A DNA stretch of 47,016 nucleotides from positions 1-47,016 of the forward strand of contig JAQTOP010000018.1 in assembly GCA_028713285.1 (NCBI GenBank). The letters are read 5' to 3'. Within the stretch, counting starts at the first letter, position 1, and each line of letters begins with the position of its first letter. The position numbers were made by a program, and so were the translations under genes. Below are positions 1 through 47,016 of the stretch, piece after piece. Source of the DNA: Terrimicrobiaceae bacterium (GTDB taxonomy: Bacteria; Verrucomicrobiota; Verrucomicrobiia; Chthoniobacterales; JAATET01). The notes under the pieces are model-generated. The model worked only from the letters and a program-made list of their open reading frames with translations. It did not search any database and had not been told where the DNA came from.

Positions 1-127
1 GGATCATGGCGCCGTTCGCAAACTCGATCGTCAGGTCGGTTTGATTGATCTTGGTACCGGGAATCTTCTTCCCGTAGAGCTTGAGGTACCTCCACGCAAT
101 CCGTTTAGCTTGTTTGAGTTGCGGCGC
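1..127. repeat. terminal direct repeat, left copy (circular overlap)
   Basis: These 127 bases are identical to 46890-47016. The large terminase reading frame continues through the repeat from one end of the window to the other. The simplest reading is a circular or circularly permuted genome whose assembly ends overlap by 127 bases, a common assembler k-mer size (inference). A true short terminal repeat of the virion DNA is possible but less likely, because the repeat lies inside a gene. Confidence 0.93.
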
Positions 128-301
128 CAGGTAGCCGTAATGGCCCATCGGCAACTGCAGCCGGAGCGCGGCATCAATGAGCCGCATGACCGCGAGCACG
201 GTCTTGCCGGCCCGCCGGTGTACTACCAGTACACTGAAGCGCTTGAAGGCTTTAAAACAGGACGTTTGCCAGGGTCGCGCGCGGAAGCCGAGGTCGATCA
301 T
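1..301 (-). CDS. terL: terminase large subunit, N-terminal part (continues at 47016)
   Basis: This is the first part of the packaging motor ATPase; the gene continues from 47016 down to 45910 once the circle is closed. The start is the ATG at 301, because the codon directly before it is an in-frame TGA. The protein opens MIDLGFRARPWQ, typical of TerL. Walker A is VHRRAGKT at about residues 27-34. The full protein is 426 residues. There is no clear Shine-Dalgarno site. The 37-bp gap to the small terminase holds a perfect inverted repeat at 311-334. The join was made by translating across the repeat by hand. Confidence 0.9.
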   Translation of the reverse strand, partial: MIDLGFRARPWQTSCFKAFKRFSVLVVHRRAGKTVLAVMRLIDAALRLQLPMGHYGYLAPQLKQAKRIAWRYLKLYGKKIPGTKINQTDLTIEFANGAMI

Positions 302-310
302 TCATGGGGG

Positions 311-334
311 TTTTGTATACGTTGGTATACAAAA
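311..334. promoter_or_regulatory. perfect inverted repeat between terS and terL
   Basis: Two 10-bp arms, TTTTGTATAC and GTATACAAAA, are separated by GTTG. The repeat lies in the 37-bp gap between the small terminase stop (339) and the large terminase start (301). It could be an operator, an RNA hairpin controlling terL translation, or part of a packaging recognition site. The sequence shows only the symmetry. Confidence 0.6.
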
Positions 335-338
335 CTGT

Positions 339-926
339 TTACTCCGCTTGCGGTACTCCCGTGATGACTTCGATTTTGAGCGCGCCGCCGTCCGGTCCCG
401 TGAGTTCGCGCTTCTGTTTGAATTCCGGGCAGCGGGCTTGCGCCAGCAGCTCGAGAATCCGATCGGATCGCTTCAACACCGTGAGGATTTCCCCGGTCGC
501 CTGGTCCTTCATGAATTCGCCCTGCCAGATCAGCGGCTCGGGAACGCCATCGATCGCCCGCCGACGGACGAAGTCGCGCACCCGATCGAGGAACCGGCTC
601 TCCGCGTCATGGAATCGCTCCGGATAGGTCGGGTCGAGATCCATCCATTCGTAATGGGTGCAGCGGTTGAGTTCGGCGTGCTCGGCGGCTTTCGAGACGT
701 TGCCGACTTGAGCATAGATCTCGAGAAAGAGTTTCTGTCGATCGAGCTTGTCGTTTCGTTCGACCGGCGGCTCGATATAACTATTTTGTGATATCGGCGG
801 CTTTGCTTTCTGCGCCCCTGCCGGAGCTGCCTGCGATTTGACCGTTGCGGATTTCGGCTTGGTCGGCTCGAACTGCCCGGCCGCGTTGCGTTGCCGTTTG
901 AAGCGGGACGGTTTTTTTTTCTTCAA
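339..926 (-). CDS. terS: terminase small subunit
   Basis: 195 residues. It sits directly upstream of the large terminase on the same strand, the standard position for the subunit that recognises phage DNA. The N-terminal third is basic and low in complexity, with many K, A, P and Q. A helix-turn-helix-like stretch follows at about residues 66-100 (KLFLEIYAQVGNVSKAAEHA), as in terminase small subunits. The start is TTG at 926 with a weak AGGA upstream, next to a run of nine T in the plus strand, so the first residues are uncertain. A diverged copy of the genome-wide repeat (809-826) lies in frame and encodes PAGAQ. Confidence 0.85.
   Translation of the reverse strand: MKKKKPSRFKRQRNAAGQFEPTKPKSATVKSQAAPAGAQKAKPPISQNSYIEPPVERNDKLDRQKLFLEIYAQVGNVSKAAEHAELNRCTHYEWMDLDPTYPERFHDAESRFLDRVRDFVRRRAIDGVPEPLIWQGEFMKDQATGEILTVLKRSDRILELLAQARCPEFKQKRELTGPDGGALKIEVITGVPQAE
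809..826 (+). repeat. dispersed repeat copy, diverged, inside terS
   Basis: Matches 16 of 18 bases of TCTGCGCCCCAGGCGGAG. It lies inside the small terminase gene and is read there as PAGAQ, the same frame as the PPGAQ copies elsewhere. The two mismatches make it the weakest member. Confidence 0.55.
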
Positions 927-993
927 ATGTCCTATCCGGCTGTCACGCCGCCGGTAGCGTCATTCCTCCGGGCGCCCTCGCGAAAGGCGGGGA

Positions 994-1009
994 GCGGCTT
1001 CATAGCCGC
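994..1009. other. small hairpin upstream of terS
   Basis: GCGGCT-TCAT-AGCCGC, a 6-bp stem with a 4-base loop. It lies in the 127-bp gap between the divergent genes terS (minus) and 1054 (plus), the gap that should hold the late promoter. No T run follows, so it is not a standard terminator. Confidence 0.45.
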
Positions 1010-1053
1010 CCGATGGAGGAGAGTTCGTTTATCATGCTGACCTGGAGGATTCC

Positions 1054-1305
1054 ATGGACCCGGTTCAACTTCATTTAGATGGCGACGGCTGCTGGCCCGA
1101 CCTGAACACGAAACCCTTCGATCACGGCGTGCTGCACGAAGTCGCCTATCTGCAGCGCGGGATGTCTAGCGGTAATCCCTCCGTCTCGATGCGGATCACT
1201 CTCGATGACGGCCGGATCGTGATCGCGGAAACCTCGGCGCGAATGTTCGTCACCCTCGCAGCCGGAATCAAAGGTAAGGGTCTGCACGACGGCATCGACA
1301 TTTAA
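1054..1305 (+). CDS. small protein, function unknown
   Basis: 83 residues, starting at an ATG with GGAGG six bases upstream. The product is soluble and rather acidic, with a pattern suggesting beta strands (VSMRITLDDGRIVIAET). It is not recognised. It is divergent from terS and lies between the late and replication regions, alone on its strand. The good ribosome site and protein-like composition support a real gene. Confidence 0.7.
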   Translation: MDPVQLHLDGDGCWPDLNTKPFDHGVLHEVAYLQRGMSSGNPSVSMRITLDDGRIVIAETSARMFVTLAAGIKGKGLHDGIDI

Positions 1306-1600
1306 GACTACTTCCTTCGCGCGCGTGAGCGTGTTGGGTTGCGTTGGGCCCCCGGAGGCCCGTTCAGAGAGAGGGTTTTGAAGTGGTGAAATTAGCCAAA
1401 ACGACCAATCCAGAGCGTCGGATCAACGTACAATCAACGACTTGCGAGGCTTCCGAGAGGCGCGTAACTTGCTGTAATCACCAATTGTATCGGCAATTCC
1501 GCACTCGCCCGACCCCGTGTCCCATTCCACCCACGTCACCATCTGCATTCACCGCGCGGCCTCCTCATGAGGAGGGGTGGCTGCGCCAAGCCCGCGCGGC
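1306..1600. other. non-coding gap of about 295 bp
   Basis: No convincing gene. An open frame at 1344-1622 has an odd composition and no clear ribosome site. A short hairpin, GGGCC-CCCGGA-GGCCC, lies near 1347-1362. A perfect 16-bp palindrome is at 1560-1575, just past the end of the recombinase gene. Confidence 0.6.
1560..1575. promoter_or_regulatory. 16-bp perfect palindrome downstream of recombinase gene
   Basis: CCTCCTCATGAGGAGG is a perfect palindrome. It is embedded in a longer imperfect inverted repeat with outer arms GCGCGGCC and GGCTGCGC. It lies 26 bp beyond the stop of the second tyrosine recombinase (1601-2311). It could be a recombination site for that enzyme or a transcript-end hairpin; no T run follows on either strand. 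Confidence 0.5.
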
Positions 1601-2311
1601 TCACCAATTCCTTAACCGCTGATCTTTGACCGCTCTTCGCTTCACCGAATATTTCGCATAGACCAACGTGTTCTGAATATTCGAATGGCCGAGATGATCC
1701 TGAACGTCCTCGATCGACTCGCCGCGGTTTAGAAGATGCGTTCCGCACGAATGCTTCAACACATGGGTGTGGCAGAGATCGGCAGGTAGGCCGGCGAGCC
1801 CGCCGTACTTCTTCATGAGCACGTCGAGCATCTGCTGCGAAATACCCTTTCCCAATCGTGAAGGAAAGAGCGGTCCTGGTTCGCTGCCGCGCACACGGAG
1901 CCACGCCTTCAGACAGCGCACCTCTCTCGAGGTGAGGTGATACTCGCCGCCATTAGAACCCTTCAGCCGGCGAAAGCGCATGCGATCGCGCGCGATACTC
2001 CAGTCCGCAAGTTGCAGCGCACCGACTTCTCGAGCGCGGAGGCCGCGATGATAGATCACGCGGAACATCGCGAGATCCCGCGGATCCTTGATCACGGAAA
2101 AGAACTTCTCGAGCTGATCCTCGGACAGATATTTAACGGTCTCCTGCCGGCGCGCCTTGCGTGGCTTTTTGTGCTGCGCCTGTTGCGCGCTGTACACACC
2201 CTCGACCAGTTCTTTGAACTGTGCGATTTGCGAGGCGTTGAATTTCGAGAGATCAACCGACACGTTTCGTTTTTGCTTTTTTGTTTTTGTGTTTTGAAGC
2301 GTCCTGCTCAT
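1601..2311 (-). CDS. Xer-type tyrosine recombinase (second recombinase)
   Basis: 236 residues from the ATG at 2311. The catalytic domain of a tyrosine recombinase is clear: Arg92 in GLRAREVGAL, the beta-hairpin Lys117 in LKGSNGGEYHL, His183 in HVLKHS, His209 in HLGHSN, and the nucleophile Tyr218 in LVYAKYS. The HxxR arginine is lysine here (Lys186), a variant that I recall in some bacterial recombinases. The N-terminal 50 residues are basic and there is little room for a full core-binding domain. It ends the replication operon, overlaps the gene before it by 59 bp, and is followed by a palindrome. Possible roles are dimer resolution or recombination of phage DNA; the integrase at 6573 is the likelier lysogeny enzyme because it lies beside attP. 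Confidence 0.85.
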   Translation of the reverse strand: MSRTLQNTKTKKQKRNVSVDLSKFNASQIAQFKELVEGVYSAQQAQHKKPRKARRQETVKYLSEDQLEKFFSVIKDPRDLAMFRVIYHRGLRAREVGALQLADWSIARDRMRFRRLKGSNGGEYHLTSREVRCLKAWLRVRGSEPGPLFPSRLGKGISQQMLDVLMKKYGGLAGLPADLCHTHVLKHSCGTHLLNRGESIEDVQDHLGHSNIQNTLVYAKYSVKRRAVKDQRLRNW

Positions 2312-2648
2312 GGCCCGCGATTGTTGCCAGAGCGGCAGCCAACTTAGGGACATTCCCGGCGAGTAGAGTTTTTTCTACTTTAGGAACAAACGTGCCGCGC
2401 GAGACCTTCACCTCGAATCGATTAATGCCGCATGGCTTCCACGATTTGTTTTTAACGGCGAAGTTGTCGACGAGCGACGCGACGGCGCCGTCGCCCAGCT
2501 CCACGATGTCGCCCGGCACCATCTTCTTTAGGATTTCCTCGAGCAGCCGATCCGCCTCCGCGTAAGCCGACTTGCCCATGTCCTTCGCAGCGAGCATCGC
2601 CAGGATGTCCTGTTTCACTAATGGTATCGCCTGGAGTTCATTTGTCAC
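2253..2648 (-). CDS. hypothetical protein of replication operon
   Basis: 131 residues from a GTG at 2648. No family recognised. It has a helical N-terminal half and a strongly basic tail (KHKNKKAKTKRVG) that may bind nucleic acid. It overlaps the genes on both sides (11 bp upstream, 59 bp downstream), so translation is probably coupled. Confidence 0.7.
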   Translation of the reverse strand: MTNELQAIPLVKQDILAMLAAKDMGKSAYAEADRLLEEILKKMVPGDIVELGDGAVASLVDNFAVKNKSWKPCGINRFEVKVSRGTFVPKVEKTLLAGNVPKLAAALATIAGHEQDASKHKNKKAKTKRVG

Positions 2649-2901
2649 TGTGGGTTTGTTCCTTAGCGAGTTTCTGGTCCGCCAGAAATGCGCTGAAATC
2701 GATATTGAGATCGGGCAGGTCGTGGCCCATCAGGCAGCGGTACGCATCGCGATAACCGAAATCGCCGCCATGCCGGCCCGGCTCTTTGAGGTTCGTGCAG
2801 GCCTCGCCCCGGTTGCAGTTCCAGACCACGCTCATGCTGCGCGGCATATCAACAGACCACTTCTCCGGGTCGATGTAAGCCGCGCGGATCCTGATCCCCA
2901 T
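2638..2901 (-). CDS. hypothetical protein with two cysteines
   Basis: 87 residues. The stretch VVWNCNRGEACTNL, with a third Cys in DAYRCLMGHDLPDL, hints at a small metal site, but the family is not recognised. It overlaps the preceding gene by 53 bp and the following gene by 11 bp in the same operon. Confidence 0.6.
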   Translation of the reverse strand: MGIRIRAAYIDPEKWSVDMPRSMSVVWNCNRGEACTNLKEPGRHGGDFGYRDAYRCLMGHDLPDLNIDFSAFLADQKLAKEQTHSDK

Positions 2902-3130
2902 TCCAGTAGCAGACGCCCGAGCGCCAGCGTTTGATTTCCGCGTCGACGTGTTCCGCTTCGCGCTGTTCTAGTTCTTTCGCGGTACGCCGGAAGAACAATT
3001 GACCGTCGCTCGTGAGGACGGCCTCCCCGCTCCGGATGAACCCGAGCGCGCGCCTGGGCGAAGTGTAGAGTTTGCCGCCCGGCACCGGGTTTGCAATTTT
3101 GACTGGCGTGGACAAGGCTCCACCTCTCAC
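2849..3130 (-). CDS. hypothetical protein
   Basis: 93 residues from a GTG at 3130. The first half (PGGKLYTSPRRALGFIRSGEAVL) looks like a short beta domain and the middle is a charged helix (KELEQREAEHVDAEIKRW). Not recognised. A 7-bp hairpin lies just upstream at 3145-3162. The tail overlaps the next gene by 53 bp. Confidence 0.6.
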   Translation of the reverse strand: MRGGALSTPVKIANPVPGGKLYTSPRRALGFIRSGEAVLTSDGQLFFRRTAKELEQREAEHVDAEIKRWRSGVCYWNGDQDPRGLHRPGEVVC

Positions 3131-3426
3131 TCCAAAAATGGACTCTCCGGAGTTTTCCGGAGAAATGAAACTAGAGGGTTGCCGCTTCTCGATTCATCCC
3201 GAGGGGAGACACACCGATACCGCCTGATTGGTCTGGAAACGTAAAAATGGAGCGGACGAGTGTGAGAAAGGGAATGAGAATGGTCTTACGCAATCCTTTG
3301 CCTCGATTCATTCCGCCCCGCTAGTTAATCCTTTAAGCGAGCGAGATCGAGAAGCGGAATAAGGCCCGATCTTGGTGTAGTGCTATGGAACTTGCAATAT
3401 GGTCTTCGCACGCCCACCGTGCGGCG
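3131..3426. other. non-coding gap of about 296 bp with hairpin
   Basis: No convincing gene on either strand. At 3145-3162 there is a perfect stem CTCCGGA-GTTT-TCCGGAG. On the minus strand a run of five T follows the stem by about 7 bases, so it could be a weak attenuator, or it could mask the ribosome site of the gene starting at 3130. The rest shows nothing clear. Confidence 0.5.
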
Positions 3427-3678
3427 TCAGCTTTTCGCTTTGTCCACAGCGTGATGGCAGTCGCTCCGACACTTGCCAGAGTGGAAGCGTTTGCGGTTGA
3501 CGGGCACATCCATATTGATGATGAAGACGTGCCCGCAGTTTTCATTTTCACAATTCAGGATGCCGATGTGGAGCGGCTCGATCGGCAGGTCCGGACGCGG
3601 AGGTTCAACCGATATCGTGATCGGCCGGCCGTTGAAAAGCAGCGTGGCGCTCGCGTCGTCGAAGGAGACCGTGAACAT
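3427..3678 (-). CDS. zinc-ribbon protein, Ogr/Delta-like pattern
   Basis: 83 residues from the ATG at 3678; a longer frame exists upstream but this start gives a compact protein. The centre, ILNCENENCGHVFIIN, followed by HSGKCRSDCHH forms a four-cysteine zinc-binding pattern. The NCGHVF part resembles the Ogr/Delta late-gene activators of P2-like phages, but the N-terminus (MFTVSFDDASATLLFNGRP) does not, so any regulatory role is inference. Confidence 0.6.
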   Translation of the reverse strand: MFTVSFDDASATLLFNGRPITISVEPPRPDLPIEPLHIGILNCENENCGHVFIINMDVPVNRKRFHSGKCRSDCHHAVDKAKS

Positions 3679-3801
3679 AAGGCTTGAGCGCGAGTATGGG
3701 GTAATGCCATGGATTTGTACTGCCGGTTGTATCCGCTCCCGCACAAGCCGGCAAAGCGAGTCTTAGAGGACCGAGTCACCGACGGCCCCCGAGCGTACCG
3801 T

Positions 3802-4143
3802 TTACGCCGTCTTGCGCGTCCGGGTTGCCGTCGTCGCCTCCTGCGGACCGTAAGTTTTTGCGATCACTCTGCCGCATTCCGAGAAAAACCGGTTCATCGC
3901 GCCGATGTCGCGATTGCGGATCATGACCAGCGGCTTTTGGTTGTCGACATGGTACATCTCATACAACCATGTGTTGTCGGTCCACGCGATCGCCAGGCGC
4001 AGCTTGCCGTTGAGACCATAGGTCGATTGCAGCGCCTTCAGTCCCGCGTTGATGCGATCGATTGCCGGCAGCGGCAATGCCACTCCGGAGGCGAAAGGAA
4101 TCGTCCGGGTCGTGCCCGGCGTCATTTTGCTGGGTGTTGCCAT
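3802..4143 (-). CDS. hypothetical protein of replication operon
   Basis: 113 residues from the ATG at 4143, with GGAG about 8 bases upstream on the coding strand. The centre (LRLAIAWTDNTWLYEMYHVDNQKPLV) looks like a beta sheet and the C-terminus is basic (TRTRKTA). No family recognised. Confidence 0.65.
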   Translation of the reverse strand: MATPSKMTPGTTRTIPFASGVALPLPAIDRINAGLKALQSTYGLNGKLRLAIAWTDNTWLYEMYHVDNQKPLVMIRNRDIGAMNRFFSECGRVIAKTYGPQEATTATRTRKTA

Positions 4144-4177
4144 TTACTGGAGCTCCTTTTTGGAAAACATTTGCCCG

Positions 4178-4357
4178 CTATTCTACATGCGCGTCATCGG
4201 GAGGTTTCCGCTGTTCCCATTGAGCCGTGGTTTCTGCAATGTGTTCGCGTAACGATAAGGCTTCATCGAGAGTCTCGACGATGCGGGCGGTGATGGTGTC
4301 TCTTGCTTGTTCGACGCCGTCGACGAGGATCAGATGGACTTTGACGTGGTAGGGCAT
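4178..4357 (-). CDS. small acidic protein
   Basis: 59 residues from the ATG at 4357. The product (MPYHVKVHLILVDGVEQARD) starts with a beta strand, then a helix, and ends acidic. It is not recognised. A strong GGAGG lies about 17 bases upstream, further than ideal. Just upstream is a copy of the dispersed repeat (4429-4446). Confidence 0.55.
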   Translation of the reverse strand: MPYHVKVHLILVDGVEQARDTITARIVETLDEALSLREHIAETTAQWEQRKPPDDAHVE

Positions 4358-4428
4358 ATGCCGGTGTGGGCAACTCCTCCTTGAGGTTTTAAAAACATTT
4401 TCCGATAGAGACTTTGGGAGATCAAGTG

Positions 4429-4446
4429 TCTGCGCCCCAGGCGGAG
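4429..4446 (+). repeat. dispersed repeat copy, A orientation
   Basis: Exact TCTGCGCCCCAGGCGGAG, followed on the plus strand by AACATGCGGACTGACCGTGG, the conserved flank. It lies between two minus-strand genes, 33 bp past the stop of the winged-helix gene (4480). Confidence 0.85.
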
Positions 4447-4479
4447 AACATGCGGACTGACCGTGGCTGGATGGACGCC

Positions 4480-4794
4480 TCACCGAAATCGGACCCGGGC
4501 TTCCATCGCGCTGCCAATCCCCTTGCATTTCAATTGGACGAGTCCTGATGCTTCCAGGTGATAGAGGGTCCGTCTGACGAGCTTCGCGTTGACATGAAGC
4601 AACGAAACCAAATCCGCAACCATGATCCAGTCGCCGTGAGCCTTCAGGAATTCCCAGCAATCGATATAGCGACGCACACGCAACCCGGCGGCGGCCGCGC
4701 GCTGACGGTCGGTGCGATCCATGGTGCTCAATAACCACGCTATTTGCTTCTTGCTGACATTCCGCTTCTTTACGGCGCGCGTCATCGAAATCAT
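4480..4794 (-). CDS. winged-helix DNA-binding protein
   Basis: 104 residues. Residues about 45-95 (DCWEFLKAHGDWIMVADLVSLL, then LVRRTLYHLEASGLVQ) have the pattern of a winged helix with a recognition helix and wing. The N-terminus is basic. It overlaps the upstream gene by ATGA (start 4794, stop at 4791). It may regulate the replication operon or take part in replication; the target is unknown. Confidence 0.65.
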   Translation of the reverse strand: MISMTRAVKKRNVSKKQIAWLLSTMDRTDRQRAAAAGLRVRRYIDCWEFLKAHGDWIMVADLVSLLHVNAKLVRRTLYHLEASGLVQLKCKGIGSAMEARVRFR

Positions 4795-5282
4795 ACCTCT
4801 CCTTCGGATTCCGGCTTCGGCCCGCGCTGCAGCAGTTCCGCCTGTTTTCGCAGTTTGCGAAGTTGGGCCTCGAGGTCGACCGGTGCCTTCGGTATTTTTT
4901 TCTCCGCGGCGGTTTGTGCAACCACGGTTTTAAATTTACCGAACAGCGCCGCCTGTTCTTCCGCTGCAAGCGGCTCCCAATCGGGCGGCTTGTCGCCGCG
5001 CTCGAGGAGGGCACGGCTGCGATGGGCTTGCGCGAGGGCCCTGGCTGTTGACTCCAGGCTTGCGGCAATCTCGCGCACGTCGCCCACGTTCGGCATGAAC
5101 TTCTGCCGGCGCGCGCGCTTGAGCGCGGTTTCTAGCAGCGCGATCGGTATGTCGGCTAACTCCTCGGCCCAGGCATTGGCCGTACCTTCCGGCATTTCGT
5201 CGCGCCAGTTGAACGTCGCAAACTTGAAAAATTCCGCGACCAAGAAACGCACCCGCACCATTGCCGTCCCGTTGCCGTTCAT
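4791..5282 (-). CDS. putative helicase loader or replication accessory protein
   Basis: 163 residues. It follows the O-like initiator gene with a 4-bp overlap, the place of lambda P-type loaders. The N-terminal half (RVRFLVAEFFKFATFNWRDE, then LLETALKRARRQKFMPNVGDV) resembles the small all-helical domain of phage replisome accessory proteins. The C-terminal half is a charged coiled coil with no P-loop, so it would not be a DnaC-type ATPase. Function is inferred from position and general pattern. Confidence 0.55.
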   Translation of the reverse strand: MNGNGTAMVRVRFLVAEFFKFATFNWRDEMPEGTANAWAEELADIPIALLETALKRARRQKFMPNVGDVREIAASLESTARALAQAHRSRALLERGDKPPDWEPLAAEEQAALFGKFKTVVAQTAAEKKIPKAPVDLEAQLRKLRKQAELLQRGPKPESEGEV

Positions 5283-6001
5283 ATCGGCCTCCGCATCTGG
5301 ACCGCAAGCCAGGATCCGGGCTTCGGCCAGGGCAGTTCACCAAGGTTCATCCAAGTCCTCAGCGCTCGCACCTGGGGCTTACTGAGCGGCAATCGCAACC
5401 GATACGCCTCGGGACGAACGATCCTGAAAAACTCCCTCGCCCACATTTGCCGCTGCTCCTCGCTCGGCGGTTTTTCCAGAACTTGAATTTCAGCGGGAGG
5501 GGAAACGGCCGGAATTTCAGAGCGCGCCGCCTGTTTCGGTTTGGAGATATGTTTATTCCCCTCCCCATGTACTTCAGAAATGGAAATGGGATCGGGAACG
5601 GGAACACTGTTTGAAGGGGATTCTTTTTTTACTTCGGGTGAGATTTTCGATTCTGTTTTCACACCCTGTTTTTTCACCGGGTGTTTTTTCGCGATGGGTT
5701 TGGGTTTGTAATCCGGTCGGGCGCAGCAGATCGTGTAGACGTTCGTGCCATAGTCCGACGCGTTATACGCGATCTTCAATTCACCGATCGCCACGAGCTG
5801 CGCCAGGATCAGTTGAACATGTCGCGTGGTAAGCCGAGCCAGGCCAGCAATTTGCTCGAGTGACGGATGGCATTGCGCTTCGTCGTTCGCCCAAGTCGCC
5901 AGGATGCAGAGGAGAAAACGCTGCCGCGCGTTCGCTTTCGATCGATAAAGAATCGCCTGGACCGTGCGGCAGTGGATGCGCTCGCGTTCACGGTTACTCA
6001 T
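5279..6001 (-). CDS. replication initiator-like protein with HTH
   Basis: 240 residues from the ATG at 6001, chosen over an upstream ATG at 6052 because GGAGG lies seven bases before it and the frame then starts MSNRERERIHC. Residues about 15-85 contain a winged HTH of the HTH_36 type (LEQIAGLARLTTRHVQLILAQL), as in phage O-like initiators. A long proline- and lysine-rich linker follows, then a helical C-terminal domain near residues 180-240 that could bind the next protein. First gene of the leftward replication operon. An A/T-rich, repeat-bearing replication origin inside the gene, as in lambda O, was not seen. Confidence 0.7.
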   Translation of the reverse strand: MSNRERERIHCRTVQAILYRSKANARQRFLLCILATWANDEAQCHPSLEQIAGLARLTTRHVQLILAQLVAIGELKIAYNASDYGTNVYTICCARPDYKPKPIAKKHPVKKQGVKTESKISPEVKKESPSNSVPVPDPISISEVHGEGNKHISKPKQAARSEIPAVSPPAEIQVLEKPPSEEQRQMWAREFFRIVRPEAYRLRLPLSKPQVRALRTWMNLGELPWPKPGSWLAVQMRRPI

Positions 6002-6458
6002 GCCCCACCTCCGTCTCCTGTAGAGCCTGAAATAAGCCGAAAACGCCTGCAAAATATGGGTTGTAGGTGATTTTCCGATTGTGGACGGATCGAATTTTTG
6101 AGAGATTCATCGCAGCTCCCCTCTGGGTCTCCGGTTGGGGATCTCCCTATGCCGCGCGCAGGAAGCGGCGGCCGGATTGTTTAGGGTCAGTCCCGATTTT
6201 TGTTTTACGGGAAGGGCTTCAGGCAGGAAACCAGGGAGCCCTTCTCGCTCCTCTTTCACACTTTTCAACGTCTTTAATCCGCGCGTTTTCGTCCGGACAC
6301 AACTCTCCCGTCGGTTCCAAAAAGCGACATTAGATAAGGTGCAGCGCGCACACCTCGACGCTCATTCGGAGCGACTTTTTAAGATTTCAGGGTCAAAAGT
6401 ATTAAGGCCCGCGTGCCATGCAGCCTCACGTGGGAGACAAAAACAGAACAGCTTTCAA

Positions 6459-6488
6459 ATAAAAAACCGCGCTCCAATCGGCGCGGTT
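6459..6488 (-). terminator. rho-independent terminator, leftward
   Basis: On the minus strand an 8-bp perfect stem (AACCGCGC with GCGCGGTT, 8-base loop) is followed by TTTTTTATTTG. It would stop leftward transcripts that cross attP and the integrase gene in antisense. There is no T run on the plus-strand side. Confidence 0.8.
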
Positions 6489-6514
6489 ATGTCGTCAGGA
6501 AATAGCTACTACAG

Positions 6515-6523
6515 TGCTAGAAT
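6515..6523 (+). promoter_or_regulatory. candidate extended -10 of the integrase promoter
   Basis: TGCTAGAAT, a TG-extended -10 form, 50 bp before the integrase start. No good -35 is visible. The same TGCTA motif precedes plus-strand genes near 15824, 17678 and 32516. Confidence 0.4.
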
Positions 6524-6572
6524 CCGCGCTTTCGACCACACTCAACACTTCGTTTCTGGAAGGAGAAACGTC

Positions 6573-7760
6573 ATGGGAGGCATTCGAAAGCGCGGAAGCT
6601 CGTTCGAAATCAACTACCGAGACGCCGACGGGCGGCGTCACTTTGAGACCGTCGACAGCGACGATCCCGAATTTGCCAAAAACGAATTGAAGAAGCGCGA
6701 AGGGCACGCCGCTCAGGGCTTGCCGGTCACGGCCAAAATGCACACGGTCCGGCTTATTGAGCTGGCGCGGGACGTGGTGACTGATTACAAAGTCAACCAC
6801 CGGCGATCGCTCGACGACATCGAGGCGAGATTCCGGCTGCACATCCTGCCCGTCCTCGGGCAAAAGAAAGCCAGTTCCATCACCGCCACGCACCTGCGCG
6901 AATACATCGCGACGCGCCAAAGCGAAGGCGCCCGCACCGGTACGATCAACCGGGAACTGGAGGCGATCCGCCGGGCCTATTGCCTCGCGATCAAAGAAGG
7001 CCGGCTTTACCTGAAGCCGCACATCCCTATGCTCGAGGAATCGAACGCCCGGCAGGGATTCTTCGAGCGCGAGGAATTCGACGCCATCCGCCGCCACCTG
7101 CCGGAACATGCGGCCGACGCGTCGCTCTGCGGCTACATCACCGGCTGGCGCATTTCCGAGATCGCCTCGCTCGAGGTGGCGAACGTCGACCTCGCGGCCG
7201 GCGAGCTGCGCCTCGAGCCCTACACCACCAAAAACGGCGAAGGCCGCGTGTTCCCCTTCAACAAGGAACTGCGCGGCCTGATCGAAAAACGCCTGGCGCT
7301 CTCGAAGCGACTTCGCCAGCGCGGCGTCGTGATGCCCTACCTGTTCTGGTACGAAAACTCGAGGAAGGCGATCTGCCGGCTGCAGCGCTTCGATAAGGCC
7401 TGGGCGACGGCCGCCGACAAGGCAGGCCTTCCGGTCGTCGTTCTCGAGATGAGAAACCAGAAAGGCGAAATCTTGATCGTGAAACAGGGCAAGCGGAAAG
7501 GACTTCCCAAACTCCGCCGGCGGTCCGTGCGGATTTTCCATGATTTCCGCAGAACCGCCTGCCGGAATCTGATCCGCCGCGGCATCCCCGACAAACTCGC
7601 GATGCAGATGGTCGGATGGAAAGACCGCGCGATGCTGGACCGCTACCACATCGTCTCGAAAACGGACCTGGATCTGGCGCGACGGCTGATGGATGGAGAG
7701 TCTCTCGAGCGGACGGTGGTGGCAAATCCGGTGGCAATTGCACCAAAAGCGGGCGCCTGA
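6573..7760 (+). CDS. int: integrase, tyrosine recombinase
   Basis: 395 residues. The ATG at 6573 is preceded by AGGAG with seven-base spacing; the frame stays open far upstream, but that part is not protein-like. It has an N-terminal arm-type domain (IRKRGSSFEINYRDADGRR), a core-binding domain at about 60-150, then the catalytic domain: Arg193 (ITGWRISEIASL), Lys220, His323 and Arg326 (HDFRR), Trp349 in the second His position (VGWKD), and Tyr358 (LDRYHI). The Trp substitution is common in the family. attP lies 15 bp past the stop, as in many temperate phages. A leftward transcript from 8866 would be antisense to it. Confidence 0.95.
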   Translation: MGGIRKRGSSFEINYRDADGRRHFETVDSDDPEFAKNELKKREGHAAQGLPVTAKMHTVRLIELARDVVTDYKVNHRRSLDDIEARFRLHILPVLGQKKASSITATHLREYIATRQSEGARTGTINRELEAIRRAYCLAIKEGRLYLKPHIPMLEESNARQGFFEREEFDAIRRHLPEHAADASLCGYITGWRISEIASLEVANVDLAAGELRLEPYTTKNGEGRVFPFNKELRGLIEKRLALSKRLRQRGVVMPYLFWYENSRKAICRLQRFDKAWATAADKAGLPVVVLEMRNQKGEILIVKQGKRKGLPKLRRRSVRIFHDFRRTACRNLIRRGIPDKLAMQMVGWKDRAMLDRYHIVSKTDLDLARRLMDGESLERTVVANPVAIAPKAGA

Positions 7761-7775
7761 AGGCGCTAAGTCCAA

Positions 7776-7817
7776 TAGCCCCGGGCAGAATCGAACTGCC
7801 GACCTCCGGTTTAGGAA
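7776..7817 (-). other. attP: attP core: 3' half of tRNA-Arg(CCU)
   Basis: Read on the minus strand, these 42 bases fit a tRNA from the anticodon loop to the discriminator base: loop TTCCTAA (anticodon CCT), 3' anticodon stem ACCGG, variable loop AGGTC, T stem GGCAG/CTGCC with loop TTCGATT, 3' acceptor strand CGGGGCT, and A. The 5' side of the anticodon stem does not pair, so this is not a complete tRNA gene. Such a fragment next to an integrase is the phage half of an attachment site; integration would rebuild the host tRNA gene. Identity with a host gene may extend past both ends. Confidence 0.88.
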
Positions 7818-7869
7818 GCCTGTAGGCGAGACTTGCCCCGTGTCCGGACCCGTGCCCAATTCTTTAGGA

Positions 7870-8199
7870 TCAACCGCTTTCACGTTTCCACCAATCGCGT
7901 TCAATGACCTTGCCCCGGGTTTTTGCCACCTGGTTGGTGGCAGAAATGGTGGCGGAATTATCGCCCATCGGCACGACACGGCCAGCAATGAAATGATCGA
8001 GATCCGACCGGCGGAACTGATACTTCCGCCGCGGTGCCCCGATCGCATCCGTGCGCTTGCGATCATCGGATCGCTTCGGCAGCTTCACGAAGGCGAGCAG
8101 GCCTTGATGCACGTAGTCGTACACGGTCGTGACATTCACGCCGAGATAGCCGGCGGCTTCCGGAGCGTCGAGGAGGGCTTTCGTGGATTCCCTGTCCAT
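7870..8199 (-). CDS. xis: excisionase-like HTH protein
   Basis: 109 residues. The start is the ATG at 8199, overlapping the TGA of the gene before it by one base; a TTG just upstream is an alternative. Residues about 8-60 (LLDAPEAAGYLGVNVTTVYDYV...FRRSDLDHFI) form a MerR/HTH_17-type DNA-binding domain, the fold of many excisionases. The position next to attP, facing the integrase, supports a role in excision. A second regulatory role is possible. Confidence 0.75.
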   Translation of the reverse strand: MDRESTKALLDAPEAAGYLGVNVTTVYDYVHQGLLAFVKLPKRSDDRKRTDAIGAPRRKYQFRRSDLDHFIAGRVVPMGDNSATISATNQVAKTRGKVIERDWWKRESG

Positions 8200-8504
8200 C
8201 AATTGCGCCTCCCGTGCAAATAATTCCGCACCGCCGCCTGATCCACTTCGTAGCGTTCGCGCTCCGGCGCGACGTCGACGGTTTCGAAGCTGGGCAGCAG
8301 GCGGATCTGGTAGCGCCAGGTATCGGATTTGGCCCCGCAGGTCGGGCAGTGGGGCTCCACGGTTTTCCGGGTCAATGCCGTCCGGAGGGTGTCTTCCATG
8401 GCGGCTACGGCTTCTTCGTCAGAGGCGGCTTCTTTGAAGACTAAGGCGTAGAGACAGTGTCTTTGAGGACAGAGGCATTGAACGAGTTTAGATCTAGAGA
8501 TCAT
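8199..8504 (-). CDS. Cys-rich zinc-binding protein
   Basis: 101 residues. It has CLCPQRHC near the N-terminus and PHCPTCGAK in the centre, two pairs of cysteines that could bind zinc. The last third is charged. It lies between the repressor-like gene and the excisionase-like gene, in one leftward unit. Not recognised as a named family. Confidence 0.65.
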   Translation of the reverse strand: MISRSKLVQCLCPQRHCLYALVFKEAASDEEAVAAMEDTLRTALTRKTVEPHCPTCGAKSDTWRYQIRLLPSFETVDVAPERERYEVDQAAVRNYLHGRRN

Positions 8505-8514
8505 GAGCTTTAGA

Positions 8515-8532
8515 TCTGCGCCCCAGGCGGAG
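8515..8532 (+). repeat. dispersed repeat copy, A orientation
   Basis: Exact TCTGCGCCCCAGGCGGAG, preceded by AGCTTTAGA as in the copy at 36827. It lies between two minus-strand genes, 10 bp before the start at 8504. Confidence 0.85.
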
Positions 8533-8571
8533 TTGCCGCTCGGTTTACCGTTGCTGATGGTTCCTTAATTG

Positions 8572-8585
8572 GGGAACGCATTCCC
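8572..8585. other. small hairpin at the repressor 3' end
   Basis: GGGAA-CGCA-TTCCC, a 5-bp stem touching the stop codon of the XRE gene at 8585. There is no T run, so termination is doubtful. Confidence 0.35.
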
Positions 8586-8866
8586 TACCCTCTCCGCTTT
8601 CCGTTGCTGCTTTTGGCTTTGGGTTCTGCGCCGTTCCCATTCATGCCTTCCGCTTCAGAAACCCAAAGATCTGTGATTCTGACTTTTAGTGCGCGAGCGA
8701 TTTTTTTTGCCATACCTGGCGTTTGGCGTTTGTAGTTTTCAAAGTTGCTGATGACCGTTGTGCCGACACCAGCGCGATAGGCCAATTCGGTCTGATTCCA
8801 ACCGAGTTTTTCCCGAAGATCCCGCACACGCTTTGCACTATACGGCATGTCATAGAGTTGTGGCAT
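8585..8866 (-). CDS. XRE-family repressor-like regulator
   Basis: 93 residues. An HTH_3 domain spans about residues 12-68: RVRDLREKLGWNQTELAYRAGVGTTVISNFENYKRQTP, then ARALKVRITDLW. The tail is a short Gly/Asn/Lys-rich extension, with no LexA-type peptidase domain. It is divergent from another XRE gene, the usual arrangement of phage immunity genes. The start is ATG at 8866; an internal ATG at 8848 is possible. Confidence 0.82.
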   Translation of the reverse strand: MPQLYDMPYSAKRVRDLREKLGWNQTELAYRAGVGTTVISNFENYKRQTPGMAKKIARALKVRITDLWVSEAEGMNGNGAEPKAKSSNGKRRG

Positions 8867-8900
8867 AAACCTGGAAATGTGTCAACATCATTTTCTTCTA
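8867..8900. promoter_or_regulatory. divergent regulator intergenic region with TTGACA
   Basis: The minus strand carries ATGTTGACAC at about 8887-8878. The same ten bases occur at the early rightward promoter (10420-10429). This may be a -35 element, an operator for one of the XRE proteins, or both. A matching -10 for the leftward gene is not clear. Confidence 0.4.
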
Positions 8901-9326
8901 GTGTTTAGGAGGGCGCATGAAACAATCGCTGACGTGCTCGGGCAAAAAGAAATTGGCGCGAAATTAAAGGATCTACGTGAGCGGCAGTTCGGCCGCAGCG
9001 TGCGCCATTTCCAGCAGAAAAGCGGCGTGAGTCGAGGTTCGGTGCCCGGCGTTGAGAAGGGTTTGAATTATCCCCGGATTGACGTTCTTGAGAAGTGGTT
9101 GAAGGCCTGCAAAGTCACCTTCGCTGAATTTTTTGGCGAAGCCCCGCCGCCTGGGGGCTACAAACCGAAACATAAAGACCACCACGATCAGTTGGAATTT
9201 GTGCTGACCCACATGCCGCACAAAGACTCCGCCACGCTCAGAACCCTGAGTCTCGAATACGAAGACCTGAAAGAAAAGATCTCCGCTGACTTTCAAGCAA
9301 ATTCCCGAGGTTCCCCCAGCCAATAA
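8877..9326 (+). CDS. second XRE-type HTH protein (start uncertain)
   Basis: The frame encodes up to 149 residues. It contains an HTH_3-like domain (IGAKLKDLRERQFGRSVRHF, SGVSRGSVPGVEKGLNYPRI, LEKWLKACKVTFAEFF), then a charged helical tail. The start is unclear: the strong AGGAGG at 8907-8912 serves an ATG at 8917 that is one frame off and stops after 16 codons at an A-rich stretch (GGCAAAAAGAAA). Possible explanations are a GTG start at 8934, translation from further upstream, frameshifting, or a sequence error. It diverges from the XRE gene at 8866 and is probably a Cro-like partner. Confidence 0.72.
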   Translation: MCQHHFLLVFRRAHETIADVLGQKEIGAKLKDLRERQFGRSVRHFQQKSGVSRGSVPGVEKGLNYPRIDVLEKWLKACKVTFAEFFGEAPPPGGYKPKHKDHHDQLEFVLTHMPHKDSATLRTLSLEYEDLKEKISADFQANSRGSPSQ

Positions 9327-9440
9327 CCAGGGAGGGAAGGAGGGCGGCCAGGACGGCCACGACGAAAAACGTAGTCGATTTGATGATGTGGAAGGCTGAA
9401 CGACGAAGAACCGTTGAGGAGTGGAGTTGAGGAGGAATTC

Positions 9441-9596
9441 GTGAAGGAATACAAGACCATCAATGAATCAGATCTGCCAGGGGCCTTCAAGAAAGCCGAA
9501 TATGATTTCAGTGACGGCTGGGAACTGTGGGACGTTGTATTTGGTCCTAAAGAGGGATCTTGGTTTCTGATTCTGGAACGGGAGGAGCGGGAGTAG
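9441..9596 (+). CDS. small acidic protein
   Basis: 51 residues from a GTG at 9441 with GGAGG six bases before it. The product is acidic and aromatic (DGWELWDVVFGPKEGSW, ending EREERE). It is not recognised. The last 50 bp overlap the minus-strand gene 9547-9762 tail to tail. Confidence 0.6.
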   Translation: MKEYKTINESDLPGAFKKAEYDFSDGWELWDVVFGPKEGSWFLILEREERE

Positions 9597-9762
9597 GCGA
9601 TATCGCATACAGCGGTGGATGCTCCAGGAGAGTAGCCACCAATGCCAAGACCTTCTGTTGCTGCCAGTGCTCCATGTTCCGGCTGCCAATGTAGTGCGCC
9701 GCCATCTTGGCAATGTTGACGATTTCCTCGTCGCTCAAACGGCGATCCTCTTCCTTCTTCAT
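9547..9762 (-). CDS. hypothetical helical protein
   Basis: 71 residues, starting MKKEEDRRLSDEEIVNIAKM. A helical, charged N-terminal two thirds is followed by a proline-rich tail (PTPAPPVPESE). Natural composition and an ATG with nearby purines support it. Function unknown. It overlaps the opposite gene 9441-9596 at its 3' end. Confidence 0.6.
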   Translation of the reverse strand: MKKEEDRRLSDEEIVNIAKMAAHYIGSRNMEHWQQQKVLALVATLLEHPPLYAISPTPAPPVPESETKIPL

Positions 9763-9797
9763 GGACGCAAGCCTAACACCGGGCTAGAGTCCTGTCA

Positions 9798-9816
9798 CTC
9801 CGCCTGGGGGCGCAGA
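9798..9816 (-). repeat. dispersed repeat copy, B orientation on plus, one extra G
   Basis: CTCCGCCTGGGGGCGCAGA on the plus strand, the core with one added G. It abuts the stop codon of the minus-strand secreted-protein gene (9817). Confidence 0.75.
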
Positions 9817-10329
9817 TTATCGGCCAGCGCTAACGAGATTAGCCTTGAGATAAGAATTTAGAAACTCTTCAAGAAGTGTATCTAGGATGCCTAGTATAAA
9901 GTTCACGTCCCGGCCGTGGGTTCCGAAGTTCCGGTCACTCCAGACAGTCACGAACTGTTGCCAGACTGTTCCATCGGGCAAGTCCCATTTCGCACTGCGG
10001 TGAAATTCGATATCGGCCTTGAATGCTGCACCTACAATTTCGACCTTAACGAAAAGACACTGCCCAAATCCATCCTTGGGAATCATTCCCGCGCTGCGCA
10101 GTTTCAATTCCGTCCTGGTCTGAACTCGCCCCGTCTGCAACCCTAAGTCATTCTTTGTAACCTCGGCAACTACGAGGCAGAGGTTTTTGGCGTTGTCGAC
10201 TGCAAGTTGCTTTGCCTCGGGCTCCAGTATGTCTTTGAAAACGGCGGCCCAGTCAGTCTTCCCCTGCGCGCGACCATCGCTAAAGCACACAAGAATCGTC
10301 ACGACGGCCGCAATTAAACCACGCTTCAT
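9817..10329 (-). CDS. predicted secreted protein, accessory (moron-like)
   Basis: 170 residues from the ATG at 10329. Residues 1-21 are a signal peptide: a basic start (MKR), a hydrophobic core (GLIAAVVTILVCF) and a likely AQG cleavage site. The mature part is a mixed alpha/beta domain with no recognised family. Lying between the immunity genes and the early operon, with its own orientation, it could be expressed from the prophage and alter the host surface or exclude other phages (inference). Its codon and base use looks less GC-rich than its neighbours. Confidence 0.7.
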   Translation of the reverse strand: MKRGLIAAVVTILVCFSDGRAQGKTDWAAVFKDILEPEAKQLAVDNAKNLCLVVAEVTKNDLGLQTGRVQTRTELKLRSAGMIPKDGFGQCLFVKVEIVGAAFKADIEFHRSAKWDLPDGTVWQQFVTVWSDRNFGTHGRDVNFILGILDTLLEEFLNSYLKANLVSAGR

Positions 10330-10421
10330 TTCTGTATTCTCCAATGCCCACACTACCGCCACCTCGTTCATCTCCACATAGTCCGAAGGTGCCGAGCGGT
10401 TCAAAATGAGAAAAAATCATG

Positions 10422-10450
10422 TTGACACTACTCCATACATATGACATAAC
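10422..10450 (+). promoter_or_regulatory. sigma70-like promoter of the rightward early operon
   Basis: TTGACA at 10422-10427, a 17-base spacer, then CATAAC at 10445-10450. It lies 39 bp before the first gene of the rightward operon. The -35 is perfect and the -10 matches 4 of 6. The TTGACA sits in ATGTTGACAC, shared with the XRE intergenic region. Confidence 0.55.
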
Positions 10451-10488
10451 TCCATGACAGATTCACATGGATGGAGGAATTGAAAACC

Positions 10489-10650
10489 GTGACCACTCAC
10501 TACATCAGTTTCATCGGATGTCGCACAGTTGAGCCGCGAAGTATTCGCATCGAGTTCGCCATTCCGGCCAGAAATAAACAGGAAGCCAAGACCATCGCCG
10601 AGCGCGAAGTGGCAAGGCTTCAAGGCTACCGCTACCTGGGGAGCGACTGA
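10489..10650 (+). CDS. small early protein
   Basis: 53 residues from a GTG at 10489, with GGAGG 11 bases upstream; an in-frame ATG at 10471 would add six residues. The product (MTTHYISFIGCRTVEPRSIR) begins with a strand and ends in a charged helix (QEAKTIAEREVARLQGYRYL). Function unknown. The stop overlaps the next start as TGATG. Confidence 0.65.
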   Translation: MTTHYISFIGCRTVEPRSIRIEFAIPARNKQEAKTIAEREVARLQGYRYLGSD

Positions 10651-10838
10651 TGAGCGCAGTGAATCCGATCATCGACGAATCCGACATTGACGCGAACGGC
10701 AACGGGACCGGACCGGAGCTCGGCTGCCTCTCCTGTCATGAAACGACAATCACGCGTTGGGGCATGACGCCCACGTACCTGCTGGCCGCGCTCGACTGCG
10801 GCGAATGTCAGACACCCATCATTGAGGTTTGGGTATGA
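10650..10838 (+). CDS. small zinc-ribbon-like protein
   Basis: 62 residues. Two cysteine pairs (GCLSCHE and LDCGECQTP) about 25 residues apart suggest a zinc ribbon. The N-terminus is acidic. Coupled to both neighbours by overlapping start and stop codons. No named family. Confidence 0.7.
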   Translation: MSAVNPIIDESDIDANGNGTGPELGCLSCHETTITRWGMTPTYLLAALDCGECQTPIIEVWV

Positions 10839-11152
10839 AAGAGTTCATCAAGATTTCAGACATCGAGGACAACCCGGAGTTTTTCCTCATCGGACAGATC
10901 CAAGGGACGCTGCAATGGACCTGCACGGATGATGCCGAAAAGCTGCGCGAGATCGAGGCGCTCATCGCGGAATTCGAAGCGGACCGGAAGCGGCGGTTTG
11001 AGGCGGGCGTGAGCGACACAGCCTGCACCCTATGCGGTCTGGACAACTGCATCTGCTGCGCGACCTGCGACCGTCCCACCCGCTTAACCGCGATTTTCAA
11101 AAACACCGACACGATGTGCCGCTGCGAGGAGGAAATCCATGAACGCAATTGA
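10835..11152 (+). CDS. Cys-rich protein with N-terminal helical region
   Basis: 105 residues from the ATG at 10835 (ATGA overlap). The N-terminal part is acidic and helical. The C-terminal half is dense in cysteine (CTLCGLDNCICCATCDRP, then TMCRCEEE), likely binding zinc. Function unknown; the neighbours suggest an early DNA-metabolism or host-takeover role. Confidence 0.7.
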   Translation: MKEFIKISDIEDNPEFFLIGQIQGTLQWTCTDDAEKLREIEALIAEFEADRKRRFEAGVSDTACTLCGLDNCICCATCDRPTRLTAIFKNTDTMCRCEEEIHERN

Positions 11153-11468
11153 ACGACACTACCGACTGACCATCCTGGCCGAGCGCATCGAGCAGCTCGA
11201 TCACGACCTGGCCTTGATTCCGATGCAACCGGGCAGCGGGCAGAACGATGTCATCTCAGCGCGGTGGCACCTGATGCGGGCGATCCAGAAGATCCAGGCG
11301 CAACCCTCACCCCGCGAGCAGAAACGGAACTTGGTCGCGACACTGGAGCGATCGATAGCAAGCGTGAACGGGCAGAAACGCTGCGAGGAAGTCTCGCAGA
11401 CAAACGACGAAGGGGCGAACGCGGCTAACGTCCACCCCTTCTCTAAACCTACAACTATTCAACTTTGA
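11139..11468 (+). CDS. hypothetical helical protein
   Basis: 109 residues. GAGG precedes the ATG by about seven bases, and the gene overlaps the previous one by 14 bp. The N-terminal two thirds are helical and charged (LAERIEQLDHDLALIPMQPG); the C-terminal tail is polar. It lies just before the ATPase gene. Not recognised. Confidence 0.68.
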   Translation: MNAIERHYRLTILAERIEQLDHDLALIPMQPGSGQNDVISARWHLMRAIQKIQAQPSPREQKRNLVATLERSIASVNGQKRCEEVSQTNDEGANAANVHPFSKPTTIQL

Positions 11469-11490
11469 GATTAATCGGAGCGTACACGAA

Positions 11491-12705
11491 ATGAGCACCA
11501 CAATTCAACAGCCCCTCAATATCACCGGTTCCCTATTGCATCCTGCCATCATCGAACAAGCCGCGGCGAAAGTCGGCATCTTCGGCCCGCAAGGTTCCGG
11601 CAAGACCCTCACGAGCGCGTTAATCGCGTTAGGCCTTTCGAAGACCTACCACAATTCGGCGCCGGTCGCCTTCATGGATACCGAGAACGGCTCGGATTAC
11701 CTCGTGCCGATTTTCGAGGCGGAAGGCGTGCCGCTGCTGAACTTCAAAAGCCGCGCGTTCAAAGACATGTGCCAAGGGCTGCGCGATGCCGAGGCCTCCG
11801 GCTGCTGCGCCTACCTCGTCGACAGCTACACGCACCCCTGGCGCGAATTGAACGACTCGCTCAAGAAGAAACTGAAAGTCTCGAAGCTGGAATTCCGCCA
11901 CATGGACCAACTCAAAGGCATGTGGATGGGCTGGACCGATCTCATGCTGAATTCGCAGCAGCACGTCATCGTGAGCGGCCGGCTCGGCTACGTGTGGGAC
12001 CGTGAGGAAGACGACAACGGCAAGAAGGGCGACCTGATCAAGCTCGGCACGAAGATGAAATCGGAATCCGAGGCGGGTTATGAGCCGTCGCTTCTGATCG
12101 AGATGGAAGCCGTCCAGGACTCGGACGCGCGCATGAAGAAATCCAGAGCGAAGCGCGGGACCATCACTCACTTTGCCTACGTGCTGAAAGACCGCTGGCG
12201 CACATTGAACGGGCAGACGTTCCAATGGAAGGATTGCAATGCGTACAAGGTGGGCGATTACAAGCTGGTCTTCGACAAACTGACGCCGCACTTCGGCAAA
12301 CTCGTCATCGGACAGAAGCAGAAGGCGGTCAACGGCCGCACCTCGGAGCAGCTTTTCGACGGACAGGGAGACGCGGCGTATTACCACCAGGCCCGGCAGA
12401 AGCAGATCGCGCTGGAAGAAATCGAAGGCACGCTCGTGCACTTGTGGCCGGGACAGGACGCCGTATCGAAGGGCTTGAAGCGCCTGGCAATCGAGACGCT
12501 GTTCTCAACCCGGAGTTGGACGGCGGTCGAATCGAAGCTGCTTCAGGAGCTCGAAGGCGGCCTCGCGACGTTGAAGTTCTTCGAAAGGGCGGCGGGGCAA
12601 TCTAACGACGCGCTAACAGACAAGACCCAGGCGGTTGTGCTACTGGAAATCTGCCGCGGCCGGGCGCTCGACGAGCTCGCCGCCGCGGACATGGTGCCGG
12701 TGTAG
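11491..12705 (+). CDS. AAA ATPase, Sak4-like recombination protein candidate
   Basis: 404 residues. Walker A GPQGSGKT lies at 32-39, an FMDTENGSDYL stretch at about 61-71 matches the DTE motif of AAA_24/RecA-like phage ATPases, and a hydrophobic strand ending in Asp111 (CAYLVDS) is a candidate Walker B. The C-terminal 150 residues are helical and not recognised. In many phages AAA_24 proteins in early operons are single-strand annealing or recombination ATPases (Sak4); this one could also be a helicase-related ATPase. GGAG lies nine bases before the ATG. An HNH-type nuclease gene lies downstream. Confidence 0.78.
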   Translation: MSTTIQQPLNITGSLLHPAIIEQAAAKVGIFGPQGSGKTLTSALIALGLSKTYHNSAPVAFMDTENGSDYLVPIFEAEGVPLLNFKSRAFKDMCQGLRDAEASGCCAYLVDSYTHPWRELNDSLKKKLKVSKLEFRHMDQLKGMWMGWTDLMLNSQQHVIVSGRLGYVWDREEDDNGKKGDLIKLGTKMKSESEAGYEPSLLIEMEAVQDSDARMKKSRAKRGTITHFAYVLKDRWRTLNGQTFQWKDCNAYKVGDYKLVFDKLTPHFGKLVIGQKQKAVNGRTSEQLFDGQGDAAYYHQARQKQIALEEIEGTLVHLWPGQDAVSKGLKRLAIETLFSTRSWTAVESKLLQELEGGLATLKFFERAAGQSNDALTDKTQAVVLLEICRGRALDELAAADMVPV

Positions 12706-12707
12706 TC

Positions 12708-12980
12708 ATGTTCAAGTCGGGAGACATTCTCGTTGTTCAACCGCAAGATCCCGACGACTGCGAAGCGCTCGCGCATGCCGGCGAGCGCTGCCAGCTCGTG
12801 CGATATGTCGATGTGTACAGCGGTTCGCGCTACGCCATCGTTCGATTTACGACGCAAGGGCGCGGGTTTTATTTCCGCTCGGGGGATCTGGTTTTCGCTC
12901 CGCAGGCTTTGGAACCATCAGCAACAGTCCCGGAGAATGAGACACCGCCTGGGGCGCAGACACAAGAGACACAATCATGA
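12708..12980 (+). CDS. hypothetical protein ending in repeat-encoded PPGAQ
   Basis: 90 residues. The N-terminal domain (MFKSGDILVVQPQDPDDCEA...RYAIVRFTTQGRGFYFRSGDLVFAP) looks like a small beta barrel. The last 15 residues include TPPGAQT, encoded by the dispersed repeat at 12943-12960, so the tail was probably gained from the repeat. The gene overlaps the next start as ATGA. Confidence 0.7.
   Translation: MFKSGDILVVQPQDPDDCEALAHAGERCQLVRYVDVYSGSRYAIVRFTTQGRGFYFRSGDLVFAPQALEPSATVPENETPPGAQTQETQS
12943..12960 (-). repeat. dispersed repeat copy, B orientation on plus, at a gene 3' end
   Basis: CACCGCCTGGGGCGCAGA on the plus strand (one mismatch). Read in frame it encodes PPGAQ, eight residues before the gene's stop. 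Confidence 0.8.
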
Positions 12981-13201
12981 AACCGAAACGCATCCCACAC
13001 AAACGCGATCGCAATCGAGAAATGGCCTACCTCTACGGCCAGCAAGCCAGAGAGTCCGGTACGCCGATCACCGCCGTTCGAGCGCTGCGCCTGATGATGG
13101 ATGAAACCCAGGCGGCGGACTTAACCAAGGCCTGGAGCGATGGCTGGAGGGTTCGCGATCACGAGCTACGGCAAGGCTCTTTTGGAAAGGATGGAGAGTG
13201 A
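12977..13201 (+). CDS. small basic protein
   Basis: 74 residues, basic N-terminus (MKPKRIPHKRDRNREMAYLY) and a helical remainder. It overlaps both neighbours by a few bases. Function unknown; nucleic-acid binding is possible from its charge. Confidence 0.65.
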   Translation: MKPKRIPHKRDRNREMAYLYGQQARESGTPITAVRALRLMMDETQAADLTKAWSDGWRVRDHELRQGSFGKDGE

Positions 13202-13461
13202 TGTTCTTTGCAGGTACGTGGATTGAAAATCAGTTCGGCAAGATGCTCGACTTGAACCACATTCTGCCGGCGGGTCAGGACGTCGTGATCCTCTGCCGGC
13301 TCCCCAGGCCCGCAGGTGGATTGATCCCGGTACGGCTCCTACTGCGGCATCAAATCTACGAGTCGACGCTAGCCGAGATCCGATTGCAGTATCCCGATAC
13401 GCACTCGTTTGTCGTGATTCCCGCACGCAGTGACGATTACGTGGAAGTCGGTGAACCATGA
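13201..13461 (+). CDS. hypothetical protein
   Basis: 86 residues from the ATG at 13201, directly after a GTG that could also start. Alternating hydrophobic and polar residues (QDVVILCRLPRPAGGLIPVRLLL) suggest beta structure. Not recognised. It overlaps the nuclease-like gene as ATGA. Confidence 0.65.
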   Translation: MFFAGTWIENQFGKMLDLNHILPAGQDVVILCRLPRPAGGLIPVRLLLRHQIYESTLAEIRLQYPDTHSFVVIPARSDDYVEVGEP

Positions 13462-13784
13462 CTCGCGACGTCCTTCCCTTCCCCAAGCCTGTCCGTATGA
13501 CCGATCCGAATTACCTTCGCTTCATTCGCCGGCAGCCGTGCTGCGTTTCCGGAACCGCCTCCGAAGCCTCGCACATCGTCCCGGAAGGCTGGGGCAAGAC
13601 CGGCTCGAAAGTATCGGACTATCGCACCGCGCCGATGAACTGGAGACTGCACAAGGAGTATCACCGGATTGGACGGAAGGCCTTTGAAGCAAAATACGCA
13701 ATCGATCTGGACCTGGTTCAACTGCAGTATTTGGAAACCTATATCTCGGCTTTACGGGACGGTGAAGATTTAGGGCAGCGATGA
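13458..13784 (+). CDS. HNH-type nuclease, DUF968/Ref-like
   Basis: 108 residues. The order of motifs (YLRFIRRQPCCVSG, then SEASHI, GSKVSDYRTAP, and WRLHKEYHRIGRKAFEAKYAIDL) matches small phage HNH nucleases of the DUF968 or recombination-enhancing (Ref) type, with the ASH and HKEYH histidines as metal or catalytic residues. Part of the usual zinc-binding cysteine set is missing (VSG in place of CG). The neighbourhood of an AAA ATPase supports a recombination role. Confidence 0.75.
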   Translation: MTRDVLPFPKPVRMTDPNYLRFIRRQPCCVSGTASEASHIVPEGWGKTGSKVSDYRTAPMNWRLHKEYHRIGRKAFEAKYAIDLDLVQLQYLETYISALRDGEDLGQR

Positions 13785-13793
13785 GGAGGCTGA

Positions 13794-13910
13794 ATGAAAG
13801 GTTTGGCGATTTTGGCGTTAGGGTTTGTGGTGTTGGGAGGCGTCGTGGGCAGGAAATGGCTGCAGCATCGGCGAGATTTAAATCGATGGCGAGAGCGGTA
13901 TCGGGTTTGA
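13794..13910 (+). CDS. 38-residue membrane peptide
   Basis: The ATG is preceded by GAGGAGG. The first 20 residues are one hydrophobic span (GLAILALGFVVLGGVVG); the rest is strongly basic (RKWLQHRRDLNRWRERYR). Typical of small phage inner-membrane peptides. Function unknown; inhibition of a host membrane process or a lysis-related role is possible. Confidence 0.65.
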   Translation: MKGLAILALGFVVLGGVVGRKWLQHRRDLNRWRERYRV

Positions 13911-13917
13911 TTTTAAT

Positions 13918-14130
13918 ATGAACCCGACCACCTGCCGCTGCGCGATCGAGACCGAAGGCCGCGCAATCATGATCCGCAAATGCCCGCTCTGCCAGGCCGC
14001 GCCGGCATTGCTCCAGGCGGCCCGCGCCACCAGGTCGCTGCTCGGCGTCATTCTGACGGAGCGGCGTGTGGCCGTCGTCGAAGAACTGGAAACGGTCTGC
14101 CAGAAGGCGATCGAGCAGGCGGAGGCGTGA
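13918..14130 (+). CDS. small zinc-finger-like protein
   Basis: 70 residues. Cysteines in TTCRCAIE and RKCPLCQAA form a candidate zinc knuckle, followed by a helix. It ends in TGATG, shared with the next gene. Not recognised. Confidence 0.62.
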   Translation: MNPTTCRCAIETEGRAIMIRKCPLCQAAPALLQAARATRSLLGVILTERRVAVVEELETVCQKAIEQAEA

Positions 14131-14489
14131 TGCCGGAGCGCACGCTATACGGAGAGCTCCACACCCACCGCTGCGAAACCTGCGAGCGTTTGTATACCTG
14201 CGGCGTGCGCCACACCGGAGCCCACAAGCCGTCGTACCGATGCGAGGACTGCCAGAAGGCCAAAGAGAGCGAGCCTCCGCTGCCGGCCAAGCTGCCGCAT
14301 GCCGCGTTCGGTCGGTTTCAATTGCACCGAAGCGAAGGCCGCTACAGCAGTAGACGGCACGAGATGATGCCTGCCGAGCGACGCTACCGCTGTTCGATCT
14401 GCGGCAAGCCGGTCGTCGACGTGGGCGGACTGCGGAGGCATGCGACACGGATGCACGACGGCGCCGTTGCCGAGTTGGAGGACTTGTGA
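14130..14489 (+). CDS. zinc-finger protein with C2H2 finger
   Basis: 119 residues from the ATG at 14130, which overlaps the previous stop. It has an N-terminal Cys cluster (HRCETCERLYTCGVRHTGAH, YRCEDCQKAK) and a C-terminal classical C2H2 finger (YRCSICGKPVVDVGGLRRH, then TRMH). It probably binds DNA or RNA; a target cannot be read from the sequence. Confidence 0.75.
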   Translation: MPERTLYGELHTHRCETCERLYTCGVRHTGAHKPSYRCEDCQKAKESEPPLPAKLPHAAFGRFQLHRSEGRYSSRRHEMMPAERRYRCSICGKPVVDVGGLRRHATRMHDGAVAELEDL

Positions 14490-14707
14490 GCGTGTTATCG
14501 AAGACGACACCAGAGCTGATCGAGATGGCGCTAACGGAGAAGGATGCCGTGTTCTGGCTGCTCGCTGGAATCGTGGGAGGCCGCGTTTCGGACCAGATGC
14601 GGCGCGAGGCGTGCGCCCTGCGACGAGCCGCGCACCGATGGGATGACCAGGAGGCGCGAACCATTCTCCAATTTATGAAAGACCAGTTTGCTCACCCTAG
14701 CCAGTGA
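14486..14707 (+). CDS. hypothetical protein
   Basis: 73 residues from a GTG overlapping the previous stop as GTGA. Helical throughout (LIEMALTEKDAVFWLLAGIV, REACALRRAAHRWDD). Not recognised. The next frame again begins in a GTGA overlap at 14704. Confidence 0.6.
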   Translation: MSVLSKTTPELIEMALTEKDAVFWLLAGIVGGRVSDQMRREACALRRAAHRWDDQEARTILQFMKDQFAHPSQ

Positions 14708-14836
14708 GCAAAGAGGCTTTGCCGGATGTGCCTGTTTTATTGATCAAACATCAGCATTTCGTGTACCCCGGTGAGGGCCAAATGGCGGAGACGAAGGCTT
14801 TCCCAGAAGCACCTCCGCCACACCGGATTTGGATGT

Positions 14837-14852
14837 TGCGCCCCAGGCGGAG
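14837..14852 (+). repeat. dispersed repeat copy, A orientation, left end of element
   Basis: TGCGCCCCAGGCGGAG followed by ACGATACGGACTAACCGCGG. With the inverted copy at 15188 it bounds the gene 14902-15228; similarity of the two ends extends for about 40 bp. Confidence 0.8.
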
Positions 14853-14901
14853 ACGATACGGACTAACCGCGGCTGTCTGGGTGACTCAGCGAGGAGGGGC
14901 A

Positions 14902-15228
14902 ATGGAGGACCGCTGGAAGTTTGCGAATCGAATCAGCGATGAAATCGCGGGCGTGCTCAATCGCGAAAAGGACGCCACGGATTTCAGTCCCGTTCAAATG
15001 CTCGCAGGGCAACTCCTCGCGTTGGTGAGCTATCTGCGAACGACCGATGAGATTGACCCCGCGACGATTCCAGCACCCGTGCTGATACTGCGCGCCGCCG
15101 CCGAGACATGCCTCGATGCCATCGTTAAAAGTAAAGTCGGATTAGCGAACCCTGCGAACAACACAGCCACGCAAAGTCCGAATGCCGCTCCGCCTGGGGC
15201 GCGAAATCCAAATCCGAAAGGTAACTAA
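14902..15228 (+). CDS. hypothetical protein bounded by inverted repeats
   Basis: 108 residues from the ATG at 14902, which has GAGGAGG just upstream. The same frame is open back to a GTG at 14704, so a 174-residue form is possible, but that extension runs through a repeat copy. Helical, with LLALVSYLRTTDEIDPATIP in the centre. The last 17 residues (APPGARNPNPKGN) are encoded partly by the repeat at 15188. No known family. Confidence 0.65.
   Translation: MEDRWKFANRISDEIAGVLNREKDATDFSPVQMLAGQLLALVSYLRTTDEIDPATIPAPVLILRAAAETCLDAIVKSKVGLANPANNTATQSPNAAPPGARNPNPKGN
15188..15203 (-). repeat. dispersed repeat copy, B orientation on plus, right end of element
   Basis: CTCCGCCTGGGGCGCG on the plus strand, preceded by GCCACGCAAAGTCCG. 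It is read in frame as PPGAR near the end of the preceding gene. Confidence 0.8.
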
Positions 15229-15425
15229 TGCTCATCTATCTCGACAAAGGCCAAGGCAAAGTAGACCTGCTCGTCGACGCCCGACAGTGCGATCAAACCG
15301 GCGACACGACAACCGTCGTCGTCCACCTCAGCGAAGACGATGCGCTGGCGTTGCGCGGCTGGCTGGATGATCACCGCACGCGCTCCTATGGGATCGGGCA
15401 GAAGGAAAGCGAGAAGGAGTTTTAG
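15228..15425 (+). CDS. hypothetical protein
   Basis: 65 residues, starting in a TAATG overlap. Beta strands (KVDLLVDARQ, TTTVVVHLSEDDALALRGWL) then a charged tail. Not recognised. Confidence 0.62.
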   Translation: MLIYLDKGQGKVDLLVDARQCDQTGDTTTVVVHLSEDDALALRGWLDDHRTRSYGIGQKESEKEF

Positions 15426-15740
15426 GTGACCGGGAAATTCAAAAAGACCACGCTGACGATCTGGCAGGCGAATCACAATTCCGAAACTCGCCGCGCCGAC
15501 GTCGTGGCCGAGCGGACCCGGATGGAGACCCGGACGTGGGAGCGCATCCGTTTTCTCACGGACTGGATGGACATGCTCAATCTGTACGCCGATCCGGGAA
15601 GCCTCGAAGCGCGGCAGACCCGGCGATACATGCACCGGCTGAGACGGGCGGGCATCGTTGAAATCCGGTATGTCTGGGACGGCTGGGACTGCCCGCGCCG
15701 CGCTCAATTTCGCGTGCTGCTAAAGTCTTTAGAATCCTGA
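15426..15740 (+). CDS. putative winged-helix protein
   Basis: 104 residues from a GTG next to the previous stop. The second half (ARQTRRYMHRLRRAGIVEIRYVWDGWD) resembles the recognition helix and wing of a winged HTH. Its function in the early operon is unknown. Confidence 0.55.
   Translation: MTGKFKKTTLTIWQANHNSETRRADVVAERTRMETRTWERIRFLTDWMDMLNLYADPGSLEARQTRRYMHRLRRAGIVEIRYVWDGWDCPRRAQFRVLLKSLES
15718..15726 (+). promoter_or_regulatory. candidate extended -10, TGCTAAAGT
   Basis: Same TGCTA form as near 6515, 17663 and 32499, upstream of the gene at 15824. No clear -35. It may give a second promoter inside the early operon. Confidence 0.3.
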
Positions 15741-15823
15741 ATGTACACGCATGGGTCATAGACCTGAGCAGAATTGGTTCAATTAAACCACACATTTCAA
15801 ACATCGAAAGGAGCAGGTAAAAA

Positions 15824-16405
15824 ATGTTCACCCGACCGAATATCCCCACGATTCTCCAGTCCGCCATCCTCGGAAGCGACGGCGAGCGGAAACTGGCTTT
15901 CTGCAAAGTCTCGATTTTCCCGTTCACCTACGATCTCGCGCAAGAGTTGCATCCCGATGTCGCCGACCGGCTCTACCGGCTGAACAAAGGCGGTTCGGGT
16001 TGGAAGAATGGCGAGCGGGAATTTCAGCCGTGCTTGACGATGGACGAGGCGAAATTCGCGCCGATCCTTGCGACCATCCCGCCGCAGCGGATGGAATTCC
16101 GGACGCTGCCGGAAGTTCCAGGCGCGGGCACGGTGATTCCCAACGTGGAGCTCCGGAGCCTGCAGGCCATCCTCAACAAATACTCGCCCGACTTCACGCT
16201 GATGATGGGGTTTCGTTTTGAAATCACGAACCGCTCGACGGCGGCGCTCTATCTGGTCGAGCAGTTTCGCGTGACGAGCTTTCTTACGTTTCAAGCGATG
16301 CAGAAGGGATTGGCGTTGGAGGGTGCTGAGGAAGGCTGGAACGAGCGGAACCAGGTTGGAATGGGACGGAAGGCGGGAGCGACCAATGGAGGAGCGGCCC
16401 GATGA
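15824..16405 (+). CDS. hypothetical protein of early operon
   Basis: 193 residues. AAAGGAG precedes the ATG by about 10 bases. It is a globular mixed protein (ILGSDGERKLAFCKVSIFPF, then FRFEITNRSTAALYLVEQF), with a Gly-rich tail. No family recognised. It overlaps the next gene by ATGA. Confidence 0.7.
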   Translation: MFTRPNIPTILQSAILGSDGERKLAFCKVSIFPFTYDLAQELHPDVADRLYRLNKGGSGWKNGEREFQPCLTMDEAKFAPILATIPPQRMEFRTLPEVPGAGTVIPNVELRSLQAILNKYSPDFTLMMGFRFEITNRSTAALYLVEQFRVTSFLTFQAMQKGLALEGAEEGWNERNQVGMGRKAGATNGGAAR

Positions 16406-16731
16406 GCGCGCACCACGAAAAGATGCAAGAGAGGACCCTCGAACTCTTCCGCTCGCATGAGAAAGAGATGAGAGAAGATGTTGCGTTCACCATGAGGCTT
16501 GCGGACTGGGTGCTCATCCACGGCCACCTGCAGTTGGCATTGCGTCATCCGGAAGCAACGGGCAGGTCCCGGCTGTCGGCCGAGCGGCTGGTTGCAGCCA
16601 TTGAAGCCATTTGCCTCGATAAGGGCGTCTTTGATCGCGAACTCATCGATTACTTGGCGCGGGATCAGGCTACCGTCGAGCAGCAAGCCAGGAAGGGAAA
16701 GGCGGGAGCGAACGGTGTGGATCGGCGGTGA
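16402..16731 (+). CDS. hypothetical helical protein
   Basis: 109 residues, almost fully helical and charged (KMQERTLELFRSHEKEMRED, WVLIHGHLQLALRHPEATGR). Not recognised. A repeat copy follows its stop at 34 bp. Confidence 0.68.
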   Translation: MSAHHEKMQERTLELFRSHEKEMREDVAFTMRLADWVLIHGHLQLALRHPEATGRSRLSAERLVAAIEAICLDKGVFDRELIDYLARDQATVEQQARKGKAGANGVDRR

Positions 16732-16764
16732 GGCGTCCAGACAGCCACGCAAAGTCCGTATCAT

Positions 16765-16781
16765 CTCCGCCTGGGGCGCAA
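16765..16781 (-). repeat. dispersed repeat copy, B orientation on plus
   Basis: CTCCGCCTGGGGCGCAA on the plus strand, preceded by GCCACGCAAAGTCCGTATCA. It lies between plus-strand genes, ending nine bases before the ATG at 16790. Confidence 0.82.
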
Positions 16782-16789
16782 ACACTGGA

Positions 16790-16987
16790 ATGACTTCGAA
16801 GCGCAATCCTCGCTTACCTGATCCTCAATTCTGTTCTGTATTTATTCAGACGAATCGAGGTGTCGTGATAACCGCAGCAGTCGCCGACTTTATACGTCGA
16901 CCCTTTCACAAAAAGACCAACGGACACTATTGGACAAGCTGGAGAGCGTTAACGAAAGGTGAGTTGAAGTGGTTAGGGTGGGCGTAA
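16790..16987 (+). CDS. small hypothetical protein, uncertain
   Basis: 65 residues, rich in aromatic and basic residues (RRPFHKKTNGHYWTSWRAL). The frame is open further upstream, across the repeat and into the previous gene. There is no strong ribosome site. It may be a real short gene or an open stretch. Confidence 0.42.
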   Translation: MTSKRNPRLPDPQFCSVFIQTNRGVVITAAVADFIRRPFHKKTNGHYWTSWRALTKGELKWLGWA

Positions 16988-17089
16988 AATAGGAAAGTTG
17001 AACAAGCGCGGCTAGGGTCGCTCCTGAAAGCCGGTCTTCCTGCCGGCCGCCGCGCTCACACCAAGGGAACCGCTAAGGAGGCGGAGCCG

Positions 17090-17464
17090 ATGACACCGGA
17101 AGAACGATTCGAAAAGATTGAGCAGACGCTCGCCCGCAGCGCCCAACTGCAGGAGTCCAACGATCGGAAGATCGAGACGCTGCTCACCATGCAGGCAACA
17201 AACGAAGAGTTGCAGCGCGCCAACGACCGCCAGATCCAGGCGCTCCTCGAATTCCAGGCGAAAAACGACGAGCAGATCGAGAAGAACGCGAAAGCCGTCG
17301 CCGACCTGGTGCGGATTAGCGGGTCGATGGTGGAGAGCCAGAAGCGGATTGAAGCGACACTCGAAACCATGAGCGAGAAGCTCGACCGTATCGCGACAGG
17401 GTTTGACCGTATTGCCACGGCCTTTGAGCGATGGCTCAACCATCCGAACGGGGGCAAGGGGTGA
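17090..17464 (+). CDS. coiled-coil protein
   Basis: 124 residues with AGGAGG upstream of the ATG. It is a continuous coiled coil with an irregular repeat of NDRKIETLL / NDRQIQALL / NDEQIEKNA units, then LDRIATGFDRIATAF. Likely an oligomeric rod; similar coiled-coil proteins are common in phages, but the role is not known. It ends in GTGATG, leading into the next gene. Confidence 0.7.
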   Translation: MTPEERFEKIEQTLARSAQLQESNDRKIETLLTMQATNEELQRANDRQIQALLEFQAKNDEQIEKNAKAVADLVRISGSMVESQKRIEATLETMSEKLDRIATGFDRIATAFERWLNHPNGGKG

Positions 17465-17643
17465 TGAACGAGCTCGACAAGCTCATTGAAGAGAGAACGC
17501 GATGCCGGCAGGAGCGTGATGTCAGCTTCGCCGAGTTACAGAAATTGATCGAACGCTTGCGGCGAGACGAAGACGGAGGGCCGATGGTTCGGACGGATGA
17601 GCCGAAAAGGCCGCGTGGGCCAATGAAGGATCGCGCCAAGTGA
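17464..17643 (+). CDS. small charged protein
   Basis: 59 residues from the ATG at 17464, overlapping the previous stop. The first 35 residues form a charged helix (LIEERTRCRQERDVSFAELQ); the tail is basic and proline-rich. Function unknown. Confidence 0.6.
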   Translation: MNELDKLIEERTRCRQERDVSFAELQKLIERLRRDEDGGPMVRTDEPKRPRGPMKDRAK

Positions 17644-17662
17644 CATTCGACCTGGCCGTTTG

Positions 17663-17671
17663 TGCTAAGGT
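17663..17671 (+). promoter_or_regulatory. candidate extended -10, TGCTAAGGT
   Basis: Ends seven bases before the GTG at 17678. If it is a promoter, transcription would begin at or next to the start codon, making the mRNA leaderless. Confidence 0.35.
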
Positions 17672-17677
17672 GCAGCC

Positions 17678-17848
17678 GTGATTCCCAACACGAAACCGGA
17701 CGCTCTTGGCCTCTACTGGAAGGCCGGCAAGATTTACTTCAAGACGTCGCCGGCGTTCTTCCTGGTCATGATTCCCGCGATGATCGGCACGTACATGGTG
17801 CTGGCGTGGGCGGCAGGAGTCCTTCTGTCCTGGCTATTTCTTGGGTGA
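17678..17848 (+). CDS. 56-residue membrane protein
   Basis: GTG start with no Shine-Dalgarno site. The first 22 residues are soluble; the rest is strongly hydrophobic (AFFLVMIPAMIGTYMVLAWA, then AGVLLSWLFLG), one long or two short membrane spans. Last gene of the rightward operon; its end overlaps the opposite-strand ejection protein gene by 15 bp. A holin or other lysis-related role is possible but unproven. Confidence 0.6.
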   Translation: MIPNTKPDALGLYWKAGKIYFKTSPAFFLVMIPAMIGTYMVLAWAAGVLLSWLFLG

Positions 17849-19465
17849 CTTCCTGCGCGTGCCGTTTCCGAGGTCCGTGACGCGCAGCGACTGTTTTCCG
17901 GTGAAGTAGTCCGCAAAGCTGCGGATTTCCGGCGGCTGCGGGTTGAGCAAAGCGCCCGCGTTCGATGAGCCCTTACCCACGACGCTGCCCTGGCCGGGAG
18001 TGCCTTGCGGGTATCCCTCTTTCATCAGCGCCGTCCCGGTCGTGACGTTTAACTGATTCGCCCCGGCCGATGGCACAAAGCCGGAGCCATCACCCATCGC
18101 ATACGGTCCTCCCGCGTGTTCCGGCAGTTGCCGTTCCGGGCCGATGATCTTTACCACCTCTGCGAACTTTCCCTTGGAAATCAGGTCGGCGATCTCCATC
18201 TTCACGGCCGCCGACGTCGTGCGCCAGGCGGTCGATTGCATGAAGCGAACCAGCAGTGGGCCCACGACCGCACCGATTGGCCCGCCCAGGACGCCGCCCT
18301 TGGCCGCTCCGATGCCCGCGCCGGTCGCTCCGGAAATCAAATCCTTCATTGAGAGATTCCGGCCAGTCTCGCGCAACGACTTGGCGTTCATCACATCATC
18401 GACGTTCGACCAGAACGTGAATTCGGCGTTGGCTGCTTTGACATCCGGATAAGCTTCCCCAATGTGACGCCGGAATAACGTGGCGACCTGTTTCTGCGCC
18501 GCCACTTGCGATGTGGCCTTGAGGTCTTTGCCGCCAAATCCTGAGGATTCATCGACGACCTGGTCGAGCAACTGCCGGACTTTCCGCATCGATCCCGCTG
18601 AAATCTGATCGCCGAATTGCTCGACCATTCCTTTGAGTTCGCTCAGTTTCTCGACGGCGGCCGGCAGGATCTCGACGTTCTCCGAGGTGAATTCATTCTT
18701 AAGCCGCTCGATCGCCTCGACCAACGGTTGAGCCGGCAGTTTTTCGCCTGCTGGAATTTTCTCCCAGGCGGCGTCAACCGCCTTGCCCGCGGCTGTTTTC
18801 GAAGCGGCGATCTTCGCGCGAAACTCGGTCTCGGTCCATGCGCTAACGCCGCGCTTCGTCAGTTCCGGAATGATTTTATTGGTGATGAACTTCGTTTTTT
18901 CCTTCGTGGGATTCAAGATCCGCTTGTAGTTGCCTTGTGCTGATTTTTCCAAAGCGGGTGCGAGTCGGGACGCTTGATTGGCCAAGTGCGGTGCGCCTTT
19001 AACGATGGCCTCCGGCACCGCTAAGGTGGTAACGGCTTCCGCGGCGGTGCCTGCTGGATCGTTCGGAAAGCGTTCCGCCATATCCGCGAGCCATTGCCCC
19101 ATGATGGGGACCTGGCGCAGCATCGTACCGACCGGGTGATCACTCAAGTGCTGCAATCCCTGCTCGAATTGTGCGTTGGACGCCGGCACGTCGGCGGGTT
19201 GCATCTGAGAATTCGGCTCGTCGGGATTCTCGGCTACCGCCCGGACCAGATTGATCGGGTTGAGATTTTGAAAGCCGCGCTTTACGCCGGCGATGATCCC
19301 GGTCTCTGGCGGAAGGTTCGCCTCAAATGCAGCCTTGGACGCGGCCTGGCGGCTCGCCAGGAGCTCTGGGGATATCTCGCTAGACGGCGCGGCATACTTC
19401 GTCCAGGGTCCCGCTTCGACAGCCGGCGCAGCGTTCTGGTACTTCTCCCACGGTGCTTGAGGCAT
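17834..19465 (-). CDS. putative ejection (internal virion) protein, 543 aa
   Basis: 543 residues, last gene of the late operon. The N-terminus has a WEKY/WTKYA pair of short motifs, the middle is helical, and about residues 375-410 contain a Gly/Ala-rich hydrophobic stretch (ISGATGAGIGAAKGGVLGGP) that could insert in membrane. Three large proteins of this kind in a row at the end of a podoviral late operon match the place of P22 gp7/gp20/gp16 DNA-ejection proteins. No lysozyme motif was seen. Starts in a TAATG overlap with the preceding gene. Confidence 0.62.
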   Translation of the reverse strand: MPQAPWEKYQNAAPAVEAGPWTKYAAPSSEISPELLASRQAASKAAFEANLPPETGIIAGVKRGFQNLNPINLVRAVAENPDEPNSQMQPADVPASNAQFEQGLQHLSDHPVGTMLRQVPIMGQWLADMAERFPNDPAGTAAEAVTTLAVPEAIVKGAPHLANQASRLAPALEKSAQGNYKRILNPTKEKTKFITNKIIPELTKRGVSAWTETEFRAKIAASKTAAGKAVDAAWEKIPAGEKLPAQPLVEAIERLKNEFTSENVEILPAAVEKLSELKGMVEQFGDQISAGSMRKVRQLLDQVVDESSGFGGKDLKATSQVAAQKQVATLFRRHIGEAYPDVKAANAEFTFWSNVDDVMNAKSLRETGRNLSMKDLISGATGAGIGAAKGGVLGGPIGAVVGPLLVRFMQSTAWRTTSAAVKMEIADLISKGKFAEVVKIIGPERQLPEHAGGPYAMGDGSGFVPSAGANQLNVTTGTALMKEGYPQGTPGQGSVVGKGSSNAGALLNPQPPEIRSFADYFTGKQSLRVTDLGNGTRRKSPKK

Positions 19466-20892
19466 TAGTTCTTCTTCTTCCAGCTTTTCGGATCAGCCGG
19501 ATTGCCGCCCATAAACACATGCCCGTCCTGAACGTCGCCGACTTTCGGAGGGGCTGGAGCGCGCGGTTTGGGCGCTGCGCCTGGCGCTGCCGGGCCGGGT
19601 GTGTTCGGTGCTTCATCCTCCCCATACGCTTGCGTATAGGCCCGGCCCGACTCGGTCTTGAAGGTTTTCAACTGTGTGTCGCGGGCTTTCTTTTTCTGCG
19701 CGAGTACGGCCGCATCGTCGCCCGGCTGCGGAAAGTAAATCGAATTGAAGCGGGCATATTCACCGTCGCTGATCGCGGCTCCGGACTCCCGGCGCAACGA
19801 GGCGTTGATAAAATCGTTCTTCGCCTGGTTGTAGCGTTGACCGACGGAAGACTGCATGATGTTCGGCGCGTTGTTCAGCCGGGTCTGGCCGATGATGCCC
19901 ATCTTTGCGATATCGGGCTCTAAGAGGTTAATGGCGTCCAGGGCGCCGTCGACGCGCTCGTAGAAGCCGAGCATTTTCAACTGCGCCGCCGTGGGCGGTT
20001 TCGCATCGCCCGAGCCTTGCAGCCTGAACCATTCCTCGACCGAGCCGTCCGGATGCTGCCGCTGCCAGAGTTTGAACGGGCTGGATGAATCGCCACCACC
20101 CCCGCCGGTCGGCGCTCGGCTGATCTTGAGCCATTGGTCGACGGATTTGCCGGGGTTGTCGGCGTGCCACACTTCAAACGGAGTGTTGGGCGCGGAGGTG
20201 GGCGAGGTCTTTTGGCTGAGATCCAGCCACTCGCCAACGGGCTTGTCGGGATTCTGCTGCTTCCACACTTCAAACGGCGTGTTGGGCTTCTGACCGGCTT
20301 CTGTTGCAAGGTTATGGCGGTTCGCTTCCCCGAGTTCCCGCTGCTTCGGCGATTGCTTCAGGATGCTGTCGCGGATCGCCGCGCGGTCTTCCGGCGTCTG
20401 CGCCGATTGACGCACCTGGTCGTAAGGGAAAGAGGGGTCTCGCGCTTTGATCAGGTTCAGCGCGGATTCGAAGGCTTGCGGGTCGTTGGGGTCGATGCCA
20501 GCGAATAGCGAGCCGGACCAGTCCTGAATTTCCTTGTCGGCGTCGGTGTTCTTTTTTCGGGCGTCTGCTGTGTTCTCGTTCGCCGTTGCTACCGATGCCT
20601 GGTGTTTGTCCCAGTTTTCTTGATAGCTCTGCTTGGTCTTGAGCGAGATCGGCGCTTTCATGATCGCGGCGAAGGTTTCTTCCGGCGAGAGCCCCTGCTG
20701 GAATAGCCCCTTGATGACTTCCTGATCGGCCAGGGCTTGCTTGTCGGCGTCTTGCTTCGCTTGCCCTTCCTGATCGGTGCGTTGAAGGGCGCGCAGGCCG
20801 AGCATTTGCTCCTCGAGCTGAACCGGTTGTAAGGGTCGAGGTGAGCGTTGAGCGAAAGCGCGTAGAGGGATGTTGGAATCGATTTGTGCCAT
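19465..20892 (-). CDS. putative ejection protein with three PFxxW repeats
   Basis: 475 residues. The N-terminal 190 residues are helical and Gln-rich. Three tandem units follow at about residues 206-300: TPFEVWKQQNPDKPVGEWL, TPFEVWHADNPGKSVDQWL and SPFKLWQRQHPDGSVEEWF, joined by Gly/Ser/Pro linkers. A globular domain comes next and the tail is rich in Pro and Ala. Located between two other putative ejection proteins. The W-repeats may bind a partner in the virion; their function is not known to me. Confidence 0.62.
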   Translation of the reverse strand: MAQIDSNIPLRAFAQRSPRPLQPVQLEEQMLGLRALQRTDQEGQAKQDADKQALADQEVIKGLFQQGLSPEETFAAIMKAPISLKTKQSYQENWDKHQASVATANENTADARKKNTDADKEIQDWSGSLFAGIDPNDPQAFESALNLIKARDPSFPYDQVRQSAQTPEDRAAIRDSILKQSPKQRELGEANRHNLATEAGQKPNTPFEVWKQQNPDKPVGEWLDLSQKTSPTSAPNTPFEVWHADNPGKSVDQWLKISRAPTGGGGGDSSSPFKLWQRQHPDGSVEEWFRLQGSGDAKPPTAAQLKMLGFYERVDGALDAINLLEPDIAKMGIIGQTRLNNAPNIMQSSVGQRYNQAKNDFINASLRRESGAAISDGEYARFNSIYFPQPGDDAAVLAQKKKARDTQLKTFKTESGRAYTQAYGEDEAPNTPGPAAPGAAPKPRAPAPPKVGDVQDGHVFMGGNPADPKSWKKKN

Positions 20893-20902
20893 AAGATTTT
20901 AA

Positions 20903-20919
20903 TCTGCGCCCCAGCGGAG
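20903..20919 (+). repeat. dispersed repeat copy, A orientation, short form
   Basis: TCTGCGCCCCAGCGGAG, lacking one G. Left end of a 106-bp non-coding element whose right end is at 20994-21008. It lies 10 bp before the start of the 475-residue protein gene. Confidence 0.82.
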
Positions 20920-20993
20920 ACAACGGCGCTTGTGCGTTTCTGTATTCGGGCTTTGCGGTAAGGGAAAGATCAGCAGCGGTTAGTCCGTATGTT

Positions 20994-21008
20994 CTCCGCT
21001 GGGGCGCA
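20994..21008 (-). repeat. dispersed repeat copy, B orientation on plus, short form
   Basis: CTCCGCTGGGGCGCA on the plus strand, preceded by CAGCGGTTAGTCCGTATGTT. Five bases past the copy is the stop codon of the minus-strand gene ending at 21014. Confidence 0.82.
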
Positions 21009-21013
21009 AAATC

Positions 21014-22369
21014 CTAACCATTCCCGCTGAATTCGTCCGGCTGCGGACCGTTGGGGAATTGCGGGTTGTATCCGGATTGATTCTTCTTCTGCTGTTGCTG
21101 GGCGAGGATCTGCTGCAAGGTGACGCCTCCGGTGTTCAACAGGTCCGCCCAATTCGCCGCGTTGCCGGCTTGCGCGTTGGCTTGAGCGTCGGCCGATCCG
21201 GTGATCAAGCTGGTCGTTCCGGCGCCGTAGGCATTGCCGGCCAGGATCGATTGCGAGTTGGCGCGCTCTCCGAATCCCGCCACGGTCGCCAGGCGGTTAA
21301 ACCGCGTGTTTTGATCGTTGGTGAACCGTCCGTAAGCGTTCTGATATTCGTTACTTGCGAACCCTTGTCCGTAGCGTTCCAGGGCTTTTAAGGTGCCTCC
21401 GGAGTGCAGCATGTTGCCGGCTTGGGCTTGCACGCCTTTCAGTCCTTCCGTCATCCGGAAGTCGTAGCCGGGATCTTTGATAAAGTCTTCATTACTAAAG
21501 GTTTTGTTGAGTTCACCGAATCCTATGGCGTTGGGATCGGAGGTGGGATCTCCTGGATTCTGCGCCCCGGGCGGAGTGCCATTTCCGCTTTGCGCTGCTG
21601 GATTTCCGCTCTGCGCGGGGAGCGAGGAAAGCTGCTCCTGCCAGGACGCGACCATCGGATCGAAGTATTTGGCTAGCGTCGCCACACCGCCCGGACCCGC
21701 CCGTCCGAATTCCGCCGCTTTGGCTCCGAAATCCTTCTGCAATCCCTGCACGGTGGAGATCGCCGTTTGTAAATCCTCGTGCGTGAGCGTGCCGTCGGCT
21801 TTCGCCGCGTCGACGGCTTTGGTGATCCGGTCGACTTCGGCGGCCACTTGATTCTGAATCGGCACGAGCGAGTCGGCTTCGTGGCGCCCCTTGCCGAATT
21901 GCGCCGAGAGTGCCCCCACGCCTCCGCCGATGGCAGCACCGACTCCCGCGCCGAGCGGTCCGGCAAATGCGCCGATCCCTGCGCCCGTGGCGGCTCCGGA
22001 GAGCGCGCGGACGCCGGTCGAGTTCAAAGCCGACGGTGCGTTGACGCCGTTGCCGACCGTGCCGCTCATGGGAGAGCTGTAACTGGACGATCCGCCGGTC
22101 GATCCACCGCTGGTTGCGCCGGAAGGTCCGGAGGCAATGCCGAGACCGCGCATGAGCTGCGAGAGACCCGCCTGCCCGGCGTACTGGTAGGGTTGCAAGC
22201 TCTGCTGCTGCTTCGCCCAGATTTGAGCGAGGACCGCCATCGCCTCTTTGGCGCCTGCCGATTGCGTGTCGGCGGCGCCTTGAGCGCCTTTGTTCTGGAT
22301 AACGGTCGTGCCGAGTTGGGTAGCGGCCGGGATTGCGGCGCTGAGGATTTCAGACCAGTTGATTGCCAT
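21014..22369 (-). CDS. putative ejection protein, Gly/Ala-rich, 451 aa
   Basis: 451 residues from the ATG at 22369 (MAINWSEILSAAIPAATQLG); an upstream start at 22420 would include part of the repeat and is less likely. Gly/Ala-rich hydrophobic stretch (GAATGAGIGAFAGPLGAGVG) at about residues 120-150, a helical centre, and a Gln/Asn-rich C-terminus. Similar composition is usual in podoviral DNA-transfer proteins. A repeat copy lies in frame at 21559-21576, encoding TPPGAQN in a linker. The best alternative is another internal virion protein. Confidence 0.62.
   Translation of the reverse strand: MAINWSEILSAAIPAATQLGTTVIQNKGAQGAADTQSAGAKEAMAVLAQIWAKQQQSLQPYQYAGQAGLSQLMRGLGIASGPSGATSGGSTGGSSSYSSPMSGTVGNGVNAPSALNSTGVRALSGAATGAGIGAFAGPLGAGVGAAIGGGVGALSAQFGKGRHEADSLVPIQNQVAAEVDRITKAVDAAKADGTLTHEDLQTAISTVQGLQKDFGAKAAEFGRAGPGGVATLAKYFDPMVASWQEQLSSLPAQSGNPAAQSGNGTPPGAQNPGDPTSDPNAIGFGELNKTFSNEDFIKDPGYDFRMTEGLKGVQAQAGNMLHSGGTLKALERYGQGFASNEYQNAYGRFTNDQNTRFNRLATVAGFGERANSQSILAGNAYGAGTTSLITGSADAQANAQAGNAANWADLLNTGGVTLQQILAQQQQKKNQSGYNPQFPNGPQPDEFSGNG
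21559..21576 (+). repeat. dispersed repeat copy inside a coding sequence
   Basis: TCTGCGCCCCGGGCGGAG on plus, one mismatch to the core. On the minus strand it is read as PPGAQ within a Gly/Pro-rich linker of the 451-residue protein. Confidence 0.78.
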
Positions 22370-22397
22370 AGAGATTTTGGTTGGAGAGTGTTTAGTT

Positions 22398-22415
22398 TCT
22401 GCGCCCCAGGCGGAG
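22398..22415 (+). repeat. dispersed repeat copy, A orientation
   Basis: Exact TCTGCGCCCCAGGCGGAG. Left end of a 123-bp element; lies 28 bp before the minus-strand start at 22369. Confidence 0.85.
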
Positions 22416-22502
22416 ACCACGGCGCTTGAGCGTTTCTGTATTCGGGCTTACCGATCGGTAGGGGCTTTGAAACCAGACAGCCCACTGTCCCGGAGAATGT
22501 CA

Positions 22503-22520
22503 CTCCGCCTGGGGCGCAGA
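22503..22520 (-). repeat. dispersed repeat copy, B orientation on plus
   Basis: Exact CTCCGCCTGGGGCGCAGA on the plus strand. It lies nine bases beyond the stop of the beta-helix gene (22530). Confidence 0.85.
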
Positions 22521-22529
22521 CCTTACTGC

Positions 22530-23705
22530 TTAGAAAATAAATACTTGAGACCGCGCCGTTGAGGCTGGAGGGACGACAACGCCGTAGCGGTATGCCCCGA
22601 TATCCCACGGAGTACTCCTCACCTGTTGCAAATAGTCTCCGGGGAAGATGCCGGACAGATCCACGCCTGCATTTCGGGCGGCGCTGGACGACTGCAGCGT
22701 GAAGTCCGCTCCCGGTCCATTCGTGAACGCCGGATCGCCCCACAGGTTCGGATCGATGACGGAGTTGGATCCGGCGTTGACGAAATTGCTCGAGTTCAGA
22801 TACCCGATGTTGTTTTTGACAAAAATGCCGTCACCGTTTTGAACCCAGATCCCGATGCCGAGATTGTTGTAAACGGAATTGTTGTAGAACGCGCAATCGA
22901 TCGCGCCGTCGTAGGTCCGCATGCCCCCGGCGCCGCCTCCCGCCCAGGATGCGATCCCGTTTCCATAAACGAGGTTGTTGTACGCCACGTTGTTCGATCC
23001 GCTCGAGAACAGCAGACCGAAGGAACCGTTGTCGTGCAGCTTGCAGCGCCGTACCGTCAGGCGATTGGTGCCCAGGCCCGACTGCGAGAACACATGAATG
23101 CCGTGGCTGTCGGTGTCGTAGACTTCGCAGTCTTCGATGATCGAATCGTCGCAGTGTTCGACGTAAATCGAGTGGCCGTGCGGCGTGAACCCTCCAGGCC
23201 ACGGATAGCCGGTGTGGTAGACCGTCAGCCCGCGCAGCGTCAGGTGATGATTGTCCCCGACGTCCGCCGCGATAAATATCCCGCCCGTGTGGTGGACGAT
23301 CAAATTCGAGAGCAGCAGGTGATGCACGCCCAAGCCGAGCCGCTGCCCGACGCCCAACGCGCCCTCTGCGGTGCCCGCGCCTCCGTCCTGGCCGCCGACG
23401 ATCGTGAGGTTGTCGATCGTCACGTACGCGCAGCTGTGGACCGTCAACGGCTGATCCGCCGTCGCGCCGTCGATCGTGACCGTTTCTCCCGGGTAGCCCG
23501 CAATGACCGTGTGGTTCGCATCGTCGGCGCCGTTCGGCACCGAGCCCGAGATCGCGACGACCGCCTCGTGGTAGGTGCCTCCGCGGATCAGCAGCGTATC
23601 GGCCGAGGACAACAGCGTCTGCCCGGACGCGATATCCCGGCGAGGCGAGCTGATGGTGCCGGCGTTTCCGTTATTGCCGGTGGTCGCGACGTAGTACGTC
23701 GCCAT
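22530..23705 (-). CDS. right-handed beta-helix protein, tailspike or depolymerase candidate
   Basis: 391 residues. It opens MATYYVATTGNNGNAGTISS, then RGGTYHEAVV, a start common to pectate-lyase-like and parallel beta-helix proteins. Many N-, V- and G-rich coils follow (HTVIAGYPGETVTIDG, NNVAYNNLVYGNG, FYNNSVYNNLGIGIW) as in PbH1 repeats. Directly follows the long fibre gene, so it probably forms a receptor-binding or polysaccharide-cutting part. Catalytic residues cannot be assigned by eye. Confidence 0.78.
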   Translation of the reverse strand: MATYYVATTGNNGNAGTISSPRRDIASGQTLLSSADTLLIRGGTYHEAVVAISGSVPNGADDANHTVIAGYPGETVTIDGATADQPLTVHSCAYVTIDNLTIVGGQDGGAGTAEGALGVGQRLGLGVHHLLLSNLIVHHTGGIFIAADVGDNHHLTLRGLTVYHTGYPWPGGFTPHGHSIYVEHCDDSIIEDCEVYDTDSHGIHVFSQSGLGTNRLTVRRCKLHDNGSFGLLFSSGSNNVAYNNLVYGNGIASWAGGGAGGMRTYDGAIDCAFYNNSVYNNLGIGIWVQNGDGIFVKNNIGYLNSSNFVNAGSNSVIDPNLWGDPAFTNGPGADFTLQSSSAARNAGVDLSGIFPGDYLQQVRSTPWDIGAYRYGVVVPPASTARSQVFIF

Positions 23706-26297
23706 CTAGCCGAGCACCGTCAGCACCACCGTGACCCGCTGCACGGTCGATACGGACGAGACGTTGAATCTCAGCGTGTCCCCGGCCGCGATCGCCGTCG
23801 TCCAGCCGACCAGCGTCAAGTCTTGCGATTTGACCGCGGAGGAAATCGTCGGCTTCGCGGAGGCGCAGATCGTATCGGCGACGGTGGGCGGATAGTTCGC
23901 ATAGGTGTCTTTCCAGATGTCGATCGCAATCGAGCCGCTTTGATCCGCGAGCAGCCGCACCGCCGTGATCGTGCAGGCAAACGGGATCGAGAGATCGCCT
24001 TTGATTCCGGTCGAGATGACCGCGCCGCCGCCGTCGATCACAAACGTCAACGCCCGCGTTGCGAGTGACGCCGCGAGTGTGGTCGCGGTCATCGTCAGCC
24101 CCGACCCGATCGTGATTTCCTGCAGATCTCCGGCGCCGCCCGCCGATCCGCGGCCGAGCAGCTTCGAGGCCGCCGAGACCTGCGCGATATTCGCCAGAGG
24201 CAGATCGCCCGTCACTTCCGTCGCGAGATTCACGGCGCCAGCCGTGCCCATGACGCCCGAGGTGATCCGCACGATGCCGGTACCCGCGGCGCGTTTGATG
24301 AGCGCGCCCGTGGTTGCCGAAAACAGCGCAATCTCGCCATCGATGGAGGCGACCGGTCCGGTGACGTTGCCGCCGCCCGCCGGCGTCGCCCAGGTACCAT
24401 CGCCTCGGAGAAATGTTGTGGTGAGCCCGTCGAGCTTCGGCAGCAGACCGTGGAGCGAGGCGGTCGCGTTCAGTGTCGTCACGTCGGTCGGTGCGGCGAG
24501 TTGATCCAGCTTGATCGCATCCGCACCACCGCTTCGGTGCGAGGTCGCATGATTGGCTGGCGCTTGAGCCGCCGCCGCCGCGAGCAAAGCGGTGATCGTG
24601 GTGCCGGAGTTTTTGACGAGTTTGCCGGTCGTCGAATTGAAGATGACGATCGCGTCCGCCGTTGCACTCGCGGGCCCGACCACGTCGCCGGACGTGGCGC
24701 CGGGAGGTGCAACCCACGTCCCATCGGCGCGGAGGTAGGTGGTCGTGCCGCCCGCAAGTTTCGGTAAGAGACCATGCTGCGACGTTGTCGCGTTCAGCGT
24801 CGTGATATCGGTGGGCGCGGCAAATTCGTCCAGCTTGATCGGATCGGCGCCGCCGCTCTTGTGCCGCGTCGCGTGCGTTGCCGGTGCAGCCGCCGCAGCG
24901 GTCGCGAGAACCTGTGCGATGGTTTGGCCGGAGTCCTGGATCAGCTTGCCCGTCGTCGAGTTGAAGGTGACGATATCGTTATTGACGGAAGACGCCGCAC
25001 CCAGGACATCTCCGGATCCGGCGCCCGTCGGTCCGGTGGCTCCGGTCGCTCCCGTGGCTCCCGTGGCGCCAGTGGCCCCTGTCGCGCCCGCGGCGCCCGT
25101 GGCCCCTGCCGGCCCTGTCGGCCCGACTCCGCCGGGCGCCCATGTTCCATCGGCGCGGAGGAAGTCGGTCGTGCCGCCGCCCAGCTTCGGGAGAAGGCCG
25201 TGCGCCAACGTCGTGGCGTTGAGCGTGGTGACGTCCGTTGTCGCGGCGAGCTCATCGAGTTTGATCGGGTCCGAGCCGCCGGATTTGTGACTCGTCGCGT
25301 GCGCGGCCAGCACGAGCGTGGTCGTGGACATCGTCAGCCCGGCGCCGATCGTGATTTCCTGCAGATCTCCGGCGCCGCCCGCCGATCCGCGGCCGAGCAG
25401 CTTCGAGGCCGCCGAGACCTGCGCGATATTCGCCAGAGGCAGATCGCCCGTCACTTCAGAAGCGAGAGCGACCGGGCCCGGCGTTCCATAGACCCCCGAG
25501 GTGACGCGGACAATCCCGGTACCGGTGGCGCGCTTGATGACCTTGCCGGTGGTCGAGGAAAAGAGCGCCACCTCGGAATCCACGCTCGAGGCCTGTCCCG
25601 CGACATCGCCGGCGCCCGGCGGCGTGGTCCAGGCGCCCGTGCCATCCAAGAAGTGCGCGGCGTTGTTGTCGAGTTTCTTCAAGAGGCCGTGTGCGGAAGT
25701 CGTGGCGTTGAGGGTCGTGACGTCGGTCGTGGCCGCCAACTCATCGAGCTTGATCGCGTCGCCGCCGCCCGATTTGTGCGAGGTGGCATGCGTTGCCGGA
25801 GGCGCCGCGGCCGCGGTCGCTAAAACCTGGGCGATCGTGTTTCCCGAATCCTTAATGAGCTTGCCGGTCGTGGAGTCAAAAACGACGATGTCGTTATTCA
25901 CGGCAGAAGCCGCACCGAGCACATCGCCGGATCCGGCCCCCGTGGGCCCGGTGGCGCCTGTGGCTCCAGTGGCTCCTGTGGCTCCTGTGGCGCCTGCCGG
26001 TCCGGTGGCGCCCGTGCCCCCTGCCGCTCCTGTTGCTCCCGCAGCCCCCGTGGCTCCAGCAGGTCCAACGGCGCCCGCCGCCCCCGCGTTACCCGTGGCG
26101 CCTTGCGGTCCTTGCGCGCCCGTGGCGCCAGCCGTTCCGCCGCCACCGCCGAGCGCATAGGAGCTCCAAGCGGAGCCGTTCGATTGCTCGACGATCGAGC
26201 CCTCATCGGTGACCGAATAGAGCGCGCCTGGCGAGACGGCGGAGGCCAGCGGTTGAGCACTGCGTGTGCCGATGAGTAAAACTTCAGCAATTTTCAT
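23706..26297 (-). CDS. collagen-like tail fibre with repeated modules
   Basis: 863 residues. A short head ([17 protein letters not shown]...[20 protein letters not shown]) is followed by a Gly-X-Y collagen-like stretch at about 50-118 and a second one near 390-430. Four copies of an approximately 60-residue module carry [27 protein letters not shown] and HGLLPKLDG, plus FLRGDGTW. Two copies of a [20 protein letters not shown] unit are encoded by a perfect 113-bp direct repeat. The C-terminal domain is beta-rich. It is a trimeric fibre by analogy, probably for host adsorption. Confidence 0.85.
24106..24218. repeat. 113-bp perfect direct repeat in fibre gene, copy 1
   Basis: Identical to 25345-25457 (offset 1239). 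Flanking sequence differs, as do the third codon positions of the other modules, so this part was recently duplicated or homogenised. Confidence 0.9.
25345..25457. repeat. 113-bp perfect direct repeat in fibre gene, copy 2
   Basis: Identical to 24106-24218. Recombination between the two copies would delete 1239 bp, an exact 413 codons, and keep the fibre in frame. Confidence 0.9.
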
Positions 26298-26310
26298 TTT
26301 TGTTTTTCTG

Positions 26311-26328
26311 TCTGCGCCCCAGGCGGGG
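26311..26328 (+). repeat. dispersed repeat copy, A orientation, left end of cassette
   Basis: TCTGCGCCCCAGGCGGGG, one mismatch. It lies 13 bp before the fibre gene start (26297) and, with the copy at 26705, bounds a one-gene cassette. Confidence 0.83.
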
Positions 26329-26355
26329 TTACAGTGCGGCTAACCGGAGGCGGTG

Positions 26356-26727
26356 ATGTTCGACGACAAGTACCGACGCGACGGAACGAAGTACCCGCCG
26401 GGCATGGAAGGGGTGCTCGAATGGGGGCGCGACTTCGAGGACCGTGAAAAGAAGATCGTGCGCCAGGACGAGTTGCCCAACGGCTATTGGGTCTCGACGG
26501 TGTGGATTGGCATCAATTACCGTTACGGCGATGGCCCGCCGCTCATTTTCGAGACGATGGTGTTCGACTCCAGGAACGGGGACGCGGCCGACTACCAGGA
26601 ACGATACTCAACCGAAGACGACGCGATCATCGGACACCTGAAGGCCGTCGACCACTTCGCCACGTACGCAAAGTCCGAATCCAGCAACGGTCAGTCCGCA
26701 TGTTCTCCGCCTGGGGCGCAGATCTAA
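26356..26727 (+). CDS. hypothetical protein carried by repeat-bounded cassette
   Basis: 123 residues from the ATG at 26356, with GGAGG five bases upstream. It is globular and acidic (MFDDKYRRDGTKYPPGMEGV, VSTVWIGINYRYGDGPPLIF). I have a sense of small phage proteins of this kind but cannot name a family. The last residues (NGQSACSPPGAQI) are encoded by the right-hand repeat. It is on the strand opposite to its neighbours, consistent with independent acquisition. Confidence 0.75.
   Translation: MFDDKYRRDGTKYPPGMEGVLEWGRDFEDREKKIVRQDELPNGYWVSTVWIGINYRYGDGPPLIFETMVFDSRNGDAADYQERYSTEDDAIIGHLKAVDHFATYAKSESSNGQSACSPPGAQI
26705..26722 (-). repeat. dispersed repeat copy, B orientation on plus, right end of cassette
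   Basis: Exact CTCCGCCTGGGGCGCAGA on the plus strand, preceded by AACGGTCAGTCCGCATGTT. It encodes PPGAQ at the end of the cassette gene and abuts the stop of the convergent gene 26724. Confidence 0.87.
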
Positions 26728-26951
26728 GTCAGCGGTCGAAAGGCCATCAACACCTCACCATTCGCAAAAATAATCTCCGGATCGTCGACGTCCCCGTTGA
26801 CGAGCGGCTCCCAGACGCCAGCACTCCGCGTGTCGACCGTCTCTAGAAGCGATCCCACATCCGCGAAGTATCGGGTCCAGACGACCGACTCGTTCACCTT
26901 CGTGCCGTTGGCATCGATCGGAATTGGCGCTTTGACAGGTGCATCTGGCAT
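26724..26951 (-). CDS. small structural protein candidate
   Basis: 75 residues (MPDAPVKAPIPIDANGTKVN), with an extended N-terminus and one likely beta domain. Starts in an ATG overlap at 26951 with the preceding gene. Small proteins of this kind are common next to podoviral stabilisation genes; function unknown. Confidence 0.65.
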   Translation of the reverse strand: MPDAPVKAPIPIDANGTKVNESVVWTRYFADVGSLLETVDTRSAGVWEPLVNGDVDDPEIIFANGEVLMAFRPLT

Positions 26952-27343
26952 TAGTGACGTCCTCCAGTGAGATCGATAAACAAATCGATCCAGACCTGCT
27001 TGATCGGCTCCGTACAGACCAGCTCGAAGATGCGCGTGCGGCAGCGCGGCGACGACAGCCGATTCAGCACGGCCCGCCGCTGATACTCGCCCTGCTTGCC
27101 CATCGACACCCAGCGTTCGTTCGACCAGGTGTGCCCGCCATCGTCGGAATGCCTGACCATGAGTTTCGGATCGCTGCCCTGCCCTGTCGCCAGCCCGCCG
27201 CCGGCCTCGAGGAGTACTTCCAGCCTCGAGAAGAAGAGACGCAGTCCCTGAATCGAGATTTCCGGTGTACGACGGACGCGGCGGATCAGACAGCCGTCAT
27301 CGTCATAGAAGTCGATGGAGGATTCGTAAATGAGGCCTTCCAT
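26951..27343 (-). CDS. detached C-terminal module of gp10-like stabilisation protein
   Basis: 130 residues. The stretch LMVRHSDDGGHTWSNERWVS, then GEYQRRAVLNRLSSPRCRTRIFELVCTEPIK, resembles the C-terminal end of many podoviral packaged-DNA stabilisation proteins (WSDDGG-TW motif and LG-ARDR-F-like segment), from family memory. The gp10-like protein upstream (27382-29622) lacks this region and ends in other domains. The gene may therefore be a split-off part of the tail hub. Confidence 0.6.
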   Translation of the reverse strand: MEGLIYESSIDFYDDDGCLIRRVRRTPEISIQGLRLFFSRLEVLLEAGGGLATGQGSDPKLMVRHSDDGGHTWSNERWVSMGKQGEYQRRAVLNRLSSPRCRTRIFELVCTEPIKQVWIDLFIDLTGGRH

Positions 27344-27381
27344 TACTTGTTTCGCCCTTCCGGACTCACGCTTCGCGCCAT

Positions 27382-29622
27382 CTACACTCCCAGCTCGCAG
27401 CCGTGCCAGTCGTACCAGAACATCGTGTAGCCGTAATCCCCGGTGATGGTGAGGTCGGTGATCGCAATGCCGGCGCGGCCCGTCAAGAGCGCCCCATGCG
27501 CCGCCCCGGCTGCTTCGGGATCCTCATAGTCGAAGATTTCGGTCCAGCCGTCGCCGAGACCCCAATCGATATAGCCCTTCAAGCACACGACGGTCGTGCC
27601 GGCGTAAGGCCCGGAGGTCGGCATGTAGTTCATGGCGGTCAATTTGAGTTTTTCGCCGCCCTGGAATTGAGCGATCTGGCCCGTGAACGCGAGACGGAAC
27701 AAGTAGCCGCCTGCCTCATTCCGGTCGAGGAGCACCTCGCTTGCCAGCCATTCGTTCCCGCCGACATCGTGTTTCGTTTCGATATAGCTCAACGCATAGA
27801 AGCTCGCGTTGGCGATGGCGCTCGTCCCGACCCCGACCTGCTGGATGCGTAGTGCGACCCCGGCCATCGTCGAGAGCTCGCCCGCGTGCGTCGAATGGCT
27901 CACGGCCACTTCGGAGTGGTCGAAGGTCATCTCCGACGAGCAGCCCGGAGCCGCCGGATCGAGAGCGGTGTAGGCGGCGACGCGCGGATAGGCTTGATGG
28001 TCGGCGGTCGCCTGCGCGGGCGGCTGCCGCTCGCTGATCAGCACATTGTCGAAGATCGAGAAGGCGTTGTAGTTTGAGCCGCCGGGATCGATCACGCCGC
28101 CCCATTGGGTCCACGCCGCGCCGATGTCCGAGGAATCCGCGCGCCCCTGCATCGAGTCGTCGAAGCATTCCACCTCGACCAAGGTCTCCGGACAGGTTGC
28201 CGAGAGCGTCTCCTCCGTCACGGTGATCTGGCAGGTCGCTTCATCCGTCAAGGGCGGTACGCTCGAATCGGTGACGCCGACGGTAAACGAAAACACGCCA
28301 TCCTCGGTCGGCGTGCCGGTCAATGTCCCGTCGCTGCCAAACGTCAGCCCCTCGGGGAATGCGCCGGAAATCAGCGCCCAGGTGTAGGGCGGCAGACCGC
28401 CCGCGGCCTCGAAGGTCACATCGTAGGCGGTGTCCACCTCGCCATCGTCGATCGGGCAGGTCGTTGTGATCACGAGCGTTCCGCCCGATCCCGGCCCGAC
28501 CCCGTCCCCTTCCGAATCCACGCAGCAATCGCCGCCGCGGTCCCCGACCAGATGCTTACCAAACGCGAACGCATGCGACCAGGCGTGATCCGCGTCGAAT
28601 TCCGTCCCGGCCCAGCAGCCGCGCTCGTGCCATTTCCCGTTACTTGCGTCATAAACGAGCGTGTTCCGCCCGAGCGGAAACGTGAAGACCACGAAGGTGT
28701 GGCCGTTTTCGACATATGCGTAGCCGCGGCAGTCGTAAATCGCCGGCATCTTCCGCATCAACTGCTCGATCGCATGCGTCGAGATCCGCTTGCCCGCGTA
28801 ACCCGCCGCCCGCCAGGCGATCGCCCGTCCCCGCTCATCCCCGCCAATCCAGAAGATCGTGTTGTCGGCTTTCGTGGGAGACGCCGGAGCCGCGCAGCCG
28901 GTCTCGATCAAGGCACCCGGTATCGCGGCATACGGGTTATCCGGATTTTCCGTCGTCGAGGCAAACGGCTGCACCGACTGATCACCGAACGCCCAGAGCT
29001 GCTCGTGATCGGCGAGGAGCGCGACGACGTTATCCGGCATCAAATCGGCGGAGAAGAAATTGAGCGCCGGCCAGGAGTTGCCATCGTCCAGATCCGAGTA
29101 AAAGATGCGCTGCCGGAAGTCGACGGACACAAACGTCGCGACAAAGCGATTCGCCAGCGAGACGACGTTGATCGGGGTAATTTCATCGCCGTTGTCGTCG
29201 AGGATCGGTCCGGAGAAGTCGTTCGTTGCCAGATCGAACAGGTAGCCGAGCTGCAGCGACGTGATGACCAGCTGCGTGCCGTTCGAGGCGATATAGGCCG
29301 GAAAGCCGTCGCTTGAGACCGAGCCGCGCTCGATCGAGGTGCCGTCGTCGAAGATTTCATAGAACTTGGCGCCGGAGACGGCAAAGGTACGGTCCACTGC
29401 CGGAAATTGGTAGGTCTCCGTATGCTGGGCGCGGATCGGCCCCTCGGCGAGCCGTGCGAAGACTTTCCGGCCCGGCGTGCCCAAGAGGACCAGGCGCTCG
29501 GGATTTTCGCCATGACCTGTCTCCACAATTTCCGGATAAAGATTGATCAGGCGCGAGGCTTCGACGTTCGGCGAAAAGCTGGGGTATGTTTGATCGGAGA
29601 AGCCGCTAAATCGTTTTTTCAC
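27382..29622 (-). CDS. P22 gp10-like DNA stabilisation protein with added C-terminal domains
   Basis: 746 residues from a GTG at 29622. Residues 1-370 match the phage stabilisation family: SFSPNVEASRLINLYPEIVE, LLGTPGRKVF, FYEIFDDGTS, NRFVATFVSVDFRQRIFYSDLDDG, QLWAFGDQSVQPF, RISTHAIEQLMRKM. In P22, gp10 closes the portal after packaging and forms the tail hub. Residues about 385-470 look like an Ig-like He_PIG domain (DTAYDVTFEAAGGLPPYTWAL, GTLTGTPTEDG). The last 270 residues look like a lectin- or laminin-like beta domain. The usual C-terminal module seems to be the separate next gene. Confidence 0.82.
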   Translation of the reverse strand: MKKRFSGFSDQTYPSFSPNVEASRLINLYPEIVETGHGENPERLVLLGTPGRKVFARLAEGPIRAQHTETYQFPAVDRTFAVSGAKFYEIFDDGTSIERGSVSSDGFPAYIASNGTQLVITSLQLGYLFDLATNDFSGPILDDNGDEITPINVVSLANRFVATFVSVDFRQRIFYSDLDDGNSWPALNFFSADLMPDNVVALLADHEQLWAFGDQSVQPFASTTENPDNPYAAIPGALIETGCAAPASPTKADNTIFWIGGDERGRAIAWRAAGYAGKRISTHAIEQLMRKMPAIYDCRGYAYVENGHTFVVFTFPLGRNTLVYDASNGKWHERGCWAGTEFDADHAWSHAFAFGKHLVGDRGGDCCVDSEGDGVGPGSGGTLVITTTCPIDDGEVDTAYDVTFEAAGGLPPYTWALISGAFPEGLTFGSDGTLTGTPTEDGVFSFTVGVTDSSVPPLTDEATCQITVTEETLSATCPETLVEVECFDDSMQGRADSSDIGAAWTQWGGVIDPGGSNYNAFSIFDNVLISERQPPAQATADHQAYPRVAAYTALDPAAPGCSSEMTFDHSEVAVSHSTHAGELSTMAGVALRIQQVGVGTSAIANASFYALSYIETKHDVGGNEWLASEVLLDRNEAGGYLFRLAFTGQIAQFQGGEKLKLTAMNYMPTSGPYAGTTVVCLKGYIDWGLGDGWTEIFDYEDPEAAGAAHGALLTGRAGIAITDLTITGDYGYTMFWYDWHGCELGV

Positions 29623-30053
29623 TGTCGGGAAGTCGGTCCGTAGCGATTGCCGGAGGCCTGCTGGCTCTCGTGCAGCGCCTCTGCAAAAGCATCCGCGTTC
29701 TGCCAGGTATCGAAGATGCCCAGGTGCTGACCCGTCTTTCTGGCGTGATCGATCGCTTCACTAGTTGTCAAAAACTTGCCGTTGACGACCAGCGGAATCA
29801 GGATCTGTCCCTCGCCAAAACCCAGCTCCTTCGCAGGGAAACTCGCGGAATACGTCGTCGACTGCCGCGGATAAACACCTGGACTCCAGGCGCCAGGCTG
29901 CATCCCGTCCGGACCGGCCGGCGCCTGGGTCTGCGGCCGGTTGTACAGGTTTATGATGTTGCCCGGCGTGAGCAAACCCTTGGCCGCCTTATTCGATGGA
30001 CCGCGCATCAAATCGGAGAGAGACGGCCCGCCGCCAAACAGATTAGATGGCAT
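29619..30053 (-). CDS. structural protein with conserved EALHESQ tail domain
   Basis: 144 residues from the ATG at 30053 (ATGA overlap). The N-terminal half is low in complexity. The C-terminal half (LIPLVVNGKFLTTSEAIDHA, then GQHLGIFDTWQNADAFAEAL) is a segment I associate with phage structural and hydrolase-bearing proteins. No enzyme motif is present. It lies between the tail fibre-type protein and gp10-like protein. Confidence 0.68.
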   Translation of the reverse strand: MPSNLFGGGPSLSDLMRGPSNKAAKGLLTPGNIINLYNRPQTQAPAGPDGMQPGAWSPGVYPRQSTTYSASFPAKELGFGEGQILIPLVVNGKFLTTSEAIDHARKTGQHLGIFDTWQNADAFAEALHESQQASGNRYGPTSRQ

Positions 30054-30967
30054 CAGATCCTCTGCAGGCTCACCGTAACCGTCACGCCGACCAGCTCCGT
30101 CGCCGCCGCCGAGAAGTCTAGCGACAAGCGATCGCCCGCCGCCATCTGGAGCGCGGCCGTGGTTGCGGTCAACGTCCCGGTCTGTACCGTGTTTGCCGTT
30201 GCCTTGCAATCAAACCCGGCATTCGAGTTGTTCGTGAGCGTGTCGCTTCCCGCCCCTGGCGCATTGGTCGACGTATCTTTCACGACCTGCACCCGCAGCG
30301 TGCCGGCCGTCGCCTCCGCCACCGCATGCACAAAGCGCACTGCAATGACCTGGTAGGCCCGCGAAGCGACGAAGAACGTCTGCGCGATCATCAAGGCGGC
30401 CGCGCCCACATGCACGCTCACCTCGAGGAATTGCGGCACGATCACATCGTTGATCGTTAGCCCGTCGGCGTCGACGACGTCGGTCGTTCCATTCAGGATC
30501 GGCGAGTTGAGCGTTTTGTTGGTGAGGGTCTGTGCAACATCGGTCCCCACGAGCACCGTCGAGGCATTCGGAAAGGTAAAGACGCGCGTTGTGCCGGTAC
30601 CGATCGCGGAGAGCTGGAATTGGACAAGTTTCGTGGCGTCGCTGTTGTCTTGAAGCGTGAACACGTTATCGGCGATCGCGATCGTGGCGCCTTGCGGTCC
30701 GACGATGTTGTCCTGCGACCAGATGAGCACGCCTTCTGCGCTCCGCAGAATGAACTTATATGCCGTTCCGCTTAACAGGAAGATGGTCGCGCGGCCGGCG
30801 GTGTCGAGGACGATGGGATTCGCGTGGGCGGTACCGGAGGAGTCTGAGAAGGTTGCGATGGGTGTGGTCGTGCCCGCCGCATAGGAGTAGAGGAATCCCC
30901 CGGCTAAGGGATCGCCGTTCTCGTCGAAGAATTGTTGTTTCGGGTCCGGAGCTGCAACGTATGCCAT
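30053..30967 (-). CDS. tail fibre or head-binding-domain protein
   Basis: 304 residues. The start (PKQQFFDENGDPLAGGFLYSYAAGTTTPIATFSDSSG) matches the N-terminal virion-anchoring domain found on many podoviral tail spikes and fibres. A DNAFTLQDNSDATK/TLTNKTLNSP segment typical of phage fibres follows, then a beta-sandwich C-terminus. It would link the fibre to the tail. Confidence 0.8.
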   Translation of the reverse strand: MAYVAAPDPKQQFFDENGDPLAGGFLYSYAAGTTTPIATFSDSSGTAHANPIVLDTAGRATIFLLSGTAYKFILRSAEGVLIWSQDNIVGPQGATIAIADNVFTLQDNSDATKLVQFQLSAIGTGTTRVFTFPNASTVLVGTDVAQTLTNKTLNSPILNGTTDVVDADGLTINDVIVPQFLEVSVHVGAAALMIAQTFFVASRAYQVIAVRFVHAVAEATAGTLRVQVVKDTSTNAPGAGSDTLTNNSNAGFDCKATANTVQTGTLTATTAALQMAAGDRLSLDFSAAATELVGVTVTVSLQRI

Positions 30968-30975
30968 CTACATCC

Positions 30976-31452
30976 TCACCGTTTTAAATCGTCCCGGGCT
31001 TGTTGTTTATCGAGTGCCACGACGCGCGCTTCCTGCCGTACGGACTCTCGCAGATCCGCTCGATCGGCTACCTTGTCGTCGGCGACTAGCCGTGCTTCAT
31101 CCAGCGCGCTCTGCTTGGATCGTTCGAGCGCTTGCCCGTGTGCAATCCCTTTAGCGCGGGCGAGCTCTGAGGCGGTCCGCATGAAGTCGTTTAAACGCGA
31201 ATTCACCGAGAGATGCGTCTCCTGGGCTTTCATGAACGCCAGCAAGGCCAGAGTTGTCGGGGCGGTGGCCGAGATGATGAGCGCCATTATGGCGGTGTTG
31301 TCCTGGGTGGGGCGCATGACCGTGATGGCGACGATCGCAGAGAGGGCGAGCAGCGTCATGAGGACGACAGCGACCACGTAAGGGATGTTCGAGGCGGTCT
31401 TGCTCAGATCCACCATCGGAAGTTCGGCGAGTTCGGTGTTCTTATCGTCCAT
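30976..31452 (-). CDS. two-span membrane protein, holin candidate
   Basis: 158 residues. Hydrophobic spans at about 24-46 (IPYVVAVVLMTLLALSAIVA) and 54-74 (IMALIISATAPTTLALLAF), followed by a long charged coiled coil (ARAKGIAHGQALERSKQSAL). Two spans and a charged tail fit a class II holin, but the tail is unusually long. No endolysin gene was found nearby, so a structural or membrane-anchor role is also possible. Confidence 0.65.
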   Translation of the reverse strand: MDDKNTELAELPMVDLSKTASNIPYVVAVVLMTLLALSAIVAITVMRPTQDNTAIMALIISATAPTTLALLAFMKAQETHLSVNSRLNDFMRTASELARAKGIAHGQALERSKQSALDEARLVADDKVADRADLRESVRQEARVVALDKQQARDDLKR

Positions 31453-31470
31453 ACATTTAACGCTCCGGAG

Positions 31471-32151
31471 TTAACGCGATAACCCCTGCGGCACGTCGCT
31501 GCGGAGCTTCGGTGACTTGGAATTCAGGCTCTTGACCTTCGCTCGAGACTCTCGCGCAAACTGCACGAGGAGCGCCGTCGGCTCGACGCCGAACGCGTTC
31601 GCCAGGCGCAGCGCGAGGTTGTACAGCACACACTCGTAGTAGGCCGGCGGCAGACTGACCGTCGTCGTCAGCGTCAAGCTCGTCGTCCACGGTTGCCAGA
31701 CGGACAACTCGAGATCGAGCGCGGTCTCGGGCGCATCGCTCAAGTGCACATAGGCGACCGGATAGCTCGGCTCGAAATAGAGCGCCGCGGGAAACGCCGC
31801 CGTGCCGTAAAACGGCATGGCGATAAATTCGTCCTTGTCGAGCACGCGCATCCCATAGCGCACGTTCGGCGTGACGGAGGTATCGATCAGCACCGCGTCT
31901 TCGATCTTCACCGGACGCGAGGTCGGGAATTCCGCGGCCGGTCCGATCGTGTAGACCCGCTGATCCACGACGAGCGTGAAGGTTTCCTGCTGCACCTCGA
32001 GGATCAAGAGCTTCTCGGTATTCCAGACGTCGCGCATCATGTTGAGCCGCGAGAGCCCGAGCGCGGAATCCGCTGGCTCGATCGGCTCGCCCGGCTGATG
32101 CACGTTCAATTCAATGAGCGCGTCGGTGATTAAGTCGGCGTACGTTGCCAT
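31471..32151 (-). CDS. P22 gp4-like head completion/tail accessory protein
   Basis: 226 residues. MATYADLITDALIELNVHQP, then GLSRLNMMRDVWNTEKLLIL, QQETFTLVVDQRVYTIGP, a central domain, and YYECVLYNLALRLANAFG near the C-terminus. This is the pattern of the gp4 family that binds under the portal and builds the neck. No muramidase motif is evident. It lies close to the gp10-like gene, as in other podoviruses. Confidence 0.82.
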   Translation of the reverse strand: MATYADLITDALIELNVHQPGEPIEPADSALGLSRLNMMRDVWNTEKLLILEVQQETFTLVVDQRVYTIGPAAEFPTSRPVKIEDAVLIDTSVTPNVRYGMRVLDKDEFIAMPFYGTAAFPAALYFEPSYPVAYVHLSDAPETALDLELSVWQPWTTSLTLTTTVSLPPAYYECVLYNLALRLANAFGVEPTALLVQFARESRAKVKSLNSKSPKLRSDVPQGLSR

Positions 32152-32445
32152 CTAGGTGAAGCGGCCCGTGGCGATCGCGGAGACGCCGGCGCCGGTCGTG
32201 ACCTTCCAGGCGCCCACACGGGAGCGTGCATCGAGCCTTACCGTATACACGCCGATCGCGGTGTCGGCCGCGGTGATGGGGATCGCCGAGCCTGAGCCGT
32301 CCTTGATCGAGCAGGTGGACGTCGCGACGGTGGCGACGGTCACGATGAGCTGGGCGAGGATATCGCCGGCAGCCCCGGTCGGTCCCATGACCTGATCGGT
32401 TTGAGACGCGGCGACAGTTTCATAATCGGTTGCGAATGCTGGCAT
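32152..32445 (-). CDS. small beta-rich structural protein
   Basis: 97 residues, Thr/Ala/Val-rich with likely Ig-like strands (ILAQLIVTVATVATSTCSIK, AIGVYTVRLDARSRVGAWKV). Small proteins of this kind may decorate the virion. One of several such beta-rich genes in this operon. Confidence 0.7.
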   Translation of the reverse strand: MPAFATDYETVAASQTDQVMGPTGAAGDILAQLIVTVATVATSTCSIKDGSGSAIPITAADTAIGVYTVRLDARSRVGAWKVTTGAGVSAIATGRFT

Positions 32446-32498
32446 TTGTTGTTTGTCCTTTCGGCCTAGTTCCCTTCATTTCTCCAGTCATGCTCCCG

Positions 32499-32507
32499 TG
32501 CTAGAGT
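32499..32507 (+). promoter_or_regulatory. candidate extended -10, TGCTAGAGT
   Basis: Ends nine bases before the GTG at 32516, on the strand opposite the late operon. It could give a separate, nearly leaderless transcript for the two plus-strand genes. Confidence 0.38.
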
Positions 32508-32515
32508 TTTTCCGC

Positions 32516-32833
32516 GTGCATATCCACATCCACGTCGAGCTACCCGCAGCTGTCGCCGCGCAGCTCGATCGCATTGAAAAAGCAATTTCCGCTTTAGGAG
32601 GCATCTTGGCTCTAGATTTCGCAAAGCTCGAAGCCGCAGCCGCAAAAGACGAGTCCGCGCAGAACGCCGCGCTCGTCTTATTCCAGCAACTCGCCGCCGC
32701 GATCAAGGAACTGAAGGACCAGGTCACCGATCCGCAAGCGCAGACGATCATCGATGCGTTCGCGGCGAAGGTGGAGGCCCGCGCCGATACGTTCGCGGCC
32801 GCTATCGTGGCGAATACGCCAGCCGCCCCCTAA
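32516..32833 (+). CDS. small coiled-coil protein with HIHIH start
   Basis: 105 residues from the GTG at 32516, opening MHIHIHVELPAAVAAQLDRI. Helical, Ala-rich coiled coil. Small phage proteins with alternating His/Val starts and coiled coils are often annotated as hypothetical; the role is unknown. On the opposite strand to the late operon. The stop overlaps the next start as TAATG. Confidence 0.72.
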   Translation: MHIHIHVELPAAVAAQLDRIEKAISALGGILALDFAKLEAAAAKDESAQNAALVLFQQLAAAIKELKDQVTDPQAQTIIDAFAAKVEARADTFAAAIVANTPAAP

Positions 32834-33126
32834 TGGACCGGAGAGGGTTTCTTCAGAATGCGATGCTCGCGGCCGCCGCCTTAGCGATGGATCCGGAGCG
32901 GCTGCTGTGGACTCCCGGTAAACAGACGATCTTCATCCCGCCGGTGCGGTACGGCTATGACCTAGGCCACGGCGACTACACCGCGTATATGTTCATGGCC
33001 GCGGGCGAGTGGGTGGCCTTTGTGAGGCGAGACGCTACCTTCTGGTTCCAGGTTCAGCGCAACGAACTGCCTACCGCCCGACACCTAAGAGCAGCAAGAA
33101 TCCTCGCAGCCCGCCGCCAGAGCTAG
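32833..33126 (+). CDS. small protein with twin-arginine-like leader
   Basis: 97 residues. MDRRGFLQNAMLAAAALAMD looks like a Tat signal (RR-x-F-L then a hydrophobic stretch). RLLWTPGKQTIFIPP follows, then a globular part. I recall this leader plus LLW-PG-K segment in other podovirus proteins of unknown role. Export by Tat is inference from the motif only. Confidence 0.7.
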   Translation: MDRRGFLQNAMLAAAALAMDPERLLWTPGKQTIFIPPVRYGYDLGHGDYTAYMFMAAGEWVAFVRRDATFWFQVQRNELPTARHLRAARILAARRQS

Positions 33127-33144
33127 TCCCCGATCCACCATCCA

Positions 33145-33438
33145 TCAACGAGAAGAGCCGGAACATCGTTCAACCGCCTTCCATAACGCGCGCTTCGGCA
33201 GATACGGATACTTGATCAGCATCTTCGTCATGACGCGCCGTGATTTGAAGTAGCCCTGGCCGAGGAGGTCGTCGGTTTCGTACTGCTGCGGGTCTTCCAC
33301 CTCGCAGAGTGTCGTGATTTCGTCGAGGTAGGGATGGATCTCCATCGGCAGGACGCAGATCTCCGAGCCGATCAAGCGGAGCAGCCAGAGCGCGAACCAT
33401 TCGATGAGGACTTTGAGAGCGTGTTTCAGTTTAGTCAT
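33145..33438 (-). CDS. hypothetical protein of late operon
   Basis: 97 residues. The N-terminal part is amphipathic and hydrophobic (HALKVLIEWFALWLLRLIGS), perhaps membrane-associated. The rest is helical and ends basic. Directly abuts the gene before it. Not recognised. Confidence 0.62.
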   Translation of the reverse strand: MTKLKHALKVLIEWFALWLLRLIGSEICVLPMEIHPYLDEITTLCEVEDPQQYETDDLLGQGYFKSRRVMTKMLIKYPYLPKRALWKAVERCSGSSR

Positions 33439-34062
33439 TTATGTTGTCGGTGCAATCGAAGCGAGCGGATCTCGAGCCGCGGTCGTATAGGTCCACTCCC
33501 ACGCCGGCGTCACGCCGTCTTCTTCGTAAGTGGTCCCGGTACCGGCCACTAACGTCTGCTTGCAGCGCAGCGTGCGCAAGGCCGAGCGGACGTTCTTCGC
33601 CGAGCTCGACCCGCCTGTCGCGATATCGCGCAGCAGGATCGCATCGGCAATGGCATTGTTCTGCGCGGCGGTCAAGGTGACCGACGGCGCGTCGGGATCG
33701 GAGACGGTGAGCTGGATCTCAATCGGCAACGGGACCATGTTTGCCGCGCCTTTGAGCATCATGTTGACCCACTTCGCGCCGACAGCGAGAGCGGCGTCGG
33801 GAATCGAGATTTCGTAAGCGCCGGTCAGGTTCGTCGTGTCTTTTTCGATGAAGCCGCCTGAGGAGAACGTCCCGCGCGTGGCTGTAACTAAAGTCACGGC
33901 GGTCGCTGCGGCGTTGCCTTCATCTTCCCGCCAGTAGTACCAGGTCAGACCTGTTGAACTAAAGAGCAGCGCGGCCAGGCCTGCGCCCACGTTCGAGGAG
34001 GCGTCCGCAATGAAGATACCGACACGCTTGGACGTGGTGCCGGCTTTGATTTCGAGTTTCAA
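33439..34062 (-). CDS. minor structural protein
   Basis: 207 residues. The N-terminal 115 residues form a beta-rich domain (MKLEIKAGTTSKRVGIFIAD, NLTGAYEISIPDAALAVGAK, PLPIEIQLTVSDPDAPSV); a helical connector (NNAIADAILLRDIATGGSSS) and a C-terminal strand pair follow. This arrangement is common in phage upper-baseplate or fibre-associated proteins. Overlaps the beta-helix gene as ATGA. Confidence 0.68.
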   Translation of the reverse strand: MKLEIKAGTTSKRVGIFIADASSNVGAGLAALLFSSTGLTWYYWREDEGNAAATAVTLVTATRGTFSSGGFIEKDTTNLTGAYEISIPDAALAVGAKWVNMMLKGAANMVPLPIEIQLTVSDPDAPSVTLTAAQNNAIADAILLRDIATGGSSSAKNVRSALRTLRCKQTLVAGTGTTYEEDGVTPAWEWTYTTAARDPLASIAPTT

Positions 34063-35945
34063 TTCGCGCCTCCGGGCAGTTGCAGCAAGCGTGCCGGCGG
34101 AACCGCGCCAATCTGGCTAAAGCCGGTGGTCAAGCTCGCCGGAAACGCTCCCGGAAAGCCCGCCATGAATTTCTTGGGATAGAAGTTGTGACCGATCGTG
34201 AGATCGTACACCTTATCCGCAGTTGTATTAGTACCGGGGCTTAAATCCAACACCAGCGTGTCGTTGGGATTTGTCGTCGTTGCGAGCGACGATACGCCGT
34301 AAATACCTGCGGTCGCGCCTGTCCCGCTAATGATGTAGACCTTGTCTCGCCCCGCGACCACGCCGAGCGTCGAGAAGTTCTTCGTCGTATCGACCAGCCG
34401 ATCATTGCCCGCCGTGAATTTCCCCGCCGTCCCGGTGATCTGACTCACCGAGGCGAATTGCGGATCGACGGCGATGTCGTTCGGCCCCTTGAACCAGAGC
34501 GTGTTGTCCGTCGTGTTGTTAAAGTAGTCGTTGAAATCGGAGAAGGCGGAGGCTTGCCGGTCTGTTGTGCCCTGCGAAACAGCGGTCACGAACCCGTAGA
34601 AGATGTTGTTCATCACGGCCACGCTGGAGCGGTCGTTCATGACCAGCGAGAGGCCGACGCCTAGCTTGTTTTCCGCTCCATAGAGCGTATTGCCGGTGAT
34701 GCTGCCGGCGTGGCCGTTGTTGACGGTGACATTGAGGGCGCTCGTCACGCAGGATTCGACGATGTTGCCGTGGATGGTCGGGTTGGCTCCTCCGAAGAAG
34801 ATCCCCACATCGGAATCGTGGGCGTAGCAATAGAGGACCTTGTCCCCGCCGGATGTCCCGCTGATCGCCCGCCCGCGATAGGACACCGCCTCACAGTTCA
34901 CCGCGACGTCGCTGGCGGCCAGCAATATGGCAGCGCGTGCCGCCGTAACAGAAATGTTCGTGACCTTCGAGTTCGACACGTAACCGCCGCCCGATCCCCC
35001 ATGGCTGATCACGCTCGTGCTGGAGCCGGTGGTGATCCAGTTGAGGATGTGATTGTAATTGCCGCCGTTGACGCCATTCGCAGCGCAGCTGATCGTGGGC
35101 CGACCGGATCCGGTGGGCGTCGTTCCGCGATTGGTCGTGTAGCCGATGAAGCGAATGGGCGCGATGAAGGTTCCGGCGTTCATTTGAAAAAGGGCCTGAA
35201 GCGTGAGGGCACCGGTCCCGAAGATGAAATTACCCGCAACCGGCACTGCGGAGAAATTCGTATCGGTCTGATTGGCCGTGTTGGAATTCAGCGAGGCCGC
35301 GCCGCCCTCATACCATGTCCCGCCGGTCTTGCTCAGTCCAGGCGAGCGGTCGAGGGTCGCCACTCCCGCCGCTACGCTGGAGATGAAGAACCACCCGAGC
35401 GTTAGCCCCGTTCCGGCTGCCGTGATGTGGATGCAGTTGCCTACATCATTGACGCCGAAAGTGCGCGTTGCGGAGGAGACAGCGCCCGCGCCATCGGAGG
35501 CGAGGTCTGTTGCTGTCGCGATCGCTGCGGTTCCCTGCGAGTAATCGATCGACCACACTCCGCTTGTCGGAGTTCCTACCGTCGCGCAGCCCGCAACCGT
35601 GTTGGTGAGAAACTTCGGCGTCGGATAGCCTTTCGCTGTGTCCCGTTGAATCGCCGCGCCGATGGTGGCGTTGAGCGTGGCCTTGTTGGAACTGACTGCC
35701 GTAATCGGATACCAGCCCGGCGTCCAGTTCGTTCCGCTCTGGATATAGAGCCACTTGCCCACGTCTCCGGCAACGAAGTTATACGACGCCGAAGAGACGA
35801 TAGGCGCGTTGGTGTTCGCGGTGTTCGCGTCCGTCGTGAGATCCGTTGCCATCGAGGCATTGCCGGGATCGAAGCCTGCGCCGTTGACGTTCAGCGCGGT
35901 TGCCGCGGCGTTGCATTCAAAGATGGCGGTTGCCGGAACTGCCAT
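34059..35945 (-). CDS. large beta-helix structural protein
   Basis: 628 residues. Two similar N-terminal beta units each carry a GKWLYI/GNCIHI-type strand and a GW(Y/F)-I-(T/S)-V segment (GDVGKWLYIQSGTNWTPGWY and NDVGNCIHITAAGTGLTLGW). Then parallel beta-helix coils rich in N, G, V and S (SNSKVTNISVTAARAAILLA, NPTIHGNIVESCVTSALNV, SITGNTLYGAENKLGVGLSL). A pectate-lyase-like fold is likely, so this is a second spike or decoration candidate beside 22530-23705. Confidence 0.75.
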   Translation of the reverse strand: MAVPATAIFECNAAATALNVNGAGFDPGNASMATDLTTDANTANTNAPIVSSASYNFVAGDVGKWLYIQSGTNWTPGWYPITAVSSNKATLNATIGAAIQRDTAKGYPTPKFLTNTVAGCATVGTPTSGVWSIDYSQGTAAIATATDLASDGAGAVSSATRTFGVNDVGNCIHITAAGTGLTLGWFFISSVAAGVATLDRSPGLSKTGGTWYEGGAASLNSNTANQTDTNFSAVPVAGNFIFGTGALTLQALFQMNAGTFIAPIRFIGYTTNRGTTPTGSGRPTISCAANGVNGGNYNHILNWITTGSSTSVISHGGSGGGYVSNSKVTNISVTAARAAILLAASDVAVNCEAVSYRGRAISGTSGGDKVLYCYAHDSDVGIFFGGANPTIHGNIVESCVTSALNVTVNNGHAGSITGNTLYGAENKLGVGLSLVMNDRSSVAVMNNIFYGFVTAVSQGTTDRQASAFSDFNDYFNNTTDNTLWFKGPNDIAVDPQFASVSQITGTAGKFTAGNDRLVDTTKNFSTLGVVAGRDKVYIISGTGATAGIYGVSSLATTTNPNDTLVLDLSPGTNTTADKVYDLTIGHNFYPKKFMAGFPGAFPASLTTGFSQIGAVPPARLLQLPGGAN

Positions 35946-36565
35946 TAGCCACCCGCCTTGATCGCTTCGACGGCCGCCTTGCCTAAAACGTAATCGACGT
36001 AATCCGTGAGCTCCTTGCGGCTTGTTTCCAGGTCCGGACGCTTGAGCAATTCTTGAAGCACCGCGGCCAACTTCTGCGCTTCCGGTTCTTCTTTGCCAAC
36101 AGGAATCACATCGATCGATGGGTTGACCGGCTTGATATCGTCAATGCTCGCGACGGGCATAGCAGGAATCAAAGCAGGATCGGTAAAGTACCCTTGTTGC
36201 TTCCAGTACTCCTCGTTGATTAACTTGATCGGTTGGTCGTTGTCGTCCAGTTCCCAATCCCGTAGATCGTTCTGCACCTTGATCCGCCTGGTCGAGCATT
36301 CGATCAGCGTCGACCCGCGCGGGATCACGACGTTGTCTAAGTTGCAAAAGGCGAGCACCAGGTTCTTCACATCCGATGGGAAGATATCGACGTCGAGCGC
36401 TTCCTGGTAAAAGGAAGTTGAATAGATCGTCAGTCCGTCGAGTTCTTTCCCTCGCCCGGCGAAGATGTTTCGCTGGTTGGAGAAGTTCTTGAAGCTCCAC
36501 TCATCCGAATACTCCAGGATGATCGCGCGGTGATTCAAGTCGCGGCCGATTTCGACGCGTCCCAT
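35945..36565 (-). CDS. hypothetical protein, minor virion candidate
   Basis: 206 residues. The N-terminal two thirds are mixed alpha/beta with conserved-looking segments (VEIGRDLNHRAIILEYSDEW, CNLDNVVIPRGSTLIECSTR). The C-terminal third is acidic and helical. Not recognised. It has single-base junctions with both neighbours. Confidence 0.68.
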   Translation of the reverse strand: MGRVEIGRDLNHRAIILEYSDEWSFKNFSNQRNIFAGRGKELDGLTIYSTSFYQEALDVDIFPSDVKNLVLAFCNLDNVVIPRGSTLIECSTRRIKVQNDLRDWELDDNDQPIKLINEEYWKQQGYFTDPALIPAMPVASIDDIKPVNPSIDVIPVGKEEPEAQKLAAVLQELLKRPDLETSRKELTDYVDYVLGKAAVEAIKAGG

Positions 36566-36861
36566 TATTTACGCACCCTGCGGATTTCGACGAGCCGCCC
36601 GACCGGCTCCACCGTGCAGACAAAGGAATTCTTGGGACACAGGTAGGCGAGCGCTTCCTGTTCGCCTCGCGCGTTGCGGATCGCGACCAGATACACGTCG
36701 GGCGAGACCTGGCGCGCGGACCAGCGCTCCGCTTCGATCACGGGAGGCGCGGCAGTCCGTCGCAGCGGACCCACGCAGGACGCGAGCGCGCACAGTCCGA
36801 ATACAGCCACGCACAAGAGCCATTGCCTCCGCTGGGGCGCAGATCTAAAGCTTCTAACCAT
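36565..36861 (-). CDS. predicted lipoprotein
   Basis: 98 residues from the ATG at 36861, overlapping the previous gene by a few bases. A basic n-region, a hydrophobic core (WLLCVAVFGLCALA) and the lipobox LASC make a type II signal peptide. The basic n-region (SAPQRR) is itself encoded by a dispersed repeat copy (36827-36843). A TTG start just after the repeat, with the repeat's GGAGG as ribosome site, is another option. Possible roles: outer-membrane spanin-like protein or exclusion lipoprotein. No partner spanin was recognised. Confidence 0.68.
   Translation of the reverse strand: MVRSFRSAPQRRQWLLCVAVFGLCALASCVGPLRRTAAPPVIEAERWSARQVSPDVYLVAIRNARGEQEALAYLCPKNSFVCTVEPVGRLVEIRRVRK
36827..36843 (-). 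repeat. dispersed repeat copy, B orientation on plus, in lipoprotein leader
   Basis: CTCCGCTGGGGCGCAGA on the plus strand, the short form. Preceding sequence CCGAATACAGCCACGCACAA matches the flank of copies at 20903 and 22398. Read on the gene strand it gives SAPQRR. Confidence 0.82.
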
Positions 36862-37216
36862 TCGCTCTATACCCCAATGCACTCACCGTAACCGTCGTCA
36901 CCGAGTCTTCACACGCAAAGGCGAAGACCTGATTCGCATTGCACGGTAAAGGCGGATCCATACGGATCACACAGCCGCCCTTCCCCCCAGGAGCGGGAAT
37001 CGGCCCCCAGATCGTCGTCGTGCCGCTTTTCAAGAGCACGCCCGTCCCGGTGGTCGCGTGCGCGTTGTAAATCACGAGCGTCGTGATCATCAAGGCAAGA
37101 CCCGCCCCAGGCGCGGCAATGACGGTATGGTCGGCGGTATCGGTGGACGAGGCGAGACCCCGCAGCGGCGCATGCGGATTCGATGGCTTCGCCGCGGAGT
37201 AATCGTTCCCAGGCAT
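36854..37216 (-). CDS. small beta-rich structural protein
   Basis: 120 residues (DHTVIAAPGAGLALMITTLV, GVLLKSGTTTIWGPIPAPGG, VTTVTVSALGYRANG). It resembles small phage proteins with a jelly-roll-like beta sandwich. Head or tail decoration is a guess. Joined by a TAATG overlap to the upstream gene. Confidence 0.7.
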   Translation of the reverse strand: MPGNDYSAAKPSNPHAPLRGLASSTDTADHTVIAAPGAGLALMITTLVIYNAHATTGTGVLLKSGTTTIWGPIPAPGGKGGCVIRMDPPLPCNANQVFAFACEDSVTTVTVSALGYRANG

Positions 37217-37560
37217 TAGTTGCCGCCGTTCAGGTCCGCGATCTGCCGGTTGATGGCCTGCTGGCTCGAGGTGACGATTTCTTTCTCGTCGTCGGGCACA
37301 CGCTCCATCCAGTTGTCGGAGAACTGGTCCTCGACCGAGATGAGCTTCATTGCCGGAAGCTTCGTGGCCGGATCGAGCGTTCGGCGCTGCGTCCGCACAT
37401 CGACGATGGTGATCTCGTAAGGCACGAGGGTGAACACATCGTTGACGTGGCGAACGATCTCGCCGCCAGGCCCGCGGCCGTAGTAGCCTTCACGGATCGC
37501 GCGGACGCGCATGGATGGAAGAGGTTCGGCTGTCGTCTTCACTGCGGTACTTGCTTTCAT
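37216..37560 (-). CDS. hypothetical late protein
   Basis: 114 residues from the ATG at 37560 with AAGG upstream; the frame is open to 37785 but that part lies over another gene and is not protein-like. It has a beta core (MRVRAIREGYYGRGPGGEIV, DVFTLVPYEITIVD) and a helical C-terminus with SDNWMERVPDDE, a segment I know from phage head-tail proteins of unknown role. Confidence 0.72.
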   Translation of the reverse strand: MKASTAVKTTAEPLPSMRVRAIREGYYGRGPGGEIVRHVNDVFTLVPYEITIVDVRTQRRTLDPATKLPAMKLISVEDQFSDNWMERVPDDEKEIVTSSQQAINRQIADLNGGN

Positions 37561-37571
37561 GTTTTTCCCTT

Positions 37572-38327
37572 CTAGTAGAGATACGAAATCACGCCCTTGT
37601 CGGCCGTGAACGTCTCCGGAAATACGATCGTGGACGGCACGGTGGCAAAGACCTGGGCGGTCAGCGAACCCGCCAGCACATTGACGAACGTCGCCGTGGC
37701 AATCGTCCGCAGCCGGGTCGTGGTTCCGTTGGTCGTGACCATCAGGATGTAGCGGCCGGCCGGGAGCTGCAGCGGCGCGGTCCACGCAATCTGCTGGAAG
37801 GCGTCCGTTCCGGTCGCGGTCACTCCCGCAAGCGCAGTTGTCGCGAGCAGGTTCCCCGACGTGTCGTACAGCGCGAAAATGTACTTATCCGTCGCGGCCG
37901 CGGTGCCATTGAGACAGGCCGCTCCCGTGCAGGTGAACGGCTCACCCACAAAGATCTCGACGAGATAGCTCACGGTGGCAACCGGCGTGGTGTCGGTCCC
38001 AAAAGACCCATAGGCCACGCTGCCGATGGGCACCGCGGTGTATTTGGTCCTGGCGCCGACGCGTCCGACCGCGGTGAGCGTATAGGTCGCAGTGCCCGAG
38101 GTGTACGCGGTGCAGCTCAAGCGCAGGAGGCGATCGTACGGCTTGGTTTCGTAATCGAGCGCGATATTCGCGGTAACGGAATCGATGACGGCATAGCTCG
38201 AGCCGCCGTTATTCGATTCCTGAAGTTGGATGGTGCCGACCCAGGTGCCGGTCAGAACCGTGCGGAACTGCGTTCCGCCTTTGACGAAGAGAGCGGTGGA
38301 CACACCGACTGCAGCGAAAGTAGCCAT
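37572..38327 (-). CDS. beta-sandwich structural protein, 251 aa
   Basis: 251 residues with two beta domains: an N-terminal one (WVGTIQLQESNNGGSSYAVI, RLLRLSCTAYTSGTATYTLT) and a C-terminal one (YIFALYDTSGNLLATTALAG, GRYILMVTTNGTTTRLRTIA). Probably a virion surface or fibre-associated protein; family not named. Confidence 0.7.
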   Translation of the reverse strand: MATFAAVGVSTALFVKGGTQFRTVLTGTWVGTIQLQESNNGGSSYAVIDSVTANIALDYETKPYDRLLRLSCTAYTSGTATYTLTAVGRVGARTKYTAVPIGSVAYGSFGTDTTPVATVSYLVEIFVGEPFTCTGAACLNGTAAATDKYIFALYDTSGNLLATTALAGVTATGTDAFQQIAWTAPLQLPAGRYILMVTTNGTTTRLRTIATATFVNVLAGSLTAQVFATVPSTIVFPETFTADKGVISYLY

Positions 38328-38391
38328 GGAAGAGACTCCTTAAAGGGATTTATGGATTGCGGGGATTGCGATTTATGAAAGGGACCGGCGA

Positions 38392-38637
38392 CTACCGGAC
38401 GAAGCGTCCGTTCGGTGGAAGGGTTACAACTTTCGGCTGTTCAAACGCGATGACCTGCACGTTCCAGACTTTCTGGCATGCCGGATTGCCGCAGAACAGG
38501 ACCATCAGCCGCATCTGCCCGAGCTCGATCGGACCGTGCGCCGACACGGCCGCCGGCGTCGCCTGACAAAAGGGGCACACCGGCCCAGCAGGGTGAACCG
38601 GTGTGTTGGAAGAAAGAATCTGGTCGTCGTCATCCAT
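38392..38637 (-). CDS. zinc-ribbon protein
   Basis: 81 residues. VCPFCQATP and LFCGNPACQKVWNV supply four cysteines in a zinc-ribbon pattern. Acidic start (MDDDDQIL). Unusual within a structural operon; its role is unknown. Confidence 0.66.
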   Translation of the reverse strand: MDDDDQILSSNTPVHPAGPVCPFCQATPAAVSAHGPIELGQMRLMVLFCGNPACQKVWNVQVIAFEQPKVVTLPPNGRFVR

Positions 38638-38664
38638 GCCGATACAGAGTAACCGAAGGGCAAA

Positions 38665-39213
38665 TTACCAGACCGGGACTTCTTCCCATGTGATCGAGGC
38701 GACAACCGTTATCGCCGTCGTCATCGACTGCAGCGAAATCACGCAGCCTGGAGCGAGCGCCAGCAACCCGTCGATATCGTCGCGGATATAGGGCGCGTTG
38801 ATCGTCACTGCGCCAACCGGACCGCCTCCAATGGAGCGGATCGCCGCCGGTGTCGGTACCGTCGCCGCAGAATCGCAGAGACCTTGACCAGCAACGCCTC
38901 CGGAGATCAGCGCGTTCTTCACGACCAACGCCGTGGTGTGCGTGGTTGCCGCGGCCGCCGTCGTCAGGATATTGCCGGTCAGGACCAGATTCGCCTGCGC
39001 GGCCGGCGCGGTGATGAGCGCCACGCAAACCTGCAAGAGCACGAGGTTCACGCCCGAGGTGAGCGGGTTGGTCAAAATCAGTCCGGTCGCGGTCGTGGTG
39101 TTGACCGAGAGCGCCTGGGTTGCCGAGTTACACGCAAAATAAACCTTACCGCGTCTCAACGCGTCCTCGTATTTCGCAGTGTTGCCGTAGTTTCGAGGGA
39201 ACAGTGGTGGCAT
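38665..39213 (-). CDS. structural protein, 182 aa
   Basis: 182 residues. The N-terminus (RNYGNTAKYEDALRRGKVYF) resembles the start of some phage head-fibre-like proteins; the rest is a Thr/Ala/Leu-rich beta sandwich (LTNPLTSGVNLVLLQVCVAL). GGAG lies five bases before the ATG. Likely on the virion surface. Confidence 0.7.
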   Translation of the reverse strand: MPPLFPRNYGNTAKYEDALRRGKVYFACNSATQALSVNTTTATGLILTNPLTSGVNLVLLQVCVALITAPAAQANLVLTGNILTTAAAATTHTTALVVKNALISGGVAGQGLCDSAATVPTPAAIRSIGGGPVGAVTINAPYIRDDIDGLLALAPGCVISLQSMTTAITVVASITWEEVPVW

Positions 39214-39358
39214 GGAGTCTCCTAAATGGGAAAGATTGGGAATGATTGGGAATGGGACCTTGAGCGGCCCGAAAGAGGCCTAAAATGGAAGCGGCCCGCG
39301 GAGTGTTGAAGCACTCAGCGAGCCTGACCACACAACATCACGATGGAGCGTGACCCGC

Positions 39359-40015
39359 ATGGCTAAACGAAAGATACAACGAGACCAGATTATCGGTAAG
39401 GTCTATGGACGCTTGACCGTCCTCGATGAAGCGAAACCGCAGCGGATCATCACCTGGCTACGGCGTTTCGTGGTTCAGTGCTCCTGTGGGAATCAGAGCA
39501 TCATTCCCCTTCGAGACCTTCGCAACAACCACACGCAATCCTGCGGCTGTTATCGCGTGGACTTGATGCGGCTGCGAGACGTCACGCACGGAATGAGAGA
39601 CACCCCGGAATACGACGTCTGGTCCAACATGAAGAGACGGTGCGCCAATCATTCGACGGCGACCCATGCCGCACACTACGCAGGACGGGGCATCACGGTC
39701 TGCGCGCGCTGGCTCGAATCCTTCGAGAATTTCATCGAGGACATGGGGAGGCGCCCGACCGATCAGCACAGCCTGGAGAGGCTGAACAACGACGGCAATT
39801 ATGAAAAGGATAATTGCGCGTGGACGACGATGAAGGTGCAGTGCCGGAACCGCCGCTCCAACCATCGGCTCACCTATAACGGCGAAACCCTAAGCATTGC
39901 GGAATGGTCGGAGCGCATCGGCTTCACGCGCTCCACCATATTTGATCGACTGAAAAGAGGATGGAGCGTCGAGAAGATTCTCACGACGCCCCAGCGGAAA
40001 AACCAATACGGTTAA
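39359..40015 (+). CDS. HNH homing-type endonuclease
   Basis: 218 residues from the ATG at 39359 with GGAG 10 bases upstream. N-terminal Cys pairs (VQCSCGNQ, QSCGCYR) make a zinc ribbon. The central block (YDVWSNMKRRCANHSTATHA, GRGITVCARW, SLERLNNDGNYEKDNCAWTT) is the signature of a phage HNH/AP2-type family. The C-terminus (GETLSIAEWSERIGFTRSTI) is a NUMOD-like HTH. It lies alone on the plus strand between the capsid cement gene and a structural gene, as free-standing homing endonucleases do. Confidence 0.88.
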   Translation: MAKRKIQRDQIIGKVYGRLTVLDEAKPQRIITWLRRFVVQCSCGNQSIIPLRDLRNNHTQSCGCYRVDLMRLRDVTHGMRDTPEYDVWSNMKRRCANHSTATHAAHYAGRGITVCARWLESFENFIEDMGRRPTDQHSLERLNNDGNYEKDNCAWTTMKVQCRNRRSNHRLTYNGETLSIAEWSERIGFTRSTIFDRLKRGWSVEKILTTPQRKNQYG

Positions 40016-40018
40016 CCA

Positions 40019-40483
40019 TTAGCTGATTACATAGCCTTTGGCATATGTGGCTTGCTTGACACTCGCAAACGTCCGCGGTCCAAGCCATGCCGTGAGGGTG
40101 ATCGTCGGTGTCGTGCCGCCGGCGGTCAGATTGAATCCAACATATCGCTGGATCGGGTAACCCATCGGCATCGGAAGATAGATGAGGAAACCCACAACCA
40201 GCAGGGTTGAGATCATCGCGCCTGAAGCAATGTAGGCTTCACGCGCAAGGATCGTCGGTGTGGTCAGTGCGGCGGCAGCACTCTGGATCAACTCGAAACT
40301 GTATGTCTCGTCACCTGTAGTGTTGTCCGCCGCCACGTCCACCTGAATCATCAGCCCGATTCCTTCGCCGTCGCCGACCTGGCGCTTGGGCGTCGTGTTT
40401 CCGAAGTCGACGCTCGACGTGGAGACCGCAGTGGCAGTGAACGCTTGCGCGTCGCAAACGAGAAGATTTGCATCAATAAACAT
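40019..40483 (-). CDS. Bbp16-like capsid cement protein
   Basis: 154 residues. MFIDANLLVCDAQAFTATAV, then VGDGEGIGLMIQVDVAADNT, TGDETYSFELIQS, and GFNLTAGGTTPTITLTAWLG near the end match, by memory, the Bordetella phage BPP-1 Bbp16 family, which decorates the capsid. The gene follows the capsid gene, as in that phage group. Confidence 0.84.
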   Translation of the reverse strand: MFIDANLLVCDAQAFTATAVSTSSVDFGNTTPKRQVGDGEGIGLMIQVDVAADNTTGDETYSFELIQSAAAALTTPTILAREAYIASGAMISTLLVVGFLIYLPMPMGYPIQRYVGFNLTAGGTTPTITLTAWLGPRTFASVKQATYAKGYVIS

Positions 40484-40500
40484 AGTGTTTTCATCCGTTG

Positions 40501-40516
40501 GTAGGCGGAGGCCTAC
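40501..40516. other. hairpin at the capsid gene stop
   Basis: GTAGGC-GGAG-GCCTAC, 6-bp stem and 4-base loop, covering the TAG stop of the capsid gene. There is no T run. It may stabilise the capsid mRNA 3' end or reduce downstream expression. Confidence 0.5.
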
Positions 40517-41526
40517 GACACGGACGCCTCCGTCTCTAAAAGCGCATCGACGATGCGGAGCGGAACTTGTCGGAAATGCGGAATGCGCTTTCCGTCGACG
40601 TTTTCAAAGGTGAGCCCGCCGCCCGTGATCACGTCCGCGCGGCGCTCGATGTCGAGCATCTCCATCGCGGTGCGATTCAGGTAGAAGACCGGTTTACAGT
40701 TCTTGAGATTGGGAATGCGGTAGAGCGCCTTGATCATCAAGGACGGCAGGTCCGCGGCCGAAGACTGCGCGACCAGGTTGGAGGTATCGATGTTGCAGAT
40801 ACGCACCATGTAGCGCCAATCCATGACAGCCAGGCCGGCATCCCACATCCAGTGGTCGAGCATCGCCTGCATGAAGGCGCCCGTGACGCCGTTGGCGTTC
40901 TGGATGGTGATTTCGCCCAGATCCTCGTGCGCGAGGCCGGCTTTCGAGGCTTTCGGGAAGATACCGGATACGGTATTTTCCCCCCAGCCGACGAGCAGGA
41001 TCGACATGTTGTCGGATCCGACGCCGCCGCCGGAGATGACGTGCGAGGCATTGCCGGCGCCCGAGATCGCGGACATGCGCGGGAAGAAGCCGGTGAATTC
41101 CTCCGGAGCGGTGCCGGAGTTGCCGTAGATGAACGTGGTCTGCGTCCGCTGGTTCATCGCTTCGATGAACGCCTTGGCTTCGGAAAGACGCGTGGCCTTG
41201 CCGTTGCCGTTCAGACCGCCAGGTCCGCCGATGCGCTTGTCGACCTGGGAGTACGCTTCCAACATGCCGCACTGCTCAATGATTTGAGCTTTCGTGGACT
41301 TGGAAGGCAGCACGCCGGCGTTGACCAGCCGGTAGTAAACCGACGGCAAGCCCGTGCGTTGAGAGATCTGATGACCGACCGGAAGGTTGCCTTCCATGAA
41401 GGTCATGTCGGCGAGCATCTCGTTGGACTGACTCAAGAGCTCGACCGTTTTCGCGGTTTTCCCATTCGGATCGAGCGATTTCGCCCAATCCGCGAGGGTC
41501 ATCGCGGTTGTGGATAAAGCAGCCAT
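40513..41526 (-). CDS. major capsid protein, epsilon15/BPP-1-like
   Basis: 337 residues. LLSQSNEMLADMTFMEGNLP, then GHQISQRTGLPSVYYRLVNA, KAQIIEQCGMLEAYSQVDKR, FIEAMNQRTQTTFIYGNSGT, and at the end RIPHFRQVPLRIVDALLETE. This is the gp7-type major capsid protein of epsilon15- and BPP-1-like podoviruses (HK97 fold), from memory of the family. It follows the scaffold gene and precedes the cement gene. Length fits. Confidence 0.88.
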   Translation of the reverse strand: MAALSTTAMTLADWAKSLDPNGKTAKTVELLSQSNEMLADMTFMEGNLPVGHQISQRTGLPSVYYRLVNAGVLPSKSTKAQIIEQCGMLEAYSQVDKRIGGPGGLNGNGKATRLSEAKAFIEAMNQRTQTTFIYGNSGTAPEEFTGFFPRMSAISGAGNASHVISGGGVGSDNMSILLVGWGENTVSGIFPKASKAGLAHEDLGEITIQNANGVTGAFMQAMLDHWMWDAGLAVMDWRYMVRICNIDTSNLVAQSSAADLPSLMIKALYRIPNLKNCKPVFYLNRTAMEMLDIERRADVITGGGLTFENVDGKRIPHFRQVPLRIVDALLETEASVS

Positions 41527-41538
41527 TGGCTACCCCTT

Positions 41539-42450
41539 TCAATTTTTTCCGTAAAAGACTTCCTCGGTGGAGAGCTCGCGGTTGGGTCTCGCGTTCCCGC
41601 TGACGAGCGAGGGCGGTCTGGATTTCGTTTTGAGAGGAGTCTGGGCGGCCAGGATTTCCGACTGGATCCGGTGAAACTCGCCGGAGGCCTCGAGCGGTTG
41701 CATCTTCGCGATCGCCTTCGCCTCGTCCAGATGGCCGGCGAGGTAATAGAGCACCTCGGCGCCAACCTTGGAGCGCGGAATGAACGCGTCGAAGACCGCA
41801 TGCAGCGGAATATCGCCGCGGACGTTGCCGTTGTCGTCGAACACGCGCGCGTCGAAGTCCGGATGCAGCTTGCGGCTGTCCTCGATCTTCTCCGTCCACT
41901 CCTTGTAGGCGGCCTCGCCTTCAGCCTTCTGCTTGTCGGCTGCGGCTTTCGCGGTCTGTTCTTCCCGGTCCCGCGCAATTCCCTCGCGGACCTTCGCATC
42001 GATCTGCTTCTGCGTGTATGCCGCTTCCGCTTTGCGATACTCGTCCCAGGTTTGGAATTGTCCAGGCTCCGGAGCAGGCTCCGCGATCGGCAGCGCTTCC
42101 CCGTTCGGCTTCGCCGCGACCGGCTTGGTCTCGCGTTGGGCGAGCTGCGCCTCGAGTTGTTTTTTCTCCGAGAGCAGCTGCTTGATGCGCGATCCCGCGT
42201 CCGAGCGTTTGAACTTGCCGTCGGTGCCGCGTTCGCGTTCCGTTCTGGCTTCAGATTCCTCAGTGGTCTCGGGTTCCGAATCCGACTCGGTTTGGCTGGC
42301 GTCCTTTACGGGAGCGGCAGCTTCGGAATGGGTTTCTGTTGCCGTTGTCGAATCGGCTTCCGGCGTGGTTTCGGGCGCGTCTTTATAAAAGACGTCGGCT
42401 GCGCTGATCTCAGGGGTTGTTGACGAATCAACCGTTACGTCATTAGGCAT
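41539..42450 (-). CDS. scaffolding protein candidate
   Basis: 303 residues, acidic N-terminal third rich in Glu, Ser and Thr, then a long coiled coil (RIKQLLSEKKQLEAQLAQRE, IARDREEQTAKAAADKQKAE), and a C-terminal globular segment. It lies directly upstream of the major capsid gene in the same direction, the usual place and composition for a podoviral scaffold. Confidence 0.78.
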   Translation of the reverse strand: MPNDVTVDSSTTPEISAADVFYKDAPETTPEADSTTATETHSEAAAPVKDASQTESDSEPETTEESEARTERERGTDGKFKRSDAGSRIKQLLSEKKQLEAQLAQRETKPVAAKPNGEALPIAEPAPEPGQFQTWDEYRKAEAAYTQKQIDAKVREGIARDREEQTAKAAADKQKAEGEAAYKEWTEKIEDSRKLHPDFDARVFDDNGNVRGDIPLHAVFDAFIPRSKVGAEVLYYLAGHLDEAKAIAKMQPLEASGEFHRIQSEILAAQTPLKTKSRPPSLVSGNARPNRELSTEEVFYGKN

Positions 42451-42501
42451 GAGATTTCCTTATGTGATCGTTATGTGATGAGAAGAACTGTGCGCGGGGA
42501 G

Positions 42502-42897
42502 CTAGAGAGCGCGTTCGATGCGTGCCATCGTGTCGTGGGCTTCCAGGACGGCCGCGCGCAAACGGTGACAGACGTCCAGGATGGTCGATTCGCGCTCCAC
42601 CTCGAGCTTGTTGGGACGATCCACGGGTACGGCGCCGCTCATGTTGTCGGCGGACGCGCGGAGCCGGTTGTTTAATTCAGCCAACCCGTTGAGCGTGTCC
42701 CGGAGGATAGTGCTGATGGAGACCGGCGCAGCCGTCGTGACGCAGTCCTGGCCCTTGGCATATGGGTTGAAAGAGCTCCCGTGCTCGGTTGTCCTTTCCT
42801 CGAGGTTCCTTCCTAGTGCCGCTAAGCCCGTGTAACGTGGCTCTCGGACCGAGTGCTGGATCTTGCTTGCGTAGTCCTGTCCGTTCGATGAATCCAT
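42502..42897 (-). CDS. hypothetical protein between portal and scaffold
   Basis: 131 residues. The N-terminal half is polar; the C-terminal half is one helical region (ISTILRDTLNGLAELNNRLR, TILDVCHRLRAAVLEAHDTM). Not recognised. Possibly an assembly helper given its place. Confidence 0.66.
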   Translation of the reverse strand: MDSSNGQDYASKIQHSVREPRYTGLAALGRNLEERTTEHGSSFNPYAKGQDCVTTAAPVSISTILRDTLNGLAELNNRLRASADNMSGAVPVDRPNKLEVERESTILDVCHRLRAAVLEAHDTMARIERAL

Positions 42898-42925
42898 GTA
42901 TCTCCTGTGATTTATAAGTTACAAA

Positions 42926-45343
42926 CTAATCGCTCGTCGTCGCCGGGTCCGGCTGCGCTTCAATATCGGTCTGCTGCATGTTTGTTTGATGCGCCTGATC
43001 GGCGATCTGCGTCTCGGCGGCGTGCTCCTGCTGCCCCGCCTGCATCTCTTGTTGATGCTGCTGATCGGCCTGCTGTTGTTCCTGGGCGTTCGCGTGATCG
43101 GCTTGCTGTGAGGCGGTCGCGTGCTCGTGCTCCGCGGCTTGAGTTTCCAGAGCGTGCTGTTCGGCGGAGGCTTGCTGGCCTTCCGCCGCGAGCTCGGCGA
43201 GCTGCGCTTGAATTTCGGCCACCTGATGACCCAGGAGCGCGAGCGCTTCCTTCGATTCGATAGCGAGGACTTGAACGCGGAGTTGATTCGCCGCGATTTC
43301 TTTGTCCGCGTCGATCTTCGCAAGCGCGATCTCGCGATCGCTTTGGATCTTCGCCTGCGTGTTTTGCTGATCCGCCTGGATCTTCGGCACGCCGGTCTTC
43401 AGCTCTTGGATCTGCTTCATCGCATCCTCGAGCGCGGCCTCGTACTGCTGGATCGTCTTCTGCACCTCGACCGGATCGAGCTTCCCCTGCTGGTCCTTCT
43501 TGAATTCCGGCAGCTCCAGACGGTCCGCGATCTGGTCGCCGATCGGGCCCAGGTTCTTTAAGCGAATGACGAGCGCGAGAATGCGCTCGAGGCCCGGGAT
43601 CTGCGACTGCAGCAGGACGTCGGCGAATTCCGTCGCCTCCTCGCGCTGCGACACATAGCTGGGACCCGTCGAGATCGTGACGCCGTGCTGCGCGTCGTCG
43701 GTGGGCGAATAGCGGAGGTCTTGCGGCTGACCGTCTTTGTCGACGGAGGGCGCACCGACCTTCACCAGCTCATGCGTGCCGTCTTCTTTGCGGATCCCGC
43801 GCTCGCCCGGCTCCGATTCCACCTCGTCGAGAATTTCGTTCACGTAGCGCGAGGCGCGCTGCACCGACAGCTTGTAACTGTCGATCAGATGGAAGGACGC
43901 AAGGTCGCCCTTCTTTTCCAGCGCATTGATGGCCTTGCCGCTTTTGACGTTCGTGTCGTCGAGTTTCGTGAAACCGTACGAACCCACCGCGGCCTGGATC
44001 GCACGCCGGGCGGATTCCTTGCCGATATCGAGCGCGGCGATGTTCGGCGTGTACGAATCCCACCGCGGCAGCGCCAGCACCTGGTTGGTCGCCGCATCCA
44101 CGACCGGCTTGAATTCGACGAAGGAGGCGGTCACCTTGTTGAGGTTCTTCCAGTCCGTCTGCGTGTCGAACTGCCCCTCATAGCCGGCATACTTCGGTTT
44201 CGGCGTCAGCCCGACTTCTTCCGCCTCGTTCGTCGCGTAGTAGTCGAACAACATCTGGCCGTCGACCGCCATCGTGATGTACGAGGAGATGACGCGCTGG
44301 ACCTGCCCGCCGTTTTCGGTGGTGCCGTCCTTGACGAAGCGCTCCTTCCCGATGATCGGGAAGATCGGCACCTGCGTGCCGGGAGGCTCGGTGCGGTCGA
44401 GGATCTCGATGCCGTTGGTGAGGTATTGCCGGAGGACCGGCTCGTGCGTCTTGCGTCTGCTCTTGATGCGGAGCGTCTGCCCGGAGGCGAGCGTGACGGT
44501 ATCCTTGGAGATCTTCGCGCCTTTCAGCACATCGTCGTCGCGGAAGACCTTCTTACCCTTCGGCGTGCCATCCTCGATCCAGAAGATCTCGCGCGGCTTT
44601 TTCTCCACGCGCCAATACTCGCCGACCTGGACGCCCCATTCCTTGTTCACCCAATTGGGCGCGATCGCGCACTGGTCGGTGCCGAAGGACGTCACCTCGG
44701 CATCGGGGAATGCCTCCTTGAAGTTCGCCTCCGAATAGCGCGATAGGACAAAACCGTCCTCCATATCGGACCAGTCGGCCTCTTTGCAGTCGGGATCCCA
44801 CAACACGGCGTCGGGATTGGCGAATCGCCGGTATTTGATTTCCTGTTCGTCGGAGTCCCACGCCTTGTAGCCGGTGACGATGCCGAAGGCGCCATAGCCG
44901 CGCTCCACCGCATTCTCGAGAGCCGTCAACGTCGCCTGCGAGGCGTTGGAGTCGTATTCGATCTGCCGGATGCGATCACCGCGCAACTCCGCCGATTTGT
45001 CGGTCGCACCGAAACCCTGCGGCGTGACCTTCGCGCCGATCGGATTCTGGCGCACCTCGCCCATGAACCCGTTCACGTACTGCGTGAGCTGATCCAGATG
45101 GATGCACGGCCGGCCGTTGTCTTTGCGGTCTTGTCGATCCTTGGGAAGCCACGGTCCCTCGGGAGAGAGCGCGCGCATGCAGAGATCGCCCGCCTCGCGG
45201 ATCGGGCGCCACGCCTCGACCATGTAGTCGTACCGGCGCCGGATGTGTTTAAGCAGATCCTCGTCGGAGATCGTCGACTGGTCGATTGTCGTTTGTGAGG
45301 AGTCGTTGACGCCGTCGCTCGCGGCGTTGATAGTTGGCGGCAA
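42926..45343 (-). CDS. portal protein, P22-like
   Basis: 805 residues. Matches the P22 portal family: RRRYDYMVEAWRPIREAGDL, then RPCIHLDQLTQYVNGFMGEV, RQNPIGAKVTPQG, NAVERGYGAFGIVTGYK, NPDAVLWDPDCKEADWSDME. The portal dodecamer is the channel for packaging and ejection. The C-terminal 180 residues are a long Gln/Ala/His-rich helical barrel and tail (HALETQAAEHEHATASQQAD), of the kind that forms the P22 barrel. Confidence 0.93.
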   Translation of the reverse strand: MPPTINAASDGVNDSSQTTIDQSTISDEDLLKHIRRRYDYMVEAWRPIREAGDLCMRALSPEGPWLPKDRQDRKDNGRPCIHLDQLTQYVNGFMGEVRQNPIGAKVTPQGFGATDKSAELRGDRIRQIEYDSNASQATLTALENAVERGYGAFGIVTGYKAWDSDEQEIKYRRFANPDAVLWDPDCKEADWSDMEDGFVLSRYSEANFKEAFPDAEVTSFGTDQCAIAPNWVNKEWGVQVGEYWRVEKKPREIFWIEDGTPKGKKVFRDDDVLKGAKISKDTVTLASGQTLRIKSRRKTHEPVLRQYLTNGIEILDRTEPPGTQVPIFPIIGKERFVKDGTTENGGQVQRVISSYITMAVDGQMLFDYYATNEAEEVGLTPKPKYAGYEGQFDTQTDWKNLNKVTASFVEFKPVVDAATNQVLALPRWDSYTPNIAALDIGKESARRAIQAAVGSYGFTKLDDTNVKSGKAINALEKKGDLASFHLIDSYKLSVQRASRYVNEILDEVESEPGERGIRKEDGTHELVKVGAPSVDKDGQPQDLRYSPTDDAQHGVTISTGPSYVSQREEATEFADVLLQSQIPGLERILALVIRLKNLGPIGDQIADRLELPEFKKDQQGKLDPVEVQKTIQQYEAALEDAMKQIQELKTGVPKIQADQQNTQAKIQSDREIALAKIDADKEIAANQLRVQVLAIESKEALALLGHQVAEIQAQLAELAAEGQQASAEQHALETQAAEHEHATASQQADHANAQEQQQADQQHQQEMQAGQQEHAAETQIADQAHQTNMQQTDIEAQPDPATTSD

Positions 45344-45344
45344 T

Positions 45345-45584
45345 TTAGTCCTTCGCTCCGCTGGCTCGAAGGTGTCGCCGGGCGGCCTTGCGGTCTTTCA
45401 CCGAGAGCCGATCCTTGCTCGTGCGGACGAAGGCGCCTGAGGGATGCTGCGCGTACACCGCGCCATCCCGCATGCGGAACCTCTTCCCTTCCCCGACGAT
45501 GGAGCGGTCCCAGAGGATCGCTGCGCGCGATAAACGCTTCACTTTAAAGGGTGGCGTCGATGTCATCAGGCCGAATTCGTTCAA
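45345..45584 (-). CDS. small basic protein upstream of portal
   Basis: 79 residues with a beta centre (GEGKRFRMRDGAVYAQHPSG) and a strongly basic C-terminus (VKDRKAARRHLRASGAKD). It lies between the terminase and the portal, ending two bases before the portal's GTG or ATG region. Unknown function; a packaging accessory role is possible. Confidence 0.65.
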   Translation of the reverse strand: MNEFGLMTSTPPFKVKRLSRAAILWDRSIVGEGKRFRMRDGAVYAQHPSGAFVRTSKDRLSVKDRKAARRHLRASGAKD

Positions 45585-45919
45585 GAGCGGTTGTCCTTCC
45601 GTGGAGTCGTCATTTCCCGATAGTTCCTCGTCCAGAGATCGATGAGGATGATGCGGACACGCGGGTCGTCAATTCCGTGCACTTCGTCGTGACACTCCGC
45701 GCCGTCGTGCACCTGGACGTAAATCATTTGCTGCTCGCAGAGCCGCAAGTACCGTCGGAGCCCCAACTCCTCGCGGGAGACCTTGCGGTCTCGGGGCCGG
45801 CCGACGCGGTACTTCGCGAAACACTCGCGATCGCAAAACTTGCGGTCGTGTTGATAGGTGGCGTCGAAGCGTGCGCCGCACTGGAGGCAGATCCGGGTCT
45901 CCCGTCGAGTTAACTCCAC
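45581..45919 (-). CDS. zinc-finger protein between terL and portal
   Basis: 112 residues from a GTG at 45919 overlapping the terL stop. RICLQCGARFDATYQHDRKF followed by CDRECFAKYR forms a four-Cys zinc finger of the type seen near HNH or treble-clef proteins, though no HNH catalytic histidines follow. The C-terminal part is globular. It is placed in the packaging module, so a terminase accessory role is plausible. Confidence 0.68.
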   Translation of the reverse strand: MELTRRETRICLQCGARFDATYQHDRKFCDRECFAKYRVGRPRDRKVSREELGLRRYLRLCEQQMIYVQVHDGAECHDEVHGIDDPRVRIILIDLWTRNYREMTTPRKDNRS

Positions 45920-47016
45920 GCGCTCACATGCACCTTACGGTCGGGCTCCGGACGCGGCAGCGCGACCGGGAATGCGAACGTCAATGCGAGCGCGTCCGCG
46001 ATATCAGGAGAGAAGCCGAGCCGTTCTTTGATGTCGTCCTTGGATTCCAGCTGCAGCCGGTTCGCCGAGTTGTCGTTGGAATAGGTCGGCGCGCAGAGCT
46101 CCGAGATCAGGTCGGTGCGATTCGGGATCGAACCGCCTTCTTTGAGCCAGTCGGCCATCTTGAACCACATCTCCGCGCGCAGGTTCAGATAGCGCTCGTT
46201 GGCGGCCGCCCAGGAGAAGACCACCCCCTGGACCTTGTGGTGCCCGTCCTTCAGGCGCGAGACCACCTCCCCGCCGTAGCCGCCCGTCGTGTCGACGAAC
46301 GTCTGCGCCGGATGGAATTCGTTGATCACTTCCGCAACCTTGATGGCGAACGTTTTCTCCGGCAGACCCGGAATGACGACCGGCGGCCAGGTCTTCAGCC
46401 CCTGCCGTTTGAAGATCGCGCAGCGGTCCCCACCCTCCCAGGCCACATCGACCCCGAGGATCTTGGGCGCGTATTCGTACAACCGCGGCTCGATCGTCCG
46501 GGCGGCGGCCGCCATCGCGACGTCGATCGAGATCAGCGTGTTCGTGCCGGAGGCCGTGAAGTCGCAGAGCATTTCTTGGCGAAACTCGAGCGCGGTCTGG
46601 TCCGCTTTGATGGAGGCAATCTCGTCCGCCGGCAGCGCGTCGGTGTCATAGCAGGTGTACCGAGCGACAAACCAGTGGAGGGGATCGGCGATCGCCCGGT
46701 AGTAGATCTCCGAAAAGAGGTTGATGCCCTTCGGCGTTCCGATGAATAGCGCCCAGCCTTTGCGATCCGCCAACATCGGCCGGATCACCTCACCCCAGAG
46801 TTGAACCTTGATCTGCGCGACTTCGTCGATGACCACCCCGTCGAAGTAGTCGCCGCGGATCGTGTCCGGGCGATCGGCGCCCATGATTCGGATCATGGCG
46901 CCGTTCGCAAACTCGATCGTCAGGTCGGTTTGATTGATCTTGGTACCGGGAATCTTCTTCCCGTAGAGCTTGAGGTACCTCCACGCAATCCGTTTAGCTT
47001 GTTTGAGTTGCGGCGC
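45910..47016 (-). CDS. terL: terminase large subunit, main part (wraps to 301)
   Basis: ATPase and nuclease that cuts concatemeric DNA and drives it through the portal. The frame is open from 47016 and joins bases 1-301 after circularisation, giving 426 residues, a usual TerL length. Walker B is GVVIDE, with the acidic pair at about residues 122-123. The C-terminal RNase H-like nuclease shows ILGVDVAWEGGD, FVDTTGGYGGE and DIADAL, which carry the expected acidic residues. An internal ATG at 46896 is not the true start, since Walker A lies upstream of it. The TAA stop overlaps the next gene, which starts with GTG at 45919. Confidence 0.93.
   Translation of the reverse strand, partial: APQLKQAKRIAWRYLKLYGKKIPGTKINQTDLTIEFANGAMIRIMGADRPDTIRGDYFDGVVIDEVAQIKVQLWGEVIRPMLADRKGWALFIGTPKGINLFSEIYYRAIADPLHWFVARYTCYDTDALPADEIASIKADQTALEFRQEMLCDFTASGTNTLISIDVAMAAAARTIEPRLYEYAPKILGVDVAWEGGDRCAIFKRQGLKTWPPVVIPGLPEKTFAIKVAEVINEFHPAQTFVDTTGGYGGEVVSRLKDGHHKVQGVVFSWAAANERYLNLRAEMWFKMADWLKEGGSIPNRTDLISELCAPTYSNDNSANRLQLESKDDIKERLGFSPDIADALALTFAFPVALPRPEPDRKVHVSAWS
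46890..47016. repeat. terminal direct repeat, right copy (circular overlap)
   Basis: Exact copy of bases 1-127. Removing one copy joins the ends and gives a 46,889-bp circle with an intact large terminase gene. Confidence 0.93.

Follow-up and report, generated by a model that had tools for sequence, protein, structure and literature searches.

Two intergenic elements in the virion operon of a temperate P22-like phage are probably convergent doublets of a dispersed, phage-borne repeat unit

The elements and their phage

Two non-coding elements that separate consecutive genes in the virion operon of a temperate phage are probably convergent doublets of one repeat unit, and we regard this unit as a likely phage-borne counterpart of REPINs and Rickettsia palindromic elements (RPEs) that has spread by copying inside the phage. 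The window, which is the whole stretch of DNA that was analysed (47,016 nucleotides), carries 16 copies of the unit on both strands (Table 1), and the membership of the element ends in such a genome-wide family was absent from an earlier note on this DNA. An identical 127-bp direct repeat is present at the two contig ends (1-127 / 46890-47016), so we read the contig as the closed circular genome (~46.9 kb) of a temperate P22-like podovirus, and it looks complete. Profile matches recovered a P22-like set of proteins (portal, scaffold, major head protein, head closure, DNA ejection, and large and small terminase) as well as a tyrosine integrase and two HTH regulators. The contig (C31) is part of a 3.53-Mb MAG. 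Just downstream of the integrase gene, 7776-7840(-) looks like the 3' part of a tRNA and is likely a candidate attP; its 21-nt tRNA-like end (7776-7796) is matched nowhere else in the MAG at up to one mismatch, and the MAG may therefore not represent the true host.

The elements were described in the earlier note as having inverted ends, and the arms are indeed perfectly complementary in both: 16 nt in element 1 (20905-20920 / 20993-21008, 72 nt between them) and 18 nt in element 2 (22398-22415 / 22503-22520, 87 nt between them). Only the start of element 1 had to be amended, from 20903 to 20905, as bases 20903-20904 are unpaired. The two were also said to be alike on the left and different on the right, which agrees with a 45-nt stretch of 91% identity in their left halves (20909-20953 / 22405-22449) followed by right halves that differ. 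The inner motif GTTTCTGTATTCGGGCTT occurs exactly in two places and has three matches at up to three mismatches (0.04 expected), while 12 matches to the end motif lie in the window at up to three mismatches (0.50 expected), a count reached in none of 100 shuffles. By our own simple gene calls, which came from a codon-score script rather than an established gene finder, the elements are the only gaps of at least 60 nt between 17834 and 29622, as had been proposed for this part of the operon, and on the leftward transcript each separates a stop codon from the start codon that follows. The neighboring genes were held to be consecutive ejection-protein genes, and this stands for only one of the three: 21014-22369 has a DNA-ejection profile (phrog_598, E 1.5e-21), whereas 22530-23705 is weakly tail-spike-like (profile E 7.1e-5) and 19465-20892 matches a family of unknown function. 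The start of 19465-20892 could be at 20805 instead.

Both elements fold better than shuffled sequences on both strands (z -5.4/-6.7 and -4.8/-4.7), which bears out the RNA-folding check that had been suggested. The long stems of both lack a following U-run, so neither element is an intrinsic terminator; a terminator scan returned just one small inner stem per element, on the + strand. Rfam gave no match up to E 5 in 20850-22600 and none at the gathering threshold over the window, which speaks against known RNA classes as the identity of the elements, and a tRNA/tmRNA search found none. Three promoter-like sites were found around the elements where 1.9 are expected, which is near chance; one match overlaps element 1, and the scan covered sigma-70-like sites. 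Terminal inverted repeats of the kind that define MITEs are present in both elements, as is the inverted pair of conserved, short, GC-rich, hairpin-forming ends that characterizes REPINs and REPs. By eye, no target-site duplication was seen at either element or at the 14837/15203 pair.

Composition of the repeat family

The unit is ~65-75 nt long and consists of an 18-nt core, TCTGCGCCCCAGGCGGAG, followed by a looser tail around CGGACTnnnCGtgGCTG. The profile search of the window recovered the 12 training copies and four untrained ones (21561+, 26313+, 811+, and 9814-; E values in Table 1), and in leave-one-out searches 12/12 training copies were found again, each at 3.8e-5 or better. A 17th, degenerate copy may exist at 39985+; the profile did not recover it, and it is left uncounted. 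A tail-only profile returned no convincing copy lacking a core. Pairwise identity averages 0.93 in the core, against 0.49 and 0.35 in two parts of the tail and 0.38 upstream, a contrast that is partly due to ascertainment because the core seeded the search.

Table 1. Positions of the two elements and of the repeat units in the window
Feature	Position	Strand	Description
Element 1	20905..21008		Convergent doublet of units 20893-20962(+) and 20956-21019(-); 16-nt perfect inverted ends
Element 2	22398..22520		Convergent doublet of units 22388-22459(+) and 22463-22528(-); 18-nt perfect inverted ends
Degenerate unit	802..858	+	Inside small-terminase ORF 339-926(-), read PAGAQ; nhmmer E 3.3e-4, untrained
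Unit	4420..4484	+	Intergenic
Unit	8505..8573	+	Intergenic, left of regulator region
Short degenerate unit	9793..9819	-	Right of regulator region; E 2.1e-3, untrained
Unit	12903..12968	-	End of weakly supported ORF 12708-12980(+), read PPGAQ
Unit	14826..14889	+	Before small gene 14902-15228(+)
Unit	15146..15214	-	Forms 3' end of 14902-15228(+), read PPGAR
Unit	16723..16789	-	Intergenic
Degenerate unit	21554..21605	+	Inside ejection-protein gene 21014-22369(-), read PPGAQ; E 3.6e-8, untrained
Degenerate unit	26304..26346	+	Before small gene 26356-26727(+); E 7.5e-6, untrained
Unit	26665..26730	-	Forms 3' end of 26356-26727(+), read PPGAQ
Unit	36783..36853	-	Core intergenic; AGCGG core subtype

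The tails look mosaic: 4431+ has 44 nt at 98% in common with 26720-, but shares its far tail with 16780-. The left units of both elements belong to one subtype, which also occurs at 36841-, while the right unit of element 1 resembles 4431+, 14837+, and 26720- and that of element 2 resembles 12958-. Each element is thus made of two head-to-head units of different subtypes, which accounts for the differing right halves. A one-base deletion in the core is common to both arms of element 1 and is otherwise found only at 36841-, so the arms appear to agree more than their tails would predict, possibly through conversion, compensatory change, or a joint origin. At the 14837/15203 pair, inverted similarity extends ~12 nt outside the core (14824-14852 / 15188-15216; 29 nt, 93%), unlike in most copies, and this similarity beyond the cores suggests that a local inverted duplication may have occurred there.

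Placement of the units

Most cores (11/16) are wholly intergenic in a genome that is only 11.4% intergenic (p about 1e-7), and in four of the five sense copies that follow a leftward gene, the stop codon of that gene lies in the outer flank of the unit. Both orientations relative to transcription are represented. Wherever two neighboring cores lie within 450 bp of each other, which is the case for four pairs, they converge (p 0.0006 under random placement, 0.005 under orientation shuffling, and 0.003 when intergenic placement is weighted). Restricted to the two pairs within 130 bp, these three nulls give p values of 0.011, 0.069, and 0.067, and the two tight doublets alone are weak evidence of pairing. 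Close doublets are a minority, with 4/16 units in pairs within 130 bp and 8/16 within 450 bp.

Three convergent pairs enclose genes, namely 14902-15228, 26356-26727, and the two-regulator region 8585-9326. The last of these pairs (8517+/9814-) surrounds the two HTH regulator genes, 8585-8866(-) and 8934-9326(+), and the immunity region between these inverted units (8505-9819) may itself be a cassette. The small gene 26356-26727(+) runs against the direction of its operon; its function is unknown, and it has relatives in 27 IMG/VR loci and seven phage records.

Five cores lie within ORFs (small terminase, ejection protein, 14902-15228, 26356-26727, and 12708-12980), the last of which is included with the reservation that its coding score is just 0.028 per codon. 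Every one of these cores is antisense, and they share a single frame, giving PAGAQ, PPGAQ, PPGAR, PPGAQ, and PPGAQ in that gene order. Since most cores can also be read through in the other antisense frames, the frame is not dictated by stop codons alone. The ORFs 4178-5068(-), 16635-16793(+), and 36569-36823(-) have negative coding scores and were left out of the in-frame count, though the frame is open in the first two. In the proteins with homologs to compare (26356-26727, small terminase, and ejection protein), the unit-encoded stretch is absent from the conserved parts. Among 21 distinct relatives of 26356-26727 (27 viral loci, six of which were dropped as duplicates of the same protein), homology ends at residue 94-108 in 20 and at residue 118 in one, while the unit begins at residue 104 and its peptide ends none of the 21. 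The C-terminal tails of these relatives vary, so the unit may as well have replaced a free tail as been simply inserted. The small-terminase relatives in L083 and L084 match only from residue 67, past the unit, and for the ejection homolog in L143 the match begins at residue 273 or 259, depending on the search, beside the unit at about residues 255-270.

Searches beyond the phage genome

The exact core was not found in the rest of the MAG, in three congeners (four genomes of the genus, its own included), or in the other 56 of 57 related genomes searched, where single matches with one or two mismatches occur. An 18-mer scan of GTDB gave nine single matches with flanks unrelated to the unit. Together these results speak against a host-derived REP family. 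In IMG/VR, a 17-mer search gave three matches with no other similarity to the window, a bipartite pattern gave none, and the ejection protein as a query found no relative; blastn of 20850-22600 against phage records also found no match. Of 83 loci related through the capsid, 80 were kept. Relative loci of at least 6,000 bases, all shorter than the window, have no 13-mer at more than three spread places, versus nine in the window. The relaxed core has two matches in the relative loci (1.0 Mb), with flanks nearly identical to each other and unlike those of the unit, and the unit is absent from every relative locus examined. The ejection gene was present in only one of 26 capsid- or portal-related records. 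There it overlaps both neighbors by one base, which indicates that its junctions can do without gaps. The site does not count as strictly empty, as the neighboring genes have no tblastn match to those in the window. Y1_Tnp had four matches in the MAG, which may not be the true host, and none on the phage contig, and those four loci have no core at up to three mismatches.

Origin of the units

The family consists of homologous, mosaic units at unrelated sites, which argues for copying rather than convergence on a binding site, and from this we infer that the unit is mobile. Of the two guesses offered in the earlier note, that of miniature mobile elements is the better one: the 16 copies at unrelated sites, their position outside conserved protein parts, and the gapless junctions in one relative speak for it, while target-site duplications and a linked transposase were not seen and the recommended search for free copies found none in any genome searched. 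Also against copying, the genomes and loci searched hold neither the unit in a second genome nor a true empty site, and conservation is much stronger in the core than in the tail, beyond what a decaying insertion should show, although the core also seeded the search. By analogy with the phage-private site sets of mycobacteriophages, such a stable core leaves room for a function.

It is possible, if doubtful, that the core is a cis-acting site, either bound by a phage regulator or associated with starts or stops, that is kept at many gene borders in the manner of SAS/ESAS or the Corndog 17-bp repeat, with inverted pairs as double sites. The core is strongly conserved while its flanks and tail drift, it stands at gene borders, the phage has two HTH regulators, and the cited accounts describe comparable phage-private sets (PMC3203893, PMC4351075). 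However, homology extends to the tails, which a binding site would not require, and units occur in both orientations relative to transcription, with five copies always in one frame within ORFs and no promoter signal above chance around the elements. An unlikely account, compatible with copying, is that the units are recombination boundaries, with convergent pairs flanking exchangeable gene cassettes and elements 1 and 2 being emptied ones. The pairs around 14902-15228, the counter-directional 26356-26727, and the regulator genes are consistent with this, and the phage encodes a PF13479 AAA_24 protein, from a family that includes Sak4-like annealing proteins. In cluster O mycobacteriophages, recombination has been invoked to explain the gain of an extra gene bordered by 24-bp repeats (inverted according to the legend, direct according to the text; PMC4351075). 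Yet enclosing pairs number only three, no relative has another gene between units, and the 27 viral loci with relatives of 26356-26727 have no core at up to two mismatches.

The other guess in the earlier note, that processing or attenuation hairpins set the ratios of the internal virion proteins, fared worse, and we consider it improbable that RNA hairpins between stop and start codons control these ratios by processing, stabilizing, or hindering re-initiation. The strong folds on both strands would allow it, the elements are suitably placed, and the leaders past them show no obvious Shine-Dalgarno sequence by eye. Against this, the U-run and any Rfam match are missing, promoters are near chance, the non-transcribed strand folds nearly as strongly, no compensatory changes were found among five predicted pairs of the unit, just 4/16 units form such doublets, and the repeat also occurs far from the operon and inside genes.

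Under the copying explanation, which we favor, each element would be an insertion into a once tight stop/start junction. The unit may have been copied as hairpin-forming DNA by a HUH-type transposase acting in trans, as proposed for REPINs, or alternatively through phage recombination between short repeats. Insertions would survive at gene borders, and inside genes they would persist only if the unit encodes a flexible Ala/Ser/Pro-rich peptide; that units favor borders and one soft reading frame agrees with selection filtering the insertions, and REPs, REPINs, and RPEs have likewise been described as copied units filtered by selection (PMC3116915, PMC3733652, PMC10969869). In the mRNA, a doublet is predicted to be able to fold into a stem of 16-18 bp that separates the stop codon from the start codon, with a possible effect on translation. 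More tentatively, we suggest that this could be a REPIN-like mobile family living in the phage, where it would multiply, pair into hairpins between genes, capture small genes between convergent units, and be tolerated in virion proteins since one of its frames gives a soft Pro/Ala/Ser-rich linker.

Comparison with known repeats

As described in the cited part of PMC3116915, REPINs, REPs, and BIMEs are short, GC-rich imperfect palindromes and inverted doublets with a spacer, conserved ends, and a variable middle, located mostly between genes and several to a genome, features that are shared here. In contrast, the units studied here are in a phage, number 16 rather than hundreds, and mostly lie outside tight doublets, and the span between first bases is 104-123 bp as opposed to 71 bp in GI REPINs (PMC3116915). 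A GTAG or CGTC tag is reported to mark one end of the REP palindrome (PMC3733652); by eye, no shared tag of that kind is present in our 16 aligned copies, and they have no linked RAYT. Given the differences in tag, linked transposase, and doublet ratio, we propose that the unit works like REPs, REPINs, and RPEs and do not class it as a REPIN. In RPEs and other intragenic REPs and RUs, copies occur both between genes and in frame inside unrelated ORFs (PMC10969869, PMC3733652, PMC2759123), as they do here; those in the accounts cited come from bacterial chromosomes, whereas ours are in virion, packaging, and accessory genes of a phage, and the likeness noted here is one of placement.

Among phages, the SAS/ESAS of cluster K mycobacteriophages are also dispersed, phage-private repeats near gene starts that are absent from the host, with inverted pairs (17-bp in ESAS) around a variable spacer, the 13-bp SAS lying beside the start codon (PMC3203893). 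ESAS spacers are mostly 4-13 bp in that account, compared with the 72 and 87 nt between our arms, and SAS/ESAS lie in the non-structural half in one orientation, while our units are found in both orientations among structural genes and within ORFs. The 17-bp repeat of Corndog (cluster O) similarly has many copies per genome in short intergenic gaps and coding regions, and cluster O also offers an extra gene with repeats on either side, but the 17-bp repeat is presented as a true 7-3-7 palindrome without a homologous tail that is kept in sister phages (PMC4351075). The PeSLs of T4-type phages, as cited in PMC3950731, are dispersed intergenic stem-loop cassettes suggested to shuffle genes; they carry early promoters, whereas the sigma-70-like promoter signal around the two elements is not above chance. 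Among the titles found in the literature searched, mostly its open-access part, none concerned a REPIN-like family restricted to a phage. Most small palindromic repeats known so far come from the chromosomes of bacteria, and this private family of about 16 units in a compact phage genome, with copies within the small terminase and a DNA-ejection protein, would offer a small natural system for studying the spread of such repeats, the entry of gene cassettes into virion operons, and the amount of additional sequence that virion proteins tolerate. It also serves as a warning for annotation, as odd C-terminal tails or N-terminal extensions in such genomes may be derived from repeats.

Three leftward genes start just past a unit, at 22369, 20892, and 26297, and by eye have A-rich leaders with no obvious Shine-Dalgarno sequence. 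The gene at 23706-26297(-) encodes an 863-aa protein and contains arrays with a 9-nt period, which probably correspond to collagen-like Gly-X-Y repeats.

Follow-up and report, generated by a model that had tools for sequence, protein, structure and literature searches.

Genomic context of the locus

The DNA analysed here (the window, 47,016 nucleotides) is a phage contig, C31, within a 3.53-Mb assembly binned as a bacterial genome. Both contig ends (1-127 and 46890-47016) carry an identical 127 bp, probably because the assembly of a circular molecule overlaps itself, and because of this identity the contig is probably complete and circularly closed. Early and lysogeny genes occupy approximately 1-17.8 kb, and the minus-strand genes at approximately 17.8 to 46.9 kb include some with structural products, namely those for the tail fibre, head closure Hc3 and DNA ejection. 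The gene under study, ORF 26356-26727(+), is, as the initial annotation stated, a plus-strand gene within this minus-strand operon, and its neighbours are minus-strand structural genes (Table 1).

A second plus-strand ORF in the late operon, at 39593-40015 (140 aa), has neither repeat arms nor a Pfam match. Homology to Hc3 is divided between two ORFs, with 27382-29622 corresponding to profile positions 9-349 and 26951-27343 to positions 351-472; the former has an added Ig-like He_PIG domain, and in the related phage G098 both parts match a single 483-aa frame region. The tail-fibre gene contains long internal repeats at 24074-25797 (300 nt at 82%, and a 170-nt unit present four times) as well as two collagen-like tracts. 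In the early region, a DUF968 family protein encoded at 13497-13784 is matched in both relative phages too, and 17005-17067 resembles int-alpA RNA (RF02996) with 34.9 bits, slightly below the gathering score of 35.8.

Table 1. Repeat copies and principal genes of the phage contig
Feature	Position	Strand	Context	Score or detail
Degenerate copy	802-857	+	inside terminase small subunit 339-926(-)	nhmmer E 4.6e-4
Single copy	4422-4486	+	end of ORF 4480-4794(-)	nhmmer E 5.7e-17
Tyrosine integrase	6573-7760		early/lysogeny region	
Single copy	8508-8571	+	just beyond HTH repressor-like gene 8585-8866(-)	nhmmer E 1.1e-12
Cro/C1-type HTH, repressor-like	8585-8866	-	early/lysogeny region	
Repeat fragment	9792-9818			nhmmer E 0.0013
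Phage AAA_24 ATPase, possible recombination protein	11491-12705	+		PF13479 E 3.7e-8
Single copy	12899-12967	-	within 3' end of ORF 12708-12980(+), frame ..PPGAQ..	nhmmer E 4.2e-12
Second cassette	14827-15228	+	around ORF 14902-15228	arms 14827-14892 and 15154-15213
Single copy	16721-16787	-	end of ORF 16402-16731(+)	nhmmer E 4.9e-15
Empty facing pair	20903-21010		gap between 21014-22369(-) and 19465-20892(-)	fold z -6.9 / -5.3
Weaker copy	21554-21610	+	inside DNA-ejection-like gene 21014-22369(-)	nhmmer E 3.6e-8
Empty facing pair	22398-22520		gap between 22530-23705(-) and 21014-22369(-)	18-bp perfect stem; fold z -4.5 / -5.4
Tail fibre gene	23706-26297	-	left neighbour of ORF 26356-26727	
Left repeat arm	26303-26352	+	between divergent starts of tail-fibre gene and ORF 26356-26727	core 26311-26326; nhmmer E 8.7e-11 (26303-26373) and 4.9e-8 (26310-26352)
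Right repeat arm	26662-26729	-	3' end of ORF 26356-26727	core 26707-26722; nhmmer E 2.9e-18
Head-closure Hc3 genes	26951-27343 and 27382-29622	-	right of ORF 26356-26727	
Single copy	36790-36850	-	after stop of 36854-37216(-)	nhmmer E 1.0e-12

The inverted repeat pair and the enclosed gene

The sequence TCTGCGCCCCAGGCGG at 26311-26326 recurs as its exact reverse complement at 26707-26722 (16-nt arms, 100% complementary), with 380 nt separating the two. If small gaps are allowed, the ends of 26311-26722 remain similar to approximately 37-40 nt, in line with the 37 bp first described. The ORF can start at GTG 26353 or ATG 26356, and its TAA stop (26725-26727) lies two bases beyond the right core, also as first described. 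The initial annotation placed the gene exactly between inverted copies of the repeat; the exact arms do bound the ORF, but the full right arm (26729-26662) lies inside it. This arm, which matches the copy at 4429 at 98% over 44 nt, encodes the final ~20 aa of the protein and also overlaps the stop codon of 26724-26951(-).

The product is a 123-aa protein with a conserved phage-protein core at residues 5-103 (to nt 26664). Alignment with the best homologue stops at residue 103 (nt 26664), and the right arm begins at 26662. In the AlphaFold model, pLDDT is 82-97 per block over residues 1-100 and 58-60 in the tail. The protein has no Pfam, PHROG or NCBIfam match and no PDB fold match (best E 0.19), and its BFVD matches are uncharacterised phage proteins only. 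Homologues were found at 27 loci in IMG/VR and in nine records by tblastn against 50,697 phage records (E 0.1), with invariant residues that include S47, T48, IFETMVFD at 64-71, G93 and H94. By sequence similarity, the ORF is a member of a widespread, uncharacterised phage family. It is single-copy in the host assembly, and among 384 genomes of the host class, one other has a homologue (43%).

The best homologue (53%) is found in G098, a related phage whose capsid and portal proteins are 66% and 46% identical to those encoded here. In that phage, the gene occupies 1753-2121(+), away from the late genes on the minus strand. The view that the gene has moved or been acquired is supported because G098 carries it elsewhere, among small plus-strand ORFs. 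Neither of the two relatives found has the tail-fibre gene at 23706 that borders the junction. Empty hairpins are present at other junctions of this genome. The insertion event itself we infer, because no close relative with both occupied and empty versions of one junction was found.

The initial annotation went further, and proposed that gene and repeats form a single transferable module, possibly resembling a MITE. However, inverted repeats of at least 12 nt were sought around all 27 IMG/VR homologues, including that in G098, and none is flanked by them; this is an outcome that the initial annotation had named as refuting the module. Conversely, the repeat occurs in this phage mostly away from ORF 26356-26727, with nine of the 11 other strong copies occurring singly or in empty pairs. 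The unit thus fails the initial annotation's own check of a transferable module, because the gene exists without the repeats and the repeats without the gene. An independently mobile single-gene module is not supported; the gene has the appearance of an ordinary passenger, not of part of a self-contained mobile unit.

A miniature mobile element of the MITE or MPME type, in which the whole 412-bp unit and its ORF were moved by a transposase supplied in trans, can nonetheless be considered. MPME1 and MPME2 are ultra-small mobile elements, one and the same unit being found at many sites and accompanied by a 6-bp addition (PMC3029335, PMC4351075). The locus resembles them in its size (~0.4 kb), 123-residue ORF and terminal inverted repeats (PMC3029335, PMC4351075), and fits the published description of ~440 bp with a 123-residue ORF (PMC4351075); a second ORF-bearing pair is present at 14835-15205. 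However, the ORF here is single-copy, its homologues lack the ends, the ends are scattered through the genome independently of it, and the other arm pairs are empty or hold a different ORF, the ORFs in the two ORF-bearing pairs being unrelated. The protein had no mycobacteriophage match among the 50,697 phage records (E 0.1). No transposase linked to the repeats was found. Nor is there target-site duplication beyond chance: only 4-nt matches occur, at two of four pairs (with 6 nt slack) and not at 26311-26722, and 52% of random positions do equally well. The match in size and in the 123-residue ORF is, as far as tested, apparently a coincidence, and movement as a miniature element is improbable. 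The locus was also compared with integron gene cassettes: no attC core sites (RYYYAAC / GTTRRRY) were found in the 13 arms and their flanks (40-100 nt), and the phage integrase, the only one compared, scored 15.5 bits against integrase_gron, for which the cut-off is 265.

A family of dispersed repeats

The repeat unit consists of an 18-bp core, TCTGCGCCCCAGGCGGAG, and a 30-45-bp mosaic tail. The 16-mer has 15 matches in the contig at up to three mismatches, versus 1.26 expected. A profile search (nhmmer) returned 13 strong copies at E <=9e-11, plus two to three weaker ones; the profile was made from the same 13 copies, and their E-values are therefore not independent, whereas the 16-mer word count is. 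A 14-mer counted in both orientations has nine copies here and a maximum of three among 49 other phage sequences. Beyond this contig, the 16-mer has no match at 0-1 mismatch in the host assembly, and the repeat is absent from 96 genomes related to the host and from the two related phages with similar late genes. The exact repeat was not found in IMG/VR, a looser pattern run against genome-contig and viral-contig collections yielded nothing beyond chance matches, and an Rfam search found no family at the repeat arms. Across the collections searched, the family is private to this phage, with ~15 copies.

This distribution bears on a possible origin in the host. In REPINs, REP doublets in inverted orientation form hairpins and are tied to a RAYT transposase (PMC3116915). 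The repeats described here share with them a short palindromic core, the occurrence of singlets and inverted hairpin doublets, and an intergenic bias (PMC3116915); four facing pairs are present, and two that are empty have folding z-scores of -4.5 to -6.9. It might be supposed, then, that a RAYT-type HUH transposase of the host, whose assembly contains four Y1_Tnp matches, has spread the arms as REP sequences. However, no arm is located near any of these four loci, some copies lie in coding regions and two doublets enclose an ORF, and the repeat is confined to one phage with no linked RAYT gene. Mobilisation by the host is thus very improbable.

Facing pairs and their possible functions

Four pairs of copies lie within 420 bp of one another, and all four are facing, with the core ends outward (P 4.5e-5 to 1.8e-4 for random placement, and ~0.005 if orientation alone is shuffled). 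Two are nearly empty (20903-21010 and 22398-22520) and form 108-123-bp hairpin elements between consecutive late genes, as judged by RNA folding of each pair against shuffled sequences (z in Table 1). The other two each contain one ORF (26311-26722 and 14835-15205). The ORF of the second cassette has no match in the phage collection, and its C-terminus reads through the right arm (..PPGAR..). In both ORF-bearing pairs, the ORF begins shortly past the left arm and continues across the right arm, in a frame common to the two. The initial annotation's single ORF between inverted repeats, lacking its own recombinase, is supported, with a second example in the same phage, and the cassette-like architecture, which occurs twice in the genome, is supported as real and non-random.

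Two details bear on whether paired arms change together. The same G is missing from both arms of 20903-21010 (CAGCGG instead of CAGGCGG), and in the 14835/15205 pair the inverted match reaches 11 nt further outward. These could reflect concerted change by template switching, or chance; the shared G deletion may be chance because it recurs in a third copy (36843). The pairs may have arisen differently from the single copies, and facing arms could permit inversion of the enclosed gene.

A regulatory role for the arms also fits, because eight of them are positioned 9-116 nt upstream of a start codon (distances for the copies at 12960, 16782 and 20903 were read off the sequence); most others directly follow a stop. 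It may be that the arms act as operators, terminators or start-associated repeats that serve their neighbours, with the ORF simply happening to sit between two such arms. Stable stem-loops formed by the paired arms are consistent with this, and there are comparable phage systems. In cluster K mycobacteriophages, the SAS is a 13-bp start-linked motif in one orientation, approximately half of which have 17-bp inverted repeats (PMC3203893); like the SAS and ESAS, the present repeats are phage-private and near translation starts (PMC3203893), but they also occur after stops and in coding sequence, and in both orientations relative to transcription. The PeSL of T4-type phages, as summarised in PMC4503421 (citing Arbiol 2010, Comeau 2014), are repeated intergenic stem-loop cassettes with an early promoter, proposed to drive gene shuffling. 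The likeness, on that summary, lies in repeated stem-loop elements between genes; the difference is that no promoter was recognised in the arms here in a sigma-70-like search, although that consensus may not be the host's. With the same reservation, sigma-70-like promoters are not in excess in the region (2 versus 1.5 expected). Against a regulatory role, too, are the copies within coding sequence and the occurrence of arms in both orientations relative to transcription. No T tract follows the long stems, and the arms are missing from related phages whose late genes are similar. A regulatory explanation is, on balance, unlikely.

Mosaic copies and in-frame coding copies

Beyond the core, individual copies share sub-blocks with different partners. 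The copy at 12960 has CATTCTCCGGGAC in common with that at 22520 and GTTGCTGATGGTTCC with that at 8515; the copy at 16782 contains blocks common to 4429 and to 15205; and the copy at 26722 shares 18 nt with 4429 and 15 nt, at a shifted position, with 15205. Among random pairs of the same size, one in 1995 has 11 nt in common. Because these sub-blocks match different partners, the pattern indicates that the copies recombined with each other.

Five copies lie in coding sequence (ORFs 26356-26727, 14902-15228, 12708-12980, 21014-22369 and 339-926), and all five use one frame, (P)PGA(Q/R), a motif found in the predicted proteome only at the repeats. By inspection, the 18-nt core is stop-free in all six frames, and the common reading frame is therefore not forced by the core. 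The copy at 21554-21610 reads ..GNGTPPGAQNPG.. in frame and lies in a linker just ahead of the conserved part of its gene, and that at 802-857 reads ..AAPAGAQK.. in the variable N-terminus of the terminase small subunit; both copies fall outside the parts conserved in relatives.

Rickettsia palindromic elements likewise occur within ORFs, where they are translated in frame (PMC10969869), and the present copies can be likened to them by description (PMC10969869), but these are shorter, phage-borne and mostly at gene ends and junctions. Cluster O mycobacteriophages carry symmetric 17-bp dyad repeats in more than 30 copies genome-wide, both intergenic and coding, and gene gain and loss there has been ascribed to recombination between repeats (PMC4351075). 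The dispersal through a phage genome, in intergenic and coding positions, is similar (PMC4351075); however, the unit here is longer and asymmetric, and pairs into facing arms. The repeats are best called a variant of phage dispersed repeats.

A model for placement of the gene

The explanation that we favour, with confidence somewhat better than even, is that these are phage-private, REPIN- or RPE-like hairpin repeats that occupy gene junctions and are shuffled by recombination, and that an accessory gene was caught between two of them. It builds on what is observed: the repeat family and its mosaic copies, facing pairs with the potential to form hairpins, in-frame read-through of the repeat, and homologues that lack it. 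In this model, repeats occupying gene junctions, often head-to-head as 108-123-bp hairpin elements, would serve as islands of homology at which recombination or template switching would shuffle the tails of the copies. The same process would have brought the accessory gene between two arms in the late operon, leaving the C-terminal end of the ORF composed of repeat-encoded residues. The AAA_24 ATPase at 11491-12705, which has a PHROG 1366 match, a weak UvsX-like match and 68% identity to its counterpart in G098, might be a candidate helper in recombination between repeats. The repeats may be tolerated because they do no harm, whether they lie in untranslated stretches or supply a protein with a flexible PPGAQ tail.

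A more elaborate version, which we consider improbable, is that the hairpin element is a standard docking frame for single genes, supplying a 5' junction and a translated PPGAQ 3' end, spreading within the phage, and letting the gene held between its facing arms flip from early to late transcription or back.

A long-standing question is how phages come to carry individual accessory genes between the conserved genes of an operon, and junction-marking repeats are among the few visible traces of accessory-gene gain. Here, a single phage genome shows empty, occupied, single and in-frame coding copies, so that the steps can be compared within it.
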